A DNA stretch of 64,000 bases from Neoroseomonas oryzicola (lineage in GTDB: Bacteria > Pseudomonadota > Alphaproteobacteria > Acetobacterales > Acetobacteraceae). The stretch is taken from NCBI RefSeq assembly GCF_012163135.1, contig NZ_JAAVUP010000001.1, positions 868,001 to 932,000 on the forward strand, in the 5' to 3' direction. The translations under genes were made by a program, and so were the position numbers. Below the pieces are notes generated by a model. It had not been told where the DNA came from. It worked only from the letters and a program-made list of their open reading frames with translations, and did no database searches. Shown one piece after another: positions 1 to 64,000 of the stretch. How positions within the stretch are numbered: position 1 is the first letter of the stretch; the number at the start of each line of letters is the position of its first letter.

Positions 1-48
1 GGCCACGCCGGCCGCGGCCAGCGTGAAAAGACGACGCCTGTCGAACAT
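1..48 (-). CDS. N-terminal fragment of an exported protein (cut by window edge)
   Basis: Only the first 16 codons are inside the window, reading MFDRRRLFTLAAAGVA on the minus strand. The basic RRR start followed by an alanine-rich hydrophobic run is typical of a Sec or Tat signal peptide, as found on periplasmic receptors and Tat-exported enzymes in this kind of genome. The mature protein lies beyond position 1, so no function can be assigned. Confidence 0.5.
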   Translation of the reverse strand, partial: MFDRRRLFTLAAAGVA

Positions 49-127
49 GTCTGGAAGCCCCCGTCAGCCAATGCGCGGAAGGTGAGCGCGCATTGCGGGG
101 ACTAGCAAGGCCCGTTCCAGCCGCGGT

Positions 128-976
128 TCAGCGATTTCCGCCGGCGAAGGTGTCGCAGGCCTCGAGCCGGCCGGTCTCGAGCCCCCGGCGGAACCAGCGC
201 ACGCGCTGCGCCGAGGATCCGTGGGTGAAGCTCTCGGGCACGACATAGCCCTGGGAGGCGCGCTGCAGGCGGTCGTCGCCCACCGCGGCGGCGGCGTTCA
301 GGCCTTCCTCGATGTCGCCCTTCTCGAGGATGTTGCGCGTTTCATGGGCACGGCGCGCCCAGAGGCCGGCCAGGCAATCGGCCTGGAGTTCGACGCGCAC
401 CTGCAGCGCGTTGGAGGCCGCCTCGCCGCGGCCGCGCCGGGCATCGTTCACCTGCGACAGCACGCCGAACAGGTTCTGGACGTGGTGCCCGACCTCGTGC
501 GCGACGATGTAGGCCGCGGCGAAGTCGCCCCCGGCGCCGAGACGCCGCTGCAGGTCCGCCATGAAGTCGAGGTCGATGTAAACCTTGCGGTCGTTCGGGC
601 AGTAGAAGGGGCCCATCTGCGCCTGGGCGAAGCCGCAGCCCGACTGCGTCGCGCCCGAGAACAGCACCAGCGTCGGTTCCTCGTAGCGGCGGCCCATGCG
701 GGCAAATTCGGCGTTCCAGACCTGCTCGGTCTCGCCGAGCACCTGGGCGACGAAGCGCCGCGCCGCATCGTCCTCGGCCGTCATCTGGCGCTGCACGCCC
801 GCCTGCTGCGGCGCGGGACCGCCCTGCAGCAATTCTCCAGGATCGACGCCCAGCAGCAGCGCGATCAGCAACACCACCACGCCACCGAGCCCGCTGCCGA
901 CCGCGATGCCGCGGCCGCCGAAGCCCTGGCCGCGCCGATCCTCGACATTCTGGCTTTCCGGACCGTCCAGGCGCAT
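128..976 (-). CDS. ypfJ: YpfJ-family neutral zinc metallopeptidase
   Basis: This 282-residue protein belongs to the YpfJ/Zn_peptidase family (PF04228) of membrane-anchored putative zinc proteases. A short polar N-terminus is followed by one hydrophobic segment at about residues 26-43 (GSGLGGVVVLLIALLLGV), which would anchor the catalytic domain to the inner membrane, facing the periplasm. The zinc-binding HEVGHHVQ motif is at residues 160-167, and the family signatures FYCPNDRKVYIDLDF and ELQADCLAG are present. Length and motif order match the family, so the gene looks intact. It is followed 12 bases upstream on the same strand by the racemase-like gene, so it may be the last gene of that transcript. 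Its physiological substrate is not known for the family. Confidence 0.9.
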   Translation of the reverse strand: MRLDGPESQNVEDRRGQGFGGRGIAVGSGLGGVVVLLIALLLGVDPGELLQGGPAPQQAGVQRQMTAEDDAARRFVAQVLGETEQVWNAEFARMGRRYEEPTLVLFSGATQSGCGFAQAQMGPFYCPNDRKVYIDLDFMADLQRRLGAGGDFAAAYIVAHEVGHHVQNLFGVLSQVNDARRGRGEAASNALQVRVELQADCLAGLWARRAHETRNILEKGDIEEGLNAAAAVGDDRLQRASQGYVVPESFTHGSSAQRVRWFRRGLETGRLEACDTFAGGNR

Positions 977-988
977 GGCGTTCCTCCG

Positions 989-1726
989 TCAGGTCTGGCC
1001 GCGCAGGATCCCTTCCAGGGCCAGCGACAGGCCGATGCTGGCCCGCCCCGCCGGCGCGGCGAAGGAGCCGGTGCGCGGCTTGGGCAGGCGCAGGGCGACC
1101 ATCATCTCCGCCATCCGCACGCCGCAGGCCATGCCATCCAAAAGCGCGACCGGGGCGGAAGGTTGCAGTCGCCGGTCGAAACCCGCCAGCGCCGCGCCCG
1201 CGAGTACGACGGAATCCGCCCCCTGCGCGGCGAGGTCCGCCACCGCCGCGAGCACCTTGGCCCCCACCCCGTCCGGGTCGGCCACCGCTTCGGGCGGCGT
1301 CGCGTTCACCCCGGCGAGGCCCGCGAGGCGCGAGGACAGCCCGTGGCGGGCGACCAGTTCGCGATAGGTCTCGATGCCGCCGAAGGTGACCAGGCCGAAG
1401 CGGCCGCCGGCCATGCAGCCGACCAGGCAGGCGGCCTCGGTCATGCCGATCACCGGGCAGGGCATCATCTGCCGCGCGGCCTCGAGCGCGGTGTCGTGGC
1501 TGACCGCCAGCAGGCAGGCATCGACCTGGCCCGCATGCTCGGCGAGCAGTTCGAGCAGCGCATGGCCGGCGATGACGTTCTCGGCGCGGGAGGAGATGAC
1601 GGCAGGCCCGAAGCGCGGCGTGGCCGGGATGATCTCCGTCCCCGGCGCGGCGGCGGCGCGCGCGGCGGTGGCGCAGGCCTCGGTGATCGCCTCGGTGGTG
1701 TTGGCGTTGGCGACGAGCAGGCGCAT
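989..1726 (-). CDS. Asp/Glu/hydantoin racemase-family protein lacking both catalytic cysteines
   Basis: The 245-residue product has the fold signatures of the aspartate/glutamate/hydantoin racemase family: an N-terminal LLVANANTT segment, the CPVIGMTEAA strand-turn at about residues 90-99, and GRFGLVTFGG near 108-117. Family members use two cysteines as acid and base. By eye, the first (usually in ACFxDP) aligns with Val75 in CLLAVSHDTA, and the second (usually in VLGCAGM) aligns with Gly177 in VVLAGAALAG, so both look substituted. Cys71 is nearby but four residues off. It may be a decarboxylase- or isomerase-like relative, or a non-catalytic member. Its start codon overlaps the stop of the upstream TauD-like gene by one base (TGATG), which implies translational coupling. 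Confidence 0.75.
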   Translation of the reverse strand: MRLLVANANTTEAITEACATAARAAAAPGTEIIPATPRFGPAVISSRAENVIAGHALLELLAEHAGQVDACLLAVSHDTALEAARQMMPCPVIGMTEAACLVGCMAGGRFGLVTFGGIETYRELVARHGLSSRLAGLAGVNATPPEAVADPDGVGAKVLAAVADLAAQGADSVVLAGAALAGFDRRLQPSAPVALLDGMACGVRMAEMMVALRLPKPRTGSFAAPAGRASIGLSLALEGILRGQT

Positions 1727-2643
1727 CAGGCGCCCGCCGCGCCGGTGCGGCGCGAATGTTCCATGGTGATCCGCAGCCGGCGGAATTCCTGCGGCGCCTC
1801 GGGGTCGTCGGGACCGGCCTCCGCCAGGGTGCGGCGCTTCCAGACCAGATGCGGGTTGAACAGCAGCAGGTCGCCCGGCCGCGGTTCGAGTTTCAGCATC
1901 AGCGAGGTCTCGGCGCAGACGGCATCGAGCAGGTCGAAGGCGGGCCGCAGCCCGGCCGAAAGCGGCGCCGCGCCGGGCTGGGGCGTGGTCGCCGCCGCCT
2001 CCACCGCGTGGCGTGTGTAGCGGGCGGCGAAGGCGCCTTCGGTCATGGTGAAGACGGCGCGCTCGACGACCACGCCATCCTCGATCAGCGGCGCGGGTTC
2101 ATAGAGCTCGGCCAGCGCGGCACGGTCGCGGCGCATGATCTCGTTGTGCACCGCGCCGGCCGAGATCAGCACATGGGGCGCGGCATCGGGCGTGTTGGCG
2201 AGGCAGAGCAGCGCGATGGCGTCGCAGGCCTCGCTGTGGAAGCGCGGCGGGCCGGAGGCGGCGCCGGCCTCGGGCAGCGGCCCGATCAGGCGCGCGACGG
2301 GCGAGCCCTCGGCGCTGAGGCGCTTGCCGAGATGCGTGCAGAGCCCAAGCAATGTCGCTTCCGCCGCCGCCGCGCCGTGCCGGTCGAAAGGCAGGCCGCG
2401 CAGCAGGCAGAAGCCGCGCCCGGTATCGAGCCGCGCGACCACGTCGACCAGGATCGGCGCCAGCCGCGCGAGCGGCGGCACCGGCGCCGCGGCCTGCGCG
2501 GCGGTCAGCGCGGCTTCCAGCTCGGCGGCTTCCTCGGTGCCCACGGGCACCATCCAGTCCGCGGCGTTCAATTCGGTCGCGAGCCAGACGGCCGCGCCGG
2601 TCTGGGGGGCGGGCCGCGGGCGGGGGCGTGTCGTGGCGCTCAT
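1726..2643 (-). CDS. TauD/TfdA-family dioxygenase-like protein
   Basis: The 305-residue protein resembles TauD/TfdA Fe(II)/2-oxoglutarate dioxygenases: GFCLLRGLPFD near residues 77-87, an HSE in RFHSEACD at 136-138 where the family has HxD, a DLLLFNPHLVWKRR segment at 258-271, and a final RRLRITMEH matching the RxLxR region. In TauD the distal metal-binding histidine lies in a VLHxR motif; here Trp268 seems to occupy that place, with His265 three residues earlier, so iron coordination may be altered. The ATG at 2643 is the only sensible start. It is the first gene of a minus-strand unit coupled to the racemase-like gene and is divergent from the M20 peptidase 107 bases away. The substrate is unknown. 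Confidence 0.7.
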   Translation of the reverse strand: MSATTRPRPRPAPQTGAAVWLATELNAADWMVPVGTEEAAELEAALTAAQAAAPVPPLARLAPILVDVVARLDTGRGFCLLRGLPFDRHGAAAAEATLLGLCTHLGKRLSAEGSPVARLIGPLPEAGAASGPPRFHSEACDAIALLCLANTPDAAPHVLISAGAVHNEIMRRDRAALAELYEPAPLIEDGVVVERAVFTMTEGAFAARYTRHAVEAAATTPQPGAAPLSAGLRPAFDLLDAVCAETSLMLKLEPRPGDLLLFNPHLVWKRRTLAEAGPDDPEAPQEFRRLRITMEHSRRTGAAGA

Positions 2644-2750
2644 GCACGCGACGGTAGCATGAGGCGGGCGCCGAGGCGAAAGCCGCCCGCCCTTGCCGGA
2701 TCGGCCCGCCGGGTGGAGGGTTCGCGCCGACCGATCCGGAGTGAGACGCG

Positions 2751-3899
2751 ATGAGTGCTGCCGAGTTCCCCGCCACCGCCCTGCCCTTCGACGCCGATGA
2801 GATCCTCGCGCGGCTGATGCGCTGGGCCGCCTGCGAGAGCCCGACCTTCGACGCGGCGGCGGTGAACCGGATGATGGACCTGGCCTCGCGCGACCTCGCG
2901 TTGCTCGGCGCGCGGATCGACCGCATCCCGGGGCGGATGGGCCTTGGCGACTGCGTGCGGGCGCGCTTCCCGCATCCGGCGGGCGATGCCGCGCCGGGCA
3001 TCTGCGTGATGGCGCACCTCGACACCGTGCATCCCGTCGGCACCCTGGCGAAGCTGCCGATCCGGCGGGAAGGCAACAAGTGCTACGGCCCCGGTATCCT
3101 CGACATGAAGGGTGGGACCGTGATCAGCGTGGAGGCGATCCGCCACATCCTCGCCGCCGGGATGGCGACGAAGCTGCCCGTGACCTTCCTGCTGACGAGC
3201 GACGAGGAGATCGGCAGCCCTTCGACCCGCGACATCATCGAGGCCGAGGCGGCGCGCAACAAATTCGTGCTGGTGCCGGAACCCGCCCGTCCCGACGGCG
3301 GCGTGGTGACGGGGCGCTACGCGATCGCGCGCTTCAACCTCAAGACCACGGGCCGGCCCTCCCATGCCGGGGCGCGACTGGCGGAAGGCCGCAGCGCGAT
3401 CCGCGAAATGGCGAAGCAGATCCTCGCCATCGAGGAGATGACGACCGAGGACTGCACCTTCTCGGTCGGCGTCATCCATGGCGGGCAATGGGTGAACTGC
3501 GTCACCACCACCTGCGAGGCCGAGGCCCTGTCCATGGCCAAGCGGCAGGAGGACCTCGACGCGGGCGTCGCGCGGATGCTGGCGTTGCGGTCGACCGCGA
3601 ACGACGTGCAGTTCGAGGTGACGCGCGGCGTGACGCGCCCGGTCTGGGAGCCGGACGTGAAAGGCATGGCGCTGTTCGCCCATGCGCGGAAGATCGCCAA
3701 CAGCATCGGCTACGACATCAACCCGCAATCGAGCGGCGGCGGGTCGGACGGCAACTTCACCGGCGCGATGGGTGTCACGACGCTCGACGGCCTCGGCGTG
3801 CAGGGCGCGATGGCGCATACGCTCGAGGAACACGTGCTGGTCGACAGCCTGGTGCCGCGGGCGCGGCTGATGGCGGGGCTGCTGACGTCGCTGGATTGA
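2751..3899 (+). CDS. M20-family metallopeptidase (carboxypeptidase G2-like)
   Basis: A 382-residue M20/M28 zinc hydrolase of the ArgE/DapE/CPG2 type, which cleaves N-acyl or peptide bonds, usually releasing an amino acid. Visible metal and catalytic motifs are AHLDTVHP (His89, Asp91), GPGILDMKGG (Asp118), TSDEEIGS (Glu152-Glu153) and a late histidine in QGAMAHTLEEHV. The dimerisation domain lies between, starting at about residue 190 (RPSHAGARLAEGRSA). There is no signal peptide, so it is probably cytoplasmic. It reads away from the TauD-like gene and converges on the flavin monooxygenase with 10 bases between stops. A second M20 gene is present at 36015-37193. Confidence 0.88.
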   Translation: MSAAEFPATALPFDADEILARLMRWAACESPTFDAAAVNRMMDLASRDLALLGARIDRIPGRMGLGDCVRARFPHPAGDAAPGICVMAHLDTVHPVGTLAKLPIRREGNKCYGPGILDMKGGTVISVEAIRHILAAGMATKLPVTFLLTSDEEIGSPSTRDIIEAEAARNKFVLVPEPARPDGGVVTGRYAIARFNLKTTGRPSHAGARLAEGRSAIREMAKQILAIEEMTTEDCTFSVGVIHGGQWVNCVTTTCEAEALSMAKRQEDLDAGVARMLALRSTANDVQFEVTRGVTRPVWEPDVKGMALFAHARKIANSIGYDINPQSSGGGSDGNFTGAMGVTTLDGLGVQGAMAHTLEEHVLVDSLVPRARLMAGLLTSLD

Positions 3900-3909
3900 C
3901 GGCGCGGGA

Positions 3910-5133
3910 TCAGGCCCGGCCAGCGATGTGCTCGGCGAGGTGCTCCGCATCCTCGCCGACGCCCCAGAGGAAGGCGGACTTGATCTTGTGCATCCGCGCG
4001 AGGCCCAGGAACATCAGGCCTGGCTCGCGCGTGATCCCGCGGTCGTGGACCAGGGCGCCCCGGTCGTCCCGCACTGGGCAGTCGATCCAACCGAAATCGA
4101 CGCCATAGCCGAGCGCCCAGACGACGCTGGTGATGCCGGATGCGGCGAGGTCGATCGCCTCGGTCTCGGCAACCTGGTTGGCGGGGCGACGGGCCTCGGC
4201 CTCGGCGGCCTCGTCGCGTGGGGCCTCGATGCGCTCATGCTCGATATACGCGTCGATCGCGCGCAGCGTCGTCGTGAACTCCGCGTCGCCGGCGTCGAGA
4301 CTGGCGTTCAGGTCGGCGTTGAAGAATGCCTGCCCGTCCTCCACGCCGCGAAGGCTGCCGAGCAGCGTGACGCCGCGCTGCGCAAGGTCACGGACATTCG
4401 CCGTATGGCCGCCCCGGTGCCCGGTGACGAGCGGCGGCCGGAAGCCGGGCGGGATGGTGCTCGCCACCCTGTTCGTGAAGCCCATCTCCTCGTTCCAGAT
4501 GCCGAAGTCGCGCCCGCGATAGTGGCGCGGAACGCGGCGATGGCCGCGGAGCGCGTAGTGCACGCGTCGCCCGCTATGGAGAAGGTCTTCGACGATCTGG
4601 AAGCCCGACGCGCCCGAACCGACGACGAGCACGCCGCCGGGCGGCAACTCCGCGGGGTTCGTGTAGCGATTGGCCGTCACCTGCTGGATGCCCGGCGGCA
4701 AGGCACGGGCGAATGGCGGCACCTTCGGCACCTGGTAGGGGCCGGTTGCGACGACGACGTTCGCGGCCTCCATCGTCAACGGCCCCGCCTCGACGCGCAG
4801 GCGACCGCTGTCGGTGCGCCGCATGCGGGTGACCTCAACGCCGCAGCGCACCGGCGCAGCATTACGCACGGCATAATCCACGATGAACCGGATGACCCCG
4901 TCGCGATGGGTGAAGCCATCCGGCTCCGGCCCGGCATAGGACTGGCCGGGCAGCCGCATCATGCGGTTGGGAAATTGGAAGTAGAGCGAATCCCACCGCT
5001 CGCTGCGCCATCGCTCGGCGATGCGCGCGCGTTCCAGGATCACATGCTCGCGCCCGCGTTGCGCGAGCTGGTGGCTCATGGCGAGACCAGCCTGGCCACC
5101 GCCGACGATGATCGTCTCGATGTACTCGGCCAT
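3910..5133 (-). CDS. CzcO-like NAD(P)/FAD-dependent monooxygenase
   Basis: A 407-residue single-component flavoprotein of the flavin-containing monooxygenase/CzcO type. The FAD-binding Rossmann motif is at residues 9-16 (IIVGGGQAGLA), and a second dinucleotide fold for NADPH begins in GVLVVGSGASG. The typical ERWRSERWDSLYFQFPNRMMRLPG stretch, which contacts flavin in this family, follows the first fold. These enzymes insert oxygen into soft nucleophiles or ketones; the substrate cannot be read from the sequence. It is 47 bases upstream of the SDR gene on the same strand order (SDR first), so co-transcription is possible. Confidence 0.85.
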   Translation of the reverse strand: MAEYIETIIVGGGQAGLAMSHQLAQRGREHVILERARIAERWRSERWDSLYFQFPNRMMRLPGQSYAGPEPDGFTHRDGVIRFIVDYAVRNAAPVRCGVEVTRMRRTDSGRLRVEAGPLTMEAANVVVATGPYQVPKVPPFARALPPGIQQVTANRYTNPAELPPGGVLVVGSGASGFQIVEDLLHSGRRVHYALRGHRRVPRHYRGRDFGIWNEEMGFTNRVASTIPPGFRPPLVTGHRGGHTANVRDLAQRGVTLLGSLRGVEDGQAFFNADLNASLDAGDAEFTTTLRAIDAYIEHERIEAPRDEAAEAEARRPANQVAETEAIDLAASGITSVVWALGYGVDFGWIDCPVRDDRGALVHDRGITREPGLMFLGLARMHKIKSAFLWGVGEDAEHLAEHIAGRA

Positions 5134-5179
5134 GCGGCGAGGCTAGGCCTCGCCGCGACCGCCGACCAAGGCAATTCGC

Positions 5180-5941
5180 CTATTTGCCGCCGTCGACGCT
5201 CAACACTTGCCCATTCACATAATTCGCCATGGGCGAGGCGAGGAACAGCACCGCATTCGCGATGTCCTGCGGTTCACCCAGGCGGCGCAGCGCGATCGAG
5301 GCCAGCACCCGCGCCTGGCCTTCCGGCCCGTAGGCCGCCCACTGCTTGTGCGTCGCCGCGTTCGACAGCACGAAGCCGGGTGCCACGCTGTTCACGTTGA
5401 TGCCGTACTGGCCGAGCTCATGCCCCAGCTGCCGGGTCAGCCCGACCAGCCCGTGCTTGGCGCTCGCATAGGCCTGGATGCCGGTGCGCGAGGGCTGCAG
5501 CCCCGCCCCGCTGCTGATGGTCACGATCCGCCCGCCGCCGGCCCGCTTCATCCCAGGCACCACGGCCTGGGCGAGGGCGAAGGCGGCGTGCAGGTTGATG
5601 GCGAAGATGTCGTGCCAGTCGCTCTCGGACACCTCCTCGAGCGGACGCCCCACCTGGCCGCGCACGCCGCCGGCATTGCAGACCAGCACACCGACCGGGC
5701 CTTCGGTCCGTGCCTCGATCTCGGCGATCCAGGCCTTCGCCGCGCCGGGCTTCGTCAGGTCGAAGGCGCTGGTGTGGATGGCGCCGGGATAGTCGGCCGT
5801 CTCGTCCAGTTCCGCCGCCGACAGGTCGCAGGCGAAGACCTGCGCGCCGAGCGCGGCGAAGGACTGCGCGATGGCACGTCCGAAGCCGTGGCCCGCGCCG
5901 GTGACCGCGACCGTAACGCCGGTGAAGTCGTATTCCCTCAT
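5180..5941 (-). CDS. SDR-family oxidoreductase
   Basis: A classical short-chain dehydrogenase/reductase of 253 residues counted from MREYDF. The NAD(P)-binding TGAGHGFG, the NAG strand motif (CNAGG), the catalytic serine in TISSGAG and the active-site YASAKHG are all present, as is the C-terminal NGQVLSVDGGK ending. An in-frame start 57 bases further upstream exists, but the ATG at 5941 overlaps the stop of the upstream reductase by four bases (ATGA), which is the normal arrangement for coupled genes, so it is preferred. The gene is the second member of a reductase-SDR pair. The substrate is unknown. Confidence 0.88.
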   Translation of the reverse strand: MREYDFTGVTVAVTGAGHGFGRAIAQSFAALGAQVFACDLSAAELDETADYPGAIHTSAFDLTKPGAAKAWIAEIEARTEGPVGVLVCNAGGVRGQVGRPLEEVSESDWHDIFAINLHAAFALAQAVVPGMKRAGGGRIVTISSGAGLQPSRTGIQAYASAKHGLVGLTRQLGHELGQYGINVNSVAPGFVLSNAATHKQWAAYGPEGQARVLASIALRRLGEPQDIANAVLFLASPMANYVNGQVLSVDGGK

Positions 5942-7002
5942 GGCGACATCAGCTCCGTCAGGTTGGCATCCGACATCGGGCGCGTGCCCGCCTCGCATTC
6001 ATGCGTCATGGCGACGAGCCGGCGCACCGCGGGACAATCCACGCCGTGCTGCGCGCCGATGGTCGCGATCGGCGCGATCTGCACATCCACCTCGGTGCGG
6101 CGCTTGCGCACCCAGAGGTCGCGCCACACGCCCGAATGAGTCTTCGCGTTGGGGCGGTTGAATTCGACCATGGCGGCGACGGACGCCGCGGCCTGCGCTT
6201 CGGTGGCACCCGGCGAGAAGGCCGCCGGATCGAAGCCGTTGAAGCCGAGCGGTGTCACGCCCTGCGCCCGCGCGACGGCGATCGCCTCCGACCCCAGGGC
6301 GCGCCACAGCGGCAGCAGTTCCGGCCGCGCCAGGCAGTCGGCGATGCCCTTCTCCCCCAGCGCCTGGGCGAACAGCATCGCTCCGTAGCCGAGCTTGCCC
6401 CAGAGATAGCCCCAGATGTTGTCCGTGGTGACGGCATTGGGCTCGAAGGTCTCGCGCAGCAGCGCGTGCAGCGCGGTGAGCCGCGGCGTGGTGGCGCCGT
6501 CCAGTTCGCCCAGCACCAGCGCGCCGCGGCCGCCATACATGATGCGTCCCGGCCCGTGCCAGTCGGCCGAGAAGTTCACGAAGCAGCCCATGGTCCGCGC
6601 CGCGCCGACGATGGGCGCAATGATGGTCTCGCACAGCCCGTTCTGCAGCGAGAGCACGTAGCCGTCCTCGGCGAGGTGCGGCAGCAGGGCGCGGCAGGCG
6701 TCCTCGGTGTGGTGCGCCTTCACGCAGAGGAAGATGCGGCGATAGGTCCCCTGCACCGTCTCCGGGGTGAAGGCGGGCGCGACCACGCGGTGCGGATCAA
6801 CCGGCCCTTCGATGACGAGGCCGCGCGCCGGGTCGGCGATCGCCGCGACGTGGTCCTTCTCGATGTCGACGAAGACGACGGCGTGGCGCGCGCGCACCAG
6901 CGCCGCGCCGATCGTGCCGCCGATCGCGCCGGCCCCCCAGACGAGGATCGGCCCGCGATCCACCGCCGCCCGCGCCGCCGCCTGTTCCGCTTCCTTCGCC
7001 AT
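5938..7002 (-). CDS. Ketopantoate reductase (ApbA/PanE)-family protein
   Basis: The protein has the PanE/ApbA architecture: an N-terminal Rossmann fold with VWGAGAIGG, an FLCVKAHHTED segment where the family has the V(K) catalytic lysine, a central LQNG motif (SLQNGLCE), and a helical C-terminal domain starting near NIWGYLWGKLGYGA. The start at 7002 is chosen over an in-frame start at 7080 because it follows a strong GGAAGGAAGAGG ribosome site and gives the usual short lead into the Rossmann fold; this makes 354 residues, longer than typical PanE (about 300). Because it is coupled to an SDR, it more likely acts on another 2-oxo or 3-hydroxy acid than in pantothenate synthesis. Confidence 0.85.
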   Translation of the reverse strand: MAKEAEQAAARAAVDRGPILVWGAGAIGGTIGAALVRARHAVVFVDIEKDHVAAIADPARGLVIEGPVDPHRVVAPAFTPETVQGTYRRIFLCVKAHHTEDACRALLPHLAEDGYVLSLQNGLCETIIAPIVGAARTMGCFVNFSADWHGPGRIMYGGRGALVLGELDGATTPRLTALHALLRETFEPNAVTTDNIWGYLWGKLGYGAMLFAQALGEKGIADCLARPELLPLWRALGSEAIAVARAQGVTPLGFNGFDPAAFSPGATEAQAAASVAAMVEFNRPNAKTHSGVWRDLWVRKRRTEVDVQIAPIATIGAQHGVDCPAVRRLVAMTHECEAGTRPMSDANLTELMSP

Positions 7003-7079
7003 CCTCTTCCTTCCCGCCTGGACGGCGCGCGTCGGCCGCCGCAATCTCGACCACGCTACGCCGGAGGTGGCCGCCGTCA

Positions 7080-7946
7080 ATGCAGCAGGGCGTTTCGGGG
7101 AACCTCCGCGGCGGGGCGCTGATGGCCGCGGCGGCCGTGCTCTTCGCGGCAGAGGCGCTGGCCATCCGCTGGATGACCGCGCATGGCATCCCGGTCGAGG
7201 TCCAGGTCTTCGCGCGCTCGCTGGGGCAGTTGTTCTGGGTCGCCCCGATCATCGCCGCCAGCGGCCTCGCGGTCTTCCGCACCCAGCGCGCGCCGCTGCA
7301 CCTGCTGCGCGGCGCCTCGAGCCTGCTGACCTGGGGCTTCTACTATGCCTCCTTCGGGCCGCTCGACCTCGCCACCGCGACGGTGCTGTCCTTCACCAAC
7401 GTGATGTTCACCACGCTGCTCGCCGGGCCGGTGCTGGGGGAGAAGGTGGATCGCTGGCGCTGGGCGGGGACCATCGCGGGCTTCGTCGGCGTCGCGGTGA
7501 TGCTGCGGCCGGGGACGACGGTCTCGGGGGTCGGCGTCGCGCTCGCCGTCGCCTCGGCGGTGACCTGGTGCGGCATCACGCTGTCCTCCCGCGTGCTGGC
7601 GCAGAGCGAGCGGAACACCACCATCATGGCCTGGGTCGGGCTGGTGACGACGCTGGGCTCGGCGCCCTTCGCGGCGATGGCCTGGGTGCCGCTCGGCCTC
7701 GGGCAGATCGCCATGCTGCTCGCCGTCGCGGGCTTCGCGCCAGGGATCATCTGGCTGATCACCAGCGCCTATCGCCACGGGGAGGCATCCGCCATCGCCC
7801 CCTTCCAGTACCTGCGGCTGATCGTCGTCGCGGCCTTCGGCTGGGCGATCTTCGGGGAGGTGCCGGATGGCTGGACCTGGCTCGGCGCGGCGGTGATCCT
7901 CGCCGGCGCCGTCGTCATCACGGTCGCGGAGGCACGACGGCGCTAG
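7080..7946 (+). CDS. DMT-superfamily (EamA) transporter
   Basis: A 288-residue integral membrane protein with about ten hydrophobic segments arranged as two EamA repeats, the second starting near FVGVAVMLRPG. The characteristic GEK motif at the end of the first repeat (GPVLGEKVD) and the IFGEVPDGWTWLGAAVIL closing signature are present. Such proteins export or import small metabolites such as amino acids, purines or vitamins. It diverges from the ketopantoate-reductase-like gene and converges on the gamma-glutamylcyclotransferase gene, sharing a CTAG stop palindrome with it. Confidence 0.88.
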   Translation: MQQGVSGNLRGGALMAAAAVLFAAEALAIRWMTAHGIPVEVQVFARSLGQLFWVAPIIAASGLAVFRTQRAPLHLLRGASSLLTWGFYYASFGPLDLATATVLSFTNVMFTTLLAGPVLGEKVDRWRWAGTIAGFVGVAVMLRPGTTVSGVGVALAVASAVTWCGITLSSRVLAQSERNTTIMAWVGLVTTLGSAPFAAMAWVPLGLGQIAMLLAVAGFAPGIIWLITSAYRHGEASAIAPFQYLRLIVVAAFGWAIFGEVPDGWTWLGAAVILAGAVVITVAEARRR

Positions 7947-8371
7947 CCGTCCTCGCGGTACCCCGAGGCGGCGACGGCCGCAGCGAGCACCGCCATGTCG
8001 AAGCCGAAGTCGCGATAGCCGTTCCGCAGGCGCTGCACGTATTCCGCCGCCGGCGGGCCGGGGCGATGGACGATCTCGTCATAGGTCCAGGCCTCGGTGC
8101 CATCGGGCAGGCGGAGTCGCGACCGCCGGTAGGTGTGCGGGCCCTCGTAGCGGTCGAGCGCCTCGAGATCCGCCTGGGTGACGCGCCACAGCCCGACCGG
8201 GCAGGCCGCGGCCGCATCGCGCTCGATCAGCGCGAACTTCCGCAGCACCAGCCGCCAGCCTGTCAGAATCAAGCTGCCCGCCACGACCGCATCAGGGCAG
8301 CGCCGGCGCATCTGGTCGTGCCACAGGTTGCTGCCATAGGCTGCGTAGGGTTCGGGAAGGAACGCGGGCAT
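7943..8371 (-). CDS. Gamma-glutamylcyclotransferase (AIG2/GGCT)-family protein
   Basis: From the ATG at 8371 the product is 142 residues and begins MPAFLPEPYAAYGSNLW. YGSN is the conserved N-terminal gamma-glutamylcyclotransferase motif, and LDRYEGPHTYRR carries the usual glutamate-containing LDxxEG active-site region. The longer upstream reading adds 53 residues that do not resemble the family and would run into the divergent gene, so it is rejected. A GAGGTG ribosome site precedes this ATG. Family members cleave gamma-glutamyl amines or peptides, or act in acyl transfer. Its start codon overlaps the start of the divergent metallo-beta-lactamase gene. Confidence 0.82.
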   Translation of the reverse strand: MPAFLPEPYAAYGSNLWHDQMRRRCPDAVVAGSLILTGWRLVLRKFALIERDAAAACPVGLWRVTQADLEALDRYEGPHTYRRSRLRLPDGTEAWTYDEIVHRPGPPAAEYVQRLRNGYRDFGFDMAVLAAAVAASGYREDG

Positions 8372-9353
8372 GCAGGCACCTCGGCCGGTGGATCGGATCG
8401 AGATAACGACGCTGGTGGACAACGTCACGGACAGTCTGTCCACGACGCCACCCTTCGTCACGCGCGAATGGGTCCGCCTGCAGCAGAAGGGGATGAAGCG
8501 GACCGCCGGTGGATCGCTGTGCTGCGCCAATCACGGCCTGTCGCTCGTGATCACCGTCGAAGCCGATGGCGAACGGCGCAGCGTGCTGTTCGACGGCGGC
8601 CCTGTCGACTACGCGGTCGAGCGCAACGGGCCGCGCCTCGGCGTCGATTTCGGCGCGATCGAGGCGATCGTCCTCTCCCACGGCCATTGGGACCATGCGG
8701 GCGGCATCCCGAAGGCCATCGAGATGGTGCGCGCGGCGAATGGCGGCCGGACCGTGCCGCTGCACCTGCATCCCGGCATGTTCCGCGAACGCGGCGGCCG
8801 CCAGCCCGATGGCGGCGTGATGCCGATGGACCGCGTGCCGGCGCCGGCCGAATGGGCAGCGATGGGCGCCGATCCGCAGGTCTCGCGCGAACCCGCCGTC
8901 ATCGCCGGCCATGTGCTGGTCAGCGGCGAGATCCCCCGCGTCACCGACTACGAGGTCGGCCTGCCCGGCCAGGTCGCGCGCGACTCGGAATCCGCGCCCT
9001 GGCAGCCCGACGAATGGCTCGGCGACGAGCGCTTCGTGGCCGTCCACCTGCGCGGCAAGGGCCTGATCGTCTTCTCCGCCTGCTCGCATTGCGGCATCGT
9101 CAACGTGCTGCACGAGGCGAAGCGGCTGATGCCCGAGATTCGGCTGCTCGCCGCGATGGGCGGCTTCCACCTCTCCGGCATCAACGAGCGCATCATTCCG
9201 CAGACGGTCGCGGATCTCGGCACCTTCGGCCTGCGCTGGATGTTCCCCTCCCATTGCACGGGCTGGCGCGCGTTGAATGCGCTCGAGCGCGCCTATGGCG
9301 AGGCCGTCGTCGTGCCGGGGGCGGTCGGCAAGACCTTCGTGCTGGAGGCGTGA
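8370..9353 (+). CDS. Metallo-beta-lactamase-fold hydrolase
   Basis: A 327-residue MBL-fold protein. The zinc-binding HxHxDH motif is HGHWDHAGG at residues 104-111, preceded by DGGP, and a later VFSACSHCGIVN carries the third-motif histidine; GGFHLSG supplies a further one. This pattern resembles the 7,8-dihydropterin-6-methyl-4-(beta-D-ribofuranosyl)-aminobenzene-5'-phosphate synthase-like MBL subgroup. A GGAAGGA ribosome site lies eight bases before the ATG. The gene is translationally coupled to the downstream LctP-family transporter (GTGA overlap), which suggests the enzyme acts on the transported compound or its product. No signal peptide is seen, so it is probably cytoplasmic. Confidence 0.85.
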   Translation: MQAPRPVDRIEITTLVDNVTDSLSTTPPFVTREWVRLQQKGMKRTAGGSLCCANHGLSLVITVEADGERRSVLFDGGPVDYAVERNGPRLGVDFGAIEAIVLSHGHWDHAGGIPKAIEMVRAANGGRTVPLHLHPGMFRERGGRQPDGGVMPMDRVPAPAEWAAMGADPQVSREPAVIAGHVLVSGEIPRVTDYEVGLPGQVARDSESAPWQPDEWLGDERFVAVHLRGKGLIVFSACSHCGIVNVLHEAKRLMPEIRLLAAMGGFHLSGINERIIPQTVADLGTFGLRWMFPSHCTGWRALNALERAYGEAVVVPGAVGKTFVLEA

Positions 9354-10753
9354 CCCTCCTTCTCCAATCGGCCCCGCTGCTGCTGCTGCTGGGGTTGCTG
9401 CTGTCCGGCCGCGCCGGGCCGCTTGCCGCGGTGCTGGCCGCACTCGTCGCGACGCTGCCGGCCGCCTTCGTCTCGCTGCCCGCGGGCACGGGCTTCGCGA
9501 ACTTCCTCGCCGAGGAGGCGCTACGCGGCGTCTTCCTCGCCTTGCAGCCCATCGCGGTCGTCGCCGGAGGGCTGCTGTTCCACGCGGCGGTGGAAGGCCG
9601 CGGCGAACCGGGCGCGATGCAGGCGCCGACCGCGCGCGGCATCTTCACCGCGACGCTGCTGATGGGCGTCTTCATGGAGAGCGTGACCGGCTTCGCCGTC
9701 GGCGCGGTGTTCGCCCTGGCAGCATTGCGGGGTATGGGGCTCAAGGGGCCGCCGGCGGCCGCGCTCGCGCTGCTCGCGCTGTGCATGATCCCCTGGGGCG
9801 GGTTGGGGCCGGGCACGTCGCTCGGCGCGGCGCTGCTCGGCGTGCCGGCGCAGGATATCGCGGCGCTGACCGCCTGGCCGAATGCGGCCTGGGTGCTGCT
9901 GCTCGGGCCGGTCTGTTGGCGGCTGTCGGCCGCCGCCGGCGTGCCGGTGCCACCGGGCGAGCGGCTCGCACAGATGACGATGCTCGCCGCCATGGGTGCG
10001 ATCCTCGTGCTTGGCCACCGCGTGCTGCCCTTCGAGGTGCTGGGCATCCTCGCCTCCGGCGTGCCTCTGCTGGTGGCGCTGTGGCTGTCCGACCCGCCGC
10101 GCGATGCCGCCGGCTGGCGGCGGGCGGCGCGCGCGCTGGGGCCCTACCTGGCCCTGACGATCGCGCTGCTCGCGGCGCGCGCCGTGCCGAACCCGCCGGC
10201 CTTCCATCCCTACGCGACGCTGCCGGCGTTTCCGGTCACCCATGTCGCGGTGGTGCTGCTGGTCGTCTCGGCGGGACTGCTGCTGCAGCGGCGCGACGGC
10301 GGGGCGCGGGCGATGGGCGCGCTGCGGCGCGCGGCACGGCCGGCGGCGGTGCTGCTGCTCTACGTGCTGCTCGCGCGCTGGATGGCGGGCAGCGGTGCGA
10401 CGGGGGCGCTCGCTACCGCCGCGGCGAATGCTCTCGGCGCGGCGGCGCCCTATGCCGTGCCGGTGCTCGGATTGGCGGGTGGCATGGTCACGGGCAGCAA
10501 TGTCGGATCGAACGCGGCGCTGATGCCGGTGCAGAAGGCGCTCGGCCTCGCCGCCGGGCTGCCGCCGCTGCTGGCCCCCGGCGTGCACAACTTCGCCGGC
10601 GCGGCAGGGGCTGGCATGTCCTTCGGGGTGACCGCGATGGTGTGCGGCCTGCTCGCGGATGGAACGCGCCCGCGCGAGGTGTGGCGGCTGCTGGTGCCCT
10701 CGATGGCCGCCGTCGTTGCGGTCGGCTGGGTGACGGTCGCGCTGCTGCACTGA
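9350..10753 (+). CDS. L-lactate permease (LctP)-family transporter
   Basis: A polytopic membrane protein of 467 residues starting at a GTG that overlaps the stop codon of the MBL gene (GTGA). It has a dozen or so hydrophobic helices and the family signatures MESVTGFAVG and GMVTGSNVGSNAALMP, the latter matching the conserved VTGSxxxSN motif of LctP/LldP proteins. LldP and GlcA of E. coli are about 550-560 residues, so this is a compact member lacking roughly 80-90 residues. The family takes up lactate or glycolate with protons, but the coupled MBL enzyme suggests a different carboxylate here. No lactate dehydrogenase lies nearby. Confidence 0.8.
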   Translation: MTLLLQSAPLLLLLGLLLSGRAGPLAAVLAALVATLPAAFVSLPAGTGFANFLAEEALRGVFLALQPIAVVAGGLLFHAAVEGRGEPGAMQAPTARGIFTATLLMGVFMESVTGFAVGAVFALAALRGMGLKGPPAAALALLALCMIPWGGLGPGTSLGAALLGVPAQDIAALTAWPNAAWVLLLGPVCWRLSAAAGVPVPPGERLAQMTMLAAMGAILVLGHRVLPFEVLGILASGVPLLVALWLSDPPRDAAGWRRAARALGPYLALTIALLAARAVPNPPAFHPYATLPAFPVTHVAVVLLVVSAGLLLQRRDGGARAMGALRRAARPAAVLLLYVLLARWMAGSGATGALATAAANALGAAAPYAVPVLGLAGGMVTGSNVGSNAALMPVQKALGLAAGLPPLLAPGVHNFAGAAGAGMSFGVTAMVCGLLADGTRPREVWRLLVPSMAAVVAVGWVTVALLH

Positions 10754-10824
10754 TGCGGGGCTTGCCACCCGCCGGGCGGGCGGCCACGCTGCCGGGCAAC
10801 GAAGATCGTTCCCGGGAGGAACAG

Positions 10825-11802
10825 ATGGCCATCCTCACCCGCCGCGCCGCGCTCGGCGCCGCCGCCACGCTTCTTGCCGCGCCATCGGTGCGCGCGCAGG
10901 GCGCCTTCCCGAACAAGCCGCTGCGCATCGTCGTGCCCTATCCGCCGGGTGGGGTGACCGACATCATGGGGCGCCTCGCCGCCGAGGCGATGAGCCGCCA
11001 CATCGGCCAGCCCGTGGTGGTCGAGAACCGTCCCGGCGCCGGCGGCAACATCGGCGCCAAGGTCGTCGCGCAGGCGGAACCGGACGGCTACACCATGCTG
11101 CTCGGCACCATGGCGACGCAGGGGGTGAACCCCATCCTGTATCCCGACGCCTCCTTCGATCCGCGGCGCGACCTGGTGGGCGTCGGCATGATGGCCGACA
11201 TGCCGAACGTCATGATCTGCAACCCGCGCCGCTGGAACCCGGCCAATGCGCAGGAAGCGATCGCGCGCATGAAGGCCGAGCCGGGCAAGATCCTGTTCGG
11301 GTCCGTCGGCAACGGCTCCTCCTCCCACATGTCGCAGGTGATGCTGTGCCGCATGGCAGGCCTGGACGTGGTGCACGTGCCCTATCGCGGGTCCTCGCCG
11401 GCCGTCGCGGCGATGATCGCGGGGGATCTCGACCTGCTGTTCGACGCCTCGGCGACCTCGGGCCCGCACATCAAGCAGGGAACGGTGAAGGGGCTCGCCA
11501 TCACGATGAACCGGCGGATCGAATCGCTGGCCGACATCCCGACGCTCGAGGAATCGGGCGTGCGCGGCTATCACCTCAGTGTCTGGAACGGGGTGCTCGC
11601 GCCCGCCCGCGTGCCGCAGCCGATCCTCGCGCGGCTGCAGGACGCGTTCGAGAAGTCGATGGACGCGACCATGCTCACCCGCCTGCGTGCGAACTTCACC
11701 GAGCCGCTGGTCATTCCCTCGGCGCAACTGCAGCCCTGGCTGAACGAGGACGCGCAGCGCTGGTCGCGCATCGCGCAGGAAAGCGGCATCCGGCCCGATT
11801 GA
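10825..11802 (+). CDS. Bug-type TTT substrate-binding protein
   Basis: A 325-residue periplasmic receptor of the Bug/TctC family, which captures carboxylates, amino acids or aromatic acids for tripartite tricarboxylate transporters. A twin-arginine-like signal peptide (LTRRAALGAAATLLAAPSVRAQ) is followed by the family signatures PNKPLRIVVPYPPGG, VVENRPGAGGNIG and PDGYTMLLG, then VVHVPYRGSSPA. An AGGA ribosome site lies upstream. No TctA or TctB membrane genes lie in this window, so it is an orphan receptor that must use permeases encoded elsewhere. It is the first of five Bug genes here and lies 71 bases downstream of the LctP-family gene. Confidence 0.92.
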   Translation: MAILTRRAALGAAATLLAAPSVRAQGAFPNKPLRIVVPYPPGGVTDIMGRLAAEAMSRHIGQPVVVENRPGAGGNIGAKVVAQAEPDGYTMLLGTMATQGVNPILYPDASFDPRRDLVGVGMMADMPNVMICNPRRWNPANAQEAIARMKAEPGKILFGSVGNGSSSHMSQVMLCRMAGLDVVHVPYRGSSPAVAAMIAGDLDLLFDASATSGPHIKQGTVKGLAITMNRRIESLADIPTLEESGVRGYHLSVWNGVLAPARVPQPILARLQDAFEKSMDATMLTRLRANFTEPLVIPSAQLQPWLNEDAQRWSRIAQESGIRPD

Positions 11803-11881
11803 ACCCGACGCTGCATGGACAACAGATTGCACGGATGAAACTTGCCGTGTCGCCTTTCATGGCTAGCGTCCGCGCAGAATC

Positions 11882-11899
11882 TTGCCCCGTCGGGGGCAA
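11882..11899 (+). promoter_or_regulatory. Perfect hairpin just before the terC ribosome site
   Basis: A 7 bp perfect stem (TTGCCCC / GGGGCAA) with a GTCG loop sits about five bases before the GGGAG ribosome site of the TerC gene. There is no T-run, so it is a weak terminator candidate for the preceding Bug gene and could also affect translation initiation of terC. The role is inferred from position only. Confidence 0.35.
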
Positions 11900-11914
11900 T
11901 GCCGGGAGTGCTCC

Positions 11915-12565
11915 ATGGAAGGCCTGATCGCGGCTGCGCCGCGTTTTCTCGAGATCCTTTGGCTGAACGTCATCCTGTCGGGTGACAATGCGGTTGTGAT
12001 CGGCATGGCGGCCGCCGGCCTGCCGGCCCACCTGCGCAGCAAGGCGGTCCTGTTCGGCATCATCGCAGCGGCGGTGCTGCGCGTGATCTTCTCGATCTTC
12101 GCGACCTACCTGCTCAGCCTGTGGTGGATCGCCTTCCTGGGCGGCGCGGCGCTGCTCTACATCGCCTGGGGCTTCTGGAAGGAACTCCGCTCGCACGGCG
12201 AGGAGGAAGGCGAGGAGGAAGGCGAGGCGAAGGAGAAGACCCTCGCCGCCGCGCTGTGGCAGATCGTCATCGCCGACGTGTCCATGAGCCTCGACAACGT
12301 GCTGGCCGTCGCGGCGGTGGCGCGCAACGACCTGACGATGCTCGTGATCGGCCTGACCATCTCGATCATCCTGATGGGCCTGCTTGGCGGCCTGCTCGCC
12401 CGGCTGCTCGATCGCTTCAAGATCATCGCCTATGTCGGCGTCGCCCTGATCGCCTGGATCGGCGTCGAGCTGATGTACGAGGGGATGCAGAACGCCAACC
12501 AGGTGCTGAACCTCGGCCTGCCCATCCCGGCCCCGCACCACGCCGCCGACGCGCCGCCGCACTGA
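11915..12565 (+). CDS. TerC-family membrane protein (YjbE-like)
   Basis: A 216-residue integral membrane protein of the TerC/YjbE family, linked to metal-ion (mainly manganese) efflux and tellurite resistance. Two copies of the diagnostic acidic-helix motif are seen, SGDNAVVIGMAAAGLP near residue 22 and SLDNVLAVAAVA near 126. About seven hydrophobic helices are separated by an acidic cytoplasmic loop (HGEEEGEEEGEAKEK), and the C-terminus is histidine-rich (PHHAADAPPH). The ATG at 11915 follows a GGGAG site; a start 33 bases further upstream would fall inside the hairpin. TerC genes are often preceded by a manganese riboswitch, but none is recognisable here. Confidence 0.9.
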   Translation: MEGLIAAAPRFLEILWLNVILSGDNAVVIGMAAAGLPAHLRSKAVLFGIIAAAVLRVIFSIFATYLLSLWWIAFLGGAALLYIAWGFWKELRSHGEEEGEEEGEAKEKTLAAALWQIVIADVSMSLDNVLAVAAVARNDLTMLVIGLTISIILMGLLGGLLARLLDRFKIIAYVGVALIAWIGVELMYEGMQNANQVLNLGLPIPAPHHAADAPPH

Positions 12566-12572
12566 CCGCGGC

Positions 12573-12598
12573 CGGCCTGCCCCCCCCGGGGCGGGCCG
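12573..12598 (+). terminator. Rho-independent-like terminator after terC
   Basis: An 11 bp stem with one T-G wobble (CGGCCTGCCCC / GGGGCGGGCCG) and a CCCC loop begins eight bases after the terC stop codon. It is followed by only TTGC, so termination may be partial. Confidence 0.5.
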
Positions 12599-12612
12599 TT
12601 GCAAAGCCCCGA

Positions 12613-12630
12613 TTTCCGCCCGGGCGGAAA
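12613..12630. promoter_or_regulatory. 18 bp perfect palindrome upstream of dctP
   Basis: TTTCCGCCCGGGCGGAAA is a perfect two-fold palindrome without a loop, centred 72 bases before the first dctP start. The absence of a loop and its position favour an operator for a dimeric regulator of the TRAP locus over a terminator, although no regulator gene lies next to it. Confidence 0.4.
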
Positions 12631-12693
12631 CCCACTATGAGGGGCCGACGCCGGGGGGCACGGGACGCCGCCCGGTTCAGAGAGGATCGATCC

Positions 12694-13668
12694 ATGACGC
12701 TGACCCGTCGCGCGGCCCTTGCCGCGCTGGCCGTCGTCGGGCTTGCCGCGGCGCCCGCGGTCGCCCAGACCACCATTACCCTGCAGCACCCCCTACCCTC
12801 CTCGAGCCATTACGGCGCCGGCGCCGCCGCCCTGAAGGAGTCCTTCGAGCGTGCGACCGGCGGCCGCTTCCGCGTCAACATCCAGCGCAACGACAACGAG
12901 CGCGAGATCGTCGAGAGCGTGCAGATCGGCACGGTCGAATGCTACCTCGGCTCCACCGGCCCGGTCGGCAACTTCGTCCCGGCCGTCCGCGTGCTCGACG
13001 TGCCGTTCCTGTTCCGTGACTACGCCCATGCCCGCGGCGTGCTCGATTCCGACATCGGCCAGCAGCTGCTGGGCCAGTTCCAGCCGCGCGGGCTGGTCGG
13101 CGTGATCTGGCTCGAGAACGGCTTCCGCCACCTGACCAATTCGCGGCGCGAGGTGAATGCGCCCTCCGACGTGCGCGGCCTCAAGGTCCGCACGATGGAG
13201 AACCAGGTGCACATGCGCGCCTTCTCGACGCTCGGCGCCCTGCCGACGCCGATGGCCTTCTCCGAGCTCGTCCCTGCCCTGCAGCAGGGCACGGTGGACG
13301 GGCAGGAGAACCCGATCCCGGTGATCGTGGCGAACAACCTCAACCAGGTGCAGCGCTACCTGACGCTGACCGGGCACGTCTATTCGCCGGCCATCCTGAT
13401 CTGCAACCCGGCGATGATGCAGCGCCTGTCCGCCGCCGACCGCGCCGCCTTCATGGAGGCCGCCCGCGCCGCCCAGCAGGCGAACCGGGACAAGGTGACG
13501 GCGGACGAGAATTCGGGCATCGAGGAACTGCGCCGGCGCGGCATGCAGGTGGTGACGCAGGTCGACACCGCCGCCTTCCAGCAGGCGCTGGCCGCCGCCT
13601 TCGCCCAGTACGAGCGTGAGCTGGACGGCGCGACGCTGCGCCGCATCCGGGACTGGCGCCCGAACTGA
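12694..13668 (+). CDS. dctP: TRAP transporter substrate-binding protein, copy 1
   Basis: A 324-residue DctP-family periplasmic receptor with signal peptide MTLTRRAALAALAVVGLAAAPAVAQ. Family landmarks are LQHPLPSSSHYG after cleavage, STGPVGNFVP, VPFLFRD, and the GLKVRTMEN block, whose arginine normally clamps the substrate carboxylate, then PMAFSELVPALQQGTVDGQENP. It lies in an operon order dctP-dctP-dctQ-dctM. The second dctP has exactly the same length and aligns without gaps, so this is a tandem duplication. It probably binds an organic acid; the ligand is not known. Confidence 0.92.
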   Translation: MTLTRRAALAALAVVGLAAAPAVAQTTITLQHPLPSSSHYGAGAAALKESFERATGGRFRVNIQRNDNEREIVESVQIGTVECYLGSTGPVGNFVPAVRVLDVPFLFRDYAHARGVLDSDIGQQLLGQFQPRGLVGVIWLENGFRHLTNSRREVNAPSDVRGLKVRTMENQVHMRAFSTLGALPTPMAFSELVPALQQGTVDGQENPIPVIVANNLNQVQRYLTLTGHVYSPAILICNPAMMQRLSAADRAAFMEAARAAQQANRDKVTADENSGIEELRRRGMQVVTQVDTAAFQQALAAAFAQYERELDGATLRRIRDWRPN

Positions 13669-13669
13669 C

Positions 13670-13687
13670 CCTGGCCTGACGGCCAGG
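13670..13687 (+). promoter_or_regulatory. Hairpin immediately after dctP copy 1
   Basis: A 7 bp perfect stem (CCTGGCC / GGCCAGG) with a TGAC loop directly follows the first dctP stop codon. It could protect the 3' end of a dctP message or attenuate readthrough. Confidence 0.35.
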
Positions 13688-13718
13688 ACTTCGGCATCCG
13701 CCCAAGAACAGAGCACCC

Positions 13719-13765
13719 CCGGGCGCCGCGCCGCTGGCCGATTTGCCAGCGGCTCCGGCGCCCGG
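13719..13765 (+). promoter_or_regulatory. Long two-part hairpin between the dctP copies
   Basis: An outer 10 bp perfect stem (CCGGGCGCCG / CGGCGCCCGG) encloses an inner 8 bp perfect stem (CCGCTGGC / GCCAGCGG) with a six-base loop. The structure ends 40 bases before the second dctP start. No T-run follows, so it is more likely an attenuator or mRNA-stability element than a simple terminator. It would let the two receptor genes be expressed to different levels. Confidence 0.45.
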
Positions 13766-13805
13766 CTATGTGCCGGTCAAAGTCCAACATGGAGGAAATC
13801 ACGGA

Positions 13806-14780
13806 ATGACCCTGACCCGACGGCTCGCGCTCGCGGCCGCCCTCGCCGCCCCGCTCGCCACCACCCCGGCGCTGGCGCAGACCCAGATCACCGTGCAGCA
13901 CGCCCTGCCCGCCAACAGCCATACCGGCGTCGGCGCCTCGACCTTCGCCAGCGCCTTCGAGCGCCTGACCAACGGTCGCTACAAGGTCGTCGCCCAGCGC
14001 AACGACAATGAGCGCGAGATGATCGAGAGCGTGCAGATCGGCACGATCGACTGCACCTTCACCTCGACGGGCCCGGTCGGGAACTTCGTCCCCGAGGTCC
14101 GCATCTTCGACGTCCCCTTCCTGTTCCGCGACGCCACCCACGCCCGCGGCGTGCTCGATTCCGAGATCGGCCAGCAGGTGCTCGCGCGCTTCCCCGCGCG
14201 CGGCCTGGTCGGCGTGATCTGGATCGAGAACGGCTTCCGCAACATGACCAACTCGCGGCGCGAGATCCACAACCCCGCCGACCTGCGCGGGCTGAAGATC
14301 CGCACCATGGAGAACCAGGTCCACATGCGGGCCTTCACCACGCTCGGCGCCCTGCCGACGCCGATGGCCTTCTCCGAGCTCGTCCCGGCCCTGCAGCAGG
14401 GCACGGTCGACGGGCAGGAGAACCCGATCTCGGTCATCGTGGCGAACAACCTGAACCAGGTGCAGCGCTACATGACCATGACGCGGCACGTCTATTCGCC
14501 GCAGGTGATGATCTGCAATCCGCAGACCGTGGGGCGCCTGAGCCAGGCCGACCGCGCCCTGTTCCAGCAGGCCGCGCGCGAGGCCCAGGCTGCCAACCGC
14601 GCCCGCGTGACCGCCGACGACGACGCCGGCGTCGAGGAGCTCCGCCGCCGCGGCATGACCGTGGTGACCGAGGTCGACACCGCCGCCTTCCAGGCCGCGC
14701 TCGCGCCGGCCTTCGCCGAATGGGAACGCACCCTCGACGCCGCGACGCTGCGGCGCATCCGGGACTGGCGCCCGAACTGA
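13806..14780 (+). CDS. dctP: TRAP transporter substrate-binding protein, copy 2
   Basis: A second 324-residue DctP receptor, beginning MTLTRRLALAAALAAP at an ATG preceded by GGAGGAA. Long identical blocks with copy 1 include QRNDNERE, TMENQVHMRAF and the last ten residues LRRIRDWRPN. Differences gather in the signal peptide and in the early mature region (HALPANSHTGVGASTFASAF), and SPQVMICNPQTVGRL replaces SPAILICNPAMMQRL. The arginine block GLKIRTMEN is retained. The two copies could bind related acids for one shared DctQM permease, or simply raise receptor dosage. Confidence 0.92.
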   Translation: MTLTRRLALAAALAAPLATTPALAQTQITVQHALPANSHTGVGASTFASAFERLTNGRYKVVAQRNDNEREMIESVQIGTIDCTFTSTGPVGNFVPEVRIFDVPFLFRDATHARGVLDSEIGQQVLARFPARGLVGVIWIENGFRNMTNSRREIHNPADLRGLKIRTMENQVHMRAFTTLGALPTPMAFSELVPALQQGTVDGQENPISVIVANNLNQVQRYMTMTRHVYSPQVMICNPQTVGRLSQADRALFQQAAREAQAANRARVTADDDAGVEELRRRGMTVVTEVDTAAFQAALAPAFAEWERTLDAATLRRIRDWRPN

Positions 14781-14799
14781 TCCGGCACTGACCTGACGG

Positions 14800-14823
14800 G
14801 GCGGCCGGCCGGCGACGGCCGCC
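14800..14823 (+). promoter_or_regulatory. Hairpin between dctP copy 2 and dctQ
   Basis: A 7 bp perfect stem (GGCGGCC / GGCCGCC) with a ten-base loop lies 19 bases after the dctP stop. A hairpin between receptor and membrane genes of a transport operon commonly lowers expression of the latter, which fits the need for excess receptor; this is inference. Confidence 0.35.
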
Positions 14824-14847
14824 CTCCTCTCGACTACGGGGGACTCG

Positions 14848-15444
14848 ATGAATGCGATGAACGTGCTGCCGCTGCAGGTGACGGTCGGGGCGACGCTCCT
14901 GACCGTCGCGGTGGCGCTCTGGGCCGCGTCGGGGGATGGGGCGCGCGCCGGCCTCCGCCGGGCCATCCTGACGGCCGACCGCTACACCACGGCGATCGCG
15001 GCGCTGCTGGCGAGCCTCGCCCTGACCGTCGCGGTCTTCGCCGGGGGCTGGCAGGTGGTGGCGCGCTTCGCCACCGAGACCCCCTCCGTCTGGTCCGAGG
15101 CGCTGGTGCGCACGGCGCTGATCTGGATGGCCTTCCTCGGCATCGCGGTGGCGCTGCGCGCGGGCGCGCTGGTCTCGATCGACGTCGCGCATCGCTATTC
15201 GTCCGGGGCGATGCGCCGCGCGCTCGAGGCTTCGGCGCTCGCGGCCTCGCTCTCGATGCTCGGCATCATGTTCTGGTTCGGCTGGATGATGGCCGAACGG
15301 GTGCAGTTCCAGGAAATGGCGGGGCTCGAGGTCTCGATGTCCTGGGGCTATGCGGCCATCCCAATCGGGGCGGTCTTCGCGATGGTCGGCGTGGTCGCGC
15401 ATTTCCTCGACCGACGCTCCGAGGAACTGGAGGCCGCGGTATGA
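14848..15444 (+). CDS. dctQ: TRAP transporter small permease subunit
   Basis: A 198-residue membrane protein with four main hydrophobic helices plus an extra N-terminal one (LPLQVTVGATLLTVAVALWAA). The QVVARF and EALVRTALIWMAFLGIAVALRAGALVSID segments match the DctQ family, in which this subunit supports the large permease. Its stop codon overlaps the dctM start (ATGA), so the two subunits are coupled. It is longer than a minimal DctQ (about 160-170) because of the N-terminal extension. Confidence 0.88.
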   Translation: MNAMNVLPLQVTVGATLLTVAVALWAASGDGARAGLRRAILTADRYTTAIAALLASLALTVAVFAGGWQVVARFATETPSVWSEALVRTALIWMAFLGIAVALRAGALVSIDVAHRYSSGAMRRALEASALAASLSMLGIMFWFGWMMAERVQFQEMAGLEVSMSWGYAAIPIGAVFAMVGVVAHFLDRRSEELEAAV

Positions 15445-16718
15445 GCGGGACCATGCTCACGGCGATGCTGGTGCTGTTCGCGGCCAGCATCCCGGTCGCG
15501 GTGGCGATCGGCATCGCGGCGGTGGTCGGCATCGCCGGCTTCACCTCCTTCCCGCTAATCGTCGCGGCGCAGCAGCTCTTCGTCGCGCTCGACAAGTTCC
15601 CCCTCGCCGCCATCCCGTTCTTCATCCTGGCGGGCAACCTGATGGATGTCGGCGGCATCTCCCGCCGACTGGTGGAATTCGCCCGCTCCATCGTGGGCGG
15701 CGTCCAGGGCGGCCTGCCCGCGACCTGCGTCGTCACCTGCATGATCTTCGCCGCGATCAGCGGATCCTCGGTCGCGACCACTTTCGCGATCGGCGCGATC
15801 ATGATCCCTGCGCTGGTGAAGGCGGGCTATCCGGTCGGCTTCGCCGCGGCGCTGCAGGCGACGGCGGCGGAACTAGGCGTGATCATCCCGCCCTCCATCC
15901 CGATGATCCTGTACGGCGTCACCACCCAGACCTCGATCCCGGAGCTGTTCATCGCGGGCTTCGGCCCGGGCTTCGTGATCGGCGGCGGGCTGATCGCGAC
16001 CGTGCTGATCTGGTGCCGCGTCATGGGCTGGGGCAAGCAGGACGGCGAGAACCGCCTGCCCTTCCTGGCCGCGACCCGTCAGGCGAGCTTTGCGCTGGTC
16101 ATGCCGGTCATCGTGCTGGGCGGCATCTATGGCGGCATCACCACGCCGACCGAGGCATCCGTCGTCGCGGTGGTCTACGCCCTGATCGTCGGCATGTTCC
16201 TCCATCGCGAGATCGAGCTGCGGGACCTCTTCCCGATCTTCCGCAAGTCGGTGATCTCCTCGGCCGTCATCATGTTCATCATCGCCTGCGCGGCGCTGTT
16301 CTCCTGGCTGCTGAACCGCCAGGGCGTGCCGGATGCGGCGGCGGAATGGCTCGCGACCTCCTTCGACTCGCCGAGCATGTACCTGCTGGTGGTGAACCTG
16401 TTCCTCTTCGTCGTCGGCATGTTCGTGGAGACTTCGGCCTCCATCATCGTGCTGGCGCCGATCCTGTCCGACGCGGCGCAGAAGCTCGGCATCGACGGGG
16501 TGCATTTCGGCACCATCATGGTGGTGAACCTGGCGCTGGGCATGATCACGCCGCCCTTCGGCGTGAACCTCTTCGCCGCGGCGCAGGTGGCCGGCTGCAG
16601 CATCGACCAGATGATGAAGTACCTCGGCATCTTCATCGCCGTGGTCTTCGCCTGCCTCATGGTCATCACCTACGTCCCGGCGATCACCCTCGCGCTGCCG
16701 CAGATGGTGTTCCGGTGA
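15441..16718 (+). CDS. dctM: TRAP transporter large permease subunit
   Basis: A 425-residue protein with about twelve hydrophobic helices and the DctM landmarks: FVALDKFPLAAIPFFILAGNLMDVGGISRRL near the N-terminus, GSSVATTFAIGAIMIPAL, PPSIPMILYG, GGIYGGITTPTEA in the middle and ITPPFGVNLF near the end. It is the sodium-coupled transport channel of the TRAP system, in the inner membrane with DctQ. The length is normal for the family. The downstream glycosylase starts within its stop codon (GTGA). Confidence 0.93.
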   Translation: MSGTMLTAMLVLFAASIPVAVAIGIAAVVGIAGFTSFPLIVAAQQLFVALDKFPLAAIPFFILAGNLMDVGGISRRLVEFARSIVGGVQGGLPATCVVTCMIFAAISGSSVATTFAIGAIMIPALVKAGYPVGFAAALQATAAELGVIIPPSIPMILYGVTTQTSIPELFIAGFGPGFVIGGGLIATVLIWCRVMGWGKQDGENRLPFLAATRQASFALVMPVIVLGGIYGGITTPTEASVVAVVYALIVGMFLHREIELRDLFPIFRKSVISSAVIMFIIACAALFSWLLNRQGVPDAAAEWLATSFDSPSMYLLVVNLFLFVVGMFVETSASIIVLAPILSDAAQKLGIDGVHFGTIMVVNLALGMITPPFGVNLFAAAQVAGCSIDQMMKYLGIFIAVVFACLMVITYVPAITLALPQMVFR

Positions 16719-17362
16719 GCCTCGGCACGCCGGAGGCGCTGCGGCACCTCCGGCGTGACCCCGTGCTGAAGGGCGTGATCCGCCAGGTCGGGCCCTTCAC
16801 CATGAAGCCGGCGCGGCGCCAGCCCTATGAGGCGCTGGTCCGTGCCATCGCCCACCAGCAGGTCCATGGCCGCGCGGCGGAGGCGATCCTCGGGCGCTTC
16901 CTCGGCCGTTGCGAATGCGCTGGCTTTCCCTCTCCTGAGGCGGTCCTCGCCCTGACCCCCGAGGCGATGCGGGCCTGTGGGCTGTCCGCAAACAAGGTCC
17001 TCGCGATCCGTGACATCGCCGAGAAGGCGGCCGCCGGCGCCGTCCCGACCCGCACCGAGGCCCGACGCCTGACCGACGAGGAACTGATCGAGCGCCTCGT
17101 CACCCTGCGCGGCGTCGGGCGCTGGACCGTCGAGATGATGCTGATGTTCACCCTCGGCCGGCCCGATGTGCTGCCCGTGGACGATTTCGGGGTGCGGGAG
17201 GGCTACCGCGTCGCCGCGGGCCTGGCCGAACAGCCCAAGCCCCGTGCGCTCGCCGAAATCGGCGAGGCCTGGGCCCCCTACCGGACCACCGCTTCGTGGT
17301 ATCTGTGGCGCGCCGCGGACCTGGCGAAGGAAGGGCGGTTCCGCCAGCCCAAGGCGATCTGA
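16715..17362 (+). CDS. alkA: DNA-3-methyladenine glycosylase (AlkA-type)
   Basis: A 215-residue HhH-GPD superfamily base-excision glycosylase that removes alkylated purines. The helix-hairpin-helix is LRGVGRWTVEMMLMF at residues 131-145, and the catalytic aspartate lies in VLPVDDFGVREGY at 156-157. It starts at a GTG overlapping the dctM stop codon and follows the PFTMKPARRQPYEALVRAIAHQQ start of the fold. It is shorter than E. coli AlkA (282) because it lacks the N-terminal TBP-like domain, as in the Mag1-like subgroup. Coupling to a transporter gene looks incidental, not functional. Confidence 0.88.
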   Translation: MSLGTPEALRHLRRDPVLKGVIRQVGPFTMKPARRQPYEALVRAIAHQQVHGRAAEAILGRFLGRCECAGFPSPEAVLALTPEAMRACGLSANKVLAIRDIAEKAAAGAVPTRTEARRLTDEELIERLVTLRGVGRWTVEMMLMFTLGRPDVLPVDDFGVREGYRVAAGLAEQPKPRALAEIGEAWAPYRTTASWYLWRAADLAKEGRFRQPKAI

Positions 17363-17431
17363 GGGCAGGCATCGCCCCAGCCCCGCCATCTTCCGGGGCA
17401 TGATGCCGGGCTCCTCGATGGAGCGGTTCGG

Positions 17432-18301
17432 ATGATGTCCCGACGGGGCCTGCTTGCGGGCCTGGGTGCGACGATGGCGACGGGAACGGGCAGCGCGGCC
17501 TATGCGCTGGGCGTCGAGCCGTATCTGCGCCTCGCCGTCGAGCGGCATGCCTTCCTGCCATCGAACTGGCCGGCAGGGTTGCGGCTGCGGGTGGTCGTCC
17601 TGGCCGACCTCCATGCCGGCGCCCCCGTGATGGACGAGGCCCGGATCGAGCACATCGTCGCCGCCGCCAACACCCTGCGCCCCGACCTGATTCTGCTGTT
17701 GGGCGACTACGGCCCGTCCACCCGCTACGTGACCCGCGAGATCCCGCATGAGGACGTCGCGCGCCGGCTCGGCGCGCTGCGGGCGCCGCTCGGCGTGCAT
17801 GCCGTCCTCGGCAACCACGATTGGTGGGAGGACCGCGACGCCGTCCGCCACCGCACCAGCCTGCCCTCGATCGGGCGGGCGCTCGAGGCTTCGGGCATCC
17901 AGGTGCTGCAGAACGACGTGGTGCGCGCCGGGCCGGTGCTGCTGGGCGGGCTCGATTCCTCCTGGGCCTATGCGGTGCGCCACGGCGCGGACGACCTGCC
18001 GAAGCTGCTCGGCCAGGTGACGGGCGATGCGCCGCTGCTGCTGATGGCCCACGAGCCCGACACCTTCACGACCTTGCCGGGGCGCGTCGGCGTGACCTTC
18101 TCGGGCCACACCCATGGCGGGCAGGTCAGGGTGATGGGCTGGTCGCCGGTGGTGCCCTCGCTCTACGGCAACCGCTATGCCTGGGGGCATGTGCGGGAGG
18201 AGGGGCGCGACCTGGTGGTCTCGGGCGGGCTCGGCGTGAGCACCTTCCCCGTGCGCTTCGGCGTGCCGCCGGAAATCACCCTGGTGGAGCTCGGCGCCTA
18301 G
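17432..18301 (+). CDS. Tat-exported metallophosphoesterase (YkuE-like)
   Basis: A 289-residue calcineurin-like phosphoesterase with an N-terminal MMSRRGLLAGLGATMATG export signal. The five dimetal motifs are present in order: DLH (VLADLHAG), GDY (LLLGDYG), GNHD (VLGNHDWWED), a lone H (LMAHEPD) and GHTHGGQ. The last motif variant and the size resemble YkuE and LpxH-like membrane-associated phosphodiesterases that act on phospholipid or lipid A intermediates. Two adjacent ATG codons (ATGATG) give one residue of start uncertainty. It shares a CTAG stop palindrome with the convergent hydrolase. Confidence 0.9.
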   Translation: MMSRRGLLAGLGATMATGTGSAAYALGVEPYLRLAVERHAFLPSNWPAGLRLRVVVLADLHAGAPVMDEARIEHIVAAANTLRPDLILLLGDYGPSTRYVTREIPHEDVARRLGALRAPLGVHAVLGNHDWWEDRDAVRHRTSLPSIGRALEASGIQVLQNDVVRAGPVLLGGLDSSWAYAVRHGADDLPKLLGQVTGDAPLLLMAHEPDTFTTLPGRVGVTFSGHTHGGQVRVMGWSPVVPSLYGNRYAWGHVREEGRDLVVSGGLGVSTFPVRFGVPPEITLVELGA

Positions 18302-19068
18302 GCGGATTCCGCCAGGAAGGGTTCGAGCAGCGCGAGGAAGCCCGCCGGGTTCTCCGCATGGACCCAGTGGCCGGCCGCGGGCACCGTGGCGAAGCGCGCG
18401 GCGGGAAACAGCGCGCGGAACAGCGCATGGTGCTCGGCGCGGATATAGGGCGACCGCTCGCCCGCAATGACCAGCACCGGGCCGTCGTAGCGCGCGCCGG
18501 GCGGGGCGGCGAAATCCTCGATCTCGGGCATGGCGGCCGCGATCTCGGCCAGGCCGATGCGCCATTCCGGGGGATCCGCCTCGAAGCGCAGGTTCTGCAG
18601 CAGGAAGGCGCGGATGCCGGCCTCGGGGATGGAGGCGGCCAGGGCGGCGTCGGCCTCCTTGCGCGCAAGGCCCGCGCCCAGCGGCAGGGCCTGCATGGCG
18701 GCGACATAGGCGCGCAGCGACGGCTTGTAGCGAATGGGCGCGATGTCGGCGACAACGAGGCGCTCGACCCGCTGCGGATGCGACAGGGCGAAGGCCATCG
18801 CCGCCTTGCCGCCCATCGAATGGCCGAGCACCGCGGCGCGCCCGACGCCCGCGGCGTCCATCGTCTCGGCGATGTCGGCGGCCATGGCGGCGTAGGTCAT
18901 CTCCGCCGCGCGCGGAGACGCGCCGTGGTTCCGCAGGTCGGGCGTCAGGACGCGGAAGCGCGGCGCCAGCGCCCGGCGGATCGCGCCCCAGTTCTGCCCC
19001 GAGCCGAACAGCCCGTGCAGGAGCAGCAGCGGCGGGCCCTCCCCCGCCTCGGTGACCGCGAGCCTCAT
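18298..19068 (-). CDS. Alpha/beta-fold hydrolase (YbfF-like esterase)
   Basis: A 256-residue alpha/beta hydrolase. HGLFGSGQNWG carries the oxyanion HG motif, VLGHSMGGKAAM holds the nucleophile serine, and GHWVHAENP carries the catalytic histidine; the acid is likely in the VIAGERSPYI region. The DLRNHGASPRAAEMTY and HSMGGK pattern is close to the esterase YbfF. The start at 19068 overlaps the stop of the upstream DMT gene (ATGA); a longer upstream reading only follows that gene in another frame. It probably hydrolyses acyl esters in the cytoplasm. Confidence 0.87.
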   Translation of the reverse strand: MRLAVTEAGEGPPLLLLHGLFGSGQNWGAIRRALAPRFRVLTPDLRNHGASPRAAEMTYAAMAADIAETMDAAGVGRAAVLGHSMGGKAAMAFALSHPQRVERLVVADIAPIRYKPSLRAYVAAMQALPLGAGLARKEADAALAASIPEAGIRAFLLQNLRFEADPPEWRIGLAEIAAAMPEIEDFAAPPGARYDGPVLVIAGERSPYIRAEHHALFRALFPAARFATVPAAGHWVHAENPAGFLALLEPFLAESA

Positions 19069-19922
19069 GACCGCGAGGCTAGCACGACCGAGGCGACGAT
19101 CAGCCCGCCGCCGAGCAGCATGTCCCAGCCCAGCGGCTCGCCCAGCCAGAGCGTGCTGACCAGCACGCCGAAGGCCGGCACCAGCAGGAAGGCGACCGAG
19201 GCGACGGCGCCGGGCAGCCGCCGGCCCACCTCGATCACGCACCAGGTCCCGATCGGTGCGACGATCAGCCCGATGTAGAGCATGAAGGGCCAGGACGGCC
19301 CGAAGATGCCGCCCTGCGGTTCGAGCACCAGGGCGAAGGGCAGGATCAGCAGCGTCGCCAGGCCGAAGCACCACGGCAGCAATTCGAAGACCGGCGAGGC
19401 CGGCGGCCATTTGCGCGTGGTGACGATGGCGAGCGACCAGAACAGCGCCGCCGCGACCAGCATCAGGTGCCCGACCAGCTCGTCATGGTCCGTCCAGTCG
19501 ACCGCCCAGGGCCCGGCCAGCGCCGCGACGCCCGCGAGCCCGAGCCCCGCCGCGATCCAGCGATGCGGCGGCACCTTCTCGCCGAGGAAGACGACCGAAA
19601 GCGGGATCAGCCAATAGGTGACGACGGCCGAGATGATCGCCGTGCGCCCCGCCTGCACCAGTGCGACGGCGGCGTGCGCCAGCACGAAGAAGGCGCCGAG
19701 CTGCAGCAGGCCGAGCGCGACCACCGAGGGCATGTCCCGCCGCCGCGGCAGGTGCAGCCGCCCCAGCGCCGCCAGCAGCAGCGCCGAGACCAGCGCCGCG
19801 AGCCCCGCCCGGCCGACCGCGAACCACATCGGCGTCGCATGGGCGAGCGCGGCCTTGGTCACGGGCCAGGCGCCGCCGAACAGCAGGATCGCCACGATCA
19901 GGAGATGGAAGGCCTGGCGCAT
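19065..19922 (-). CDS. DMT-superfamily (EamA) transporter
   Basis: An inner-membrane protein of 285 residues from MRQAFH, with ten hydrophobic segments in two EamA repeats. FLGEKVPPHRW closes the first repeat and LGEPLGWDMLLGGGLIVASVVLA closes the second. An in-frame GTG 36 bases upstream could add 12 residues; neither start has a clear ribosome site. It probably exports small metabolites. It is coupled to the downstream esterase gene. Confidence 0.85.
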   Translation of the reverse strand: MRQAFHLLIVAILLFGGAWPVTKAALAHATPMWFAVGRAGLAALVSALLLAALGRLHLPRRRDMPSVVALGLLQLGAFFVLAHAAVALVQAGRTAIISAVVTYWLIPLSVVFLGEKVPPHRWIAAGLGLAGVAALAGPWAVDWTDHDELVGHLMLVAAALFWSLAIVTTRKWPPASPVFELLPWCFGLATLLILPFALVLEPQGGIFGPSWPFMLYIGLIVAPIGTWCVIEVGRRLPGAVASVAFLLVPAFGVLVSTLWLGEPLGWDMLLGGGLIVASVVLASRS

Positions 19923-19976
19923 GACGATCAGCGACGAATCCCGAAACCTGCGGAGCACGAACCGGCGCGCGGCCCT

Positions 19977-19993
19977 GGGATCATTCTGATCCC
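19977..19993. terminator. Small hairpin between the oxidoreductase and DMT genes
   Basis: A 7 bp perfect stem (GGGATCA / TGATCCC) with a three-base loop lies 37 bases beyond the stop codon of the minus-strand oxidoreductase operon. It could terminate that operon or act as an operator for the DMT gene starting at 19922. No T-run is present. Confidence 0.35.
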
Positions 19994-20030
19994 ATACCCG
20001 CCTTTCCGGAAGGTCACCGCGCCGCGCAAT

Positions 20031-21368
20031 TCAACCGAAGGCTGCGACCATCTCGGCGCGGATGCGCACGGCGTCCTGCGCAGGATCGGGCGGCGCATCG
20101 GCCGTCGTGATGGTCGCGCCCTCCGCCACGTCGCGCACGAGGCGGATGCCGTGCGCGAGGCCAATCGGCAGCGCGTCGAGCGCGCGCGAGCGTGCCGCCG
20201 GGACGCATTTGCCCCAGGCACAGGCGCCGCCCTCCCCGTCCAGCACCTCGCCTGCCTTCAGCGCGCGCTTGGCCACCGCGACGACGTCACCGCTCCAGCT
20301 GTCGGAACTGCCGGTGGGTTCGCGCCGCAGCGCGGCGGAAGCGACCGAGACGCCGAGTTCGAGCCCGATGAAGTGATAGGGCCGCCACAGCGCCGCGTAG
20401 CGGCCCGAGGGATCCGTCGCGACGCCGTATTCGGTGAAGCAGCGACGGGCGTATTCGGTCTCGCCCTCGAACACCGCATAGACGCCCCAGCGCAGGTTGT
20501 CCGGGATCTCGGACCCGTCGCGGCGAACGGAGGAGACGACCTCGACCATCCCCTTGTGCGGCAGGACCCCACCTTCGTCGTGCGGGCGCAGGATCGTGTG
20601 CAGCTCCGAGGTGCCGGCCGGCGGGAAGGCCAGGCCGTCCTCGGGCGGCGCGAGGCCGGTGGCGTTGGCGATCGCCGCCATCTCGATCCCCGACTTCGTG
20701 CCGTCGAGGAAGGAGTTGAACATCTGCGGGTTCATCCCGCCGGCCTGCGCCTGCTCCTCGGTGAGGCCGTAGAAGCCCCAGACCGTCGCCGGCGTGCTGG
20801 CGTGGAAATGCGGCAGGTACTTCGTGCCCTTGCCCGCGGCGATGACGGTGAAGCCGCCGGCGCGCAGCGTGTCGACCATCTCGCAGACCAGCGCCGGCTG
20901 GTCGCCATAGGCCATGGAATAGACAACGCCGGCCTTGGCGGCCTCCCGCGCCAGCAGCGGGCCGGCGAGGACATCGGCCTCCACGTTCACCATCACGACA
21001 TGCTTGCCATGGGCGATGGCGGCGCGGGCGTGTCGCAGCCCGGCTTCCGGGTGGCCGGTGCATTCCACCACCACCTCGACGCGCGGATCGGCGATCAGCG
21101 CCATGGCATCCTGCGTGAGGTGCGTGCTGCCGTCGCGCATCGCCGTGTCGAGGTCGGGCGCATCGTAGGACCCGTCCGGCCAGTGCACGCGGGCGAGCGC
21201 CGAACGGGCGCGCGGGATCGAGAGATCGGCGATGGCGAGCACATGCATCCCCGGCGTGCGGCGCGCCTGGTGCAGGAACATCGAGCCGAACTTGCCCGCC
21301 CCGATCTGGGCGATGCGGATGGGGCGGCCCTCGGCGGCGCGCTGAAGCAGCAGGCGATGGAGGTTCAC
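20031..21368 (-). CDS. Homoserine-dehydrogenase-like oxidoreductase with C-terminal SAF domain
   Basis: A 445-residue protein of the predicted homoserine dehydrogenase/SAF type (COG4091-like). The Rossmann motif is IAQIGAGKFGS near residues 19-29, followed by VVVECTGHPEAG and HVVMVNVEADVLAGP, as in homoserine dehydrogenase-like enzymes. The C-terminal third, from ALKAGEVLDGEGG on, matches SAF domains found in sialic acid synthase and FlgA-type proteins. Translation must start at GTG 21368, preceded by GGAG. The family is poorly characterised and probably oxidises a sugar acid or polyol intermediate. It is the last gene of a five-gene operon with two SDRs and a quinone oxidoreductase. Confidence 0.82.
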   Translation of the reverse strand: MNLHRLLLQRAAEGRPIRIAQIGAGKFGSMFLHQARRTPGMHVLAIADLSIPRARSALARVHWPDGSYDAPDLDTAMRDGSTHLTQDAMALIADPRVEVVVECTGHPEAGLRHARAAIAHGKHVVMVNVEADVLAGPLLAREAAKAGVVYSMAYGDQPALVCEMVDTLRAGGFTVIAAGKGTKYLPHFHASTPATVWGFYGLTEEQAQAGGMNPQMFNSFLDGTKSGIEMAAIANATGLAPPEDGLAFPPAGTSELHTILRPHDEGGVLPHKGMVEVVSSVRRDGSEIPDNLRWGVYAVFEGETEYARRCFTEYGVATDPSGRYAALWRPYHFIGLELGVSVASAALRREPTGSSDSWSGDVVAVAKRALKAGEVLDGEGGACAWGKCVPAARSRALDALPIGLAHGIRLVRDVAEGATITTADAPPDPAQDAVRIRAEMVAAFG

Positions 21369-21387
21369 GGTGGCCGGCTCCGATCGG

Positions 21388-21573
21388 TCAGGAAGGATTG
21401 TGCCAGCGGCGCGGACCGTGGCCGGGCAGCGCGCCCCCGCGCAGCCTGGTCAGCGCAGCCCCGGCCAGCGCCAGCACCGCCCCGCCCGCCGCGAAGGCGC
21501 GCGCGCCCCCGCGCGGCAGGCGCGCGACGAGCACGGCCAGCAGCGCCGCGACGGCGAGGAGTGCGAGGAACAC
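21388..21573 (-). CDS. Possible 61-residue two-helix membrane protein
   Basis: A short frame starting at GTG three bases after the upstream SDR stop, with a GAGG very close to the start. The product has two hydrophobic segments (FLALLAVAALLAVLVA and AFAAGGAVLALAGAALT) separated by a basic loop, and ends in a basic tail, as in small inner-membrane proteins. It fills the only gap in an otherwise tightly packed operon. Alanine/leucine/arginine-rich frames arise easily by chance in DNA of this composition, so the call is tentative. Confidence 0.4.
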   Translation of the reverse strand: MFLALLAVAALLAVLVARLPRGGARAFAAGGAVLALAGAALTRLRGGALPGHGPRRWHNPS

Positions 21574-21576
21574 GCC

Positions 21577-22317
21577 TCAATCCATGTAGAGGCCGCCATT
21601 GATGTGGATCGTCTCCCCCGTGACGAAGGCGGCGGCGTCAGAGGCGAGGAAGGCGATGACCGAGGCGACCTCGTCGGGCGAACCGAAGCGGCGCATCGGG
21701 GTATTGGCGATCAGCGCCGCGCCGTTGCTCGCCATGACGCCCTCGGTCATCGGCGTCGCGATGATGCCGGGGGAGACGCAGTTGGCGCGGATGCCGCGCG
21801 GGCTGAGCTCATGCACGAGCGAGCGCGTGAAGCCGAGCACCGCCGCCTTGCAGGCCGCGTAATGCGCATGCCGCACGGAACCACGATGGCCGGCCATGGA
21901 GGCGATGTTCACGATCGACCCGCCATGGCGGATCACCGGCATCGCCGCGCGGCAGGCATAGAAGACGCCGTCGAGGTTCACGCCGAGGGTCAGGCGCCAA
22001 TCCTCGTCCGACATCTCGGTGACCGGCTGCTCGACATAGAGCCCGGCCCCGGTGACGAGGATGTCGATGCCGCCGAACTCCCGACCGGCCAGCGCGACGG
22101 CCTCGTCCACCTCCTCGCGGTTGGTCACGTCCACGCGGGCGGTCAGGATGCGCGCCTCGGCCTCGGGCAGCGACTTCGCGAACTCCTCGAGGGCCGCGGG
22201 ATCGAGGTCCGTCAGCAGGAGATGCGCGCCAAGGCTGCGGAACAGCGCCGCGGTGGCCCGCGGGATGCCGCCATTCGCGCCGGTCAGCAGCGCCACCTTG
22301 CCCTTCAGGTCGAACAT
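21577..22317 (-). CDS. SDR-family oxidoreductase
   Basis: A 246-residue classical SDR. The cofactor site TGANGGIP replaces the usual TGxxxGIG final glycine with proline, a mild variation. TGAGLY follows, where NAG is normal; the catalytic serine lies in NIASMAGHRG, and the YAACKAAV motif and the closing TGETIHINGGLYMD are standard. It is the third gene of the operon and is similar in kind to the SDR upstream. The pair may carry out successive oxidation steps on a hydroxylated acid or polyol; this is inferred from context only. Confidence 0.87.
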   Translation of the reverse strand: MFDLKGKVALLTGANGGIPRATAALFRSLGAHLLLTDLDPAALEEFAKSLPEAEARILTARVDVTNREEVDEAVALAGREFGGIDILVTGAGLYVEQPVTEMSDEDWRLTLGVNLDGVFYACRAAMPVIRHGGSIVNIASMAGHRGSVRHAHYAACKAAVLGFTRSLVHELSPRGIRANCVSPGIIATPMTEGVMASNGAALIANTPMRRFGSPDEVASVIAFLASDAAAFVTGETIHINGGLYMD

Positions 22318-22336
22318 CGCGTTCGGCTCCCCTCGA

Positions 22337-23074
22337 TCACGTCATCATCCAGCCGCCGGCGACGTCGATCGTCTGGCCGGTCACGAACTCCGCATCGGGT
22401 CCGGTCAGGAAGCAGGCGGCGCGCGCCACTTCCTCTGGCGTGCCGAGGCGGCGCAGTGGCGTCTCGGCCACCACGGCCGCGTTGGTCGCCCCGCCCGCCA
22501 TGGCGACCATCGGCGTCGCGATGCGCCCGGGCGCGATGGCATTCACCGTGATGCCGTGCGGGCCGAGTTCCCCCGCCAGGTGGCGCGTCAGGCCGATCAG
22601 CGCCGCCTTGGTCGCCGCGTAGTGGCAGCCGACGATCGGCGTGAACGCCTTCCCGGCGATCGAGGACTGGTTGACGATCCGCCCCCAGCGCTGCGCGACC
22701 ATCCCCGGCGTCAGGCGGCGGACCAGGTTCCAGGCCCCGGTGAGGTTCACCGCCAGCACCCGGTCCCATTCCGCCGGGTCCATCTCGAAGGCCGGCGCGG
22801 CCCTGCCGTCATGCTTGGGACTGATGCCCGCGTTGTTCACCAGGATGTCGACGGGGCCAAGCTCGGCCTCGACGCGCGTGCAGGCGGCGTCCACGGAGGC
22901 GCGGTCGGCGACGTCGCAGAGGATAGCGCCGGCCTGCCGCGCCAGCGCCGGATCAGCTTCCAGCGCGGCAACCTTCGCCCCGCGCGCGGCGAGCTCGGCC
23001 GCGATGGCCGCGCCGATGCCGCGCCCCGCACCGGTGACGATCGCGACGCGGCCGGCATGCGTCGCCGCGGCCAT
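22337..23074 (-). CDS. SDR-family oxidoreductase
   Basis: A 245-residue classical SDR with TGAGRGIG at the cofactor site, NNAG (LVNNAGISPKH), the catalytic serine in NQSSIAGKAF, YAATKAAL and the C-terminal VTGQTIDVAGGWMM. It starts at the ATG at 23074, two bases after the stop of the quinone oxidoreductase gene, so it is clearly in the same operon. The pattern is close to 3-oxoacyl-ACP reductase FabG-like and polyol dehydrogenase members. The substrate is unknown. Confidence 0.88.
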   Translation of the reverse strand: MAAATHAGRVAIVTGAGRGIGAAIAAELAARGAKVAALEADPALARQAGAILCDVADRASVDAACTRVEAELGPVDILVNNAGISPKHDGRAAPAFEMDPAEWDRVLAVNLTGAWNLVRRLTPGMVAQRWGRIVNQSSIAGKAFTPIVGCHYAATKAALIGLTRHLAGELGPHGITVNAIAPGRIATPMVAMAGGATNAAVVAETPLRRLGTPEEVARAACFLTGPDAEFVTGQTIDVAGGWMMT

Positions 23075-23076
23075 GG

Positions 23077-24084
23077 TCAGTCCGCGACCTTCAGCATGAT
23101 CTTGCCGATGTGCTCGCTGCTCTCCATCAGGCGATGCGCCTCGGCGGCCTCGGCCAACGGGAAGGTGCGGTAGATCTCCGGCCCGCACTGGCCCTTGGCG
23201 AGCAGCGGCCAGACCTTGGCCTCGAGTGCCGCGGCGAGTTCGCCTTTCTGCACCGTGGTGCGCGGGCGCATGGTGCTGCCGGTCACGGTCAGGCGCTTCA
23301 GCATGATCGGACGCAGATCCACCGCATCGCCCTGGTGGCCGCCGAGGAAGGCGATCAGCACCAGCCGCCCATCCCAGCCGAGGCTGCGCAGGTTCCGCTG
23401 GAAATAGGCCGCGCCGACCATGTCGAGGATGACGTCGACGCCCTTGCCCTCGGTCAGGCGCTTCACCTCCTCGGCGAAGTCCTGGGTCTTGTAGTTGATG
23501 GCGACGTCGGCGCCGAAGCGGCGGCAGGCCTCGCATTTCGCATCCGTGCCGGCAGTGGCGAACACCTTCGCGCCGAAGGCCTTGGCCAGCTGGATCGCGG
23601 TGACGCCGATGCCGGAGGTGCCGCCATGGACCAGCACCGTCTCGCCCGCCTGCATCCGGCCATGGCCGAAGAGGTTGGCCCAGACGGTGAAGTAGGTCTC
23701 GGGCAGGGCGGCGGCGCGGGCCGCGTCGTAGCCGGCGGGCCAGGGCAGCGTCTGAGCCTCGGGTGCGGCGCAGTATTCGGCGTAGGCCCCGCCATTGGTC
23801 AGCGCGCAGACGCGGTCGCCGGCCTTGTAGCGCGTGACGGCGGCGCCGACGGCGACCACCTCACCCGCGCATTCCAGGCCAATGATTGGGCTCGCGCCCG
23901 GCGGCGGCGGGTAGGACCCGCTGCGCTGCTGCACGTCCGGACGGTTCACGCCCGTCACCATGACGCGGATCAGCACCTCGTCGGGCTTAGGCTGGGGCAC
24001 CGGGCCGCGCGCGGGGACCAGCACCTCGGGCCCGCCGCCCGCGCCATGGGCGATGTAGGTCATCTCGGTCGGCAGCGTGGCCAT
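23077..24084 (-). CDS. NAD(P)H-quinone oxidoreductase (zinc-independent MDR, PIG3-like)
   Basis: A 335-residue medium-chain dehydrogenase/reductase. It begins MATLPTEMTYIAHGAGGGPEVL, has NRPDVQQRSGSYPPPPGASPIIGLECAGEV in the catalytic domain, and the NADPH-binding HGGTSGIGVTAIQLAKAFGA in the Rossmann domain. No zinc-ligand cysteines are seen, consistent with the quinone oxidoreductase/PIG3 branch. An in-frame extension of 37 residues upstream is rejected, because the ATG at 24084 has a GGGGAA site and starts at the family N-terminus. It is the first gene of the five-gene operon and is divergent from the ABC receptor gene. Confidence 0.9.
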   Translation of the reverse strand: MATLPTEMTYIAHGAGGGPEVLVPARGPVPQPKPDEVLIRVMVTGVNRPDVQQRSGSYPPPPGASPIIGLECAGEVVAVGAAVTRYKAGDRVCALTNGGAYAEYCAAPEAQTLPWPAGYDAARAAALPETYFTVWANLFGHGRMQAGETVLVHGGTSGIGVTAIQLAKAFGAKVFATAGTDAKCEACRRFGADVAINYKTQDFAEEVKRLTEGKGVDVILDMVGAAYFQRNLRSLGWDGRLVLIAFLGGHQGDAVDLRPIMLKRLTVTGSTMRPRTTVQKGELAAALEAKVWPLLAKGQCGPEIYRTFPLAEAAEAHRLMESSEHIGKIMLKVAD

Positions 24085-24216
24085 GCTCGCGTTTCCCCGT
24101 GTCTTCCGACCGGACCATTCGCCCCCGCGCGGCCGGGCGTCAAGGCGGGCGGCAGGGTTGCCATGCCGGACGATGGCGCAGAACATTCGCGCCAAGCGCC
24201 TGCCCGGAGGAGGTCC

Positions 24217-25437
24217 ATGACTGCCGTTCGCCGCCGACCGCTCCTCGCGGGCCTTGCCGGCGCGGCCGCCGCGCCACGCATCGGCTCGGCGCAGGGCAAC
24301 GAGGTCCGGCTCGGCGCGCTCTATCCCTTCTCCGGCAGCCTCGCTCTTCTCGGCGACGAATCCTTCCGCGGCCTCGAAATGGCGGTGGAGGAACGCAACG
24401 CGAATGGCGGCGTGCTGAACCGGCAGGTCCGCCTCGCCAAGGGCGATGCGGTCGACCAGAACCAGGCGATCGCCGAGGCGCGCCGCCTGATCGGCGCCGA
24501 GCGCGTCACCGCGGTCTTAGGCACCTATGCCTCGCCCCTCGCCTTCGCCGCGACGCAGGTGGCCGAGCTGCAGGGCGTTCCCTATTTCGAGATGGGCGCG
24601 ATCTCGGACCCGATCACCGAGCGCGGCTTCCGCTACGTCTTCCGCACCTGCCCGCGCGCGTCCGATTTCGGCGCGGCCACGGTAGGCGGCCTGGTGGATG
24701 CGCTGGCGCCGGCCTTCGCCGTCGATCCGGCTTCGCTCCGGATCGCCATCCTGCACGAGGAAGCGCTCTACGGTCAGACCGTCGCGGCCTTCCAGGAGGC
24801 GCACCTGCGCGCCCGCGGGCTGAACCTGGTCGAGAAGATCGCCTATGCCGCGCGATCGGTGGACCTGTCCTCCGTGGTGCAGCGGCTGCGCGGCGTCTCG
24901 GCCGACATCGTGCTGCACACCGGCTACCAGAACGACATCGTGCTGTTCTTCCGCGGCATGCAGGAGGCGGGCTGGAAACCGCGCATGGTGATCGGATCGG
25001 GCGCGGGCTATTCGCTGACCGACACGGCCCGCGCCGTCGGCCCCGCCTTCGAGGGCGTGATGAACGTCGACTTCACCCAGTTCGCGGTGAACGAGGACTA
25101 CGCCCCCGGCGCCGCCGCTTTCGTCGAGGCCTACAAGCGCCGCTATGGCTCCGAACCGCGCTCGGGGCATTCCCTCGCCAACTATTTCGGCGCGCGCGTT
25201 TGCCTCGATGCCGTGCAGCGCGCGGGCGCGGCGGACAAGGACCGCATCCGCAACGCAATGATGGCGGCCGACGTCGCGGAGGGCACCACGCCGACCGGTT
25301 GGGGCGTGCGCTTCGACGAGAAGGGCCAGAACACGCGCGCGAAGCCCTTCCTGCTGCAGTGGCAGGGCGGGCGCCAGGTCACGGTGTTCCCGGCGCAGGC
25401 GGCGGTGGCGCAGCTGCGCCCGCAACTGGGCGCCTAG
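24217..25437 (+). CDS. ABC transporter substrate-binding protein (LivJ/branched-chain amino-acid type)
   Basis: A 406-residue periplasmic binding protein of the type I fold used by branched-chain amino-acid and amide/urea ABC transporters. A twin-arginine-like signal (MTAVRRRPLLAGLAGAAAAPRIGSAQ) precedes RLGALYPFSGSLALLGDESFRGLEMAVEERNANGG, the usual N-terminal signature, and the later LHTGYQNDIVLFFRGMQEAGW segment fits the second lobe. The GGAGGA ribosome site is strong. No ABC permease or ATPase gene is adjacent; the IS element and repeat follow directly, so any downstream partner genes may have been separated or may be elsewhere. Confidence 0.88.
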   Translation: MTAVRRRPLLAGLAGAAAAPRIGSAQGNEVRLGALYPFSGSLALLGDESFRGLEMAVEERNANGGVLNRQVRLAKGDAVDQNQAIAEARRLIGAERVTAVLGTYASPLAFAATQVAELQGVPYFEMGAISDPITERGFRYVFRTCPRASDFGAATVGGLVDALAPAFAVDPASLRIAILHEEALYGQTVAAFQEAHLRARGLNLVEKIAYAARSVDLSSVVQRLRGVSADIVLHTGYQNDIVLFFRGMQEAGWKPRMVIGSGAGYSLTDTARAVGPAFEGVMNVDFTQFAVNEDYAPGAAAFVEAYKRRYGSEPRSGHSLANYFGARVCLDAVQRAGAADKDRIRNAMMAADVAEGTTPTGWGVRFDEKGQNTRAKPFLLQWQGGRQVTVFPAQAAVAQLRPQLGA

Positions 25438-25540
25438 AGCAGATCCCGATCAGGTGGAATCACCTGATCGGGTGAATATGCTCGCGCAAATAGCGGGCTA
25501 GAGACGTTGCCGTGAGCGCAGGCGCACGGAAACGGCTCTA
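25435..25540. repeat. About 106 bp composite palindromic repeat (alphaproteobacterial REP-like)
   Basis: The unit is bounded by inverted TAGAGC and GCTCTA ends. Inside is a perfect 12 bp stem (CCCGATCAGGTG / CACCTGATCGGG, loop GAAT, 25446-25473) and a second smaller stem (CCGTG / CACGG) near 25510-25530. The overall form recalls the dispersed palindromic repeats with terminal CTAG that are common between genes in alphaproteobacteria. It begins within the stop codon of the ABC receptor gene and its right edge is the insertion site of the IS element. It may help terminate transcription of the receptor gene. Confidence 0.7.
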
Positions 25541-25542
25541 GG
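25537..25542. repeat. Left target-site duplication TCTAGG
   Basis: TCTAGG lies directly outside the left IS end and is repeated exactly at 26583-26588. It fits the NCTAGN target described for IS481 of Bordetella. The minus-strand stop codon TAG of the transposase is within it. Confidence 0.85.
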
Positions 25543-26497
25543 TGTCGCTGCCAAGGAGGTTGTCCCTGACTAATCGGCTGACGGGCGGCTTTCCGCCGAG
25601 GGCGGAGTGGGGCCTGAGGCTGTTGTAGTGGCAGAGCCAGGCGGGCATGGCGCGGGCGCGCTCGGCGGAGCTGTGGAAGGGCATGGCGTAGGCCCATTCC
25701 CGCAGTGAGGTCTGGATGAACCGCTCGGCCTTGCCGTTGGTGCGAGGCGTGTAGGGCCGGGTACGCTTGTGCTTGAGGCCGCTTCTCTGCAGGGCGGCGG
25801 CGAACAGTTTGCTTTTGAAGGCGGAGCCGTTGTCGGTCATGACGCGCTCGACGCCGACGCCATGGGCGCCGAACCAGGCCAGCGCGTCCTCGAGGAAGCG
25901 GACGGCGCTCTCCTTCTTCTCGTCGGGCATCAGCGCGGTGTAGGCGAGCCGCGAGGCGTCATCGATGGCGACGTGGAGATACTCCCAGCCCAGCCCCTCG
26001 CCGCGGCCGCGCCGGCTGCTCTGGCCGGTGCGGTCGCCGGTGATGCGGTGGCCGATGCCCTCGATACGGCCGAGCTTCTTGATGTCGATATGGATCAGCT
26101 CGCCCGGCCGCTCGCGCTCGTAGCGGATGACCTGGCGGGGCGGGTCGAGAGCGGCGAGGCGGCCAAGGCCGAGACGGCGCAGCGCGACGCCGACGGAGGA
26201 GACCGGCCGCCCGAGCTGGCGGGCGATGGCGGGGCCGGATAGGCGCCGGCGCCGCAGCGCCGCGATCTCGGCCTGTGCAGTTGCGGACAGTCGCGCCGGG
26301 CTGCGATGCGGGCGGGAGGAGCGGTCACGCAGGCCGGCGTCGCCATCGACGGCAAAGCGGTCACGCCACTTGCGCACGGTGCGCGGCGTGGTGCCCATCG
26401 CCGCCGCCACGGCGGCCACCGTCCAGCCCGCCTCCAGCCGATCGACCATCAGCATTCGACTATGCGGCGTGGTGCGCGCATTCTCATGGGCGTCCAT
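25538..26497 (-). CDS. IS481-family transposase
   Basis: A 319-residue DDE transposase. The N-terminus has a helix-turn-helix (RLEAGWTVAAVAAAMGTTPRTVRKWRDRF), and the catalytic core shows ELIHIDIKKLGR (first Asp), VMTDNGSAFKS (second Asp) and the TRPYTPRTNGKAERFIQTSLREW block with the Glu, all typical of IS481. The frame is intact. It starts at MDAHENARTTPHSRM; an upstream in-frame extension lies close to the right inverted repeat. The last codons read GSDT, and the stop codon lies outside the IS, in the target duplication. The gene covers nearly the whole element. Confidence 0.93.
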   Translation of the reverse strand: MDAHENARTTPHSRMLMVDRLEAGWTVAAVAAAMGTTPRTVRKWRDRFAVDGDAGLRDRSSRPHRSPARLSATAQAEIAALRRRRLSGPAIARQLGRPVSSVGVALRRLGLGRLAALDPPRQVIRYERERPGELIHIDIKKLGRIEGIGHRITGDRTGQSSRRGRGEGLGWEYLHVAIDDASRLAYTALMPDEKKESAVRFLEDALAWFGAHGVGVERVMTDNGSAFKSKLFAAALQRSGLKHKRTRPYTPRTNGKAERFIQTSLREWAYAMPFHSSAERARAMPAWLCHYNSLRPHSALGGKPPVSRLVRDNLLGSDT

Positions 26498-26582
26498 CCG
26501 GGGCTCCGGCTTGGTCGTTGAAGGTGTGGCAACCACAGCCTCCAACCTCAGCCCCGGAGGGACAACCTCCATAGCAGCGACA
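25543..26582. mobile_element. Complete IS481-family insertion sequence (1040 bp)
   Basis: Terminal inverted repeats of about 25 bp begin TGTCGCTGC and continue through GGAGGTTGTCCCT, with two mismatches between ends (positions 25543-25567 and 26558-26582). A 6 bp direct duplication (TCTAGG) flanks the element, and the transposase is intact, so this is a recent, probably active insertion. It landed at the CTAG edge of the palindromic repeat between an ABC receptor gene and a Bug gene without breaking either. Confidence 0.93.
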
Positions 26583-26588
26583 TCTAGG
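26583..26588. repeat. Right target-site duplication TCTAGG
   Basis: An exact copy of the left duplication at 25537-25542, directly outside the right inverted repeat. Together they show the original target was a single TCTAGG site. Confidence 0.85.
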
Positions 26589-26602
26589 CCACAGGCGCGG
26601 CA

Positions 26603-26629
26603 GCCTGCGCGGGCGATCCCCGCGCAGGC
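26603..26629 (-). terminator. Hairpin after the Bug receptor gene
   Basis: An 11 bp perfect stem (GCCTGCGCGGG / CCCGCGCAGGC) with a CGATC loop begins ten bases past the stop codon of the minus-strand Bug gene. It is strong but lacks a T-run, so termination efficiency is uncertain. Confidence 0.5.
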
Positions 26630-26638
26630 CTGTCCGGA

Positions 26639-27607
26639 TCAGTCGGCGCGGATGCCGGCTTCCTGGATGATCGCCTCCCACTTGGTGCGCTCCGCCTCGA
26701 GCCAGGACTTCGCATAGGCCGGCGACTGGTCGTCGACGATGCGCATCGCGAGGTCGCCGAGGCGCGTGCGCACCGAGGCCTCCTTCGCCACGCGGCCGAA
26801 GACGCCCGCCGCCTGGTCGAGGATCGCCGTCGGCGTGCCCGAGGGCGCGAGCACCATGTGCCAGGTATAGGCCTCGAGGCCCGGGAAGCCGGCCTCGGCC
26901 GTGGTCGGCACGTTGGGCAGCTGCGGCAGGCGCTGGCTGTCCATCACGGCGAGGGCGCGCGTCTCGCCCCGCTGCACGAAGGGCAGCGCGGTGGTCGCGA
27001 CGTCGACGATGATCGGCACGGAACCGTTCAGAACGTCCGGCATCGCCGCCGCCGTGCCGCGATAGGGGACATGGTTCGCACGCACATTGGCGCGGCGCAG
27101 CAGCAGCTCGGTCGCAAGGTGCAGCGCCCCGCCATTGCCGCTGCTGGCGTAGTCGTGCTTGCCGGGTTCGGCGCGCAGCTTCGCGATCAGTTCCTGCAGC
27201 GTGCGCGCCGGGAAGTCCTTGTTCACCGTGATCACCATCGGGATCACGCCGATCAGCGAGACGGGCGCGAAGTCCGCCACCGGATCGAAGGGCAGGCGCG
27301 GAAACAGCGGGCGCAGCACCGAATGCGCGACCGTGGTGTAGAGCAGCGTCTGCCCGTCCTTCGGCGCCTTGGCGACGGCGTCGGTGCCGACCACCACGCC
27401 CGCGCCGGTGCGGTTCTCCACGATCATGCGCTGCGGCAGGATCTTGGAGATCTCGTCGGCGAAGAGACGCGCCGGAATATCGGTTGGCCCGCCGGCGGCG
27501 AAGGGCACGACGAGGCGGACGGGCTGCGTCGGCCAGGCCTGTGCGCGGGCTGCAACGGGGGTCAGGGCCGCGGCAGCGCCGAGGCCCAGCAGATGACGAC
27601 GATTCAT
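26639..27607 (-). CDS. Bug-type TTT substrate-binding protein
   Basis: A 322-residue periplasmic Bug receptor starting MNRRHLLGLGAAAALTPVAARAQ. It carries WPTQPVRLVVPFAAGGPTDIPARL, VVENRTGAG (here MIVENRTGAGVVVG), KDGQTLLYTT and NHVPYRGTAAAMPDVLNG, all family signatures. An in-frame extension of 17 residues upstream lacks a signal sequence and is rejected. It closely resembles the adjacent Bug gene at 27708-28688 and follows it in the same direction, so it arose by tandem duplication. No TTT membrane components are nearby. Confidence 0.92.
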   Translation of the reverse strand: MNRRHLLGLGAAAALTPVAARAQAWPTQPVRLVVPFAAGGPTDIPARLFADEISKILPQRMIVENRTGAGVVVGTDAVAKAPKDGQTLLYTTVAHSVLRPLFPRLPFDPVADFAPVSLIGVIPMVITVNKDFPARTLQELIAKLRAEPGKHDYASSGNGGALHLATELLLRRANVRANHVPYRGTAAAMPDVLNGSVPIIVDVATTALPFVQRGETRALAVMDSQRLPQLPNVPTTAEAGFPGLEAYTWHMVLAPSGTPTAILDQAAGVFGRVAKEASVRTRLGDLAMRIVDDQSPAYAKSWLEAERTKWEAIIQEAGIRAD

Positions 27608-27622
27608 GTGGCTTCTCCCGAA

Positions 27623-27651
27623 GGCCGGACGCATGGACGATGCGTCCGGCC
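27623..27651 (-). terminator. Strong hairpin between tandem Bug genes
   Basis: A 12 bp perfect stem (GGCCGGACGCAT / ATGCGTCCGGCC) with a five-base loop lies upstream of the second Bug gene and downstream of the first. It may separate their expression. Confidence 0.5.
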
Positions 27652-27662
27652 CGGTCAACCGA

Positions 27663-27683
27663 GGTGTAACAACGGGTTACACC
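27663..27683. promoter_or_regulatory. Operator-like inverted repeat GGTGTAAC-N5-GTTACACC
   Basis: An 8 bp perfect inverted repeat separated by five bases lies between the two Bug genes, about 60 bases upstream of the second one. Its AT content and spacing are those of a site for a dimeric repressor (GntR-, TetR- or LacI-type), and it stands out from the GC-rich surroundings. No regulator gene is adjacent. Confidence 0.45.
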
Positions 27684-27707
27684 GCGTCCGGAACCACCTT
27701 GCCGTCG

Positions 27708-28688
27708 TCATCCGTTCGCGGTGATGCCGGCGCTGCGGATGATCGGCTCCCACTTGGCGATCTCGGCGTCGAGGAAGGCCTTGGCGCTGTCCGGCGTGCT
27801 GTCGGAAACGACGTTCATCGTGAGGTCGCGGAGCCGGTTGCGCACCAGTTCCTGCGACATCACGCGGTTGGTCGCGGCGTTGATCGCCTGGATGATCGGC
27901 GCCGGCGTGCCAGAGGGCACCAGGATCATGTGCCAGGTGTACGCGACGAAGTTGCGCACGCCCTGCTCGTTGAAGGTCGGCACGTTCGGCGCCACCGGGG
28001 ACCGCTGCATGTCCGAGATGCCGATGCCGCGCAGTTCCCCGCGCGCGAGGTAGGGCAGCGCGCCGGCGGCCACGTCCATGATGATCGGGATGCGGCCCGA
28101 GAGCACGTCCGCCATCGCCGCGCTCGACCCGCGATAGGGCACATGGTTCACGCGCAGCCCTCCGGCCTCGTGCCACAGCAGCTCGGTCGCGAGATGCACC
28201 GCGCCGCCATTGCCCGAGGAGGCATAGTCGTACTTCCCCGGATTGGCGCGCAGCAGGGCGAACAATTCCTGCGCGTTCGACACGCCCAGCGAAGGATGCA
28301 CCAGCATGATCATCGGAATCTGCCCGCACAGCGCGACGGGTGCGAAATCCGCGATCGGATCGAAGGGCAGGCGCGGGAAGAGTGCGCGCAGCACCGCATG
28401 GGCGATCGTGGTGTAGAGCACGACGCTGCCATCCTTCGGCGCCTTCGCGACGACCTCGCTGCCGATCACCACGCCCGAGCCGGTGCGGTTCTCGACCACC
28501 ACGCGCTGGGGCAGGAACTCGCTCATGCGATCGGCGATCAGGCGGCCAACCACGTCGGTCGGCCCGCCAGCGGCAAACGGGATCACCATTCGGGTGGGCT
28601 GGGTCGGCCAGGCGGACGTCTGGGCCTGCGAGGCGAAAGGCGCGAGCGCGCCGGCGGCGCCGAGACCGAGGACGTGACGACGGTTCAT
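27708..28688 (-). CDS. Bug-type TTT substrate-binding protein
   Basis: A 326-residue periplasmic receptor, MNRRHVLGLGAAGALAPFASQAQ signal included. The family blocks WPTQPTRMVIPFAAGGPTD, VVVENRTGSGVVIG, YASSGNGGAVHLATELL and NHVPYRGSSAAMADVLSG are present. It lies 68 bases downstream of the ugpC-like gene on the same strand and could be the fifth gene of that transcript. Its neighbour at 26639-27607 is a clear paralogue. Confidence 0.92.
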   Translation of the reverse strand: MNRRHVLGLGAAGALAPFASQAQTSAWPTQPTRMVIPFAAGGPTDVVGRLIADRMSEFLPQRVVVENRTGSGVVIGSEVVAKAPKDGSVVLYTTIAHAVLRALFPRLPFDPIADFAPVALCGQIPMIMLVHPSLGVSNAQELFALLRANPGKYDYASSGNGGAVHLATELLWHEAGGLRVNHVPYRGSSAAMADVLSGRIPIIMDVAAGALPYLARGELRGIGISDMQRSPVAPNVPTFNEQGVRNFVAYTWHMILVPSGTPAPIIQAINAATNRVMSQELVRNRLRDLTMNVVSDSTPDSAKAFLDAEIAKWEPIIRSAGITANG

Positions 28689-28756
28689 ACGAATGTTCCT
28701 CCCGGCGGGTCAGCGCCCGCGTTCATCCGCACATAGGGCGAAAGCACGCGCGCGCG

Positions 28757-29827
28757 TCAATGCCCCGGGTCGATGCGCCGGCCCGTCTCGGCGTCGAAGA
28801 CATGCAGCGCACCGGGTTCCGGCGCGAGCGCCACGCCCTCCTGCCCGGCCACGCCCGGCACGCGAGCCGTGAGCGCCGTGCCATCCGCAAGACGGCCATG
28901 GAGCACGGTCTCCGAGCCGAGCGGCTCGGCGAGCTCGACCGTCAGCGCAAGCCCATCCGCACCGACCTGCTGCAGGTGCTCGGGGCGGATGCCGATCGTG
29001 ACCGGACGCCCCTCCCCACCCGGCCGCGCGCCGTCGGTGAAGCGCCAGACCGTCCCGCCCGACAGCCGCGCCGCCGCGCCGCCATCCACCAGCGTCGCGG
29101 GCAGGAAGTTCATCGCCGGGCTGCCGATGAAGGAGGCGACGTAGGTGTCCGCCGGCTTGGACCAAACCTCCATCGGCGTGCCGACCTGCGCGGCGCGCCC
29201 TTCATGCATCACCACCAGGCGGTCGCCGAGGGTCATCGCCTCGACCTGGTCGTGCGTCACGAACAGGGATGTGACGGCCAGGCGCTTCTGGAGCCGGCGG
29301 ATCTCCGCGCGCATCTGCACGCGCAGCTTGGCGTCGAGGTTGGACAGCGGCTCGTCGAAGAGGAACAGCTTCGGGTGCCGCACGATCGCCCGGCCCATGG
29401 CGACGCGCTGGCGCTGCCCGCCCGAGAGCTGCCGCGGCTTGCGTTCCAGCAGCTGGCCGATCGACAGCAGTTCGGCGGCTTCCTGCACGCGCTGGCGGAT
29501 CTCGGCCTTCGGCAGGCCGCGGATCTTCAGCCCGTAGGCCATGTTGTCGAAGACGGTCATGTGCGGATAGAGCGCGTAGGTCTGGAAGACCATCGCGATG
29601 TCCCGGTCCGCGGGCTCGAGCGGCGTGACGTCGAGCCCGTCGATCATCACCTGGCCCGAGGTCGGCGTCTCGAGACCCGCGACGATGCGCAGCAGGGTCG
29701 ACTTGCCGCAGCCCGAGGCGCCGACGATGACGACCATCTCGCCATCCGCGATGGCGAGGTCGATGCCGTGCAGCACGCGCGTGGCGCCGAAGGATTTCTG
29801 CACGCCCTTGATGTCGAGACTCGCCAC
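28757..29827 (-). CDS. ugpC: ABC transporter ATP-binding protein (UgpC/MsmX type)
   Basis: A 356-residue sugar/glycerol-3-phosphate ABC ATPase. Walker A is GASGCGKST, the signature is [14 protein letters not shown], Walker B is [12 protein letters not shown], and the H-loop is in [12 protein letters not shown]. The C-terminal regulatory TOBE/MalK-like domain starts near [13 protein letters not shown] and includes GIRPEHL. Translation begins at GTG four bases after the stop of the permease gene. With the upstream genes it forms a complete glycerol-3-phosphate or sugar importer. No ugpQ is present. Confidence 0.9.
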
Positions 29828-29831
29828 GCGC

Positions 29832-30728
29832 CTATTTCTCCGTCTCGGTCAGGCCCTTGATGAACCAGCGCTGCATCAGCACCACGACGGCGACCGGCGG
29901 CAGCAGGGCGAAGACCGCCGTGGTCATGATCAGGTTCCACTCGTTCTGCGTGTCGCCGATGCCGATCATCTTGGTCAGGCCGACGATGACCGTCTCGAGG
30001 TCGCGGTTCGACACCATCAGCAGCGGCCAGAGATACTGGTTCCAGCCATAGATGAAGAGGATGACGAAGAGCGCCGCGATATTGGTGGTCGATAGCGGCA
30101 GCACCACGTCCTTGAAGAAGCGCAGCGGGCCGGCGCCGTCGACCTTCGCCGCCTCGACATACTCGTCCGGGATGGTGAGGAAGAACTGGCGGAACAGCAG
30201 CGTTGCCGTGGCGGATGCGATCAGCGGCAGCGTCAGCCCGGTCATGGTGTCGATCAGGCCGAGATCGGTCATCACCTGGAAGGTCGGGATGATGCGCACC
30301 TCGACCGGCAGCATCAGGGTGATGAAGATCATCCAGAAGAACACCATGCGCAGCGGGAAGGAGAAGAACACCACCGCGAAGGCCGAGAGCAGGGAGATCG
30401 CGATCTTCCCCACCGCGATCAGGATCGCCATGATGAGGCTGTTCCACAGCATGGTGCTGGCCGGCACGGCGAAGGTGTTGCGCCCGCCGCCGCCCTGGAA
30501 CCAGGCGGTCGTGTAGTTGTGGATGGCCTCCGTGCCCGGCAGCAGGGGCACGTCGCCGCGCCCGATCGTGTCAGTATCGTGGGTCGACCCCACGATGGTG
30601 ATCCAGATCGGCAGCGCGAAGACCGCGATGCCGAGGATGAGGGCCAGGTGCGTGAGGAACCGCTCCCGCGCCTTGCGGCGGCGGGAGGCGGCGGCCAGCG
30701 CCTCGACGTCGATGGTCGCGGTGGGCAT
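29832..30728 (-). CDS. ugpE: Carbohydrate ABC transporter permease (UgpE type)
   Basis: A 298-residue MalG/UgpE-like inner-membrane permease with six hydrophobic helices. The EAA loop that docks onto the ATPase is [25 protein letters not shown], and the GGGGRNTF and [12 protein letters not shown] segments match UgpE. Its ATG overlaps the upstream UgpA-type stop by one base (TGATG), so the permease pair is coupled. The last residues [12 protein letters not shown] are the usual GLTxGAVKG-type ending. Confidence 0.9.
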
Positions 30729-31609
30729 CAGTAGTGCACCCGGCGCTCGATGAAGCGGAACTGGATCGCCGTGAGCGCGATGACGATGACCATCAGGATC
30801 ACCGATTGCGCCGCTGAGGAGCCGAAGTTGAGGTTCTGCACGCCGTCGACATAGACCTTGTAGATCAACGTCTCGGTCGCGTTGCCCGGGCCGCCGCGCG
30901 TCAGGGCGTGGATGACGCCGAAGGTGTCGAAGAAGGCGTAGACCAGGTTCACCACCAGCAGGAAGAAGGCGGTGGGCGAGAGCAGCGGGAAGATCACCGT
31001 CCAGAAGCGCCGGAACGGCCGCGCCCCGTCGATCGCGGCGGCCTCAAGCACCGAGGTCGGGATCGACTGCAGCCCCGCCAGGAAGAAGATGAAGTTGTAG
31101 GAGACCTGCTTCCACGCCGCCGCGATCACGACCATCGTCATGGCCTGCCCGCCGTTCACCCGGTAGTCCCAGTCGATGCCGATGGCACCGAAGGCGCGGC
31201 CCACCAGCCCGATGGAAGGGTGGAAGATGAACAGCCACAGCACCGCCGCGAGCGCGGGTGCGACGGCATAGGGCCAGATCAGCAGCGTCTTGTAGAGACC
31301 CGCGCCGCGGATGTGCTTGTCCGCCTGCACCGCCAGGAACAGCGCCGCCCCCAGCGCCAGCGCCGCCACCGAGGAGGAGAAGATCACGGTGTTCCACGCG
31401 GCGTTGAGGTAGAGCGCATCCCCGAACAGGTCGAGGAAGTTCTCGAAGGCGACGAACTCGGTGCGCAGGCCGAAGGCGTCCTGGCGCAGGGTCGACTGCC
31501 AGACCGCCATGCCGGCGGGCCAGAAGAAGAAGACGATCGTCACCGCCAACTGCGGCACGAGCAGCAGGTACGGCAGCGCGACGCCGCGAAAGATGACCTT
31601 CTTCCTCAC
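30728..31609 (-). CDS. ugpA: Carbohydrate ABC transporter permease (UgpA type)
   Basis: A 293-residue MalF/UgpA-like permease with about six membrane helices and the EAA loop [26 protein letters not shown]. It starts at GTG 31609, preceded by GGAGGATACC, and 28 bases after the receptor gene. The phrase [23 protein letters not shown] near the end is typical for UgpA. It pairs with UgpE to form the membrane channel. Confidence 0.9.
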
Positions 31610-31637
31610 GGTATCCTCCGCGACGTCGCGCGCGCCA

Positions 31638-32987
31638 TCACCCGCGGTTCGCGCGTTCGAAATTGCGCAGCACCTGGTTGCCGCGCGTGGTGGCGTTCGC
31701 GAGCGCCTGCTGGGCGTTCTGTTGGCCCTGGAAGGCGCGCTCGAACTCCTCCTCCATGATGGTGCGGATCTCGACGAAGCCGCCCAGGCGGATGCCGCGG
31801 CTGTTGTCCGTCAGCGTGCCGCCGCCGCGCAGCAGCTGCTCGATCGGCACGTCGGCGCCGGGGTTGTCGCGGTAGAAGCCCTTCTCGCGCGCGATGGCGT
31901 AGGAGGCGCGGCGCACCGGGACATAGCCGGTGTCCATGTGCCACTGCGCGTCGACCTCGGGGTTGCTGAGGTACTTGAAGAACTCCGCCACGCCCTGGAA
32001 CTCGTCGCGCGAACGGCCGCCGCCCGCCGCCGGACCCTTGTTCATCACCCACAGGCTGGCGCCGCCGATGATGGAGTTGATCGGCGCATTCGGCGTGCCC
32101 TGGTAGTAGGGCAGCATGGCCACGCCCCAGTCGAAGCGCGCTTCGCGCTGCACGCGGGCGCGGAAGCCGGAGGAGGTGAACATGATCGCCGCCTCCCCGT
32201 TCGGGAAGGCAGGCTCGCCGGCGTTGTTGCGGCCGCCGTAGCGGAAGCTGCCGTCCTTCTGCCAGTCGACCAGCGCCTGCATGTGGCGCTGCACCAGCGG
32301 GTTGTTGATCCGCAGCTCGGTGCCGAGGCCGCCGAACCCGTTCGCCAATGTGGCCAGCGGGATGTCGTGGATGGCCGAGAAGTTCTCGATCTGCGCCCAG
32401 GTCAGCCAGGCGGTGCTCATCGGCACCGCGGTGCCGCCGCCGGCCTTCAGCTTGGGCAGGATCTCGGCGACGCCCTGCCAGGTCTCGGGGAACTTGTCGG
32501 GGTCGACGCCGGCGCGGCGGAAGGCGTCCTTGTTGTACCAGACGATGGTGGTCGAGCTATTGAACGGCATCGACATCATCCGCCCGTCCGACAGGCTGTA
32601 GTAGCCGCGCACGCCGGGCAGGTAGTCGTTGAAATCGATCTGCACGCCGGTCTCGGCCAGCAGCTCGTGCACCGGCTTCACGGCGCGCCCGGCGCCCATC
32701 ATGGTGCCGGTGCCGACCTCGAACATCTGCACGACATGGGGGGCGTTGTTGGCGCGGAAGGCCGCGATCGCCGCGACCATCGTCTCGGGGTAGGAACCGC
32801 GGAAGGTCGGCACCACCCTGTACTTGGTCTGCGTGGCGTTGAAGTCGGTCGCGCGCTTCTCGAGCATGCCGCCCAGCGGCTGCGCGAGGCCGTGCCAGAA
32901 CTGGATCTCGATCGGCTGCGTCTGGCCGATGGCGGGCGCGGCGACGCCCAGGGACATCGCCCCGGTCAGCAGTGTACGGCGGTGCAT
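31638..32987 (-). CDS. ugpB: Extracellular solute-binding protein (UgpB type)
   Basis: A 449-residue periplasmic receptor with signal peptide [22 protein letters not shown]. The mature protein starts [27 protein letters not shown], a hallmark of UgpB, and has [24 protein letters not shown] (here starting YRVVPTF) and [22 protein letters not shown]. UgpB binds glycerol-3-phosphate and glycerophosphodiesters. The four genes ugpB-ugpA-ugpE-ugpC run in the standard order for the family. It lies 73 bases downstream of the diaminopropionate ammonia-lyase gene. Confidence 0.9.
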
Positions 32988-33060
32988 AGGGTCGTCCTCT
33001 CCCGTTGTGGCGACGCGGCGGCTTATCCGTGCGCCTTTGCCGCGAGATTACAGAACCATG

Positions 33061-34236
33061 TCACTTCGATGAAGGGGTGTGTCCGACCAGGCGCGCATAG
33101 ACCTCCGGGTCGGTCGCGCCCTCGGTCCCGAACAGCAGGACGCGGCTCGTCTCCTCGAGGCCGAGGGCGGTGCGTGCGAAGGGCTCCCGCGCCGCCAGAA
33201 GCAGGGCGGCGAGGCCCGCGACGGCGCTTTCCCCGGCCACCACGGCCGGCTGGCGCGCGGCGAGCACCTTCATGCAGTCCACTGCGCTGCCATCCGTCAC
33301 CGCCGCGAAGGCGAAGGCCCCGCGCTCGAGCTCCTGCCAGGCGAGGAGCGAGGGCTCCCCGCAGGCGAGGCCCGCCATCAGCGTGTCGAGGTCGCCCTCG
33401 ACCGTGGTCGGCTGGCCGGCCTCGGCGCTGGCGAGCAGGCACGCCGCCTTGTCGGGCTCGGCGACGATGACCTTCACCGCGGTGCCGAAGCGCGACCGCA
33501 TCTGCGAAGACACCGCGGCGGCGACGCCGCCGACGCCGCCCTGGATGAAGACATGGGTCGGCGCCCCGCCGAACTGGTCGGCGGCCTCGTCGGCCATGAC
33601 GCGATAGCCCTGCATGACGTCGCGCGGCACCTCGGTGTAGCCGGGATAGGAGGTGTCGGAGACGACGAACCAGCCATTGGCGTCAGCCTGCTTCTGGGCT
33701 TCCCGCACCGCGTCGTCGTAATTGCCGGGGACGACGCGGATCTCCGCACCCCATTTCGCGATCGCGTCGCGGCGGCCCTGGCTGACATGCTCATGGACGA
33801 AGATGACGCAGCCCGCCCCGAAGCGCTGGGCGCCCCAGGCGACCGAGCGGCCATGGTTGCCGTCCGTCGCGCAGCAGACGGTGATGGCGCGCGTCGCATC
33901 CTTGTGGGTGCCGTCCATCAGCTCGGCCGCGGTCGCCGCATTCGCGACGCCGCGCCGGGCGAGCTCCGCCTGCAGCAGGCGCATGACGGCATAGGCGCCG
34001 CCCAGGGCCTTGAAGGAGCCGAGGCCGAAACGGCCGCCTTCATCCTTGTAGGCCACGCGCGCGACGCGCGCGGCCGCGGCGGCGTCGGGCAGCTCGACCA
34101 GCGGGGTCGGGGCGTAGCCGGGCCAGGAGGCGATCTCCGCCTTCGCGCGGCGGAAGCCGGAATCCGGCAGCACCACCACGCCCGGCGTGCCGTGGCGCCG
34201 GTTCACGAGGAAGCGGAATGGGGTGGTCGGGATCAT
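33061..34236 (-). CDS. dpaL: Diaminopropionate ammonia-lyase
   Basis: A 391-residue PLP enzyme of fold type II that converts 2,3-diaminopropionate to pyruvate and two ammonia. The Schiff-base lysine is Lys76 in GLGSFKALGGAY, preceded by YKDEGGRFG; the phosphate loop is QGGVGG, and the CCATDGNHGRSVAWGAQRFGA and SDTSYPGYTEVPRDVMQGY blocks are specific to DpaL. Length and motifs match the E. coli enzyme. It is divergent from the DenD-like gene and may be first in the minus-strand transcript with ugpBAEC; released ammonium could feed glutamine synthetase. Confidence 0.92.
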   Translation of the reverse strand: MIPTTPFRFLVNRRHGTPGVVVLPDSGFRRAKAEIASWPGYAPTPLVELPDAAAAARVARVAYKDEGGRFGLGSFKALGGAYAVMRLLQAELARRGVANAATAAELMDGTHKDATRAITVCCATDGNHGRSVAWGAQRFGAGCVIFVHEHVSQGRRDAIAKWGAEIRVVPGNYDDAVREAQKQADANGWFVVSDTSYPGYTEVPRDVMQGYRVMADEAADQFGGAPTHVFIQGGVGGVAAAVSSQMRSRFGTAVKVIVAEPDKAACLLASAEAGQPTTVEGDLDTLMAGLACGEPSLLAWQELERGAFAFAAVTDGSAVDCMKVLAARQPAVVAGESAVAGLAALLLAAREPFARTALGLEETSRVLLFGTEGATDPEVYARLVGHTPSSK

Positions 34237-34375
34237 GGTCGGCCCTCCGGTCGCGGGCCATGTGGCACGGGAAGCGGACGGCAGGCAAAGGTGCCAGGCC
34301 AGAGGCTAGGCCCCAGGCGCGGTCCGGTGTAGGCGAAGGCGACGGGGCCCGGCCCCGGGGAGGACAGGAGCGACG

Positions 34376-35359
34376 ATGCGCATCACGATTCTCGGCGGCG
34401 GCGGTTTCCTCGGCAAGAAGCTGGCGGCGCGCCTGGCCCGCGACGGCCGTCTCGGGGGCAAGGCGATCACCGGGCTGACGCTGTTCGACCTGGCCGCGCC
34501 GTCCGCGCCCTCCGCCCCCTTCCCCGTGCAGTGCCTCGGCGGCGATGTCGCGGATCCGGCGGCGGTCGCGGCGGCGATCCCCGCGGGCACAGAGGTGGTC
34601 TTCCACCTCGCCGCCGTGGTCAGCGCGGCGGCCGAGGCGGATTACGACCTCGGCATGAAGGTGAACCTGCACGGCACGCTCGCGGTGCTGCAGGCCTGCC
34701 GGGCGCTCGGGACGAAGCCGCGGGTGATCTTCACCTCCTCCGTCGCCTCCTTCGGCGGCGGGCAGGATGCGGTGGTGCCGGATGATGGCCGCCAGGTGCC
34801 GACCAATTCCTACGGCGCGCAGAAGGCGATCGGCGAATTGCTGCTGCAGGACGCGACGCGCAAGGGCTTCCTCGACGCCGTCAGCATCCGGTTGCCGACG
34901 GTGATGGTCCGTCCGGGACGGCCGAACAAGGCGGCGTCCTCCTTCGTCTCGGCCATCCTGCGGGAACCGCTGCTCGGCCTGTCCACGGACTGCCCGGTGC
35001 CGCCGGAATTCGCCGTCTGGATCTGCTCCCCGCGCAGCGCGATGGAGTGGTTCCTGCACGCGGCGACCATGGACACCTCCTCCATGGGCGTCGACCGCGC
35101 CATCAACCCGCCGGGGCGCAGCGCGACGGTGGCCAAGATGCTCGGCGCGCTGGAAGCCGTCGCCGGCCGGGCGGCGCGCGAGAAGGTCGGCTTCGTCTTC
35201 GACAAGGAGGTCTTCGACATCGTGGTCGGCTGGCCCGCGGCCTTCGAGGCCGAGCGCGCCCGGCGCCTCGGCTTCGCCGAGCAGGAATCGCTCGAGGACC
35301 TGGTGCGCGCCTTCATCGAGGACGACCTCGCGGCGACGAAGGCGGAGCGGGGGCTCTAG
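34376..35359 (+). CDS. denD: NAD-dependent epimerase/dehydratase, DenD-like (D-erythronate dehydrogenase)
   Basis: A 327-residue extended SDR. The Rossmann motif is GGGGFLG at the N-terminus (MRITILGGGGFLGKKLA), VVFHLAAVVSAAAEADYDLGMKVNLHGT follows, the catalytic serine is in FTSSVASFGG, and the active-site YxxxK is SYGAQKAIGELL. The stretch RLPTVMVRPGRPNKAASSFVSAILREPL is characteristic of DenD, which oxidises D-erythronate in tetronate catabolism. The partner genes (OtnK, OtnC/I) are not in the window, so the assignment of substrate rests on similarity alone. It shares a CTAG stop with the thioesterase. Confidence 0.8.
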   Translation: MRITILGGGGFLGKKLAARLARDGRLGGKAITGLTLFDLAAPSAPSAPFPVQCLGGDVADPAAVAAAIPAGTEVVFHLAAVVSAAAEADYDLGMKVNLHGTLAVLQACRALGTKPRVIFTSSVASFGGGQDAVVPDDGRQVPTNSYGAQKAIGELLLQDATRKGFLDAVSIRLPTVMVRPGRPNKAASSFVSAILREPLLGLSTDCPVPPEFAVWICSPRSAMEWFLHAATMDTSSMGVDRAINPPGRSATVAKMLGALEAVAGRAAREKVGFVFDKEVFDIVVGWPAAFEAERARRLGFAEQESLEDLVRAFIEDDLAATKAERGL

Positions 35360-35808
35360 ACCTCCGCCACCGCGCCGTCGCGCTCGGCCATCAGCTGGCG
35401 CATCGCGTCGTCGATCTCCGCCTTTTGGCCGGTCGCGTTGTCGATGACGACGCACAGCGCGCGCGCCGAGCAGAGCAGCCCGTCGCCCTCCCGCCACATC
35501 CCGTACTGATGGACGAAGGAGGTGCGGCGGAAGGAGGCGGTGCGGACGGTCAGCAGCACCTTGTCCCGGAAATGGCCGGGCTTGTGATACTTCACCTCGA
35601 GCGAGCCGACGACCGGCCCCGGCGCGGTGGGCGAGAAGGCGCCGCCGGCGCCGACCCACCATTCGATGCGCATGTCCTCGAACAGCGTCAGGTAGGCGGC
35701 GTGGTTCACATGCGCGTAGATATCGCATTCCGCCCAGCGGACCGTGTGTTCCTGCCAGAGCCCCCACTGGCCCTCGACCCCGAAGCGCTCGCGCAGCGCA
35801 GCGTCCAT
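35356..35808 (-). CDS. Acyl-CoA thioesterase, 4-hydroxybenzoyl-CoA thioesterase/YbgC family
   Basis: A 150-residue hotdog-fold thioesterase from MDAALRERFGVEG. The catalytic region VRWAECDIYAHVNHAAYLTLFEDMR corresponds to the RxxDxDxxGHVNN motif, with Glu in the usual first acidic position and Asp retained, and FFxxxT-type strand pairs follow. The ATG at 35808 has a GAGAGGA site; upstream readings are arginine-rich and unlike the family. It hydrolyses acyl- or aryl-CoA esters. The gene is convergent with denD. Confidence 0.85.
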   Translation of the reverse strand: MDAALRERFGVEGQWGLWQEHTVRWAECDIYAHVNHAAYLTLFEDMRIEWWVGAGGAFSPTAPGPVVGSLEVKYHKPGHFRDKVLLTVRTASFRRTSFVHQYGMWREGDGLLCSARALCVVIDNATGQKAEIDDAMRQLMAERDGAVAEV

Positions 35809-35956
35809 GACGCGTCCTCTCCCTCTGCCGCGGCGCACTGTGGCGCGGTGCGGGCAGGCGGGAAAGACGCCGACAAGGCGGCAGCCCGGAAATCCCTGCG
35901 GACGACAACCTCCGCCGCCTCTGGCAAGTCCGCCCCTGGCGCGGCTGACCCAAGTA

Positions 35957-36009
35957 ACCAAAGAAGGTTGAGGGGGCGCGGGGGAGAAGTTCCCTTCTCC
36001 CCCGCTTCT
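35957..36009 (-). repeat. Terminator-like repeat unit, copy A
   Basis: Reading the minus strand away from the M20 stop codon, a 12 bp perfect stem (35978-36005; GCGGGGGAGAAG / CTTCTCCCCCGC, loop of four) is followed by GCCCCC and the sequence AACCTTCTTTGG. Copy B after the CE4 gene at 44411-44460 has the same order: stem with GAAGGGAACTTC core, GCCCCC, AACCTTCTTTGG, then TTGGG. It is probably a dispersed terminator-like element placed after genes. Confidence 0.65.
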
Positions 36010-36014
36010 TCGTC

Positions 36015-37193
36015 TCAGAGCCCCGCCTGGTCGATCCGCAGGATGGCCCGCGCCATGGCCTGCGCCCGTGGCACGAAGCTCTCGACCTCGAGGTATTCCT
36101 CCGGGCTGTGCGCCAGCCCGCCGACGGGCCCCACGGCGCAGAGCGTCGGCGCGCCGAGTGCGGCGGTGAATCCGGAATCGGCGCAGCCCCCGGTGAACTC
36201 CCCTTCCACCTTCAGCCCCGTATCGGCCGCGGCCGCCTGGTAAACCTTGAACACGCGGTCCGAGGCCGGCGTCGGGTTCAGCGGCAGGAACTCGCCCTTG
36301 ATGGTAAGCACGGACTTGGTGCCGGGCACATAGGCGCGCGCGACGATGTCGTGGATCTTGCCCATGATCTCGTCGCGGTCGGCGGGCTCGACGTAGCGCA
36401 GGTCGATCTGGAACTGGCAGTTCGGCGCCGTGGTGTTCACCGACTGCCCGCCCTGGATCAGCCCGACATTGAGCGTGATGCCGCGCTTGAGGTCGGTCAG
36501 CGCATGGATGGCGACGATCTTGTTCGCCGCCTCCCCGATGGCGCTGATTCCGGCCTCGAAATTGCCGCCCGAATGCGCGGCCTTGCCTTCGATGTCGACG
36601 ACGCTGAACACGCCGCCCTTGCGCGCCTTCACGACATTGCCCGAGGCGCGGCCCGGCTCGCTGTTGAAGACGACGCGCGCGTTCTTCGCCTCGGCCTCGA
36701 TGACGGGGCGGCCTTCGGGACTGCCGATCTCCTCGTCACCGGTGAAGAGGCCGACGAGCGGGCCTGGCGCGCCGCCGAACTTCGCGAAGGCAGCGAGGAC
36801 GAACATGTTCATCACGATGCCGGCCTTCATGTCCGCGACGCCGGGGCCGTAGGCGCGCCCGCCCTTGATCGTGAAGGGGCGACGCTCCGGCTCCCCCTTC
36901 GGGAAGACGGTGTCGCGATGGCCCATCAGCACGATGTTGCTGCGCTGGTTGCCGGTGCCGAGGGCATGGCCGCCCTCGACGATGCCGCGGATGCAGTCGC
37001 CGTGATTCTGCTGCGGCAGCGTCTCGGTGGGGATGCCGTGGGAGGCGAGGAAGCGCTTCACCTGCGCGCCGGTGCGGTCGACGCCGTCCTTGTCGTAGGA
37101 CCCGCCATCGGTGTTCACCATCTCGGCGAGTTCGGCGAGCATCGCGTCCTTCTGCGATGCCAGCCAGGCGGTGATCTGCGCTTCCGTGCTCAT
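36015..37193 (-). CDS. M20-family metallopeptidase (glutamate carboxypeptidase-like)
   Basis: A 392-residue zinc hydrolase of the CPG2/M20 type. Metal and catalytic motifs are MGHRDTVFPKG, GVADMKAG, TGDEEIGSPEG and the late GLAHSPEEY; AAHSGGNFEAGISAIGEAANKI marks the dimerisation domain. Of two near starts, the ATG at 37193 is eight bases from AGGAG and is preferred to the one six bases upstream. No signal peptide is seen. It is the last gene of the RutA-led operon, ends at the terminator-like repeat, and could release an amino acid or N-carbamoyl group late in that pathway. Confidence 0.88.
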   Translation of the reverse strand: MSTEAQITAWLASQKDAMLAELAEMVNTDGGSYDKDGVDRTGAQVKRFLASHGIPTETLPQQNHGDCIRGIVEGGHALGTGNQRSNIVLMGHRDTVFPKGEPERRPFTIKGGRAYGPGVADMKAGIVMNMFVLAAFAKFGGAPGPLVGLFTGDEEIGSPEGRPVIEAEAKNARVVFNSEPGRASGNVVKARKGGVFSVVDIEGKAAHSGGNFEAGISAIGEAANKIVAIHALTDLKRGITLNVGLIQGGQSVNTTAPNCQFQIDLRYVEPADRDEIMGKIHDIVARAYVPGTKSVLTIKGEFLPLNPTPASDRVFKVYQAAAADTGLKVEGEFTGGCADSGFTAALGAPTLCAVGPVGGLAHSPEEYLEVESFVPRAQAMARAILRIDQAGL

Positions 37194-37249
37194 GGGCATT
37201 ACTCCTTGCGGGGCGGAGGATCGCACCGCCGCCGCACCGCGCAAGGGGC

Positions 37250-38620
37250 TCAGAGCGACGGCCAGCGATGCGCCCAGGGATGCGCGGCCTCGTATTGCCG
37301 CGCGAGCGCGATCAGCCTCCAGTCGGCGCCAAAGGACCCGATCAACTGCACGCCGATCGGCAACCCGTCCGGCGACGGATCGACCGGGAGGTTCAGCCCC
37401 GGTAGGCCGCCGGCATTCACGATGCCAGTGAAGGCGCGGTGATGGGGTGGGCCGAACTGCGTCGCATCCCAGGGCAGCGCACCGGCCGAGGGCGTGACGA
37501 TCACGTCCCAGGACCGGAAGGCGACGGCGAACTGGGCCTGCACTTCGCGGAAGGCGGTCAGCGCCTCGATGTAGTCGGCGACGGTGAAGCCCGCCGCCTG
37601 GTCCATCATCTCCTCGTAGATCGCGCCGATGCGGCCGCGCCAGTCCCGGTCGCGCAGCAGCCAGAAGAGACCCGAGGCCGTGAGCACCGGCCAGTGCCGA
37701 TCGAACAGTGCGAGGTCCACCGGCATCGCCCCTTCCTCGACGCGATGCCCGAGCGCGGCGAGGTTGCGCGCGGCGGCGGCGCAGGACGCCGCGACGGGCG
37801 CGTCCACCGGCCAATCGCCGAAGCGCGGGACATAGAGGATGCGCAGCCCCGCGGGCGGCGGCGGTTCCTCATGCGGGCCGGGCACACCGACGGAAAGCCG
37901 ATCCTCGTCGAGCGGCCCCTGGATGACCGACAGCACGGTCGCGAGGTCGTCCACCGTGCGCGCCAGCGGCCCGATCACCTCCGCATCGTCGAGAATCACC
38001 GGCAGCCCGTTGCGCCGCGCGACGCGCCCGGCCGTCGGCTTCAACCCCAGCAGCCCGCAATGCGAGGCCGGCCGACGGATCGACCCGCCCCCATCGGTGC
38101 CGAGCGTCACCGGCCCGAAGCCCGAGGCAACCGACGCCGCGCCACCGCCCGTCGAAGCGCCCGGCGTCAGCGCCGTATTCCAGGGATTGCGCGTGGTGCC
38201 GAAGGACTTGGTGTCGCAGTTTCCGCGCCCGAGCGTGAACTCCGACACGTTGGTCTTGCCGAGGATCACCGCGCCACTTGCGCGGAGCCGCGCGACCGGC
38301 GTCTCGTCGGCCTCGGGGACGTAGTCGAGGTAGAGCTCGCTGCCCCAGGCACAGCGCAGCCCGGCGACGGTGATGTTGTCCTTGATCGAGACCGGTACGC
38401 CATCCAGCGGCCCGAGCGGCCGGCCGGCGGCGAAGCGCGCATCGGCCGCCTTCGCAGCCGCGATCGCGCCCGCCTCGTCCAGCGTCGCGAAGGCGTTCAG
38501 CTTCGGGTTCGCCGCGGCGATGCGGTCGAGAACCGCCCGCAGCGCCGCACCGGGCGTCAGGCTGCCCTCGCGGTAGCGCGCGGCGAGCGCCGTCGCCGGT
38601 AGCTGCCAGATCTCGGTCAT
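37250..38620 (-). CDS. Amidase (amidase-signature family)
   Basis: A 456-residue amidase-signature enzyme. The Ser-cisSer-Lys triad is visible as Lys80 (VPVSIKDNI), Ser156 (TPGASTGGGAAS) and Ser180 (GTDGGGSIRRPAS). The cis-serine motif has Ala and Thr where many relatives have Gly and Ser. Family members hydrolyse carboxamides; the one here is not GatA because gatC and gatB are absent. It is followed by the M20 gene 56 bases on and preceded 27 bases upstream by the Bug receptor, so an amide brought in by that receptor may be its substrate. Confidence 0.9.
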   Translation of the reverse strand: MTEIWQLPATALAARYREGSLTPGAALRAVLDRIAAANPKLNAFATLDEAGAIAAAKAADARFAAGRPLGPLDGVPVSIKDNITVAGLRCAWGSELYLDYVPEADETPVARLRASGAVILGKTNVSEFTLGRGNCDTKSFGTTRNPWNTALTPGASTGGGAASVASGFGPVTLGTDGGGSIRRPASHCGLLGLKPTAGRVARRNGLPVILDDAEVIGPLARTVDDLATVLSVIQGPLDEDRLSVGVPGPHEEPPPPAGLRILYVPRFGDWPVDAPVAASCAAAARNLAALGHRVEEGAMPVDLALFDRHWPVLTASGLFWLLRDRDWRGRIGAIYEEMMDQAAGFTVADYIEALTAFREVQAQFAVAFRSWDVIVTPSAGALPWDATQFGPPHHRAFTGIVNAGGLPGLNLPVDPSPDGLPIGVQLIGSFGADWRLIALARQYEAAHPWAHRWPSL

Positions 38621-38647
38621 GCTGCCCCCTTCGTGTCGAAAGGGAGC

Positions 38648-39616
38648 CTACTCGATCTTGCCGAGGGCGCGCACCACGCGGACCAGGCGCGCCGCGTCCT
38701 CCCCGTAGAAGCGCTGGAAGGCCTCGCCATCGCGATAGTCGAGCGTGTTGCCGCTGGCTTCCATGGCGCGGCGGAACTCGGGATCCGCCGCAACCTGGCG
38801 CGAGGCGTCGCGGATGCGCGCGGTCACCGGCACCGGCGTCGCTGCCGGGGCGAAGAGGCCGACCCAGATGTAGAACTCGCAGTCCGGGAAGCCCTTCTCG
38901 ATCAGCGTCGGCACCTCCTCGAAGCCGGCGAGGCGCGTGCGCCCCCAGGTCGCGATGGGCCGCAGCGCGCCGCTGCGCACATGCGGTGCGATCGGTCCGG
39001 GCCCCGAGGCCATGCAGTTCACCTGGCCGGCGAGCAGCGCGGTCAGCGCGGGTCCGCCGCCCTGGAAGGGCACGTGCAGCATGTCGAGCCCTGCCGCCTG
39101 GCTGAACTGCGCCATCGGCACATGCAGCGCCGAGTAGTTGCCCGCGGATGAGTAGGAGACTGCGCCGGGCCGCCGCTTCACCTCGGCGATGAACTCCTCG
39201 ATGGTCCGGATCGGGCTCGCGGCCGGCACCACCAGCACCGTGGGATCGGCCGAGAACAGCGCGATCGGCGCCAGCATGTCCGGCGTGTAGGTCGGCTCAC
39301 GCCCGTTCACGCGCGCGGCCTCCGGCAGCAGCGCCATGGAGGAGAGCGCCATCAGCAGCGTGTAGCCATCGGGCGTCGCGCGCGCGACCGCGGCATTGCC
39401 GATCGCCCCCGCCGCCCCGCCGCGATTCACGATCGGCACCGCGACGCGCCAGATCCGTTCCAGCGCCGCGGCCACCGGTCGCCCCACCACATCCGCCTGC
39501 CCGCCCGGCGGGAAGGCGACGACCATGCTGACGGGGCGCGAGGGAAATACCTCCTGCGCCCGCGCCGCGCCCGCCAAGGCGGCGGCGGCGGAGCCGATCA
39601 GGACGCGACGCTTCAT
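38648..39616 (-). CDS. Bug-type TTT substrate-binding protein
   Basis: A 322-residue periplasmic receptor, MKRRVLIGSAAAALAGAARAQ, with the Bug blocks FPSRPVSMVVAFPPGGQADVVGRPVAAAL, IVNRGGAAGAIG (the usual VENRxGAGG slightly altered) and LHVPFQGGGPALTALLAG in place of HVPYRG. The two altered loops form the ligand-binding site in Bug proteins, so specificity probably differs from the other four here. It sits inside the RutA-led operon between the FAH-family gene and an amidase, which suggests it imports the substrate of that operon. Confidence 0.92.
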   Translation of the reverse strand: MKRRVLIGSAAAALAGAARAQEVFPSRPVSMVVAFPPGGQADVVGRPVAAALERIWRVAVPIVNRGGAAGAIGNAAVARATPDGYTLLMALSSMALLPEAARVNGREPTYTPDMLAPIALFSADPTVLVVPAASPIRTIEEFIAEVKRRPGAVSYSSAGNYSALHVPMAQFSQAAGLDMLHVPFQGGGPALTALLAGQVNCMASGPGPIAPHVRSGALRPIATWGRTRLAGFEEVPTLIEKGFPDCEFYIWVGLFAPAATPVPVTARIRDASRQVAADPEFRRAMEASGNTLDYRDGEAFQRFYGEDAARLVRVVRALGKIE

Positions 39617-39652
39617 TCTTGTTTCCTCCCGGTTGGTGTCGTTCGCCTCAGG

Positions 39653-40528
39653 TCACGCGACGGGGTTCTCCAGCACGCCGATGCCCGGCACCTCGATGCG
39701 CACCTTGTCGCCGGGCTTGAGGAACTTCGGCGGCGAGAAGCCGATGCCCACGCCGGCCGGCGTGCCGGTCGCGATGATGTCCCCCGGCTCCAGCGTGATC
39801 GCCGCGCTGATGGTCGCGATCAGGGTCGGGATGCCGAAGATCAGGTCCTCGATCGGCGCGCGCTGGCGCAGTTCGCCATTCACCCAGGTCGAGATCGCGA
39901 GCTTCGGCGGCGTGCCGGCGGCATCGGCGGTGACGATCGCCGGGCCCATCGGGCAGAAGCCGTCGATGCCCTTGCCGAGGATCCACTGGCGATGCTTGTG
40001 CTGCAGCGTGCGCGCGGTGACGTCGTTGACGATGGTGTAGCCGAAGACGTGGGCGTAGGCGTCGGCCTCGCTGATGCCGCGGCCGCCCTTGCCGATGACG
40101 ACGGCGATCTCGCCCTCGTAATCCGTGCTGTTCGAGGAATCGAGGAAGGACGGGATCGGGTCGTGCGGACCGATCACGCTGGTGGGCGGCTTGGAGAAGA
40201 CGACCGGCGCCTCGGGCACCACTTCCTTCGCCGTGGCGTCGAAGCCGCTGTTCGCGAATTCCTTCGCGTGCTCGTGGTAGTTCTTGCCGACGCAGAAGAT
40301 GTTCTTCGCCGGGCGCGGGATGGGAGCGAGGATCACCGCACCCTCGGCGACCGGCGCCTTCCCTTCCGCCGCGCGCGCGGCGGCCAGCGCGGCGTCGCCA
40401 CCCGCGATCAGCGCCAGCATGTCGCGCGGCAACGCCGCATCCGCGGCCGCGAGGTCGAGCACCTTGCCCGCCTCGTCCAGCGCGCCGAGGCGCGTGCCCT
40501 TCCCGTCCCTGAACGTCACCAGACGCAT
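39653..40528 (-). CDS. Fumarylacetoacetate hydrolase (FAH)-family protein
   Basis: A 291-residue FAH-superfamily enzyme with an N-terminal cap and the catalytic FAH fold from FCVGKNYHEHAKEF on. The divalent-metal ligands are in DYEGEIAVVIG (two glutamates) and VNDVTARTLQ (Asp), and GPAIVTADAAGTPPKLAISTWVNGELRQ and ATGTPAGVGIG are the usual substrate-loop blocks. Members hydrolyse C-C bonds of acylpyruvates, or act as ureidoglycolate lyase or decarboxylases. In this operon it could process an oxo-acid or ureido product of ring opening. Confidence 0.9.
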   Translation of the reverse strand: MRLVTFRDGKGTRLGALDEAGKVLDLAAADAALPRDMLALIAGGDAALAAARAAEGKAPVAEGAVILAPIPRPAKNIFCVGKNYHEHAKEFANSGFDATAKEVVPEAPVVFSKPPTSVIGPHDPIPSFLDSSNSTDYEGEIAVVIGKGGRGISEADAYAHVFGYTIVNDVTARTLQHKHRQWILGKGIDGFCPMGPAIVTADAAGTPPKLAISTWVNGELRQRAPIEDLIFGIPTLIATISAAITLEPGDIIATGTPAGVGIGFSPPKFLKPGDKVRIEVPGIGVLENPVA

Positions 40529-40542
40529 GAAAATCCTCCCGA

Positions 40543-40851
40543 TCAGCGCTTGCGCACGAATTCGGTGCGCAGCACCAAGCCCTTGATGCCTTCGTAGCGG
40601 CAGTCGATCTCCTCGTCATTCTCCGTCAGGCGAATGGACCGGATGACCGTGCCCTGCTTCAGGGTGGTGCTGGTCCCCTTCACCTTCAGGTCCTTGATGA
40701 GGGTGACCGAATCACCATCCGCCAGGACATTGCCGGCCGCATCCCGCACGCGGGACTTCGCGGCCTCGGCCGCCGCGGCGGCCACCTCCGAGGCCGGGCG
40801 CCATTCGCCGCTGGCCTCGTCATAGACGTAGTCGTCACCGTCGCCGGACAT
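40543..40851 (-). CDS. PhnA/YjdM-like protein without the zinc ribbon
   Basis: A 102-residue protein. The C-terminal two thirds, from VRDAAGNVLADGDSVTLIKDLKVKG to EGIKGLVLRTEFVRKR, match the PhnA (YjdM) domain well. The first 20 residues, MSGDGDDYVYDEASGEWRPA, keep the YxYE/EW spacing of the usual N-terminal zinc ribbon but contain none of its cysteines. The family, named from a phosphonate locus, has no firmly established function. It starts three bases after the upstream amidase stop and is 14 bases from the FAH gene, so it is a true operon member. Confidence 0.85.
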   Translation of the reverse strand: MSGDGDDYVYDEASGEWRPASEVAAAAAEAAKSRVRDAAGNVLADGDSVTLIKDLKVKGTSTTLKQGTVIRSIRLTENDEEIDCRYEGIKGLVLRTEFVRKR

Positions 40852-40854
40852 GCG

Positions 40855-42270
40855 TCAGCCCCGCTGCGGCGCGGTTTCGGCGGGATTGGCGAGCGGCAGC
40901 GTCGCCGCGCGTTCCAATGCCCGCGCGCCGCGGAAGGCCAGGTCGTCGCGATAGAGAGGTGCCACCACCTGCACCGCGCGCGGCATGCCCTCCCCGTCCA
41001 GCGCCACCGGCACGCTGATCGCGGGCTGGCGGGTCAGGTTGAAGGCGAAGGTCCAGGGCGCCCAGTCGCGCCACAGCGACAACTCGGGCTGCACCGTCGG
41101 CTGGTCGGCGTCGAAGGCGGCGGTCGGCGTGCAGGCTGTCAGCACCAGGTCGTAGCGCTGGTGGAAGCGCGCCATGGCGTGCGCGGCCTCGAGCCTCATG
41201 GCCTCGGCCGCCAGGTAGTCCACCGCGGACATGTCCCCGTTCCGGCGCGCCACCTCGAGGATGCCGGCATCGAGCAGCCCTTGCTTCTCCTCCGGGATGG
41301 TCGCGACGACGCGCGACAGGGCGACGCCCCAGACGCGGCCGAAGATCGCACGGGTATCGGGCAAGCCGGGATCGGCTTCCTCGACGATCGCGCCCTGCTC
41401 GGCGAGCATCTGCGCCGCACCCGCCAGCACCGCCTCGCCATCCGCGTCGAGCGGCGGCTCGAAGCCCATGCGCCGCACCACGGCGACGCGCATGCCCGCG
41501 ACGCCATCCTCGATCCCCTGGCGCCAGTCGCGCGGTTCGTCCGGCAGGCAATAGGGATCGCGCAGGTCGAATCGCGCCATGGCCGAGAACATCAGCGCCG
41601 CGTCGCGCACCGTGCGCGTCATCGGCCCGGCCACCGCGACATGCCCGAAGGCGCCCAACGGCCATTGCGGGATGCGCCCGAAGGAGGGCTTCACGCCGAC
41701 CAGCCCGCAGAAGGCCGCCGGGATGCGGATCGACCCGCCGGCATCGGTGCCGATGTGCAGCGGCCCGAAGCAGGCCGCGCCCGCCGCCCCGGCGCCGGAG
41801 GACGACCCGCCCACCGTGCGCTGCGGATTCCACGGATTGCGCGTGATGCCGTTCAGCGGGCAGTCGCCCGGCGACTTCCAGCCGAACTCGGTCGTCGTCG
41901 TCTTGCCGAGGATGACGGCGCCGCTTTCCTTCAGCCCCATGACCGAGGGCGCGTCCTCGGTCGCCGGCGTCGTGTCCGTCGTACGGCTGCCGCGGCGGGT
42001 CGGGAAGCCCGCCAGGTTCAGCAGGTCCTTCACCGTCGCCGGCACGCCGTCGAGGGGCCCGATCGGCCGCCCGGCGGCCCAGCGCGCCTCGCTCTCGCCC
42101 GCGGCTTGCAAGGCGCGCGGGTTCATCGCGGCGAAGGCGTTGACCCAGGGGTTGTAGCGGGCGACGCGCTCCATCACGGCCTTCAGCGCCTCGACCGGCG
42201 ACAGCGCACGGCGGGCGTAGAGGCCGAGGAGCGTCTCGGCGGACATCAGGGCGGGATCGGTGTCGGACAT
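40855..42270 (-). CDS. Amidase (amidase-signature family)
   Basis: A 471-residue amidase-signature enzyme with catalytic Lys81 (VPATVKDLLNLAG), cis-Ser156 in GGSSSGAGAAG, and nucleophile Ser180 in GTDAGGSIRIPAAFCGL. The sequence differs throughout from the second amidase of the operon, so the two probably act on different amides and are not a recent duplication. It lies 45 bases downstream of the RutA-type gene, in the place where rutB (an amidohydrolase) lies in the E. coli pathway, and could hydrolyse the ring-opened product. Confidence 0.9.
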   Translation of the reverse strand: MSDTDPALMSAETLLGLYARRALSPVEALKAVMERVARYNPWVNAFAAMNPRALQAAGESEARWAAGRPIGPLDGVPATVKDLLNLAGFPTRRGSRTTDTTPATEDAPSVMGLKESGAVILGKTTTTEFGWKSPGDCPLNGITRNPWNPQRTVGGSSSGAGAAGAACFGPLHIGTDAGGSIRIPAAFCGLVGVKPSFGRIPQWPLGAFGHVAVAGPMTRTVRDAALMFSAMARFDLRDPYCLPDEPRDWRQGIEDGVAGMRVAVVRRMGFEPPLDADGEAVLAGAAQMLAEQGAIVEEADPGLPDTRAIFGRVWGVALSRVVATIPEEKQGLLDAGILEVARRNGDMSAVDYLAAEAMRLEAAHAMARFHQRYDLVLTACTPTAAFDADQPTVQPELSLWRDWAPWTFAFNLTRQPAISVPVALDGEGMPRAVQVVAPLYRDDLAFRGARALERAATLPLANPAETAPQRG

Positions 42271-42315
42271 GGGTCCACCATGTCTCCCGATCCCGCGCCG
42301 TTCAAGCCGGGGCGG

Positions 42316-43401
42316 TCATTCCGCGGCCAGCGGCAGCCTGTCCCTGCGGCATTCCATCAGCGGCTGGATGCGCTTGCCGAAGGTGTCGAGGCCTTCGAGG
42401 AAGTCGTCGAAGGTCAGCATGATCCCCTTCACGCCGGGCATGGTCGCGATCTCGTCCATCATCCGCGCGACATTGGCGTAGGACCCGACGAGCGTGCCCA
42501 TGTTCCAGTTGACCGGCGTGGGGGAGCGCAGCACCGCCGCAGCCATGGAGGTATCGGCCGCCGTGGTGTCCTCGGCCGCCTTGCCGTGCAGGTAGGCGAG
42601 CGCTTCCTTGTCGGCCCCCTCGACGTAGAGCTTCCACTTGGCCCAGGCGGCCTCGTCGGTTTCCTCGGCGATGATCATGTAGAGCATGTAGGCGCCGATA
42701 TCGCGGCCGGTCTTCCTGCCCGCCTCGAGCACGCGGGCGGGGACGGAGGCCGCCTTGGTGGGCTCGTTCACGCCCTCGCCGAGGCAGAAATTGTAGTCGC
42801 AGAGCTCGGCCGCGAAGGCCATGCCGCGGTCCGACTGGCCGGCGGCGACGACCTTGACGCGCTCCTTCGGCCGCGGCGACAGGACGCAGCCGTCCATCTG
42901 GAAGTAGTCGCCCTTGAAGTCGGACAGGCCGGTCTCCCAGAGTTGGCGCATGATGGTCACGTATTCGGTGCTGTAGTCGTAGCGCTTGGCGAAATGCTGG
43001 TCGCCCGGCCACAGCCCCATCTGGCTGTATTCCTTCGCATGCCAGCCCGAGACGATGTTCACGCCGAAGCGGCCGGGGGCGATGGAATCGATCGTGCTCG
43101 TCATGCGGGCCACGATCGCCGGCGGGATGGTCAGCACCGCGACCGACGCGAACAGCTTGATCCGCGTCGTGACCGCGGCGATGCCCGCCATGAGCGTGAA
43201 GCTCTCGAGCCCATGGTCCCAGTACTCGGTCTTCCCGCCGAAGCCGTGCAGCTTGATCATCGAGAGGGCGAAGTCGAAGCCGTAGCCCTCGGCCTTCTGC
43301 ACCACCGCCTTGTTGAGCTCGAAGCTCGGCATGTACTGCGGCGAGGTGGCGGAGATGATCCATCCGTTGTTGTTGATCGGGATGAAGACGCCGATGTCCA
43401 T
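42316..43401 (-). CDS. rutA: RutA-type flavin-dependent monooxygenase
   Basis: A 361-residue luciferase-like FMN-dependent oxygenase closely matching RutA, the pyrimidine monooxygenase that opens uracil between N3 and C4. Diagnostic stretches are [89 protein letters not shown] and [18 protein letters not shown]. The ATG at 43401 gives the family N-terminus; an upstream in-frame extension is arginine-rich and rejected. The rest of a rut operon (rutB-rutG) is missing; instead it heads an operon with amidases, an FAH enzyme and a Bug receptor. RutA needs a flavin reductase (RutF), not seen here. Confidence 0.9.
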
Positions 43402-43508
43402 GCTGCGGCTCCGCTGGCTGTGGACCGCCGCGCGCCGGGCACGCGCGGCGGATTGACCGCGCCGTTGCCGCAATTACCGTGCCATCCGCGGTTGCACGGA
43501 GATCACCA

Positions 43509-44408
43509 ATGAGCGACGACACGGCGAAGCCCTGGGAATGGCCGGAACCCCGCTGGCGCCACATCGTCGGCCGCGCCCGCGCGGGCCGCTCCCTCGCGCC
43601 GAAGGCATGGCCGGGCGGGGCGCGCTGCGCCGTCTCGCTGTCCTTCGACGCGGACCACGAGACCATCCCGCTGCGCGATTCCGACGAAAGCCCGATGCGC
43701 ATCAGCCAGGGCCAGTACGGCAACCGGCAGGGCGTGCCGCGCATCCGCGCGCTGCTCGACCGGCACGGCGTACGCGCCTCCTTCTTCTATCCCGCCGTCT
43801 CCGCCCTGCTGCACCCGGCCGAGGTGCGCGCGGTGGCCGATGAGGGGCACGAGATCGGCATCCATTCCTGGATCCACGAGGCCAACACGCAATTGCCGCC
43901 CGGGGTGGAGCGCGACCTGACCTTCCGCGCCGCCGACACGCTCGAGAAGATCGCCGGCAGGCGCCCCGTGGGCATCCGCACGGCCTCCTGGGACTTCTCG
44001 GTCGACACCATGGACATCATCCGCGAGCTCGGCCTGCTCTACGATTCCTCGCTGATGGCGGATGACGATCCCTATGAGCTCGAAGTCCAGGGCGAGCCGA
44101 CCGGCATCGTGGAACTGCCGCCCGAATGGATCCGCGACGACGCCGTCTACTTCAACATGGTGCGCTTCTCGGCGCTGCGGCCCTACACGCCGCCCTCGGC
44201 GGTCGAGGAGATCTTCCGCGCCGAGTTCGACGGCGCCTATGCCGAAGGGGGGCTGTTCCTGCTGACCATGCACCCGCACGTCACCGGGCACCGCAGCCGC
44301 ATCGCGCTGCTCGACCGGCTCGTCGCCTACATGAAGGCCCAGCCCGGCGTGTGGTTCGGCACGCATGAGGAAGTAGCGCGCTGGTGCGCGCAGCAGGGCG
44401 GGCTGTGA
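43509..44408 (+). CDS. Polysaccharide deacetylase-family (CE4) hydrolase, HpPgdA/imidase-like
   Basis: A 299-residue NodB-homology protein starting after GGAGATCACCA. SLSFDADHETIP carries the first catalytic/metal aspartates, EIGIHSWIHE has the metal histidines (H..H) of motif 2, and GIRTASWDFSVDT and LTMHPHVTGHRSR supply later motifs. The first half, APKAWPGGARCAVSLSFDADHE, recalls the branch that includes Helicobacter PgdA, PuuE-type allantoinase and cyclic-imide hydrolase. It is cytoplasmic (no signal peptide), which argues against peptidoglycan as substrate. It is divergent from rutA, 107 bases away, and may take part in the same pathway as a cyclic-imide or ureide hydrolase. Confidence 0.82.
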   Translation: MSDDTAKPWEWPEPRWRHIVGRARAGRSLAPKAWPGGARCAVSLSFDADHETIPLRDSDESPMRISQGQYGNRQGVPRIRALLDRHGVRASFFYPAVSALLHPAEVRAVADEGHEIGIHSWIHEANTQLPPGVERDLTFRAADTLEKIAGRRPVGIRTASWDFSVDTMDIIRELGLLYDSSLMADDDPYELEVQGEPTGIVELPPEWIRDDAVYFNMVRFSALRPYTPPSAVEEIFRAEFDGAYAEGGLFLLTMHPHVTGHRSRIALLDRLVAYMKAQPGVWFGTHEEVARWCAQQGGL

Positions 44409-44410
44409 AG

Positions 44411-44460
44411 GAAGTCGGGGGGAAGGGAACTTCCCCCCGAGCCCCCCAACCTTCTTTGGC
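44411..44460 (+). repeat. Terminator-like repeat unit, copy B
   Basis: Directly after the CE4 stop codon, an 11 bp perfect stem (44415-44440; TCGGGGGGAAG / CTTCCCCCCGA, loop GGAA) is followed by GCCCCC and AACCTTCTTTGG. The same order, with the same GAAGGGAACTTC core, is seen on the minus strand after the M20 gene (copy A). Confidence 0.65.
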
Positions 44461-44468
44461 ATTTGGGA

Positions 44469-44487
44469 ACTGACCTCCGAGGTCAGT
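44469..44487. promoter_or_regulatory. 19 bp palindrome ACTGACCTC-C-GAGGTCAGT
   Basis: A perfect 9 bp inverted repeat around a single central base lies between the two hairpins of a convergent intergenic region. It may be part of the repeat element or a regulator site; position between two gene ends favours the former. Confidence 0.35.
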
Positions 44488-44496
44488 CTCCGGGCA

Positions 44497-44518
44497 CGGG
44501 GGAGGATTACCTCCCCCG
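44497..44518 (-). terminator. Terminator hairpin of the Bug receptor gene
   Basis: A 9 bp perfect stem (CGGGGGAGG / CCTCCCCCG) with an ATTA loop lies ten bases past the stop codon of the minus-strand Bug gene. The sequence joining hairpin and stop codon (CTTCGTCTCA) is also seen next to repeat copy A, so the two gene ends are related. Confidence 0.55.
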
Positions 44519-44527
44519 CGCTTCGTC

Positions 44528-45520
44528 TCACGTCACGACGATGTTGTACTGACGCGCCACGGCAGTCCATTCGCCGATCTGCTGGTTGATGATCGCGACG
44601 AAATCCGCCCCCGTCGGCGGCGGGTTGCGCGGCAGGGTCTGCAATTCCTCGAACCGCGCCATCAGTTCCGGACGCTGCACCATCGTCGGGATCAGCGCCG
44701 TCAGCCGCTCCACGATCGGCTGCGGCAGGTTCTTCGGCGCCGACAGCCCAAGCCACTGCGCCGAGGTCAGCTTCGGATAACCAAGCTCAGCGAAGGTCGG
44801 CACGTTCGGGAAGGCCGGCAGCCGCTGCGGGGAGGAAACCGCCAGCGCGCGCAGCACCCCATCCTTCATCATCTGCACGTTGGTCGTGATCGGGTCGATC
44901 ATCGACTCGATCTGGTTCGCCATCAGGTCCTGCATGGCAGGCGCCGAGCCGCGATAGGGCACGTGGTCCAGGTTCGGCGCATTCGCCTCCCCCGTCAGCA
45001 TCGCACCCAGCAGATGCGGCGCCGAGCCGATGCCCGACGACCCGAAGCGCACCGGCCGCGTCCGCGCCGCCACCAGGTACTGGTCCAGGGTCCGGTAGGG
45101 CGAATCCGCCTTCACCAGCAGCACGTTCGGCGCCTCGACCAGCAGGCCCATATGGGTGAAGTCGGCGACCGGATTGAAAGGCAGCGTCGGCATCGTCGCC
45201 GTCGAGAAGACATGCACCGAGGCATGGCTGACGAGCAGCGTGTAGCCATCCGCCGGCTGCTTCGCGACGAAGTCGGTGCCGATCACCCCGCCGGCGCCGG
45301 CACGGTTCTCGACCACCACGGTCTGGCCCAGCGCCTGGGACATCACCGGCGCCATCAGGCGGCTGACGGTGTCGACCAGCCCGCCCGGGGGAAACTGGGC
45401 GACCAGGCGGATCGACCCGCGGGTCGGCCAGGCGCCGGACTGCGCGGAGGCGACCCGCGGCGCCGCCAGCGGCCCCAGCGCGCCGGCGGCCGCGAGCCCG
45501 AGAAGTGAACGACGGTTCAT
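44528..45520 (-). CDS. Bug-type TTT substrate-binding protein
   Basis: A 330-residue periplasmic receptor from MNRRSLLGLAAAGALGPLAAPRVASAQ. The Bug signatures are RLVAQFPPGGLVDTVSRL, VVVENRAGAGGVIGTDFVAKQPADGYTLLVSH and DHVPYRGSAPAMQDLMANQ. An in-frame extension of 35 residues upstream lacks a signal sequence and is rejected. No transporter membrane genes are adjacent. It is the fifth Bug gene of the window and is distant from the tandem pair in sequence. Confidence 0.92.
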   Translation of the reverse strand: MNRRSLLGLAAAGALGPLAAPRVASAQSGAWPTRGSIRLVAQFPPGGLVDTVSRLMAPVMSQALGQTVVVENRAGAGGVIGTDFVAKQPADGYTLLVSHASVHVFSTATMPTLPFNPVADFTHMGLLVEAPNVLLVKADSPYRTLDQYLVAARTRPVRFGSSGIGSAPHLLGAMLTGEANAPNLDHVPYRGSAPAMQDLMANQIESMIDPITTNVQMMKDGVLRALAVSSPQRLPAFPNVPTFAELGYPKLTSAQWLGLSAPKNLPQPIVERLTALIPTMVQRPELMARFEELQTLPRNPPPTGADFVAIINQQIGEWTAVARQYNIVVT

Positions 45521-45656
45521 GAACTTGCTCCCTGTCAGGGCGACGTGGCCGCCGGATGACCAAGAAGCAGGCATTGCTTCGGCGCAGACCCCGGCGGCCC
45601 GGCGCTCAGGACCGGGGGATCGCAAGCCCCGTGCCGCGCGGGCCGGGGCGCGGATG

Positions 45657-46037
45657 TCAGGTGGCGAGTTCGGCGATCGCCCGCCGCCAGGCCTCGACCT
45701 CGGACGGTTCCTCGATCGCGATATGCGCGCCGAGCAGGCTCACCCCGCGCACCCGCGCCCGAAAGGCGACATCAGGCAGGCGCATCAGCCGCACCAGGAG
45801 GAGGTCCTCGGCGACGAGACCGGGGACCCCGCGGAGCATGGCCCCGCCTTCGGAGACGTCGCGCAGATGCCCGTCCCAGACATGGCGACCGGTGAAGACG
45901 GTGCAGGGCTGGTCGACGACGAAGCGCGGCGTGCGTCGCCGGTCGTCAGGATAAGCACCATTGACCGAGGTCGGCGCCTGCCGGTCCGCCTCGGGTCCAG
46001 TCTCGTCCGGAGTGGATCCAGGACCACTGCCTGACAT
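45657..46037 (-). CDS. PilZ-domain protein
   Basis: A 126-residue protein with one PilZ domain, the receptor for cyclic di-GMP. The RxxxR motif is in DDRRRTPRFV at about residues 31-38 and the DxSxxG motif is DVSEGG at 60-65; both are intact, so c-di-GMP binding is likely. The N-terminal 30 residues are polar and probably disordered. The ATG at 46037 follows GGGGGA; upstream ATGs at 46061 and 46103 give arginine-rich extensions and weak sites. It may regulate motility or polysaccharide export elsewhere in the genome; no partner gene is adjacent. Confidence 0.82.
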   Translation of the reverse strand: MSGSGPGSTPDETGPEADRQAPTSVNGAYPDDRRRTPRFVVDQPCTVFTGRHVWDGHLRDVSEGGAMLRGVPGLVAEDLLLVRLMRLPDVAFRARVRGVSLLGAHIAIEEPSEVEAWRRAIAELAT

Positions 46038-46118
46038 ATGTCCCCCACTCGCGGTCTTCATGCCGCCGGGCGCAATTAGGCGCGCCCGGCGGCGGAAGGG
46101 CAAGGATTCGGTCGCGGT

Positions 46119-47690
46119 TTATTGCGCGAGAGCGGCGCTCCAGGGGCTCATCGCGTCGGTGATGCCCTCCCGCGTGCCGTCCTTCGCGATGCGGATCAGG
46201 TTCGGGCAGGCGAAGTTCACCGGCATGACGGCGTGCTCCACCTCGGTCACCTCGGCATCGCGGGCCAGGGCGGCGATGGTCTCGGCCCCCAGGCGCCGGT
46301 CGGCCGTCACCCCGTCCGGCCCGGAGACATCGAGGCGGGGGTGATGCGCCGCCGCCTCGGGGCTCATGCCGAAATCGGCGACGTAGGACAGCATCTGGAA
46401 GACCGAGGCCATGATGCGTCGCCCGCCCGAGGCGCCGAGCGCAATCGAGGGCGCATCGCCCTCCGCGCCGATCACCGGGCACATGTTGGTCAGCGGCCGC
46501 TTGCCCGGGCCGATGGCGTTCTTCGCGTCCGGCCGCGGGTCGAACCACATGATGCCGTTGTTCATCAGCACGCCCGAGCGCGGCAGCACGACGCGGCTGC
46601 CCATCGAGGACAGCAGCGTCGTCGTCATCGCCACCATCATCCCGTCCTTGTCGCAGACGGTCAGGTGGGTGGTGCAGGATTCCGCCGCCTTCGGCTCGGC
46701 ATCGCCAAGGCCAGCGAGCCGGTCCGCATAGGCCGCGCGCATCACGCGGGCGAGCTGCGCATACCAGGCCGCCGAGGGCGCCTTGCCCGAGAAATCCGCC
46801 CCCCGCATCCCGTCGAGCACGGCGAGCAGCGTCGGGGCCGCGGTCAGGCCATTGGCCAGGAACAGCCGCTTGCCGCGCCATTCGGCCTCGAGCGCCGGCT
46901 TCACGATCGCCTTGCAGCCCATCAGGTCGGTCGCGTTGATCGGCGATCCCATGTCGCGGAAATCCGCGAGGAGCTCGCCCGCCACCTCGCCTTCGTAGAA
47001 GTCGCGCAGGCCGGCATGGGCCAGGCGCTCCAGCGTCTCGGCCAGCTTGCCCTGGCGGAAGAAGCCGGGGCTGCCCTGGTAGGGCGGCACCGGCGGCAGC
47101 CCGCCCGGCAGGTAGATGCGCGCGCTTTCGTCATACAGGCGCAGGACGGACGCGCTGTTGGCGACCTTCAGCGTGGTGAACCAGTCCTGAGCGAGGCCCC
47201 GCTTCGCCAGCGCGATGGCCGGCGCCATCACCACCGACAGCGGCAGCCGGCCGTGCTGGGCATGCAGTTCGGCATAGCCCGCGACCGAGGAGGGAATCGC
47301 GAAGGACATCGGGCCATGAACGTTGCGGTCCTCGAACACCTCGGGCCAGGTGAAGAGGTCGGCCTTCTGCCGCCCGGTCATCGGATAGGCCGAGGGATCC
47401 AGCGCATGGGGCGACACCGGGCCGAAATCGAAGGTCTGCGGCGTGAGGTCCGGCCCTGCGACCTGCGTGAAGCCGATGCCGCCGAGGCCCGAATTCCACG
47501 GCTCCACCACCGCCAGCGCGAAGGCGGTCGCGACGGCCGCATCCGCCGCGGTGCCGCCTTCCTCGAGGATCGCGATCCCCGCCTCGGCGGCGTCCCGGGC
47601 CTGGGATGCGACCATGCCGCGCTTCCCAGTGGCTCCGGGCTTGGTCACCTGCCAGTGCTGGGTCACATGCGGGGGCGGTGTCCAGGCCAT
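46119..47690 (-). CDS. ggt: Gamma-glutamyltransferase family protein
   Basis: A 523-residue N-terminal-nucleophile hydrolase of the gamma-glutamyltranspeptidase family. The autoprocessing threonine is expected at about residue 340 in [14 protein letters not shown], which splits the precursor into large and small subunits, and [19 protein letters not shown] and GASGGRRI are in the small subunit. The start [11 protein letters not shown] has no signal peptide, so unlike E. coli Ggt it may be cytoplasmic, as in the acylase or glutathione-hydrolase branch. It is divergent from glcB; an in-frame extension upstream is rejected. Confidence 0.88.
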
Positions 47691-47867
47691 GGCGGCGATC
47701 CTTGTCTCGTTGAGCCGCGGGAGCCTTGCGCCGCGGCGCCCCGAGGGCAAGCCCCGCTGGCCCCGGAATTGCCACGCCGGACCCGCGTTTGCCCCTCGGC
47801 GGCTTTCCCCCTAGGTAGCGGCGCAAACACGCCCCCAGGGGGCACGAGCGTTCAGGAGATCAGCACC

Positions 47868-50012
47868 ATGGCCGCAACGAAGGGTCTGCACGTCGCCCCC
47901 GTGCTCAAGGCGTTCATGGAGAGCGAGGCGCTGCCCGGCACCGGCGTCGAGCCGGCCCGCTTCTGGGAGGCGATGGAGCGCGTGCTGCGCGAACTCGCCC
48001 CGGCCAATGCCGCGCTGCTGAAGAAGCGCGACGACCTTCAGGCGCAGATCGATGCCTGGCATCGCGCCCATCCGGCGAAGCCCGTCGACCTCGCGGCCTA
48101 CACGGCCTTCCTGCAGCAGATCGGCTACCTCCTGCCCGAGCCCGAGGCGGTGAAGGTCGGCACCACCGATGTCGACGCCGAGATCGCGAGCCTCGCCGGG
48201 CCGCAGCTGGTGGTGCCGGTCTCCAACGCGCGCTACGCGCTGAACGCGGCGAATGCGCGCTGGGGCTCGCTGTACGACGCGCTCTACGGCACCGACGCGA
48301 TCCCGCAGGACGGTCCGAAGGTGAAGGGCTACGACCCGGCGCGCGGTGCGAAGGTGATCGCCCGCGCGCGGGAGGTGCTGGACCAGGCGGTGCCCCTGGC
48401 CAAGGGCAGCCACGCCGATGCGACGGGCTACCGGCTGGAGGCCGCGGCGCTCGAGGTCTCGCTGAAGGACGGTTCCAAGATCGGCCTGGCGCGGCCGGGC
48501 CAGTGCGTCGGCTTCCTGGGCGAGCCGCATGCGCCGACCTCGCTGCTCTTCGTGCACAACGGCCTGCACATCGAGGTGAAGTTCGACCGCGCCCACCCGA
48601 TCGGGAAGACCGACGCGGCGGGCATCGCCGACGTGGTGATGGAATCCGCCCTGACGACCATCCAGGATTGCGAGGATTCCGTCGCGGCCGTCGACGCCGA
48701 GGACAAGGTCGAGGTCTATCGGAACTGGCTCGGCCTGATGAAGGGCGACCTCACCGCCGAGTTCGAGAAGGACGGCAAGGTGATGGTGCGCCGGCTGAAC
48801 GCGGACCGCATCTTCCAGAAGCCTTCGGGCGGGGCCGTCACGCTCCATGGCCGCTCGGTGATGCTGGTGCGCAATGTCGGCCACCACATGATGACCGATG
48901 CCGTCACGCTGGACGGCGCCGAGGTGCCGGAGACGATCCTCGACGCGCTCTGCACCGTCGCGATCGCGCTGCACGACATCCGCGGCAAGCGGATGAATTC
49001 GCGCGCGGGCAGCGTCTACATCGTGAAGCCGAAGATGCACGGGCCGGAGGAAGTGGCCTGGGCCGACACGCTGTTCGCGCGCGTGGAGGATGCGCTCGGC
49101 CTCAAGCGCGCCACGCTCAAGATGGGCATCATGGACGAGGAGCGGCGGACGACCGTCAACCTCAAGGCCTGCATCGCCGCGGCGAAGGACCGCGTGGTGT
49201 TCATCAACACCGGCTTCCTCGACCGCACGGGCGACGAGATCCATACCTCGATGGAAGCGGGCGCGGTCGTGCGCAAGAACGACATGCGCAAGGCGGCCTG
49301 GATCGGCGCCTATGAGGACTGGAACGTCGACACCGGCCTGATGTGCGGCCTGCGCGGGCGCGCGCAGATCGGCAAGGGCATGTGGGCGATGCCCGACATG
49401 ATGGCCGCGATGCTGGAACAGAAGGTCGGCCATCCGAAGGCGGGGGCGAACACCGCCTGGGTGCCCTCCCCAACCGCGGCGACGCTGCATGCGCTGCACT
49501 ACCACCTGGTCGACGTCGCGGCGCGGCAGGACGAGCTGCAGAAGGGCGGCCGCCGCGCGACGCTCGAGAGCATCCTGACGGTGCCGCTCGCCGAGAACAC
49601 CAACTGGTCGCCCTCGGACGTGCAGGCCGAGCTCGACAACAACGCGCAGGGCATCCTGGGCTATGTCGTGCGCTGGGTGGACCAGGGCGTGGGCTGTTCC
49701 AAGGTGCCGGACATCAACGATGTCGGCCTGATGGAGGACCGCGCGACGCTGCGCATCAGCAGCCAGCACATCGCCAACTGGCTGCGGCACGGCATCGTCA
49801 CCTCGGACCAGGTGATGAAGACGATGAAGCGCATGGCCGCGGTGGTGGACCAGCAGAATGCCGGCGATCCGGCCTACCGGCCCATGGCGGTCGGCTTCGA
49901 CGGCCCGGCCTTCAAGGCGGCCTGCGACCTGGTGTTCGAGGGCGCGAAGCAGCCCAACGGCTACACCGAGTTCGTGCTGACGCGGCGCCGGCGCGAAGCC
50001 AAGGCCGGCTGA
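47868..50012 (+). CDS. glcB: Malate synthase G
   Basis: A 714-residue malate synthase G that joins glyoxylate and acetyl-CoA into malate. Blocks such as [72 protein letters not shown] and [19 protein letters not shown] are conserved in GlcB; the catalytic acidic and arginine residues lie within them. The ATG follows AGGAG; a long open frame upstream is a by-product of the opposite gene. A short perfect repeat (GCCCCCAGGGGGC, 47831-47843) precedes the ribosome site. No aceA is adjacent. Confidence 0.96.
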
Positions 50013-50055
50013 CCACCTCTGGGGCGCCCGGATCGTCCGGGCGCCCCTCCCGCCC

Positions 50056-51084
50056 TCAGCGCATCGGCGGCGCGTAGTGCAGCCCGCCCTGGGTCCAGAG
50101 CGCGTTGACGCCGCGCGCGATGCCGATCGGCGTGATGTTGCGCTCCCACACCTCGCCGTAGTTGCCGACCTGGGCGACGATCCGCGCGGCCCAAGCGTTG
50201 TCGAGGCCAATCCCCTGGCCAAGCTCGCCGGTGCGGCCCAGCAGTCGCTGGACATCCGGGTTCGTGCTCGCCGCCGCGGCATCGACGTTGCCGCTCGTCA
50301 CGCCGAGCTCCTCGGCCGTCAGCATCGCGTAATGCGTCCAGCGCACGATGTTGAACCAGCGCCAGTCGCCCTGGCGCACCGCCGGGCCAAGCGGTTCCTT
50401 GGAAATCACGTCCGGGAGCAGCACGAACTGATCCGCCTCGGCGCCGCGGCTCGCGCGGAAGGCGGCGAGCGCCGAGAGATCGAGCGTGTAGACGTTGCAG
50501 CGATCGGCGAGGAAGGCTTCCCGCAGCGCCTCGATGGTCGGCACGCTGAGCGGCGTGAAGCGCATTCCGTGGCCGCGGAAATACTCGGCGGTGATGGTCT
50601 CTGTCGTGGTGCCGGGCAGCAGGCAGATGGTGCTGCCATCCAGCTGGCGCAGCGTCGAGATGTTCGACGATCGCTTCACCATGAAGCCCTGGCCGTCATA
50701 CATGCTGACGCCGACGAAGGCGGCCCCGAGCGTCGCCTCCCGGCTCATCGTCCAGGTCGTGGTCCGCAGCAGGATGTCGATCTCGCCCGATTGCAGGACG
50801 GTAAAGCGCGTCGCCGTGGTCGGCGTGACGAAGCGAACCTTGTTCGCATCGCCGAGCACGGCCGCAGCCACGGCGCGGCAATAGTCAACATCGATGCCGC
50901 GCCAGACGCCGTTCGCGTCCGGCTGCGCGAAGCCGAGCGTCGACGGGGTGACGCCGCAGGTGACAACGCCCCTCTCCCGCACGGCGGCCAGCGTGTCCGG
51001 CGCTGGCTGCGCGGCGGCGGGCAGCGCGAGGCCAAGGGCGAGCGCCACGGCCAAGCCGGTCGCAGCGGTCCGTTCACGAGACAT
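50056..51084 (-). CDS. General amino-acid ABC transporter substrate-binding protein (AapJ-like)
   Basis: A 342-residue periplasmic receptor with signal peptide MSRERTAATGLAVALALGLALPAAAQ. TLAAVRERGVVTCGVTPSTLGFAQPDANGVWRGIDVDYCRAVAAAVLGD is the AapJ/BztA signature, and EPLGPAVRQGDWRWFNIVRWTHYAMLTAEELG is its conserved middle. These proteins bind many L-amino acids for the AapQMP transporter. The aapQMP genes are not adjacent, so this receptor is an orphan. An open frame continuing upstream past the signal peptide is a chance extension. Confidence 0.92.
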   Translation of the reverse strand: MSRERTAATGLAVALALGLALPAAAQPAPDTLAAVRERGVVTCGVTPSTLGFAQPDANGVWRGIDVDYCRAVAAAVLGDANKVRFVTPTTATRFTVLQSGEIDILLRTTTWTMSREATLGAAFVGVSMYDGQGFMVKRSSNISTLRQLDGSTICLLPGTTTETITAEYFRGHGMRFTPLSVPTIEALREAFLADRCNVYTLDLSALAAFRASRGAEADQFVLLPDVISKEPLGPAVRQGDWRWFNIVRWTHYAMLTAEELGVTSGNVDAAAASTNPDVQRLLGRTGELGQGIGLDNAWAARIVAQVGNYGEVWERNITPIGIARGVNALWTQGGLHYAPPMR

Positions 51085-51227
51085 CCTGGCGGTTCCCCCA
51101 CATCGCGGAAGCCGGCCACGCCCGATGCCTGGCGGCTCCGGTCGATGAGAGTGGGAACCGCTACGGCGCCAGATGTCCTTGATGCCGCGCAACCGGCGCG
51201 CAGATTCGTCCGCGCCGCCGCGCCCGG

Positions 51228-51947
51228 TCAGCGATAGGCCTCGGCGTAGGCCTCCCGCAGCGCGTCCTCCAGCACCCGCCCCGGCCGGTAGGCACCGAGA
51301 TCCGCACCGCGCTCCACGCCGGCGGCCAGCCGCGGGCACGGCTCCGGCTCCCCCAGCACCGTGCGCACCGGCAGCCGCTCGGCGTAGATCGGCAGGGCGT
51401 AGTCCTCCTCGTTGTCGCCCACGCCCTTGGCGCGGATCTTCGCCGAGGCCCGCTCGATCTCCATCCACACCACCGCGGTCGCCTTGATCTCCTGCGTCGT
51501 GCTCTCGCGCAGGCCCGCGGTGCGGTTGGGGAAGAAGCGGTCGACCATCATCGTCAGGGCGCGGACCTTCTCCTCGGGGTCCGTGACCAGCCGGGCCTGC
51601 CCGAAGCACATGACCGCGCGGTAGTCGACGGAATGGTTGAAGCCGCAGCGCGCCATCACGAGGCTGTCGAGATGCGTCACGGTGAGGCAGGCGGGCTCGC
51701 CGTCGGACAGGTTGCGCAGCATCCGGCTGGCGCTCGACCCGTGCCAGTAGAGCCGCGTGCCCTCCCGCCAGAACAGCGTCGGCGTGCAGTAGGGCTGCCC
51801 GTCGATGACGTAGGAGACGTGGCAGAGCATCGCGGAATCGAGGATGCGGTGCACCGTCTCGTGGTCGTAGCGGCCGCGCTCGTGGACCCGCTTCACGCGG
51901 TTGACCTTGTCAACCGGGTAGGACGGGGCGTCGGCGATATCGGACAT
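51228..51947 (-). CDS. Pyridoxamine 5'-phosphate oxidase-family protein
   Basis: A 239-residue split-barrel flavin-binding protein of the PNPOx-like group. HRILDSAMLCHVSYVIDGQPYCTPTLFWREGTRLYWHGSSASRM is the FMN-binding start, and AVMCFGQARLVTD follows. The C-terminal 60 residues are a less common extension rich in acidic residues (GVGDNEEDYALPIYAERLPV). It starts at the ATG at 51947 after GAGGGA; an ATG 15 bases upstream is possible. It is divergent from the MocR-type regulator, with the operator-like repeats between them, so it is the probable target of that regulator. Confidence 0.85.
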   Translation of the reverse strand: MSDIADAPSYPVDKVNRVKRVHERGRYDHETVHRILDSAMLCHVSYVIDGQPYCTPTLFWREGTRLYWHGSSASRMLRNLSDGEPACLTVTHLDSLVMARCGFNHSVDYRAVMCFGQARLVTDPEEKVRALTMMVDRFFPNRTAGLRESTTQEIKATAVVWMEIERASAKIRAKGVGDNEEDYALPIYAERLPVRTVLGEPEPCPRLAAGVERGADLGAYRPGRVLEDALREAYAEAYR

Positions 51948-51986
51948 GGCGGGGTCCCTCATTGACCGCGCCCTTGTCGCACTGCG

Positions 51987-52012
51987 AAATTGGTCGCCGC
52001 GAGGGCCAATTT
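51987..52012. promoter_or_regulatory. Operator-like inverted repeat AAATTGG-N12-CCAATTT
   Basis: A 7 bp perfect inverted repeat in the divergent region between the PNPOx-family gene and the MocR-type gene. A third related AATTG box lies at 52022, and AATTGG/AATTTGG also form direct repeats. MocR regulators commonly bind repeats of this kind in the shared promoter region with their target gene. It is unusually AT-rich for this genome. Confidence 0.45.
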
Positions 52013-52022
52013 GGAGCCAGAA

Positions 52023-53447
52023 TTGCCAACCATTCGAGACCGCCACGCCACCGTGCTCGACCTGCCGCTGCACCTCGAGGCCGCGGGCGGCAGCCAGTCG
52101 AGCCGCGTGCATGCGGGGCTGCGGGCGGCGATCCTCGATGGGCGGCTGGCGGCGGGGCTGCGCCTGCCGTCGAGCCGCCTCCTGGCCGAACAGCTGGGCG
52201 TGCGGCGCAACGCGGTGGTCGTCGCCTACGAATTGCTGCTGAGCGACGGCCTGGCCGAGGCGCGGGTCGGCGATGGCACCTATGTCGCCGCCCAGGTGCC
52301 GCGCGGCGCGGCCGTGCCCGATCCAGTGGCGGCGCCGGACGGCGTCCCGAAGGGCGCGCCCTTCGCGGTCGGGCGGACGACCGCCGACCCGATCCTGCTG
52401 CGCCGCTTCGCCCGCGCGCTGCGCGACCGCGTCTGGCACGCCGACGAGGCCGAACTCGGCTACGGCGATCCCCGCGGCAGCGAGGCGCTGCGCCGCGCCA
52501 TCGCCGAGCACCTCGCCGCCGCGCGCGGCATCGCCTGCGACCCGAGCCGCATCCTCATCACCAGCGGCACGCAGCAGGGGCTGCGGCTCTGTGCCGAGGC
52601 GCTGCTCCGGCGCGGCGACGAGGTGTGGATGGAGGATCCCGGCTACGTCACCGCGCGCCGGACGCTCGCCGCGCTCGGCGCGACGCTGGTGCCGGTGCCG
52701 GTGGATGCGGCCGGGATCGACGTCGCCGCGGGCCGGCAGCGCGCGCCGGGGGCGCGCCTCGCCTATGTCACGCCGTCCCACCAGTTCCCCACCGGCGTGA
52801 CGATGTCGATGGCGCGGCGCCTCGCGCTGCTCGACTGGGCGCGGGCCGAGGAAGCCTGGGTGATGGAGGACGACTACGACAGCGAGTTCCGCTTCGCCGG
52901 CCCACCGCTGACCGCGCTCGCCGGCATCGATGGCGCGGGGCGGGTGATCTACCTCGGCACCTTCTCCAAGACGCTGTTCCCCGGATTGCGCATCGGCTTC
53001 GTCGTGGTGCCGGCGACGCTGATGGACCGGGTGATGGGTGTGCGCGCGGTGTCGGACCGCTTCCCCTCCCCCATTATGGGCGGCGCGCTGGCCGAGGTGA
53101 TGGAGGGCGGCGATTTCGCCGCGCATCTGCGCCGGATGCGCACGCAATACCGCCTGGCGCGGGACCTGGTGGCGGAGGAACTGGCCCTCGCCTGCGGCCC
53201 CCACCTCGCCTTCGAACGCCCGGACCACGGCCTGCATCTGCTCGCGACCCTGCCCGAAGGGCTGCCCCCCGGCACGGCCAGGCGGATCCAGGCGGAGGCC
53301 GGCGTCGAGGGCTGGCTGCTGTCCGACCTGCGCCTGCGGCCCGAGGGCCCGGACGGCTTCGTCATCGGCTATTCGGGCCATGCGCCCGCCGCGCTGCGCG
53401 ACGCCGCCCGGCGGCTGGGTGCCGCGATCCGCCGCCACTGCGCCTGA
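52023..53447 (+). CDS. MocR/PdxR-type GntR-family transcriptional regulator
   Basis: A regulator of 474 residues fusing a GntR winged helix (SRVHAGLRAAILDGRLAAGLRLPSSRLLAEQLGVRRNAVVVAYELLLSDGLAEARVGDGTYV) to a class-I aminotransferase-like domain that binds PLP; the lysine is in LGTFSKTLFPGLRIGF. Starts are TTG in this region: TTG 52023 has GGAG seven bases upstream and is preferred over TTG 51990, which overlaps the operator. PdxR members control pyridoxal-phosphate supply; the divergent PNPOx-family gene supports such a role. The spacing between DNA and effector domains is normal. Confidence 0.88.
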   Translation: MPTIRDRHATVLDLPLHLEAAGGSQSSRVHAGLRAAILDGRLAAGLRLPSSRLLAEQLGVRRNAVVVAYELLLSDGLAEARVGDGTYVAAQVPRGAAVPDPVAAPDGVPKGAPFAVGRTTADPILLRRFARALRDRVWHADEAELGYGDPRGSEALRRAIAEHLAAARGIACDPSRILITSGTQQGLRLCAEALLRRGDEVWMEDPGYVTARRTLAALGATLVPVPVDAAGIDVAAGRQRAPGARLAYVTPSHQFPTGVTMSMARRLALLDWARAEEAWVMEDDYDSEFRFAGPPLTALAGIDGAGRVIYLGTFSKTLFPGLRIGFVVVPATLMDRVMGVRAVSDRFPSPIMGGALAEVMEGGDFAAHLRRMRTQYRLARDLVAEELALACGPHLAFERPDHGLHLLATLPEGLPPGTARRIQAEAGVEGWLLSDLRLRPEGPDGFVIGYSGHAPAALRDAARRLGAAIRRHCA

Positions 53448-53518
53448 CCCGCCCGCCCTTGCCAGGAGGCGCGCAAAGGGCTTCAAGGCGCGCCCTCCTG
53501 CTGCCGGACACTCCTTTC

Positions 53519-54766
53519 ATGCGCCCCGCGATCGGCATCGATTTCGGCACGACGAACAGCGTGGTCGCGATGGCGCGGCCCGATGGATCGGTCGTGACGC
53601 TGCGCCATCCGACGGGCGAGGTGTTCCGCTCGGTGCTCTGCTTCTGGGCCGGGGAGGATGGCCGCCCGCGCCACGCCGCCGGGCCCGAGGCGATCGAGGC
53701 CTATCTCGACGATCCGCTCGCCAGCCGGCTGATCATGTCGATGAAGAGCTACCTGGCGCAGGGCAGCTTCACCGAGACGCGCATCCTCGGCCGGTCCTGG
53801 TCGCTCGAATCCCTGATCGGGCTGTTCCTGCGCACGCTGCTCGCGCCGTTCCGCGACGAGATCGACGCCGCGGAGGTGACGGTCGGCCGCCCGGTGCGTT
53901 TCGTCGCGCAACGCGACGACGGCGTCCTGGCCGAAACCCGGCTGCGCGGCGCCTTCGCCGCGGCGGGGCTCGCGACGGTCGCGGTCGGGCTCGAGCCTGC
54001 GGCGGCCGGGCATCGCTTCGCGCAGGACCTCGATCGCGCGGCGACGGTGCTGGTGGCGGATTTCGGCGGCGGCACCAGCGACTTCTCGGTGATGCGCTTC
54101 GATCCCGGCCCGCCGCGGCGCGTCACCGCACTGGGCCATTCGGGCGTCGGCATCGCGGGCGACGCCTTCGACTACCGGATCATCGACCACGTGGTCTCGC
54201 CGCGCCTCGGTAAGGGAACCGGCTACAGCGTGATGGGCGGGGAGATGCTGCCGGTCCCACCCGCCTGGTTCACCAGCTTCGCGCGCTGGAACCAGCTGTC
54301 GATGATGCGCGCGCCCCGCACGCTGCGCGACATCGCCGAGGTCGCGCGCACCGCCGAGCACCCCGAGCGCCTGCAGCATCTGGTCCGGCTGATCGAGGAA
54401 GAGGCGGGATACGCGCTGTATCGCGCCGTCGCCGGCGTGAAGGCGGCGCTGTCGGCCGAGGAGACGGCGGTGCTCGACTTCGCGCATGGCGACTTCGCGC
54501 TGCGCGCCGGCATCGCGCGGACCGATTTCGAGGCCTGGATCGCGCCGGAGCTGACGCGGATCGCCGCGGCGGTGGATGCGGCGCTCGCCGATGCGGGGAT
54601 GTCGGCGGAGGCGGTCGACCGGGTCTTCCTCACCGGCGGGACCTCGCTGGTGCCGGCGGTGCGGCGGATCTTCACCGAACGCTTCGGGGCGGCGCGCGTC
54701 GTCTCGGGGGGCGAGTTCGTCTCGGTCGCCGAGGGGCTGGCGCTGATGGCGCGTGGCGCGGGCTGA
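53519..54766 (+). CDS. yegD: Hsp70-family protein (YegD-like)
   Basis: A 415-residue actin-like ATPase of the Hsp70 superfamily. Phosphate 1 motif GIDFGTTNSVVAMA is at the N-terminus, phosphate 2 is LVADFGGGTSDFSV, and the adenosine motif FLTGGTSLVPAVRRIF is near the C-terminus. The substrate-binding domain of DnaK is absent, as in YegD, so it is not a normal chaperone. It follows the regulator gene by about 70 bases on the same strand. Its function in the family is poorly known. Confidence 0.9.
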   Translation: MRPAIGIDFGTTNSVVAMARPDGSVVTLRHPTGEVFRSVLCFWAGEDGRPRHAAGPEAIEAYLDDPLASRLIMSMKSYLAQGSFTETRILGRSWSLESLIGLFLRTLLAPFRDEIDAAEVTVGRPVRFVAQRDDGVLAETRLRGAFAAAGLATVAVGLEPAAAGHRFAQDLDRAATVLVADFGGGTSDFSVMRFDPGPPRRVTALGHSGVGIAGDAFDYRIIDHVVSPRLGKGTGYSVMGGEMLPVPPAWFTSFARWNQLSMMRAPRTLRDIAEVARTAEHPERLQHLVRLIEEEAGYALYRAVAGVKAALSAEETAVLDFAHGDFALRAGIARTDFEAWIAPELTRIAAAVDAALADAGMSAEAVDRVFLTGGTSLVPAVRRIFTERFGAARVVSGGEFVSVAEGLALMARGAG

Positions 54767-54828
54767 AACGCTTGGCAGCCGCGCGCGGCTGTCCTAACCC
54801 CCTGCGCGACTTCAGACGAGTGACACCG

Positions 54829-55074
54829 ATGACCGACACGCTTCCCGACCGCCTTTCCACCGATCCGGCCAGCCCCTACTTCAACGAGGAGCTTCTGCAG
54901 CGCGGCATCGGCATCCGCTTCCGCGGGCAGGAGAAGACCAATGTCGAGGAATACTGCGTCTCGGAAGGCTGGGTGCGCGTCAGCATGGGCAAGAGCGTGG
55001 ACCGCAAGGGCCGGCCGCTGACGCTGAAGCTGACCGGCACGGTCGAGCCCTATCTGCGCGACGAGCCGAAATAG
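54829..55074 (+). CDS. DUF3297-family protein
   Basis: An 81-residue small protein matching DUF3297 from end to end: DRLSTDPASPYFNEELLQRGIGIRFRG, TNVEEYCVSEGWVRVSMGKSVDRKGRPLTLKLTGTVEPYL. It has no signal or membrane segment, so it is cytoplasmic. The function of the family is unknown. The ATG at 54829 starts the conserved part; an upstream in-frame start adds residues unlike the family. It follows yegD by 62 bases. Confidence 0.88.
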   Translation: MTDTLPDRLSTDPASPYFNEELLQRGIGIRFRGQEKTNVEEYCVSEGWVRVSMGKSVDRKGRPLTLKLTGTVEPYLRDEPK

Positions 55075-55182
55075 GCCCCCGGACGCACGATGGGCCGGGC
55101 ACCCCCCCGGGGCCCGGCCCATTGCGGTCGCAGTCACGACGAGCCCCTTGGTCCGGCCGGTCCCCTACCGGCCGGGAGGTCG

Positions 55183-55473
55183 TCACATATCCTGCGACTT
55201 GTAGAGCGTGAGGCCACCGAGCGCCGTCGTGATGGTGCCCAATGTGGCCATGACCAGGGCCACGACGCGCGGATCGAGGGTCGGCAGGCCGCCGGGCAGC
55301 TGGATCACCGAGGCGGTGGTGAAGATCCCGACATAGGCCGCGGCGGCGACAGCGCCGAAGCCGAGGACCAGCGCGATCATCCCGAGGGCGACGGCTGCCC
55401 GCCCTTCGGGCGACAGGCCATAGCTATACGACTCAGGGATGGCCGGGCGGCCCGGAAGCATCTGTTCGCGCAT
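55183..55473 (-). CDS. Small membrane protein of unknown function
   Basis: A 96-residue protein from MREQMLPGRPAIPESYSYGLSPEGRAAV, with two clear hydrophobic helices (VALGMIALVLGFGAVAAAAYVGIF and ALVMATLGTITTALGGLTLYK). A start 69 bases further upstream would add an unlikely cysteine-rich segment; the ATG at 55473 follows GGGGG. It is not recognised. It is transcribed out of the AT-rich island just upstream, which could hold its promoter. Confidence 0.6.
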   Translation of the reverse strand: MREQMLPGRPAIPESYSYGLSPEGRAAVALGMIALVLGFGAVAAAAYVGIFTTASVIQLPGGLPTLDPRVVALVMATLGTITTALGGLTLYKSQDM

Positions 55474-55834
55474 TTTGCACCCCCAGATCACAATCGACAC
55501 GAGCATAAGAACACGAGAGCGTGATGGTTTGCAATCCTTCAATCATTCTTATTATTGAGACATTCTTGACGATACGCTATATCTGGTAGTTATCTTCCGT
55601 TATAAGGCACCATATATTGAATAACGCTGATTTCACGCTGCGTCGCAATTTACGAGACACGCGAGACGCCCAGGCCGACGGTTGTCGCGGGCCCGCTGGG
55701 GCGTCCCCGGCCCCGCGTGCGGCCCGGCCTACGCGCGCAACCGGCCTGCGGCAATCGTCATGCGGGTGGCCGGGCCTGCCCACAACCGGGGCGCGGCCCG
55801 GCAGGCCGCAGCGCCACTCCGGGCGGCGCCGGTC
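55474..55834. other. Gene-free stretch with an AT-rich island
   Basis: No supported gene lies here. The left part (about 55500-55660) is strikingly AT-rich: counted over 55541-55620, only 26 of 80 bases are G or C, against about 70% for the surroundings. It would suit a strong promoter for the minus-strand membrane protein; no single promoter stands out. The right part (55680-55834) is GC-rich and includes a hairpin with an 8 bp stem (GCCGGGCC / GGCCCGGC, 55769-55802) 33 bases past the aminotransferase stop, which may help end that transcript. Confidence 0.6.
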
Positions 55835-57028
55835 TCAGCCGGCCGCGGCCCTCGACGCCGCGCCGCGCCCGGCGAGCCAGCGCTCCATGCGCGCCAGCGC
55901 CTCGTCCAGCAGCGCATCGCCCTTGCAGAAGGCGAAGCGGGCGTAGTGGTTCGGCGCGTTCTCGCTCGCATAGAAGGCGGTGACCGGGATGGCGGTCACC
56001 TTCGCCTCCTCGGTCAGCGTGCGGCAGAAGGACACGTCGTCGCCGTTCCAGCCCAGCGGGCGGACATCGGTGGTGATGAAGTAGGTGCCCTTGGTCTCGA
56101 GGACGCCGAAGCCAAGCCGCTCCAGCCCCGCCGCGAGCCGGTCGCGCTTCTGCTGCAGGTGGGTCGACAGCCCCTCGAAATAGGCGTCGTCCTTGACCAG
56201 GCCGACGGCGACCCCGCGCTGCAGGTTGGGCGGCGTGGTGAAGGTCAGGTTCTGGTGCGCCTTGGCGACATTGGGCGCGAGCGTGCGGTCGCAGGTGATG
56301 TAGCCGACCTTCCAGCCGGTCAGGCTGAAGGTCTTGCCGGCGGAACCGATGCGCATGCAGCGCTCGCGCATCCCCGGCAGCGTCATCAGCGGGATGTGCT
56401 TCCAGCCGTCGAAGGTCAGGTGCTCGTACACCTCGTCGCAGATCGCGTAGCAGTCGTGGCGGGCGATCAGGTCGGCGATGAAGGCGAGCTCGGCGGCGGT
56501 GAACACCTTGCCGGTCGGGTTCATCGGCGTGTTGAACAGGATCGCCTTGGTCTTCGGGCCGAAGGCGGCGGCCAGTTCCGCGCGCGGCAGTTCCCAGTTC
56601 GGCGGCGACAGGCGCACCAGCTTCGGCACCGCACCGAGCAGCTTCACCACCGGAAGATAGGTGTCGTAGAGCGGCTCGATCAGCACGCATTCGTCGCCGG
56701 GGTTCAGCACCGCCATCAGGCAGGCGGTGATCGCTTCCGTGGCGCCGGACGTGACGACGACCTCGGCATTCGGGTCGACCTCGAGGCCATAGAAGCGCCC
56801 GTTGTGTGCGGCGACGGCGTTGCGCAGCTCCGGCACGCCGGTCATCGGCGGATACTGGTTGCGCCCGTCGAGCAGCGCGTCGGCCGCGGCACGGACCACG
56901 TCCTCGGGGCCATCGTAGTCCGGGAAGCCCTGGCCGAGGTTGATCGCCTGGTGCTGGTTCGCCAGCGCCGACATGACGGTGAAGATCGTGGTGCCGGTGG
57001 CGGAAAGAAGGGCGTTCTGCGGGCGCAT
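55835..57028 (-). CDS. Class I/II aminotransferase (methionine aminotransferase/KAT-like)
   Basis: A 397-residue PLP enzyme. GQGFPDYDGPEDVVRAAADALLDGRNQYPPMTG is typical of the methionine/kynurenine aminotransferase branch (YbdL-like). The PLP lysine is Lys232 in GSAGKTFSLTGWKVGY, with NTPMNPTGKVF and CDEVYEHLTFDG upstream. It transfers amino groups from methionine or aromatic amino acids to 2-oxo acids, in the cytoplasm. The ATG is 30 bases from a less likely upstream frame. It is divergent from glnB across a 313-base region. Confidence 0.9.
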   Translation of the reverse strand: MRPQNALLSATGTTIFTVMSALANQHQAINLGQGFPDYDGPEDVVRAAADALLDGRNQYPPMTGVPELRNAVAAHNGRFYGLEVDPNAEVVVTSGATEAITACLMAVLNPGDECVLIEPLYDTYLPVVKLLGAVPKLVRLSPPNWELPRAELAAAFGPKTKAILFNTPMNPTGKVFTAAELAFIADLIARHDCYAICDEVYEHLTFDGWKHIPLMTLPGMRERCMRIGSAGKTFSLTGWKVGYITCDRTLAPNVAKAHQNLTFTTPPNLQRGVAVGLVKDDAYFEGLSTHLQQKRDRLAAGLERLGFGVLETKGTYFITTDVRPLGWNGDDVSFCRTLTEEAKVTAIPVTAFYASENAPNHYARFAFCKGDALLDEALARMERWLAGRGAASRAAAG

Positions 57029-57680
<652 letters not shown>

Positions 57681-57692
57681 CCCAGGTGGTCA

Positions 57693-57721
57693 CGCCGCCC
57701 CTTCCTCGGTGAGGGGCGGTG
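57693..57721 (+). promoter_or_regulatory. Hairpin in the glnB-glnA spacer
   Basis: A 10 bp stem (CGCCGCCCCT / AGGGGCGGTG, with one G-T pair) and nine-base loop begins 13 bases after the glnB stop. It can compete with an inner CCTC/GAGG pairing. It could attenuate readthrough from glnB into glnA, which usually has its own promoter. Confidence 0.4.
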
Positions 57722-57773
57722 CCAGGCCCGCGCGGCGCGCCAGGCGCCCGCCAGGCCGGAACGATCCTTGCAA

Positions 57774-57791
57774 GCCGGCGGAGACGCCGGC
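57774..57791 (+). promoter_or_regulatory. GNRA-loop hairpin upstream of glnA
   Basis: A 7 bp perfect stem (GCCGGCG / CGCCGGC) with GAGA loop lies about 95 bases before the glnA start. The tetraloop type favours an RNA element over a DNA operator. Confidence 0.35.
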
Positions 57792-57886
57792 AGGCCAGGG
57801 AGCCGGGCCACGCCGCGGGGCACCGAAGCCGCGGCGCGGGTAACAGGATTCGGGGTTTTCGCAGTCAGGGAACAGGACCGCACATC

Positions 57887-59323
<1,437 letters not shown>

Positions 59324-59349
59324 TCCCTTCCGGATCGGACGCGCAAGGG

Positions 59350-59374
59350 AGGCCCCGCGCATCGCGCGGGGCCT
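59350..59374 (+). terminator. glnA terminator
   Basis: An 11 bp perfect GC-rich stem (AGGCCCCGCGC / GCGCGGGGCCT) with a three-base loop is followed by TTCTGCGTT, 27 bases past the glnA stop. It is the most convincing Rho-independent terminator in the window. Confidence 0.75.
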
Positions 59375-59491
59375 TCTGCGTTCGGGGGGGTGTGAAACGG
59401 GTCAGGCCACGTCGGGGCGCGTGATCGATGTCGCTTGAACCGGGGCGGCCAGGCGACGAAACATCCCCGCCGTCGCCACCGGAACTGCGCC

Positions 59492-60199
59492 ATGCCCGCG
59501 AACAAGTACATCACCAGGAACGGCACCATCAGCATCGTCGGCATCACCGATGCCGGCGCGAGCTGGAACTATCCCCCCGACATGCCGAGCGACCCGCGCT
59601 GGCAGAAATGGCCGACGCAGGTGACGGTCCCGGCCTCCTTCCGCGGCTCCGGACGGCCGGTCAACGTCGTCACCTGCTTCGAGGAAGCGCTGGCGAAGGT
59701 CTACAGGGCCATCGAGGACCCGAGGACCCGGACGCAGTGCGACGCCTACTTCCTCGAGCTCGGCAAGGCGCGATCCGAGCGGATGCGCCGGTCCCTGACG
59801 GACCTCCTGGGCTACAAGCTCATCTTCTTCCGCAACGGCTCGGCGAACCCGGCCGACGATTTCAGGGCGACCAGCGGCCAGGCGGCGGTGGTGATGGGCG
59901 AGGTCCTCTCCTCCAACAACGTCGCGGGCAACGCCATCATCACCATTTCGGCCTATGCGGCGCGCTCGCCGGTCTCCCTTGCCGCGACGATCATCCACGA
60001 ACTCGCCCATGTCGCCGGCGCGCCGGGCCGGCCGGCCGATGGCGACTGGACGCGGATGAACCAGGAAGCGCGAGCCCCCTATTTCGGCGCCGAGAACGCG
60101 CTCAAGAAGTGCGGCTGCACGCAGCAGCACGATCCCGCCATCTACGGCGAGATCCTCGACCGCTTCCAGCGCCGGATGAAGATCAGCGGCCTCGCCTGA
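59492..60199 (+). CDS. Unrecognised protein with HExxH zinc-protease motif
   Basis: A 235-residue protein not recognised by family. An HELAHVAGAP motif lies in a helix after two hydrophobic strands (VSLAATIIHELAH at about residues 160-172), and a following GDWTRMNQEARAPYFGAENALKKCGC region may hold a third metal ligand. The first part is rich in beta strands, with NGTISIVGITDAGASWNYP and a cluster of short charged helices in the middle. No signal peptide or membrane segment is seen. It is probably a metallopeptidase or a related hydrolase. It follows the glnA terminator and overlaps the convergent lipoprotein gene by 17 bases at the 3' end. Confidence 0.7.
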   Translation: MPANKYITRNGTISIVGITDAGASWNYPPDMPSDPRWQKWPTQVTVPASFRGSGRPVNVVTCFEEALAKVYRAIEDPRTRTQCDAYFLELGKARSERMRRSLTDLLGYKLIFFRNGSANPADDFRATSGQAAVVMGEVLSSNNVAGNAIITISAYAARSPVSLAATIIHELAHVAGAPGRPADGDWTRMNQEARAPYFGAENALKKCGCTQQHDPAIYGEILDRFQRRMKISGLA

Positions 60200-61016
60200 G
60201 CCGCGCCGGCGCCGGCTGCGTGCCGGGAACGAAGCGCAGCGAGGCGAAGTAGCGTTCCGTCAGCGCCGCCCATTCGACGCTGCGCGGATCGGCCTGCGGA
60301 TCCTGCGCGAAGCGCCGCTCGCTCGCGCGCAGCACGGCGAAGCCGGGCATGTTGGCCGGTGCGAGGCAGTAGCGGCTGGTCGACGTCATGCGCAGCACCG
60401 TCCCGGCGGGGAAGCTCGGATGGTCGCGTTCCTCGTAGACGATGCGCGTCGGGATGCAGCTGCTCCCGTTCTCCGCGGCGCCGACCTGGGCTTCGATGAC
60501 TCGCAGTTGCGGCCCCTGTTCGACCGGCAGCAGGCGCTGGCGGCCGGGGGGAGTCTCCTCCCCGGCCATGCCCGCGCGGAGATCCGAGTCGAGCGCCGCG
60601 CGCAGCGCCGCCAGGTTCCGCAACGTCGATGGCGGCACCTGCTCCGGCCCGAAACGCGCCGCCGCGAGGGAGAGCGTGTGCGCGAGCTCCGAAGCCGTCG
60701 GCATCCGCCCTTCCGTGCGCAGCGCGACGGCCGGAGCGAAGCGGAGGAACATCGCGCCCGCCGGCGGCTCGGCGCGCTCGCACCAGTCGGGGCCTGGCAG
60801 CGTCACCTCGGCGCTGCCCGAGGGTCCGCCGACGCTGCGCTTGGCATCCGCATCGGCGATGAAGGTGCCGCCCATGTAGGTGCAGCGCTCGGCGACCTCC
60901 TGCTGCGCCTGGGCGAGCGGCACCGGCCGCAGCCCCGTCTCCTCCGCCGCGCAGCCCGCCAGGCCAAGGCACAGGACGAGCCGGCGCCACCCCGCGGCGG
61001 CGCGGAACCCCTTCAT
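60183..61016 (-). CDS. Putative lipoprotein of unknown function
   Basis: A 277-residue protein with a type II signal: RLVLCLGLAGCAAEE, where the cysteine of the lipobox LAGC would be lipidated. It therefore probably sits in the outer membrane or periplasm. The mature part has six further cysteines (in CTYMGG, WCERAE, SSCIP, RYCLAP and others), enough for two or three disulfides, and a repeated pattern of short strands; no known domain is recognised. MKGFRAAAGWRR at 61016 is preferred to a GTG nine bases upstream. It lies downstream of the class-V aminotransferase. Confidence 0.65.
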   Translation of the reverse strand: MKGFRAAAGWRRLVLCLGLAGCAAEETGLRPVPLAQAQQEVAERCTYMGGTFIADADAKRSVGGPSGSAEVTLPGPDWCERAEPPAGAMFLRFAPAVALRTEGRMPTASELAHTLSLAAARFGPEQVPPSTLRNLAALRAALDSDLRAGMAGEETPPGRQRLLPVEQGPQLRVIEAQVGAAENGSSCIPTRIVYEERDHPSFPAGTVLRMTSTSRYCLAPANMPGFAVLRASERRFAQDPQADPRSVEWAALTERYFASLRFVPGTQPAPARLRRGR

Positions 61017-61029
61017 CGCGCGCACCGCG

Positions 61030-62184
61030 TCAGGCCGCGCGCTTCACGACGCGGGCGAAGGCGGCGACGAAGCGGTCGACATCCTCCTCGTCGTTGTAGA
61101 CATGCGGGCTGATCCGCAGTCGCCCGAGCCGCGGCGCGGCATAGGCACCCTGCGCGCCGAGCGCCTCCGCAAGGCCTGCCGGCATGCCGCCGGCGAAGGA
61201 CACGCACAGCACATGCGGCGCGCGCAGGCTGCGCTTCGGCAGCAGCGCGCCGGCGGCGGCGAGACCGTCCTCGAGCCGCGCGGTCAGCATCGCGCAGCGC
61301 TCGGCGATCGCGGGCTGCGTCCAGCCGGCCATCATCTCGAGGCCGACGGCTGCCATCTCGAGCCCGACGAAATGGTCGCGTTCCCCCATGTCGTAGCGGC
61401 GCGCGGAATCGACGTAGGACAGGTCGGCGAAATACGGCACGCGCTCGGCCGCCACGCCCTTGCGGCCGAAGGCGGTCTGTTCGAGCGGCACACCGCGCTG
61501 CCAGCGCTTCGCGACATAGGCGAACGCGCGGCCATAGGGGCCGAGCACCCATTTGTAGGTCGGGAAGATCAGGAAATCCGGGTCGATGCGCTTCACGTCG
61601 AGGTCCATCATCCCCGCGCCATGCGTCGCATCGATCAGCAGCGCCGCGCCCTTCGCCTTCAGCGCCGCGGCGATGCGATCCATGTCGAGCGCCGAGCCGT
61701 CCGACCAGTGCACGTTGGAGATGGAGGCGAGCGAGACCGGCGCGCCGGGCTTCGCGATCGCGGCTTCCACCGCGGCGGTCCAGTCGCCATCGGACGGCCG
61801 CTTCACGGTGTCGACCGTGAAGCCCTGGGCAGGCGCGCGCACCATCCATTCCAGCACCGGGGAGGAATGGTCGTCCTCGAGCACCACCACGCGGCTGCCG
61901 GCCGGCGGGGCGAAGACCTTGGCCGCGGATGCGACGCCGTAGCCGACCGAGGAGACCACCGCGACATCCTCCGCCGCGGCGCCGATCAGCGCGGCGGCGG
62001 CCGCACGGGCACGCTCGATCACCCGGCCCGGCAGCGCGGGATCGATCTCCCAGGGGCGGCCCTTGCGGCCGACGCCCATGCGACCGGCCTCCTGCACCGC
62101 GAGCGGCAGCGGCGACCAGGCGGCGGCGTTGAGGTAGGCGACCTCGCGCGGCAGGTCGAAGAGATGGCGCTGGGAGGGCAGCAT
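61030..62184 (-). CDS. Class V aminotransferase (cysteine desulfurase/kynureninase-like fold)
   Basis: A 384-residue PLP enzyme of aminotransferase class V. YLNAAAWSPLPLAVQEAG starts the fold, ASISNVHWSDGSALDMDRI and LIDATHGAGMMDLDVKRIDPDF carry PLP-binding residues, and the Schiff-base lysine is in LIFPTYKWVLGPYG. It looks closest to the selenocysteine-lyase-like or isopenicillin-N-epimerase-like members, not to SufS. It ends with a conserved RLRISPHVYNDEEDVDRFVAAF. The start has a GGGAGG site. Its substrate is unknown. Confidence 0.87.
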   Translation of the reverse strand: MLPSQRHLFDLPREVAYLNAAAWSPLPLAVQEAGRMGVGRKGRPWEIDPALPGRVIERARAAAAALIGAAAEDVAVVSSVGYGVASAAKVFAPPAGSRVVVLEDDHSSPVLEWMVRAPAQGFTVDTVKRPSDGDWTAAVEAAIAKPGAPVSLASISNVHWSDGSALDMDRIAAALKAKGAALLIDATHGAGMMDLDVKRIDPDFLIFPTYKWVLGPYGRAFAYVAKRWQRGVPLEQTAFGRKGVAAERVPYFADLSYVDSARRYDMGERDHFVGLEMAAVGLEMMAGWTQPAIAERCAMLTARLEDGLAAAGALLPKRSLRAPHVLCVSFAGGMPAGLAEALGAQGAYAAPRLGRLRISPHVYNDEEDVDRFVAAFARVVKRAA

Positions 62185-62469
62185 CGGACGGTTCCTCGGC
62201 CTAGGACGGGGAAAGCCTAGGGCATGGTTTCATTCCCGCGAAATCCCCCGGTTAACCTCGGCGGACGGGGCCCCTCGACCGCAGAAGGGCTTACGCGGTG
62301 CGGCTGCCCGCAGATCGCAGCGAATGTTGCGGCGGCGGTGCGGATTTCATTCCTCGTTAGCCGAATCGGGCGCAGTTCCGATCCCGCCGCGCGGTCGCGC
62401 CGGCCCCGCGCCGCCCCTCCGGCCGGGCCCCGCGACGGCGGCGGCAGCGACGGCAATGAGGAAGACAGG

Positions 62470-62853
62470 ATGTCCCAGCACCACCCCCAGCCCGGCACCT
62501 GCGAGGCCGAGGCGCAGCAGGATCCCGCGCAGCTCGAATTCGACGGCCAGGCCGGCGCCGCCCTGCACCGCCGGCGACGCGGCCTGGGCCTGACCGCGAC
62601 CGAAGTGGCGCGCCGCGTCGGCATTTCCCAGCGCCGCATGGCGCGGCTGGAACTCGGGCTCGAGCCGCTGACGCTGCGCCTTGCCATCGGCCTCGGCGTG
62701 GCGCTCGGCATGCCGGCGGGCTGGTTCCTGCGCCTCGATGCCGCCGCGCTGCCCGAGGCGATCGGCATCGCGCTGGACGAGGCGCAGTCCCACTGGGCGC
62801 AGGCGCTCGCGATGCGCCTGGCCGAGGCAGGCGCGGCGGGGATGCAACACTAG
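62470..62853 (+). CDS. Helix-turn-helix (XRE-like) DNA-binding protein
   Basis: A 127-residue protein. After an acidic, glutamine-rich N-terminal tail of about 30 residues, the HTH is GAALHRRRRGLGLTATEVARRVGISQRRMARLELGLEPLTLRLAIGLGVALG, in which TATEVARRVGISQRRMARLE is the recognition pair. The C-terminal 35 residues are alanine-rich and probably helical. The longer reading from 62224 covers an unlikely low-complexity segment, and the ATG at 62470 follows AGGA. Targets are unknown; it precedes the purine permease gene by about 100 bases and may regulate it. Confidence 0.75.
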   Translation: MSQHHPQPGTCEAEAQQDPAQLEFDGQAGAALHRRRRGLGLTATEVARRVGISQRRMARLELGLEPLTLRLAIGLGVALGMPAGWFLRLDAAALPEAIGIALDEAQSHWAQALAMRLAEAGAAGMQH

Positions 62854-62956
62854 GCCGCCAAGTGCCGGGCCCGTCGCGGCCCGGCCTCGCACCCCGGCGA
62901 TCTCCGGGCGATTCGCGGCGTAGCCTTGGGGCGAAACCCTCACGGAGGTCCCCCGC

Positions 62957-64000
62957 ATGGAGCGCCTGTTCCGGCTGAGCGAGCGCGGCACCGACCCGCG
63001 CACCGAGATCCTCGCCGGCCTCTCGACCTTTCTCACCATGGCCTACATCGTCGTGGTGAATCCCTCGATCATGACCGCGGCGGGGATCGACCAGGGCGCG
63101 GCCTTCGTCGCCACCTGCCTCGCCGCGGCGATCGGCTCGATGCTGATGGGGCTGATCGCGAACTTCCCGATCGCGCTGGCGCCGGGGATGGGGCTCAACG
63201 CCTACTTCGCCTTCGCCGTCGTGCAGGGCATGGGGGTGCCGTGGCAGGTCGCACTCGGGGCGGTGTTCCTGTCGGGGCTGATCTTCTTCGCGGTGTCGAT
63301 CTTCAAGGCGCGGGAATGGCTGGTGAACGGCATCCCGGTCTCGCTGAAGTTCGGCATCGCGGCGGGCATCGGCTTCTTCCTCGGCCTGATCGGGCTGAAG
63401 AACATGGGCCTGGTGGTGGCGCATCCGGCGACGCTGGTGGGGCTCGGGTCGCTCACCCAGACCTCGACGCTGATCGCCTGCGCGGGCTTCCTGGTGATAG
63501 CGGGTCTGTCGGCGCGCGGCGTGCCGGGTGCGATCGTCATCGGTATCCTCGCCACCGCCGCGGCGGGCATTCCCTTCGGCCTGACGAAACTGGCGGGCAT
63601 CGCGAGCCTGCCGCCGTCCCTCGCGCCCACCTTCATGCAGCTCGACATCGCGGGCGCGCTCGGGCTCGGCATCACCGGCATCGTCTTCACCTTCTTCATC
63701 GTCGACCTGCTCGACAACACCGGCACGCTGATCGGCACGGTTCACCGCGCAGGCTTGATGAACAAGGACGGCACGGTGCCGAACCTCGGCCGCGCGCTGG
63801 TCGCGGATTCCACCGGCGCGATGACGGGCGCGGTGCTCGGAACCTCCACGACCGTCAGCTACATCGAGAGCGCGGCGGGCATCCAGGCGGGCGGGCGCAC
63901 GGGTCTGACGGCGGTCACCGTCGGCGTGCTGTTCCTGCTCGCGCTGTTCCTGGCACCCCTCGCGACCTCCATCCCCGCCTTCGCCACCGCGCCCGCGCTC
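62957..64000 (+). CDS. NCS2-family purine permease (partial, runs off the window)
   Basis: The first 348 codons of an AzgA/PbuG-like nucleobase permease, cut by the window end. MERLFRLSERGTDPRTEILAGLSTFLTMAYIVVVNPSIM, GPGMGLNAYFAF (here APGMGLNAYFAF), FFIVDLLDNTGTLIGTVHRAGLM and GTSTTVSYIESAAGIQAGGRTGLTAVTVG are family signatures; at least ten membrane helices are seen. These proteins import adenine, guanine or hypoxanthine with protons. The gene starts after GGAGG and has no break within the window. Confidence 0.9.
   Translation, partial: MERLFRLSERGTDPRTEILAGLSTFLTMAYIVVVNPSIMTAAGIDQGAAFVATCLAAAIGSMLMGLIANFPIALAPGMGLNAYFAFAVVQGMGVPWQVALGAVFLSGLIFFAVSIFKAREWLVNGIPVSLKFGIAAGIGFFLGLIGLKNMGLVVAHPATLVGLGSLTQTSTLIACAGFLVIAGLSARGVPGAIVIGILATAAAGIPFGLTKLAGIASLPPSLAPTFMQLDIAGALGLGITGIVFTFFIVDLLDNTGTLIGTVHRAGLMNKDGTVPNLGRALVADSTGAMTGAVLGTSTTVSYIESAAGIQAGGRTGLTAVTVGVLFLLALFLAPLATSIPAFATAPAL

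Follow-up and report, generated by a model that had tools for sequence, protein, structure and literature searches.

A conserved CE4 hydrolase and amidase gene core with an accessory RutA-family monooxygenase in Neoroseomonas oryzicola

The locus described here lies in a stretch of 64,000 nucleotides of the Neoroseomonas oryzicola genome, analyzed as a whole and referred to below as the window. Its stable core is comprised of genes encoding a CE4-fold hydrolase and an amidase-signature hydrolase (Ami1), usually accompanied by genes for an FAH-family enzyme, a Bug receptor and an M20 hydrolase. The gene for a RutA-family monooxygenase is an add-on that is often absent from close relatives retaining the remaining genes. 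On balance, we lean towards reading the locus as a CE4-centered module for the breakdown of a small cyclic amide, imide or ureide, in which RutA, judging from its sequence, is likely an optional second ring-opener.

Composition of the locus

The initial annotation had described seven packed genes on the minus strand with a divergent CE4 gene, and all eight were recovered at the following positions together with several neighboring features.

35978–36005, strand not assigned: perfect hairpin of 12 pairs, 3' of the M20 gene, possible operon end; RNA fold –31.8 kcal/mol, z –3.49
36015–37193, minus strand: M20 hydrolase, carboxypeptidase-G2-like; PF01546 and PF07687; closest solved relative 1cg2
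37250–38620, minus strand: Ami2, second amidase-signature hydrolase, patchy member; PF01425; 33% identical to Ami1
38648–39616, minus strand: Bug1, TctC-type solute receptor; PF03401, 199.2 bits
39653–40528, minus strand: FAH-family enzyme, frequent core member; PF01557 (FAA_hydrolase); best solved relative 8sky
40543–40851, minus strand: PhnA/YjdM-like small protein, patchy member; PF03831, 108.4 bits; TIGR00686, 83.8 (cut-off 80.2)
40855–42270, minus strand: Ami1, amidase-signature hydrolase, core member; PF01425; NCBIfam NF004815, 521.3 (cut-off 506)
42316–43401, minus strand: RutA-family FMN monooxygenase, accessory member; TIGR03612, 600.8 bits (cut-off 498.3)
43509–44408, plus strand: CE4-fold hydrolase, divergent, core member; PF01522 (Polysacc_deac_1), 54.6 bits; solved relatives 3rxz, 3qbu (HpPgdA) and 3cl6 (PuuE)
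44528–45625, minus strand: Bug2, second TctC-type receptor, often adjoining CE4; PF03401, 188.8 bits
46119–47750, minus strand: gamma-glutamyltransferase (GGT)-family hydrolase, frequent neighbor; PF01019; TIGR00066, 237.1 (cut-off 357.85)

From RutA to M20, the intergenic gaps are 45, 3, 14, 36, 27 and 56 bases, as originally given. The hairpin has a T-rich tail on the plus strand only, which is not the operon strand, and the scan yielded two terminator-like sites against a mean of 3.7 in shuffles. Therefore, it can be regarded as a possible operon end at most.

The motifs that we take to be catalytic are present in both amidases and in the FAH, M20 and CE4 proteins. In particular, the presumed amidase Lys / cis-Ser / Ser motif reads VKDL/GGSSSG/TDAGGS in Ami1 and IKDN/GASTGG/TDGGGS in Ami2, and the FAH protein carries DYEGE and NDVTAR, presumably including the metal-binding acidic residues. 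The PhnA/YjdM-like sequence was searched for CxxC and none was found. The best solved match of the FAH protein, at 256.9 bits, is 8sky, which we take to be YisK. This would liken it to the FAHD/YisK oxaloacetate tautomerases, although other FAH subfamilies match too. Ureidoglycolate lyase was also considered for this protein, but the literature search yielded nothing useful. The GGT-family gene scores below the cut-off for canonical GGT. A solved structure of oxamate hydrolase exists; that assignment was rejected as well, the 13 solved-structure matches of the gene (E 1e-20) being named GGT, cephalosporin acylase or CapD.

Conservation of the core and distribution of RutA

We surveyed 35 genomes of the genus, including that of N. 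oryzicola. Ami1 is present in 32 (E 1e-180) and CE4 in 33 (E 1e-100), while window-type RutA is found in 14. CE4 and Ami1 lie close together, with or without RutA between them, in 29 of the 35 genomes: 12 (own genome included) have CE4, RutA and Ami1 in the window order, which for this reason is not a product of chance, and in 17 CE4 and Ami1 adjoin, less than 500 bases apart, at the place where the window has RutA. The other members vary more. Among 50 Ami1 loci, FAH accompanies 26 and Bug1 18, Bug2 is near 19, and the GGT-family gene near 27; two loci of the same genus (L290 and L292) have CE4 and Ami1 with no FAH, Bug1 or M20 within the 9 and 12 kb covered. PhnA and Ami2 are patchy across relatives; of the loci scanned, only those of the window and N. 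marina have Ami2 directly between Bug1 and M20. Such coming and going of PhnA, Ami2, FAH, RutA and the Bug genes would be expected if independent amide, peptide and transport genes had become co-oriented by chance and shared no pathway. Still, the proximity of CE4 and Ami1 across most of the genus and the recurrence of the Ami1-FAH-Bug1-M20 order outside it make this explanation very improbable.

The initial annotation had placed RutA at the head of a seven-gene pathway. This would be a dedicated route for one N-heterocycle, initiated by RutA and completed in seven steps, with the amidases, FAH and M20 processing the RutA product. The tight packing of the genes is consistent with it, as is the position of RutA, which lies between CE4 and Ami1 in the 12 genomes and is found immediately upstream of Ami1 in Belnapia-like relatives as well. 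However, CE4-Ami1-FAH-Bug1-M20 occurs without RutA in relatives (loci L271, L272, L291 and L244), and L271 and L272 keep PhnA as well, the retained proteins being 79–94% identical. Conversely, of the 54 close RutA loci whose flanks are long enough, 24 have no Ami1, CE4 or FAH nearby, which is the distribution named beforehand as refuting the proposal. As core and RutA each occur in the absence of the other, and PhnA and Ami2 are patchy, we reject a RutA-led pathway as the main reading and regard the dedicated route as improbable. The broader idea stood: the locus probably serves catabolism of a cyclic amide, imide or ureide and is unlike a classical rut operon.

Parsimony on the 49-row Ami1 tree requires a minimum of 8 changes in the RutA state, at least 3 of them forced by starred branches. 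A decayed RutA was sought between CE4 and Ami1 in three genomes (G220, G225 and G190), and only short chance-like matches of at most 22 bases were found; thus, the gain or loss of RutA looks clean there.

RutA and the rut genes

The window RutA exceeds the NCBIfam equivalog cut-off and is 61.8–62.8% identical to E. coli RutA. It has the dioxygen-pocket residues L65, S105, N134, V136 and F224 (LSNVF), and W139 is kept as well. A serine at position 105 is a change with which E. coli RutA retained about 80% activity, and according to one review few side chains contact the pyrimidine. The alignment behind this comparison had 144 rows; three loci (L205, L229 and L236) were unaligned at the motif columns and were grouped with other paralogues, L205 and L236 being counted among the 41 loci of that group. 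RutA-family loci in non-rut surroundings are many, and one genome (G278) has as many as six matches to the family.

Like the E. coli rut operon, the locus thus has a RutA that is an equivalog by score and keeps the pocket residues. By contrast, amidase, FAH, M20, Bug and CE4 genes take the place of RutB-G. No rutB-G gene was found beside RutA in the window, RutC, D, E and G having been scanned over the window and a few further stretches. The original claim that rut partners are missing accordingly holds for the locus. Elsewhere the genome carries an unlinked RutB-like gene (281.7 bits) and an unlinked RutF-like reductase gene (212.2 bits; C1:756678–757151), both under their cut-offs (377.95 and 254.75, respectively).

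These two genes make a uracil role in trans an option: RutA would open uracil or thymine in the ordinary way, which for uracil means oxygenolytic N3-C4 cleavage, the unlinked proteins would complete the pathway, and the position of RutA in the operon would be incidental. The RutA score fits this. The RutB-like protein is 52–57% identical to RutB of rut operons and sister to their clade, it keeps the residues D24, K91 and C166 known from the E. coli protein, which we take to be catalytic, and its gene is found in seven of the 35 genus genomes (E 1e-60), all of them RutA-positive. On the other hand, the other seven of the 14 RutA-positive genomes have no RutB-like gene at that threshold, and in the seven that do, no other rut genes matched beside it. 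Moreover, no other genomes come as near by RutA identity as these seven carriers, so the co-occurrence may reflect one event. Together with the scores below cut-off, this leads us to consider the role in trans unlikely, if the least so of the three alternatives.

The CE4 enzyme and a putative catabolic route

The CE4 protein is not a PuuE allantoinase by family score (TIGR03212, 83 bits, far below the cut-off of 424.6). Among solved chains, it matches HpPgdA at 98.5 bits and PuuE-type chains at 76.7–80.1; the best match, 3rxz, is named only as a polysaccharide deacetylase. PuuE and HpPgdA share the CE4 fold and a small closed pocket (PMC3084791), and the window protein resembles them by sequence.

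Plasmids of Rhizobiales and Rhodobacterales carry CE4 genes 63–67% identical to that of the window, in clusters that combine a ring-opening partner with a transporter and contain creatininase-family, SDR, asparaginase or HyuA/B genes. At ≥63% identity, all eight loci read (out of 18 records) have such a partner, creatininase-family in five and hydantoinase A/B in three, although these loci may amount to two or three cluster types and not to eight independent events. Below 63%, six of 14 records were read; four have no such partner and two have only weaker ones. Unlike the window, the closer clusters have neither RutA as the partner nor a match to Ami1 at E 1e-100. The company of these relatives makes hydrolysis of a cyclic amide or imide the probable function of the CE4 protein and supports the earlier suggestion of an imidase-like partner. 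A plasmid origin of the whole module was rejected: the plasmid collection contains relatives of RutA and CE4, but no match to Ami1 at E 1e-100.

CE4-fold genes accompany RutA in 28 of the 54 close RutA loci, compared with 2.2 expected from CE4 density, and in none of ten canonical rut loci. RutA lineages are linked to CE4 genes of two distinct subfamilies: one is the type in the window, the other a tandem pair of CE4-like genes.

In the favored module, the proposed ligand of the Bug receptors is either the substrate itself or a product that is a carboxylate. CE4 would open the ring hydrolytically to a half-amide, from which Ami1 would release the remaining amide as ammonia, and the FAH-family enzyme may then tautomerize, decarboxylate or hydrolyze the resulting oxo or enol acid. 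M20 could cleave a side product, an amino acid bearing an N-acyl or N-carbamoyl group. Where present, RutA would attack an amide carbonyl by a flavin-N5-peroxide, allowing strains to use rings closed to CE4.

A similar succession is described in nicotinate breakdown by Aspergillus nidulans, where the CE4-fold cyclic imidase HxnM is followed by HxnN, an amidase-signature-type, FAAH-like amide hydrolase (PMC9304392). That system is fungal and has another substrate chain, with no RutA or FAH in the part of that source available to us. The initial annotation did not recognize the combination of genes, and neither did we find it described: no publication on RutA alongside amidases in Roseomonas-type bacteria was found in a search that lacked most subscription papers, and a search of the half-amidase literature likewise found no such arrangement.

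RutA serves as a model for flavin-N5-peroxide chemistry, and the literature that we found ties it to uracil and thymine. Tentatively, the RutA family of Acetobacteraceae/Roseomonadaceae might have radiated into general amide oxygenases paired with CE4 cyclic amidases, with RutA, creatininase-family and hydantoinase A/B proteins as interchangeable second ring-openers on a CE4 core; we hold this to be possible, though short of an even chance. If true, the window RutA would act on a non-uracil ring, such as a cyclic imide or a pyrimidine carrying a carboxyl or hydroxyl group, and each ring-opener plugged in would widen the range of rings that feed one downstream route. A lineage with up to six RutA-family matches in a genome, many of them in non-rut settings, offers a natural panel for further cleavage targets, and the plug-in pattern of RutA on the CE4-amidase core provides strain pairs, with and without RutA, among close relatives.

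The operon and its surroundings

The seven minus-strand genes, encoding RutA, a first amidase (Ami1), a PhnA/YjdM protein, a FAH-family enzyme (FAH), a Bug receptor (Bug1), a second amidase (Ami2) and an M20 hydrolase, and the divergently oriented CE4 gene were confirmed, with coordinates and intergenic gaps as in the initial annotation. RutA scored above its equivalog cut-off, and clear Pfam matches were obtained for CE4, both amidases, FAH, Bug, YjdM and M20. The genome is 5.3 Mb, and the nearest named relative among the loci compared is Neoroseomonas marina JC162 (RutA 98%). A strong hairpin lies 3' of the M20 gene, its T-rich tail being on the plus strand. Our scan gave two terminator-like sites, below the shuffle mean of 3.7, and no sigma-70-type promoters vs 0.2 in shuffles, the latter scan being little informative here. 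At 25538-26572 in the window, an IS481-family transposase gene adjoins two Bug-type receptor genes and the following operon.

28757-32987: ugp glycerol-3-phosphate transporter operon, near the IS481-family transposase and two Bug-type receptor genes

RutA and the CE4-amidase core

RutA is an add-on to the CE4/Ami1 core. The initial annotation took it for the lead of the operon, which its distribution does not support: among 35 genomes of the genus (the window's own counted), Ami1 is present in 32 (E 1e-180), CE4 in 33 (E 1e-100) and window-type RutA (at least 73% identity) in 14. RutA lies between CE4 and Ami1 in 12 genomes and elsewhere in two (G164, G709); CE4 and Ami1 are less than 500 bases apart in 17 genomes, that is, 16 RutA-less ones and G164. 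The remaining six are G103 (no CE4), G701 and G705 (no Ami1), G709 (neither), G704 (the two genes on different contigs), and G190 (a spacing of 1.56 kb). G220 and G225 lack RutA and retain CE4, Ami1, PhnA, FAH, Bug1, and M20 at 79-94% identity. No RutA remnant was found in the three CE4-Ami1 gaps checked. A 49-protein Ami1 tree requires at least eight changes of RutA state (RutA of at least 70%, no more than 2.5 kb upstream), at least three of them forced by starred branches; this tree is a quick build with 12 open forks and many rows from loci fetched through RutA, and L198 and L201 were scored RutA-less, though a more distant RutA is nearby.

RutA also occurs without the core. On a FastTree tree, 82 tips were close to the window's RutA (path distance at most 0.9); the 54 with flanks of 11 kb or more were scored for neighbours within 9 kb (Ami1 at least 58%, FAH at least 60%), while 28, too close to where a contig or the available stretch ends, were left out. 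None of Ami1, CE4, and FAH was found in 24 of the 54 loci, so that the proposed tie of RutA to the amidase and FAH genes does not hold generally. Ami1 and FAH were both present in 18 (15 of them also with CE4), Ami1 without FAH in seven, and CE4 alone in five. In several Roseococcus-type loci (L050-L052, L114) RutA is paired with a GGT-family gene and a receptor like Bug2, the second Bug receptor of the window; in L115 and L124 Ami1 lies farther along. In an order-level sample, RutA matches (E 1e-150) occurred in 69 of 299 genomes, one having at least six, as counted from the best six candidates per genome.

The neighbourhood of Ami1 was surveyed in 50 loci (one per distinct sequence, 9 kb radius), where RutA is over-represented, many loci having been fetched through it, and all counts are lower bounds because the simple gene caller misses genes. 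The commonest neighbours were RutA (at least 28), the GGT-family gene (at least 27), and FAH (at least 26), followed by M20 (at least 22), CE4 (at least 20), Bug2 (at least 19), and Bug1 (at least 18). A large protein near at least 23 loci is presumably malate synthase G. The operon tail is not universal: L290 (G190) and L292 (G164) have CE4 and Ami1, with no FAH, Bug1, or M20 in the stretches scanned. Of 299 genomes of the family, 158 have Ami1 relatives (E 1e-140); in a class-wide sample (n=289) the top match, the window's own genome aside, had 52% identity. Diaminopropionate ammonia-lyase and D-erythronate dehydrogenase genes (window 33061-35359) are each near 10 of the 50 Ami1 loci.

CE4 partners and the linkage of CE4 with RutA

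CE4 matches the HpPgdA/PuuE type, described as a small-molecule CE4 fold (PMC3084791); PuuE itself was ruled out by profile score. In a plasmid collection, 32 records had a CE4 relative (E 1e-50), 18 of them at 63% identity or more. We examined 14 neighbourhoods, eight of these 18 and six of the 14 below 63%; the other ten of the 18, five lacking annotation under the match and five annotated, are outside the count. All eight carried either a gene of the creatininase family (Agrobacterium, Sulfitobacter, Sagittula, Rhizobium, Alloyangia) or genes for hydantoinase A/B (Paroceanicella, Methylobacterium, Roseomonas marmotae); since syntenic clusters recur, the independent cases are fewer than eight. 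Below 63%, four of the six loci had neither partner, one of these four carrying an LLM-class flavin oxidoreductase, and two had weaker ones (dimethylformamidase-like plus penicillin acylase; amidohydrolase). In the Alloyangia plasmid (L281:11253-14882), only a few genes separate the CE4-creatininase cluster from genes annotated as PuuD (urate hydroxylase) and PuuE (allantoinase).

A CE4-fold gene lies within 7 kb in 28 of the 54 close RutA loci vs 2.2 expected from density (93 PF01522 matches in six genus genomes, 33.7 Mb summed), in nine of 41 loci of other RutA paralogues vs 1.6, and in none of ten canonical rut loci vs 0.4; the links come from tblastn searches with five CE4 queries and the background from a profile count, and related loci do not count as independent. 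The nine comprise five loci of one in-genus lineage, two tips of L233, and L205 and L212, each with a distant CE4 match. This second lineage has an isochorismatase-family hydrolase and a tandem CE4-like pair in 5/5 loci (L036, L038, L044, L046, L048); L036:9010-16551 also encodes an ABC ATPase and a binding protein, and its second CE4-like gene is 34% identical to the first, with no Pfam match at 1e-5. Two tandem RutA genes occur in L142:102-7616, where two CE4 genes, MmgE/PrpD, and a 2OG oxygenase accompany them, and three in L233:3371-9689, again with two CE4 genes; inspection by eye showed an asparaginase-like gene in both. The paired CE4 genes share 24-28% identity with that of the window, hence RutA lineages are linked with two subfamilies of CE4. 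In L147:2491-13522 (in part in L145, L154, L161), RutA adjoins an isochorismatase-family hydrolase, with a deaminase-fold protein, an oligopeptide-type binding protein, and MobA/MobB-like genes identified by eye, which suggests a nucleobase-like substrate.

Possible substrates and pathway

Judging by its motif residues (L65, S105, N134, V136, F224, W139), RutA looks active; E. coli RutA T105S retained about 80% activity (PMC7662398). Position 292, a glutamate that one modelling study (PMC10005588) places on the si side, is G in the window's RutA, in 80 of 82 close relatives, and in 4 of the 12 canonical proteins, and is therefore not diagnostic of a new substrate. Seven columns separate the 12 canonical from 49 module-type RutA proteins, three (T108V, T137S, A220C) being within four residues of motif positions.

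RutA might still serve ordinary uracil use with unlinked partners in trans, a live alternative since the genome encodes a reductase similar to RutF (57% identity to the E. coli protein) and the following protein.

L261:3584-4354, contig C10 of the window's genome: RutB-like hydrolase, unlinked to the operon

It is 52-57% identical to RutB of rut operons (54% to that of E. coli) and sister to their clade in a small tree. Its gene occurs in seven of the 35 genus genomes (E 1e-60), all RutA-positive; however, no other rut match lies beside it, the other seven RutA-positive genomes lack it at this threshold, and its carriers rank as the top seven by RutA identity, which may mean that the association was inherited only once.

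For a cyclic-amide pathway, Aspergillus nidulans HxnM/HxnN provides a characterised precedent, in which a FAAH-like amide hydrolase acts after a CE4-type imidase (PMC9304392). The downstream steps we infer. The closest solved structure to FAH is 8sky, and FAHD enzymes, among them YisK of B. subtilis, are described as oxaloacetate tautomerases (PMC10825186); speculatively, if the ring were carboxylated, opening and deamidation could give an enol oxo acid for a FAHD-type enzyme. M20 resembles carboxypeptidase G2.

The locus is genuine, conserved, probably catabolic, and apparently uncharacterised. It is not a new system in kind; the description that fits it best is a CE4-amidase module for cyclic amides in which RutA is optional.
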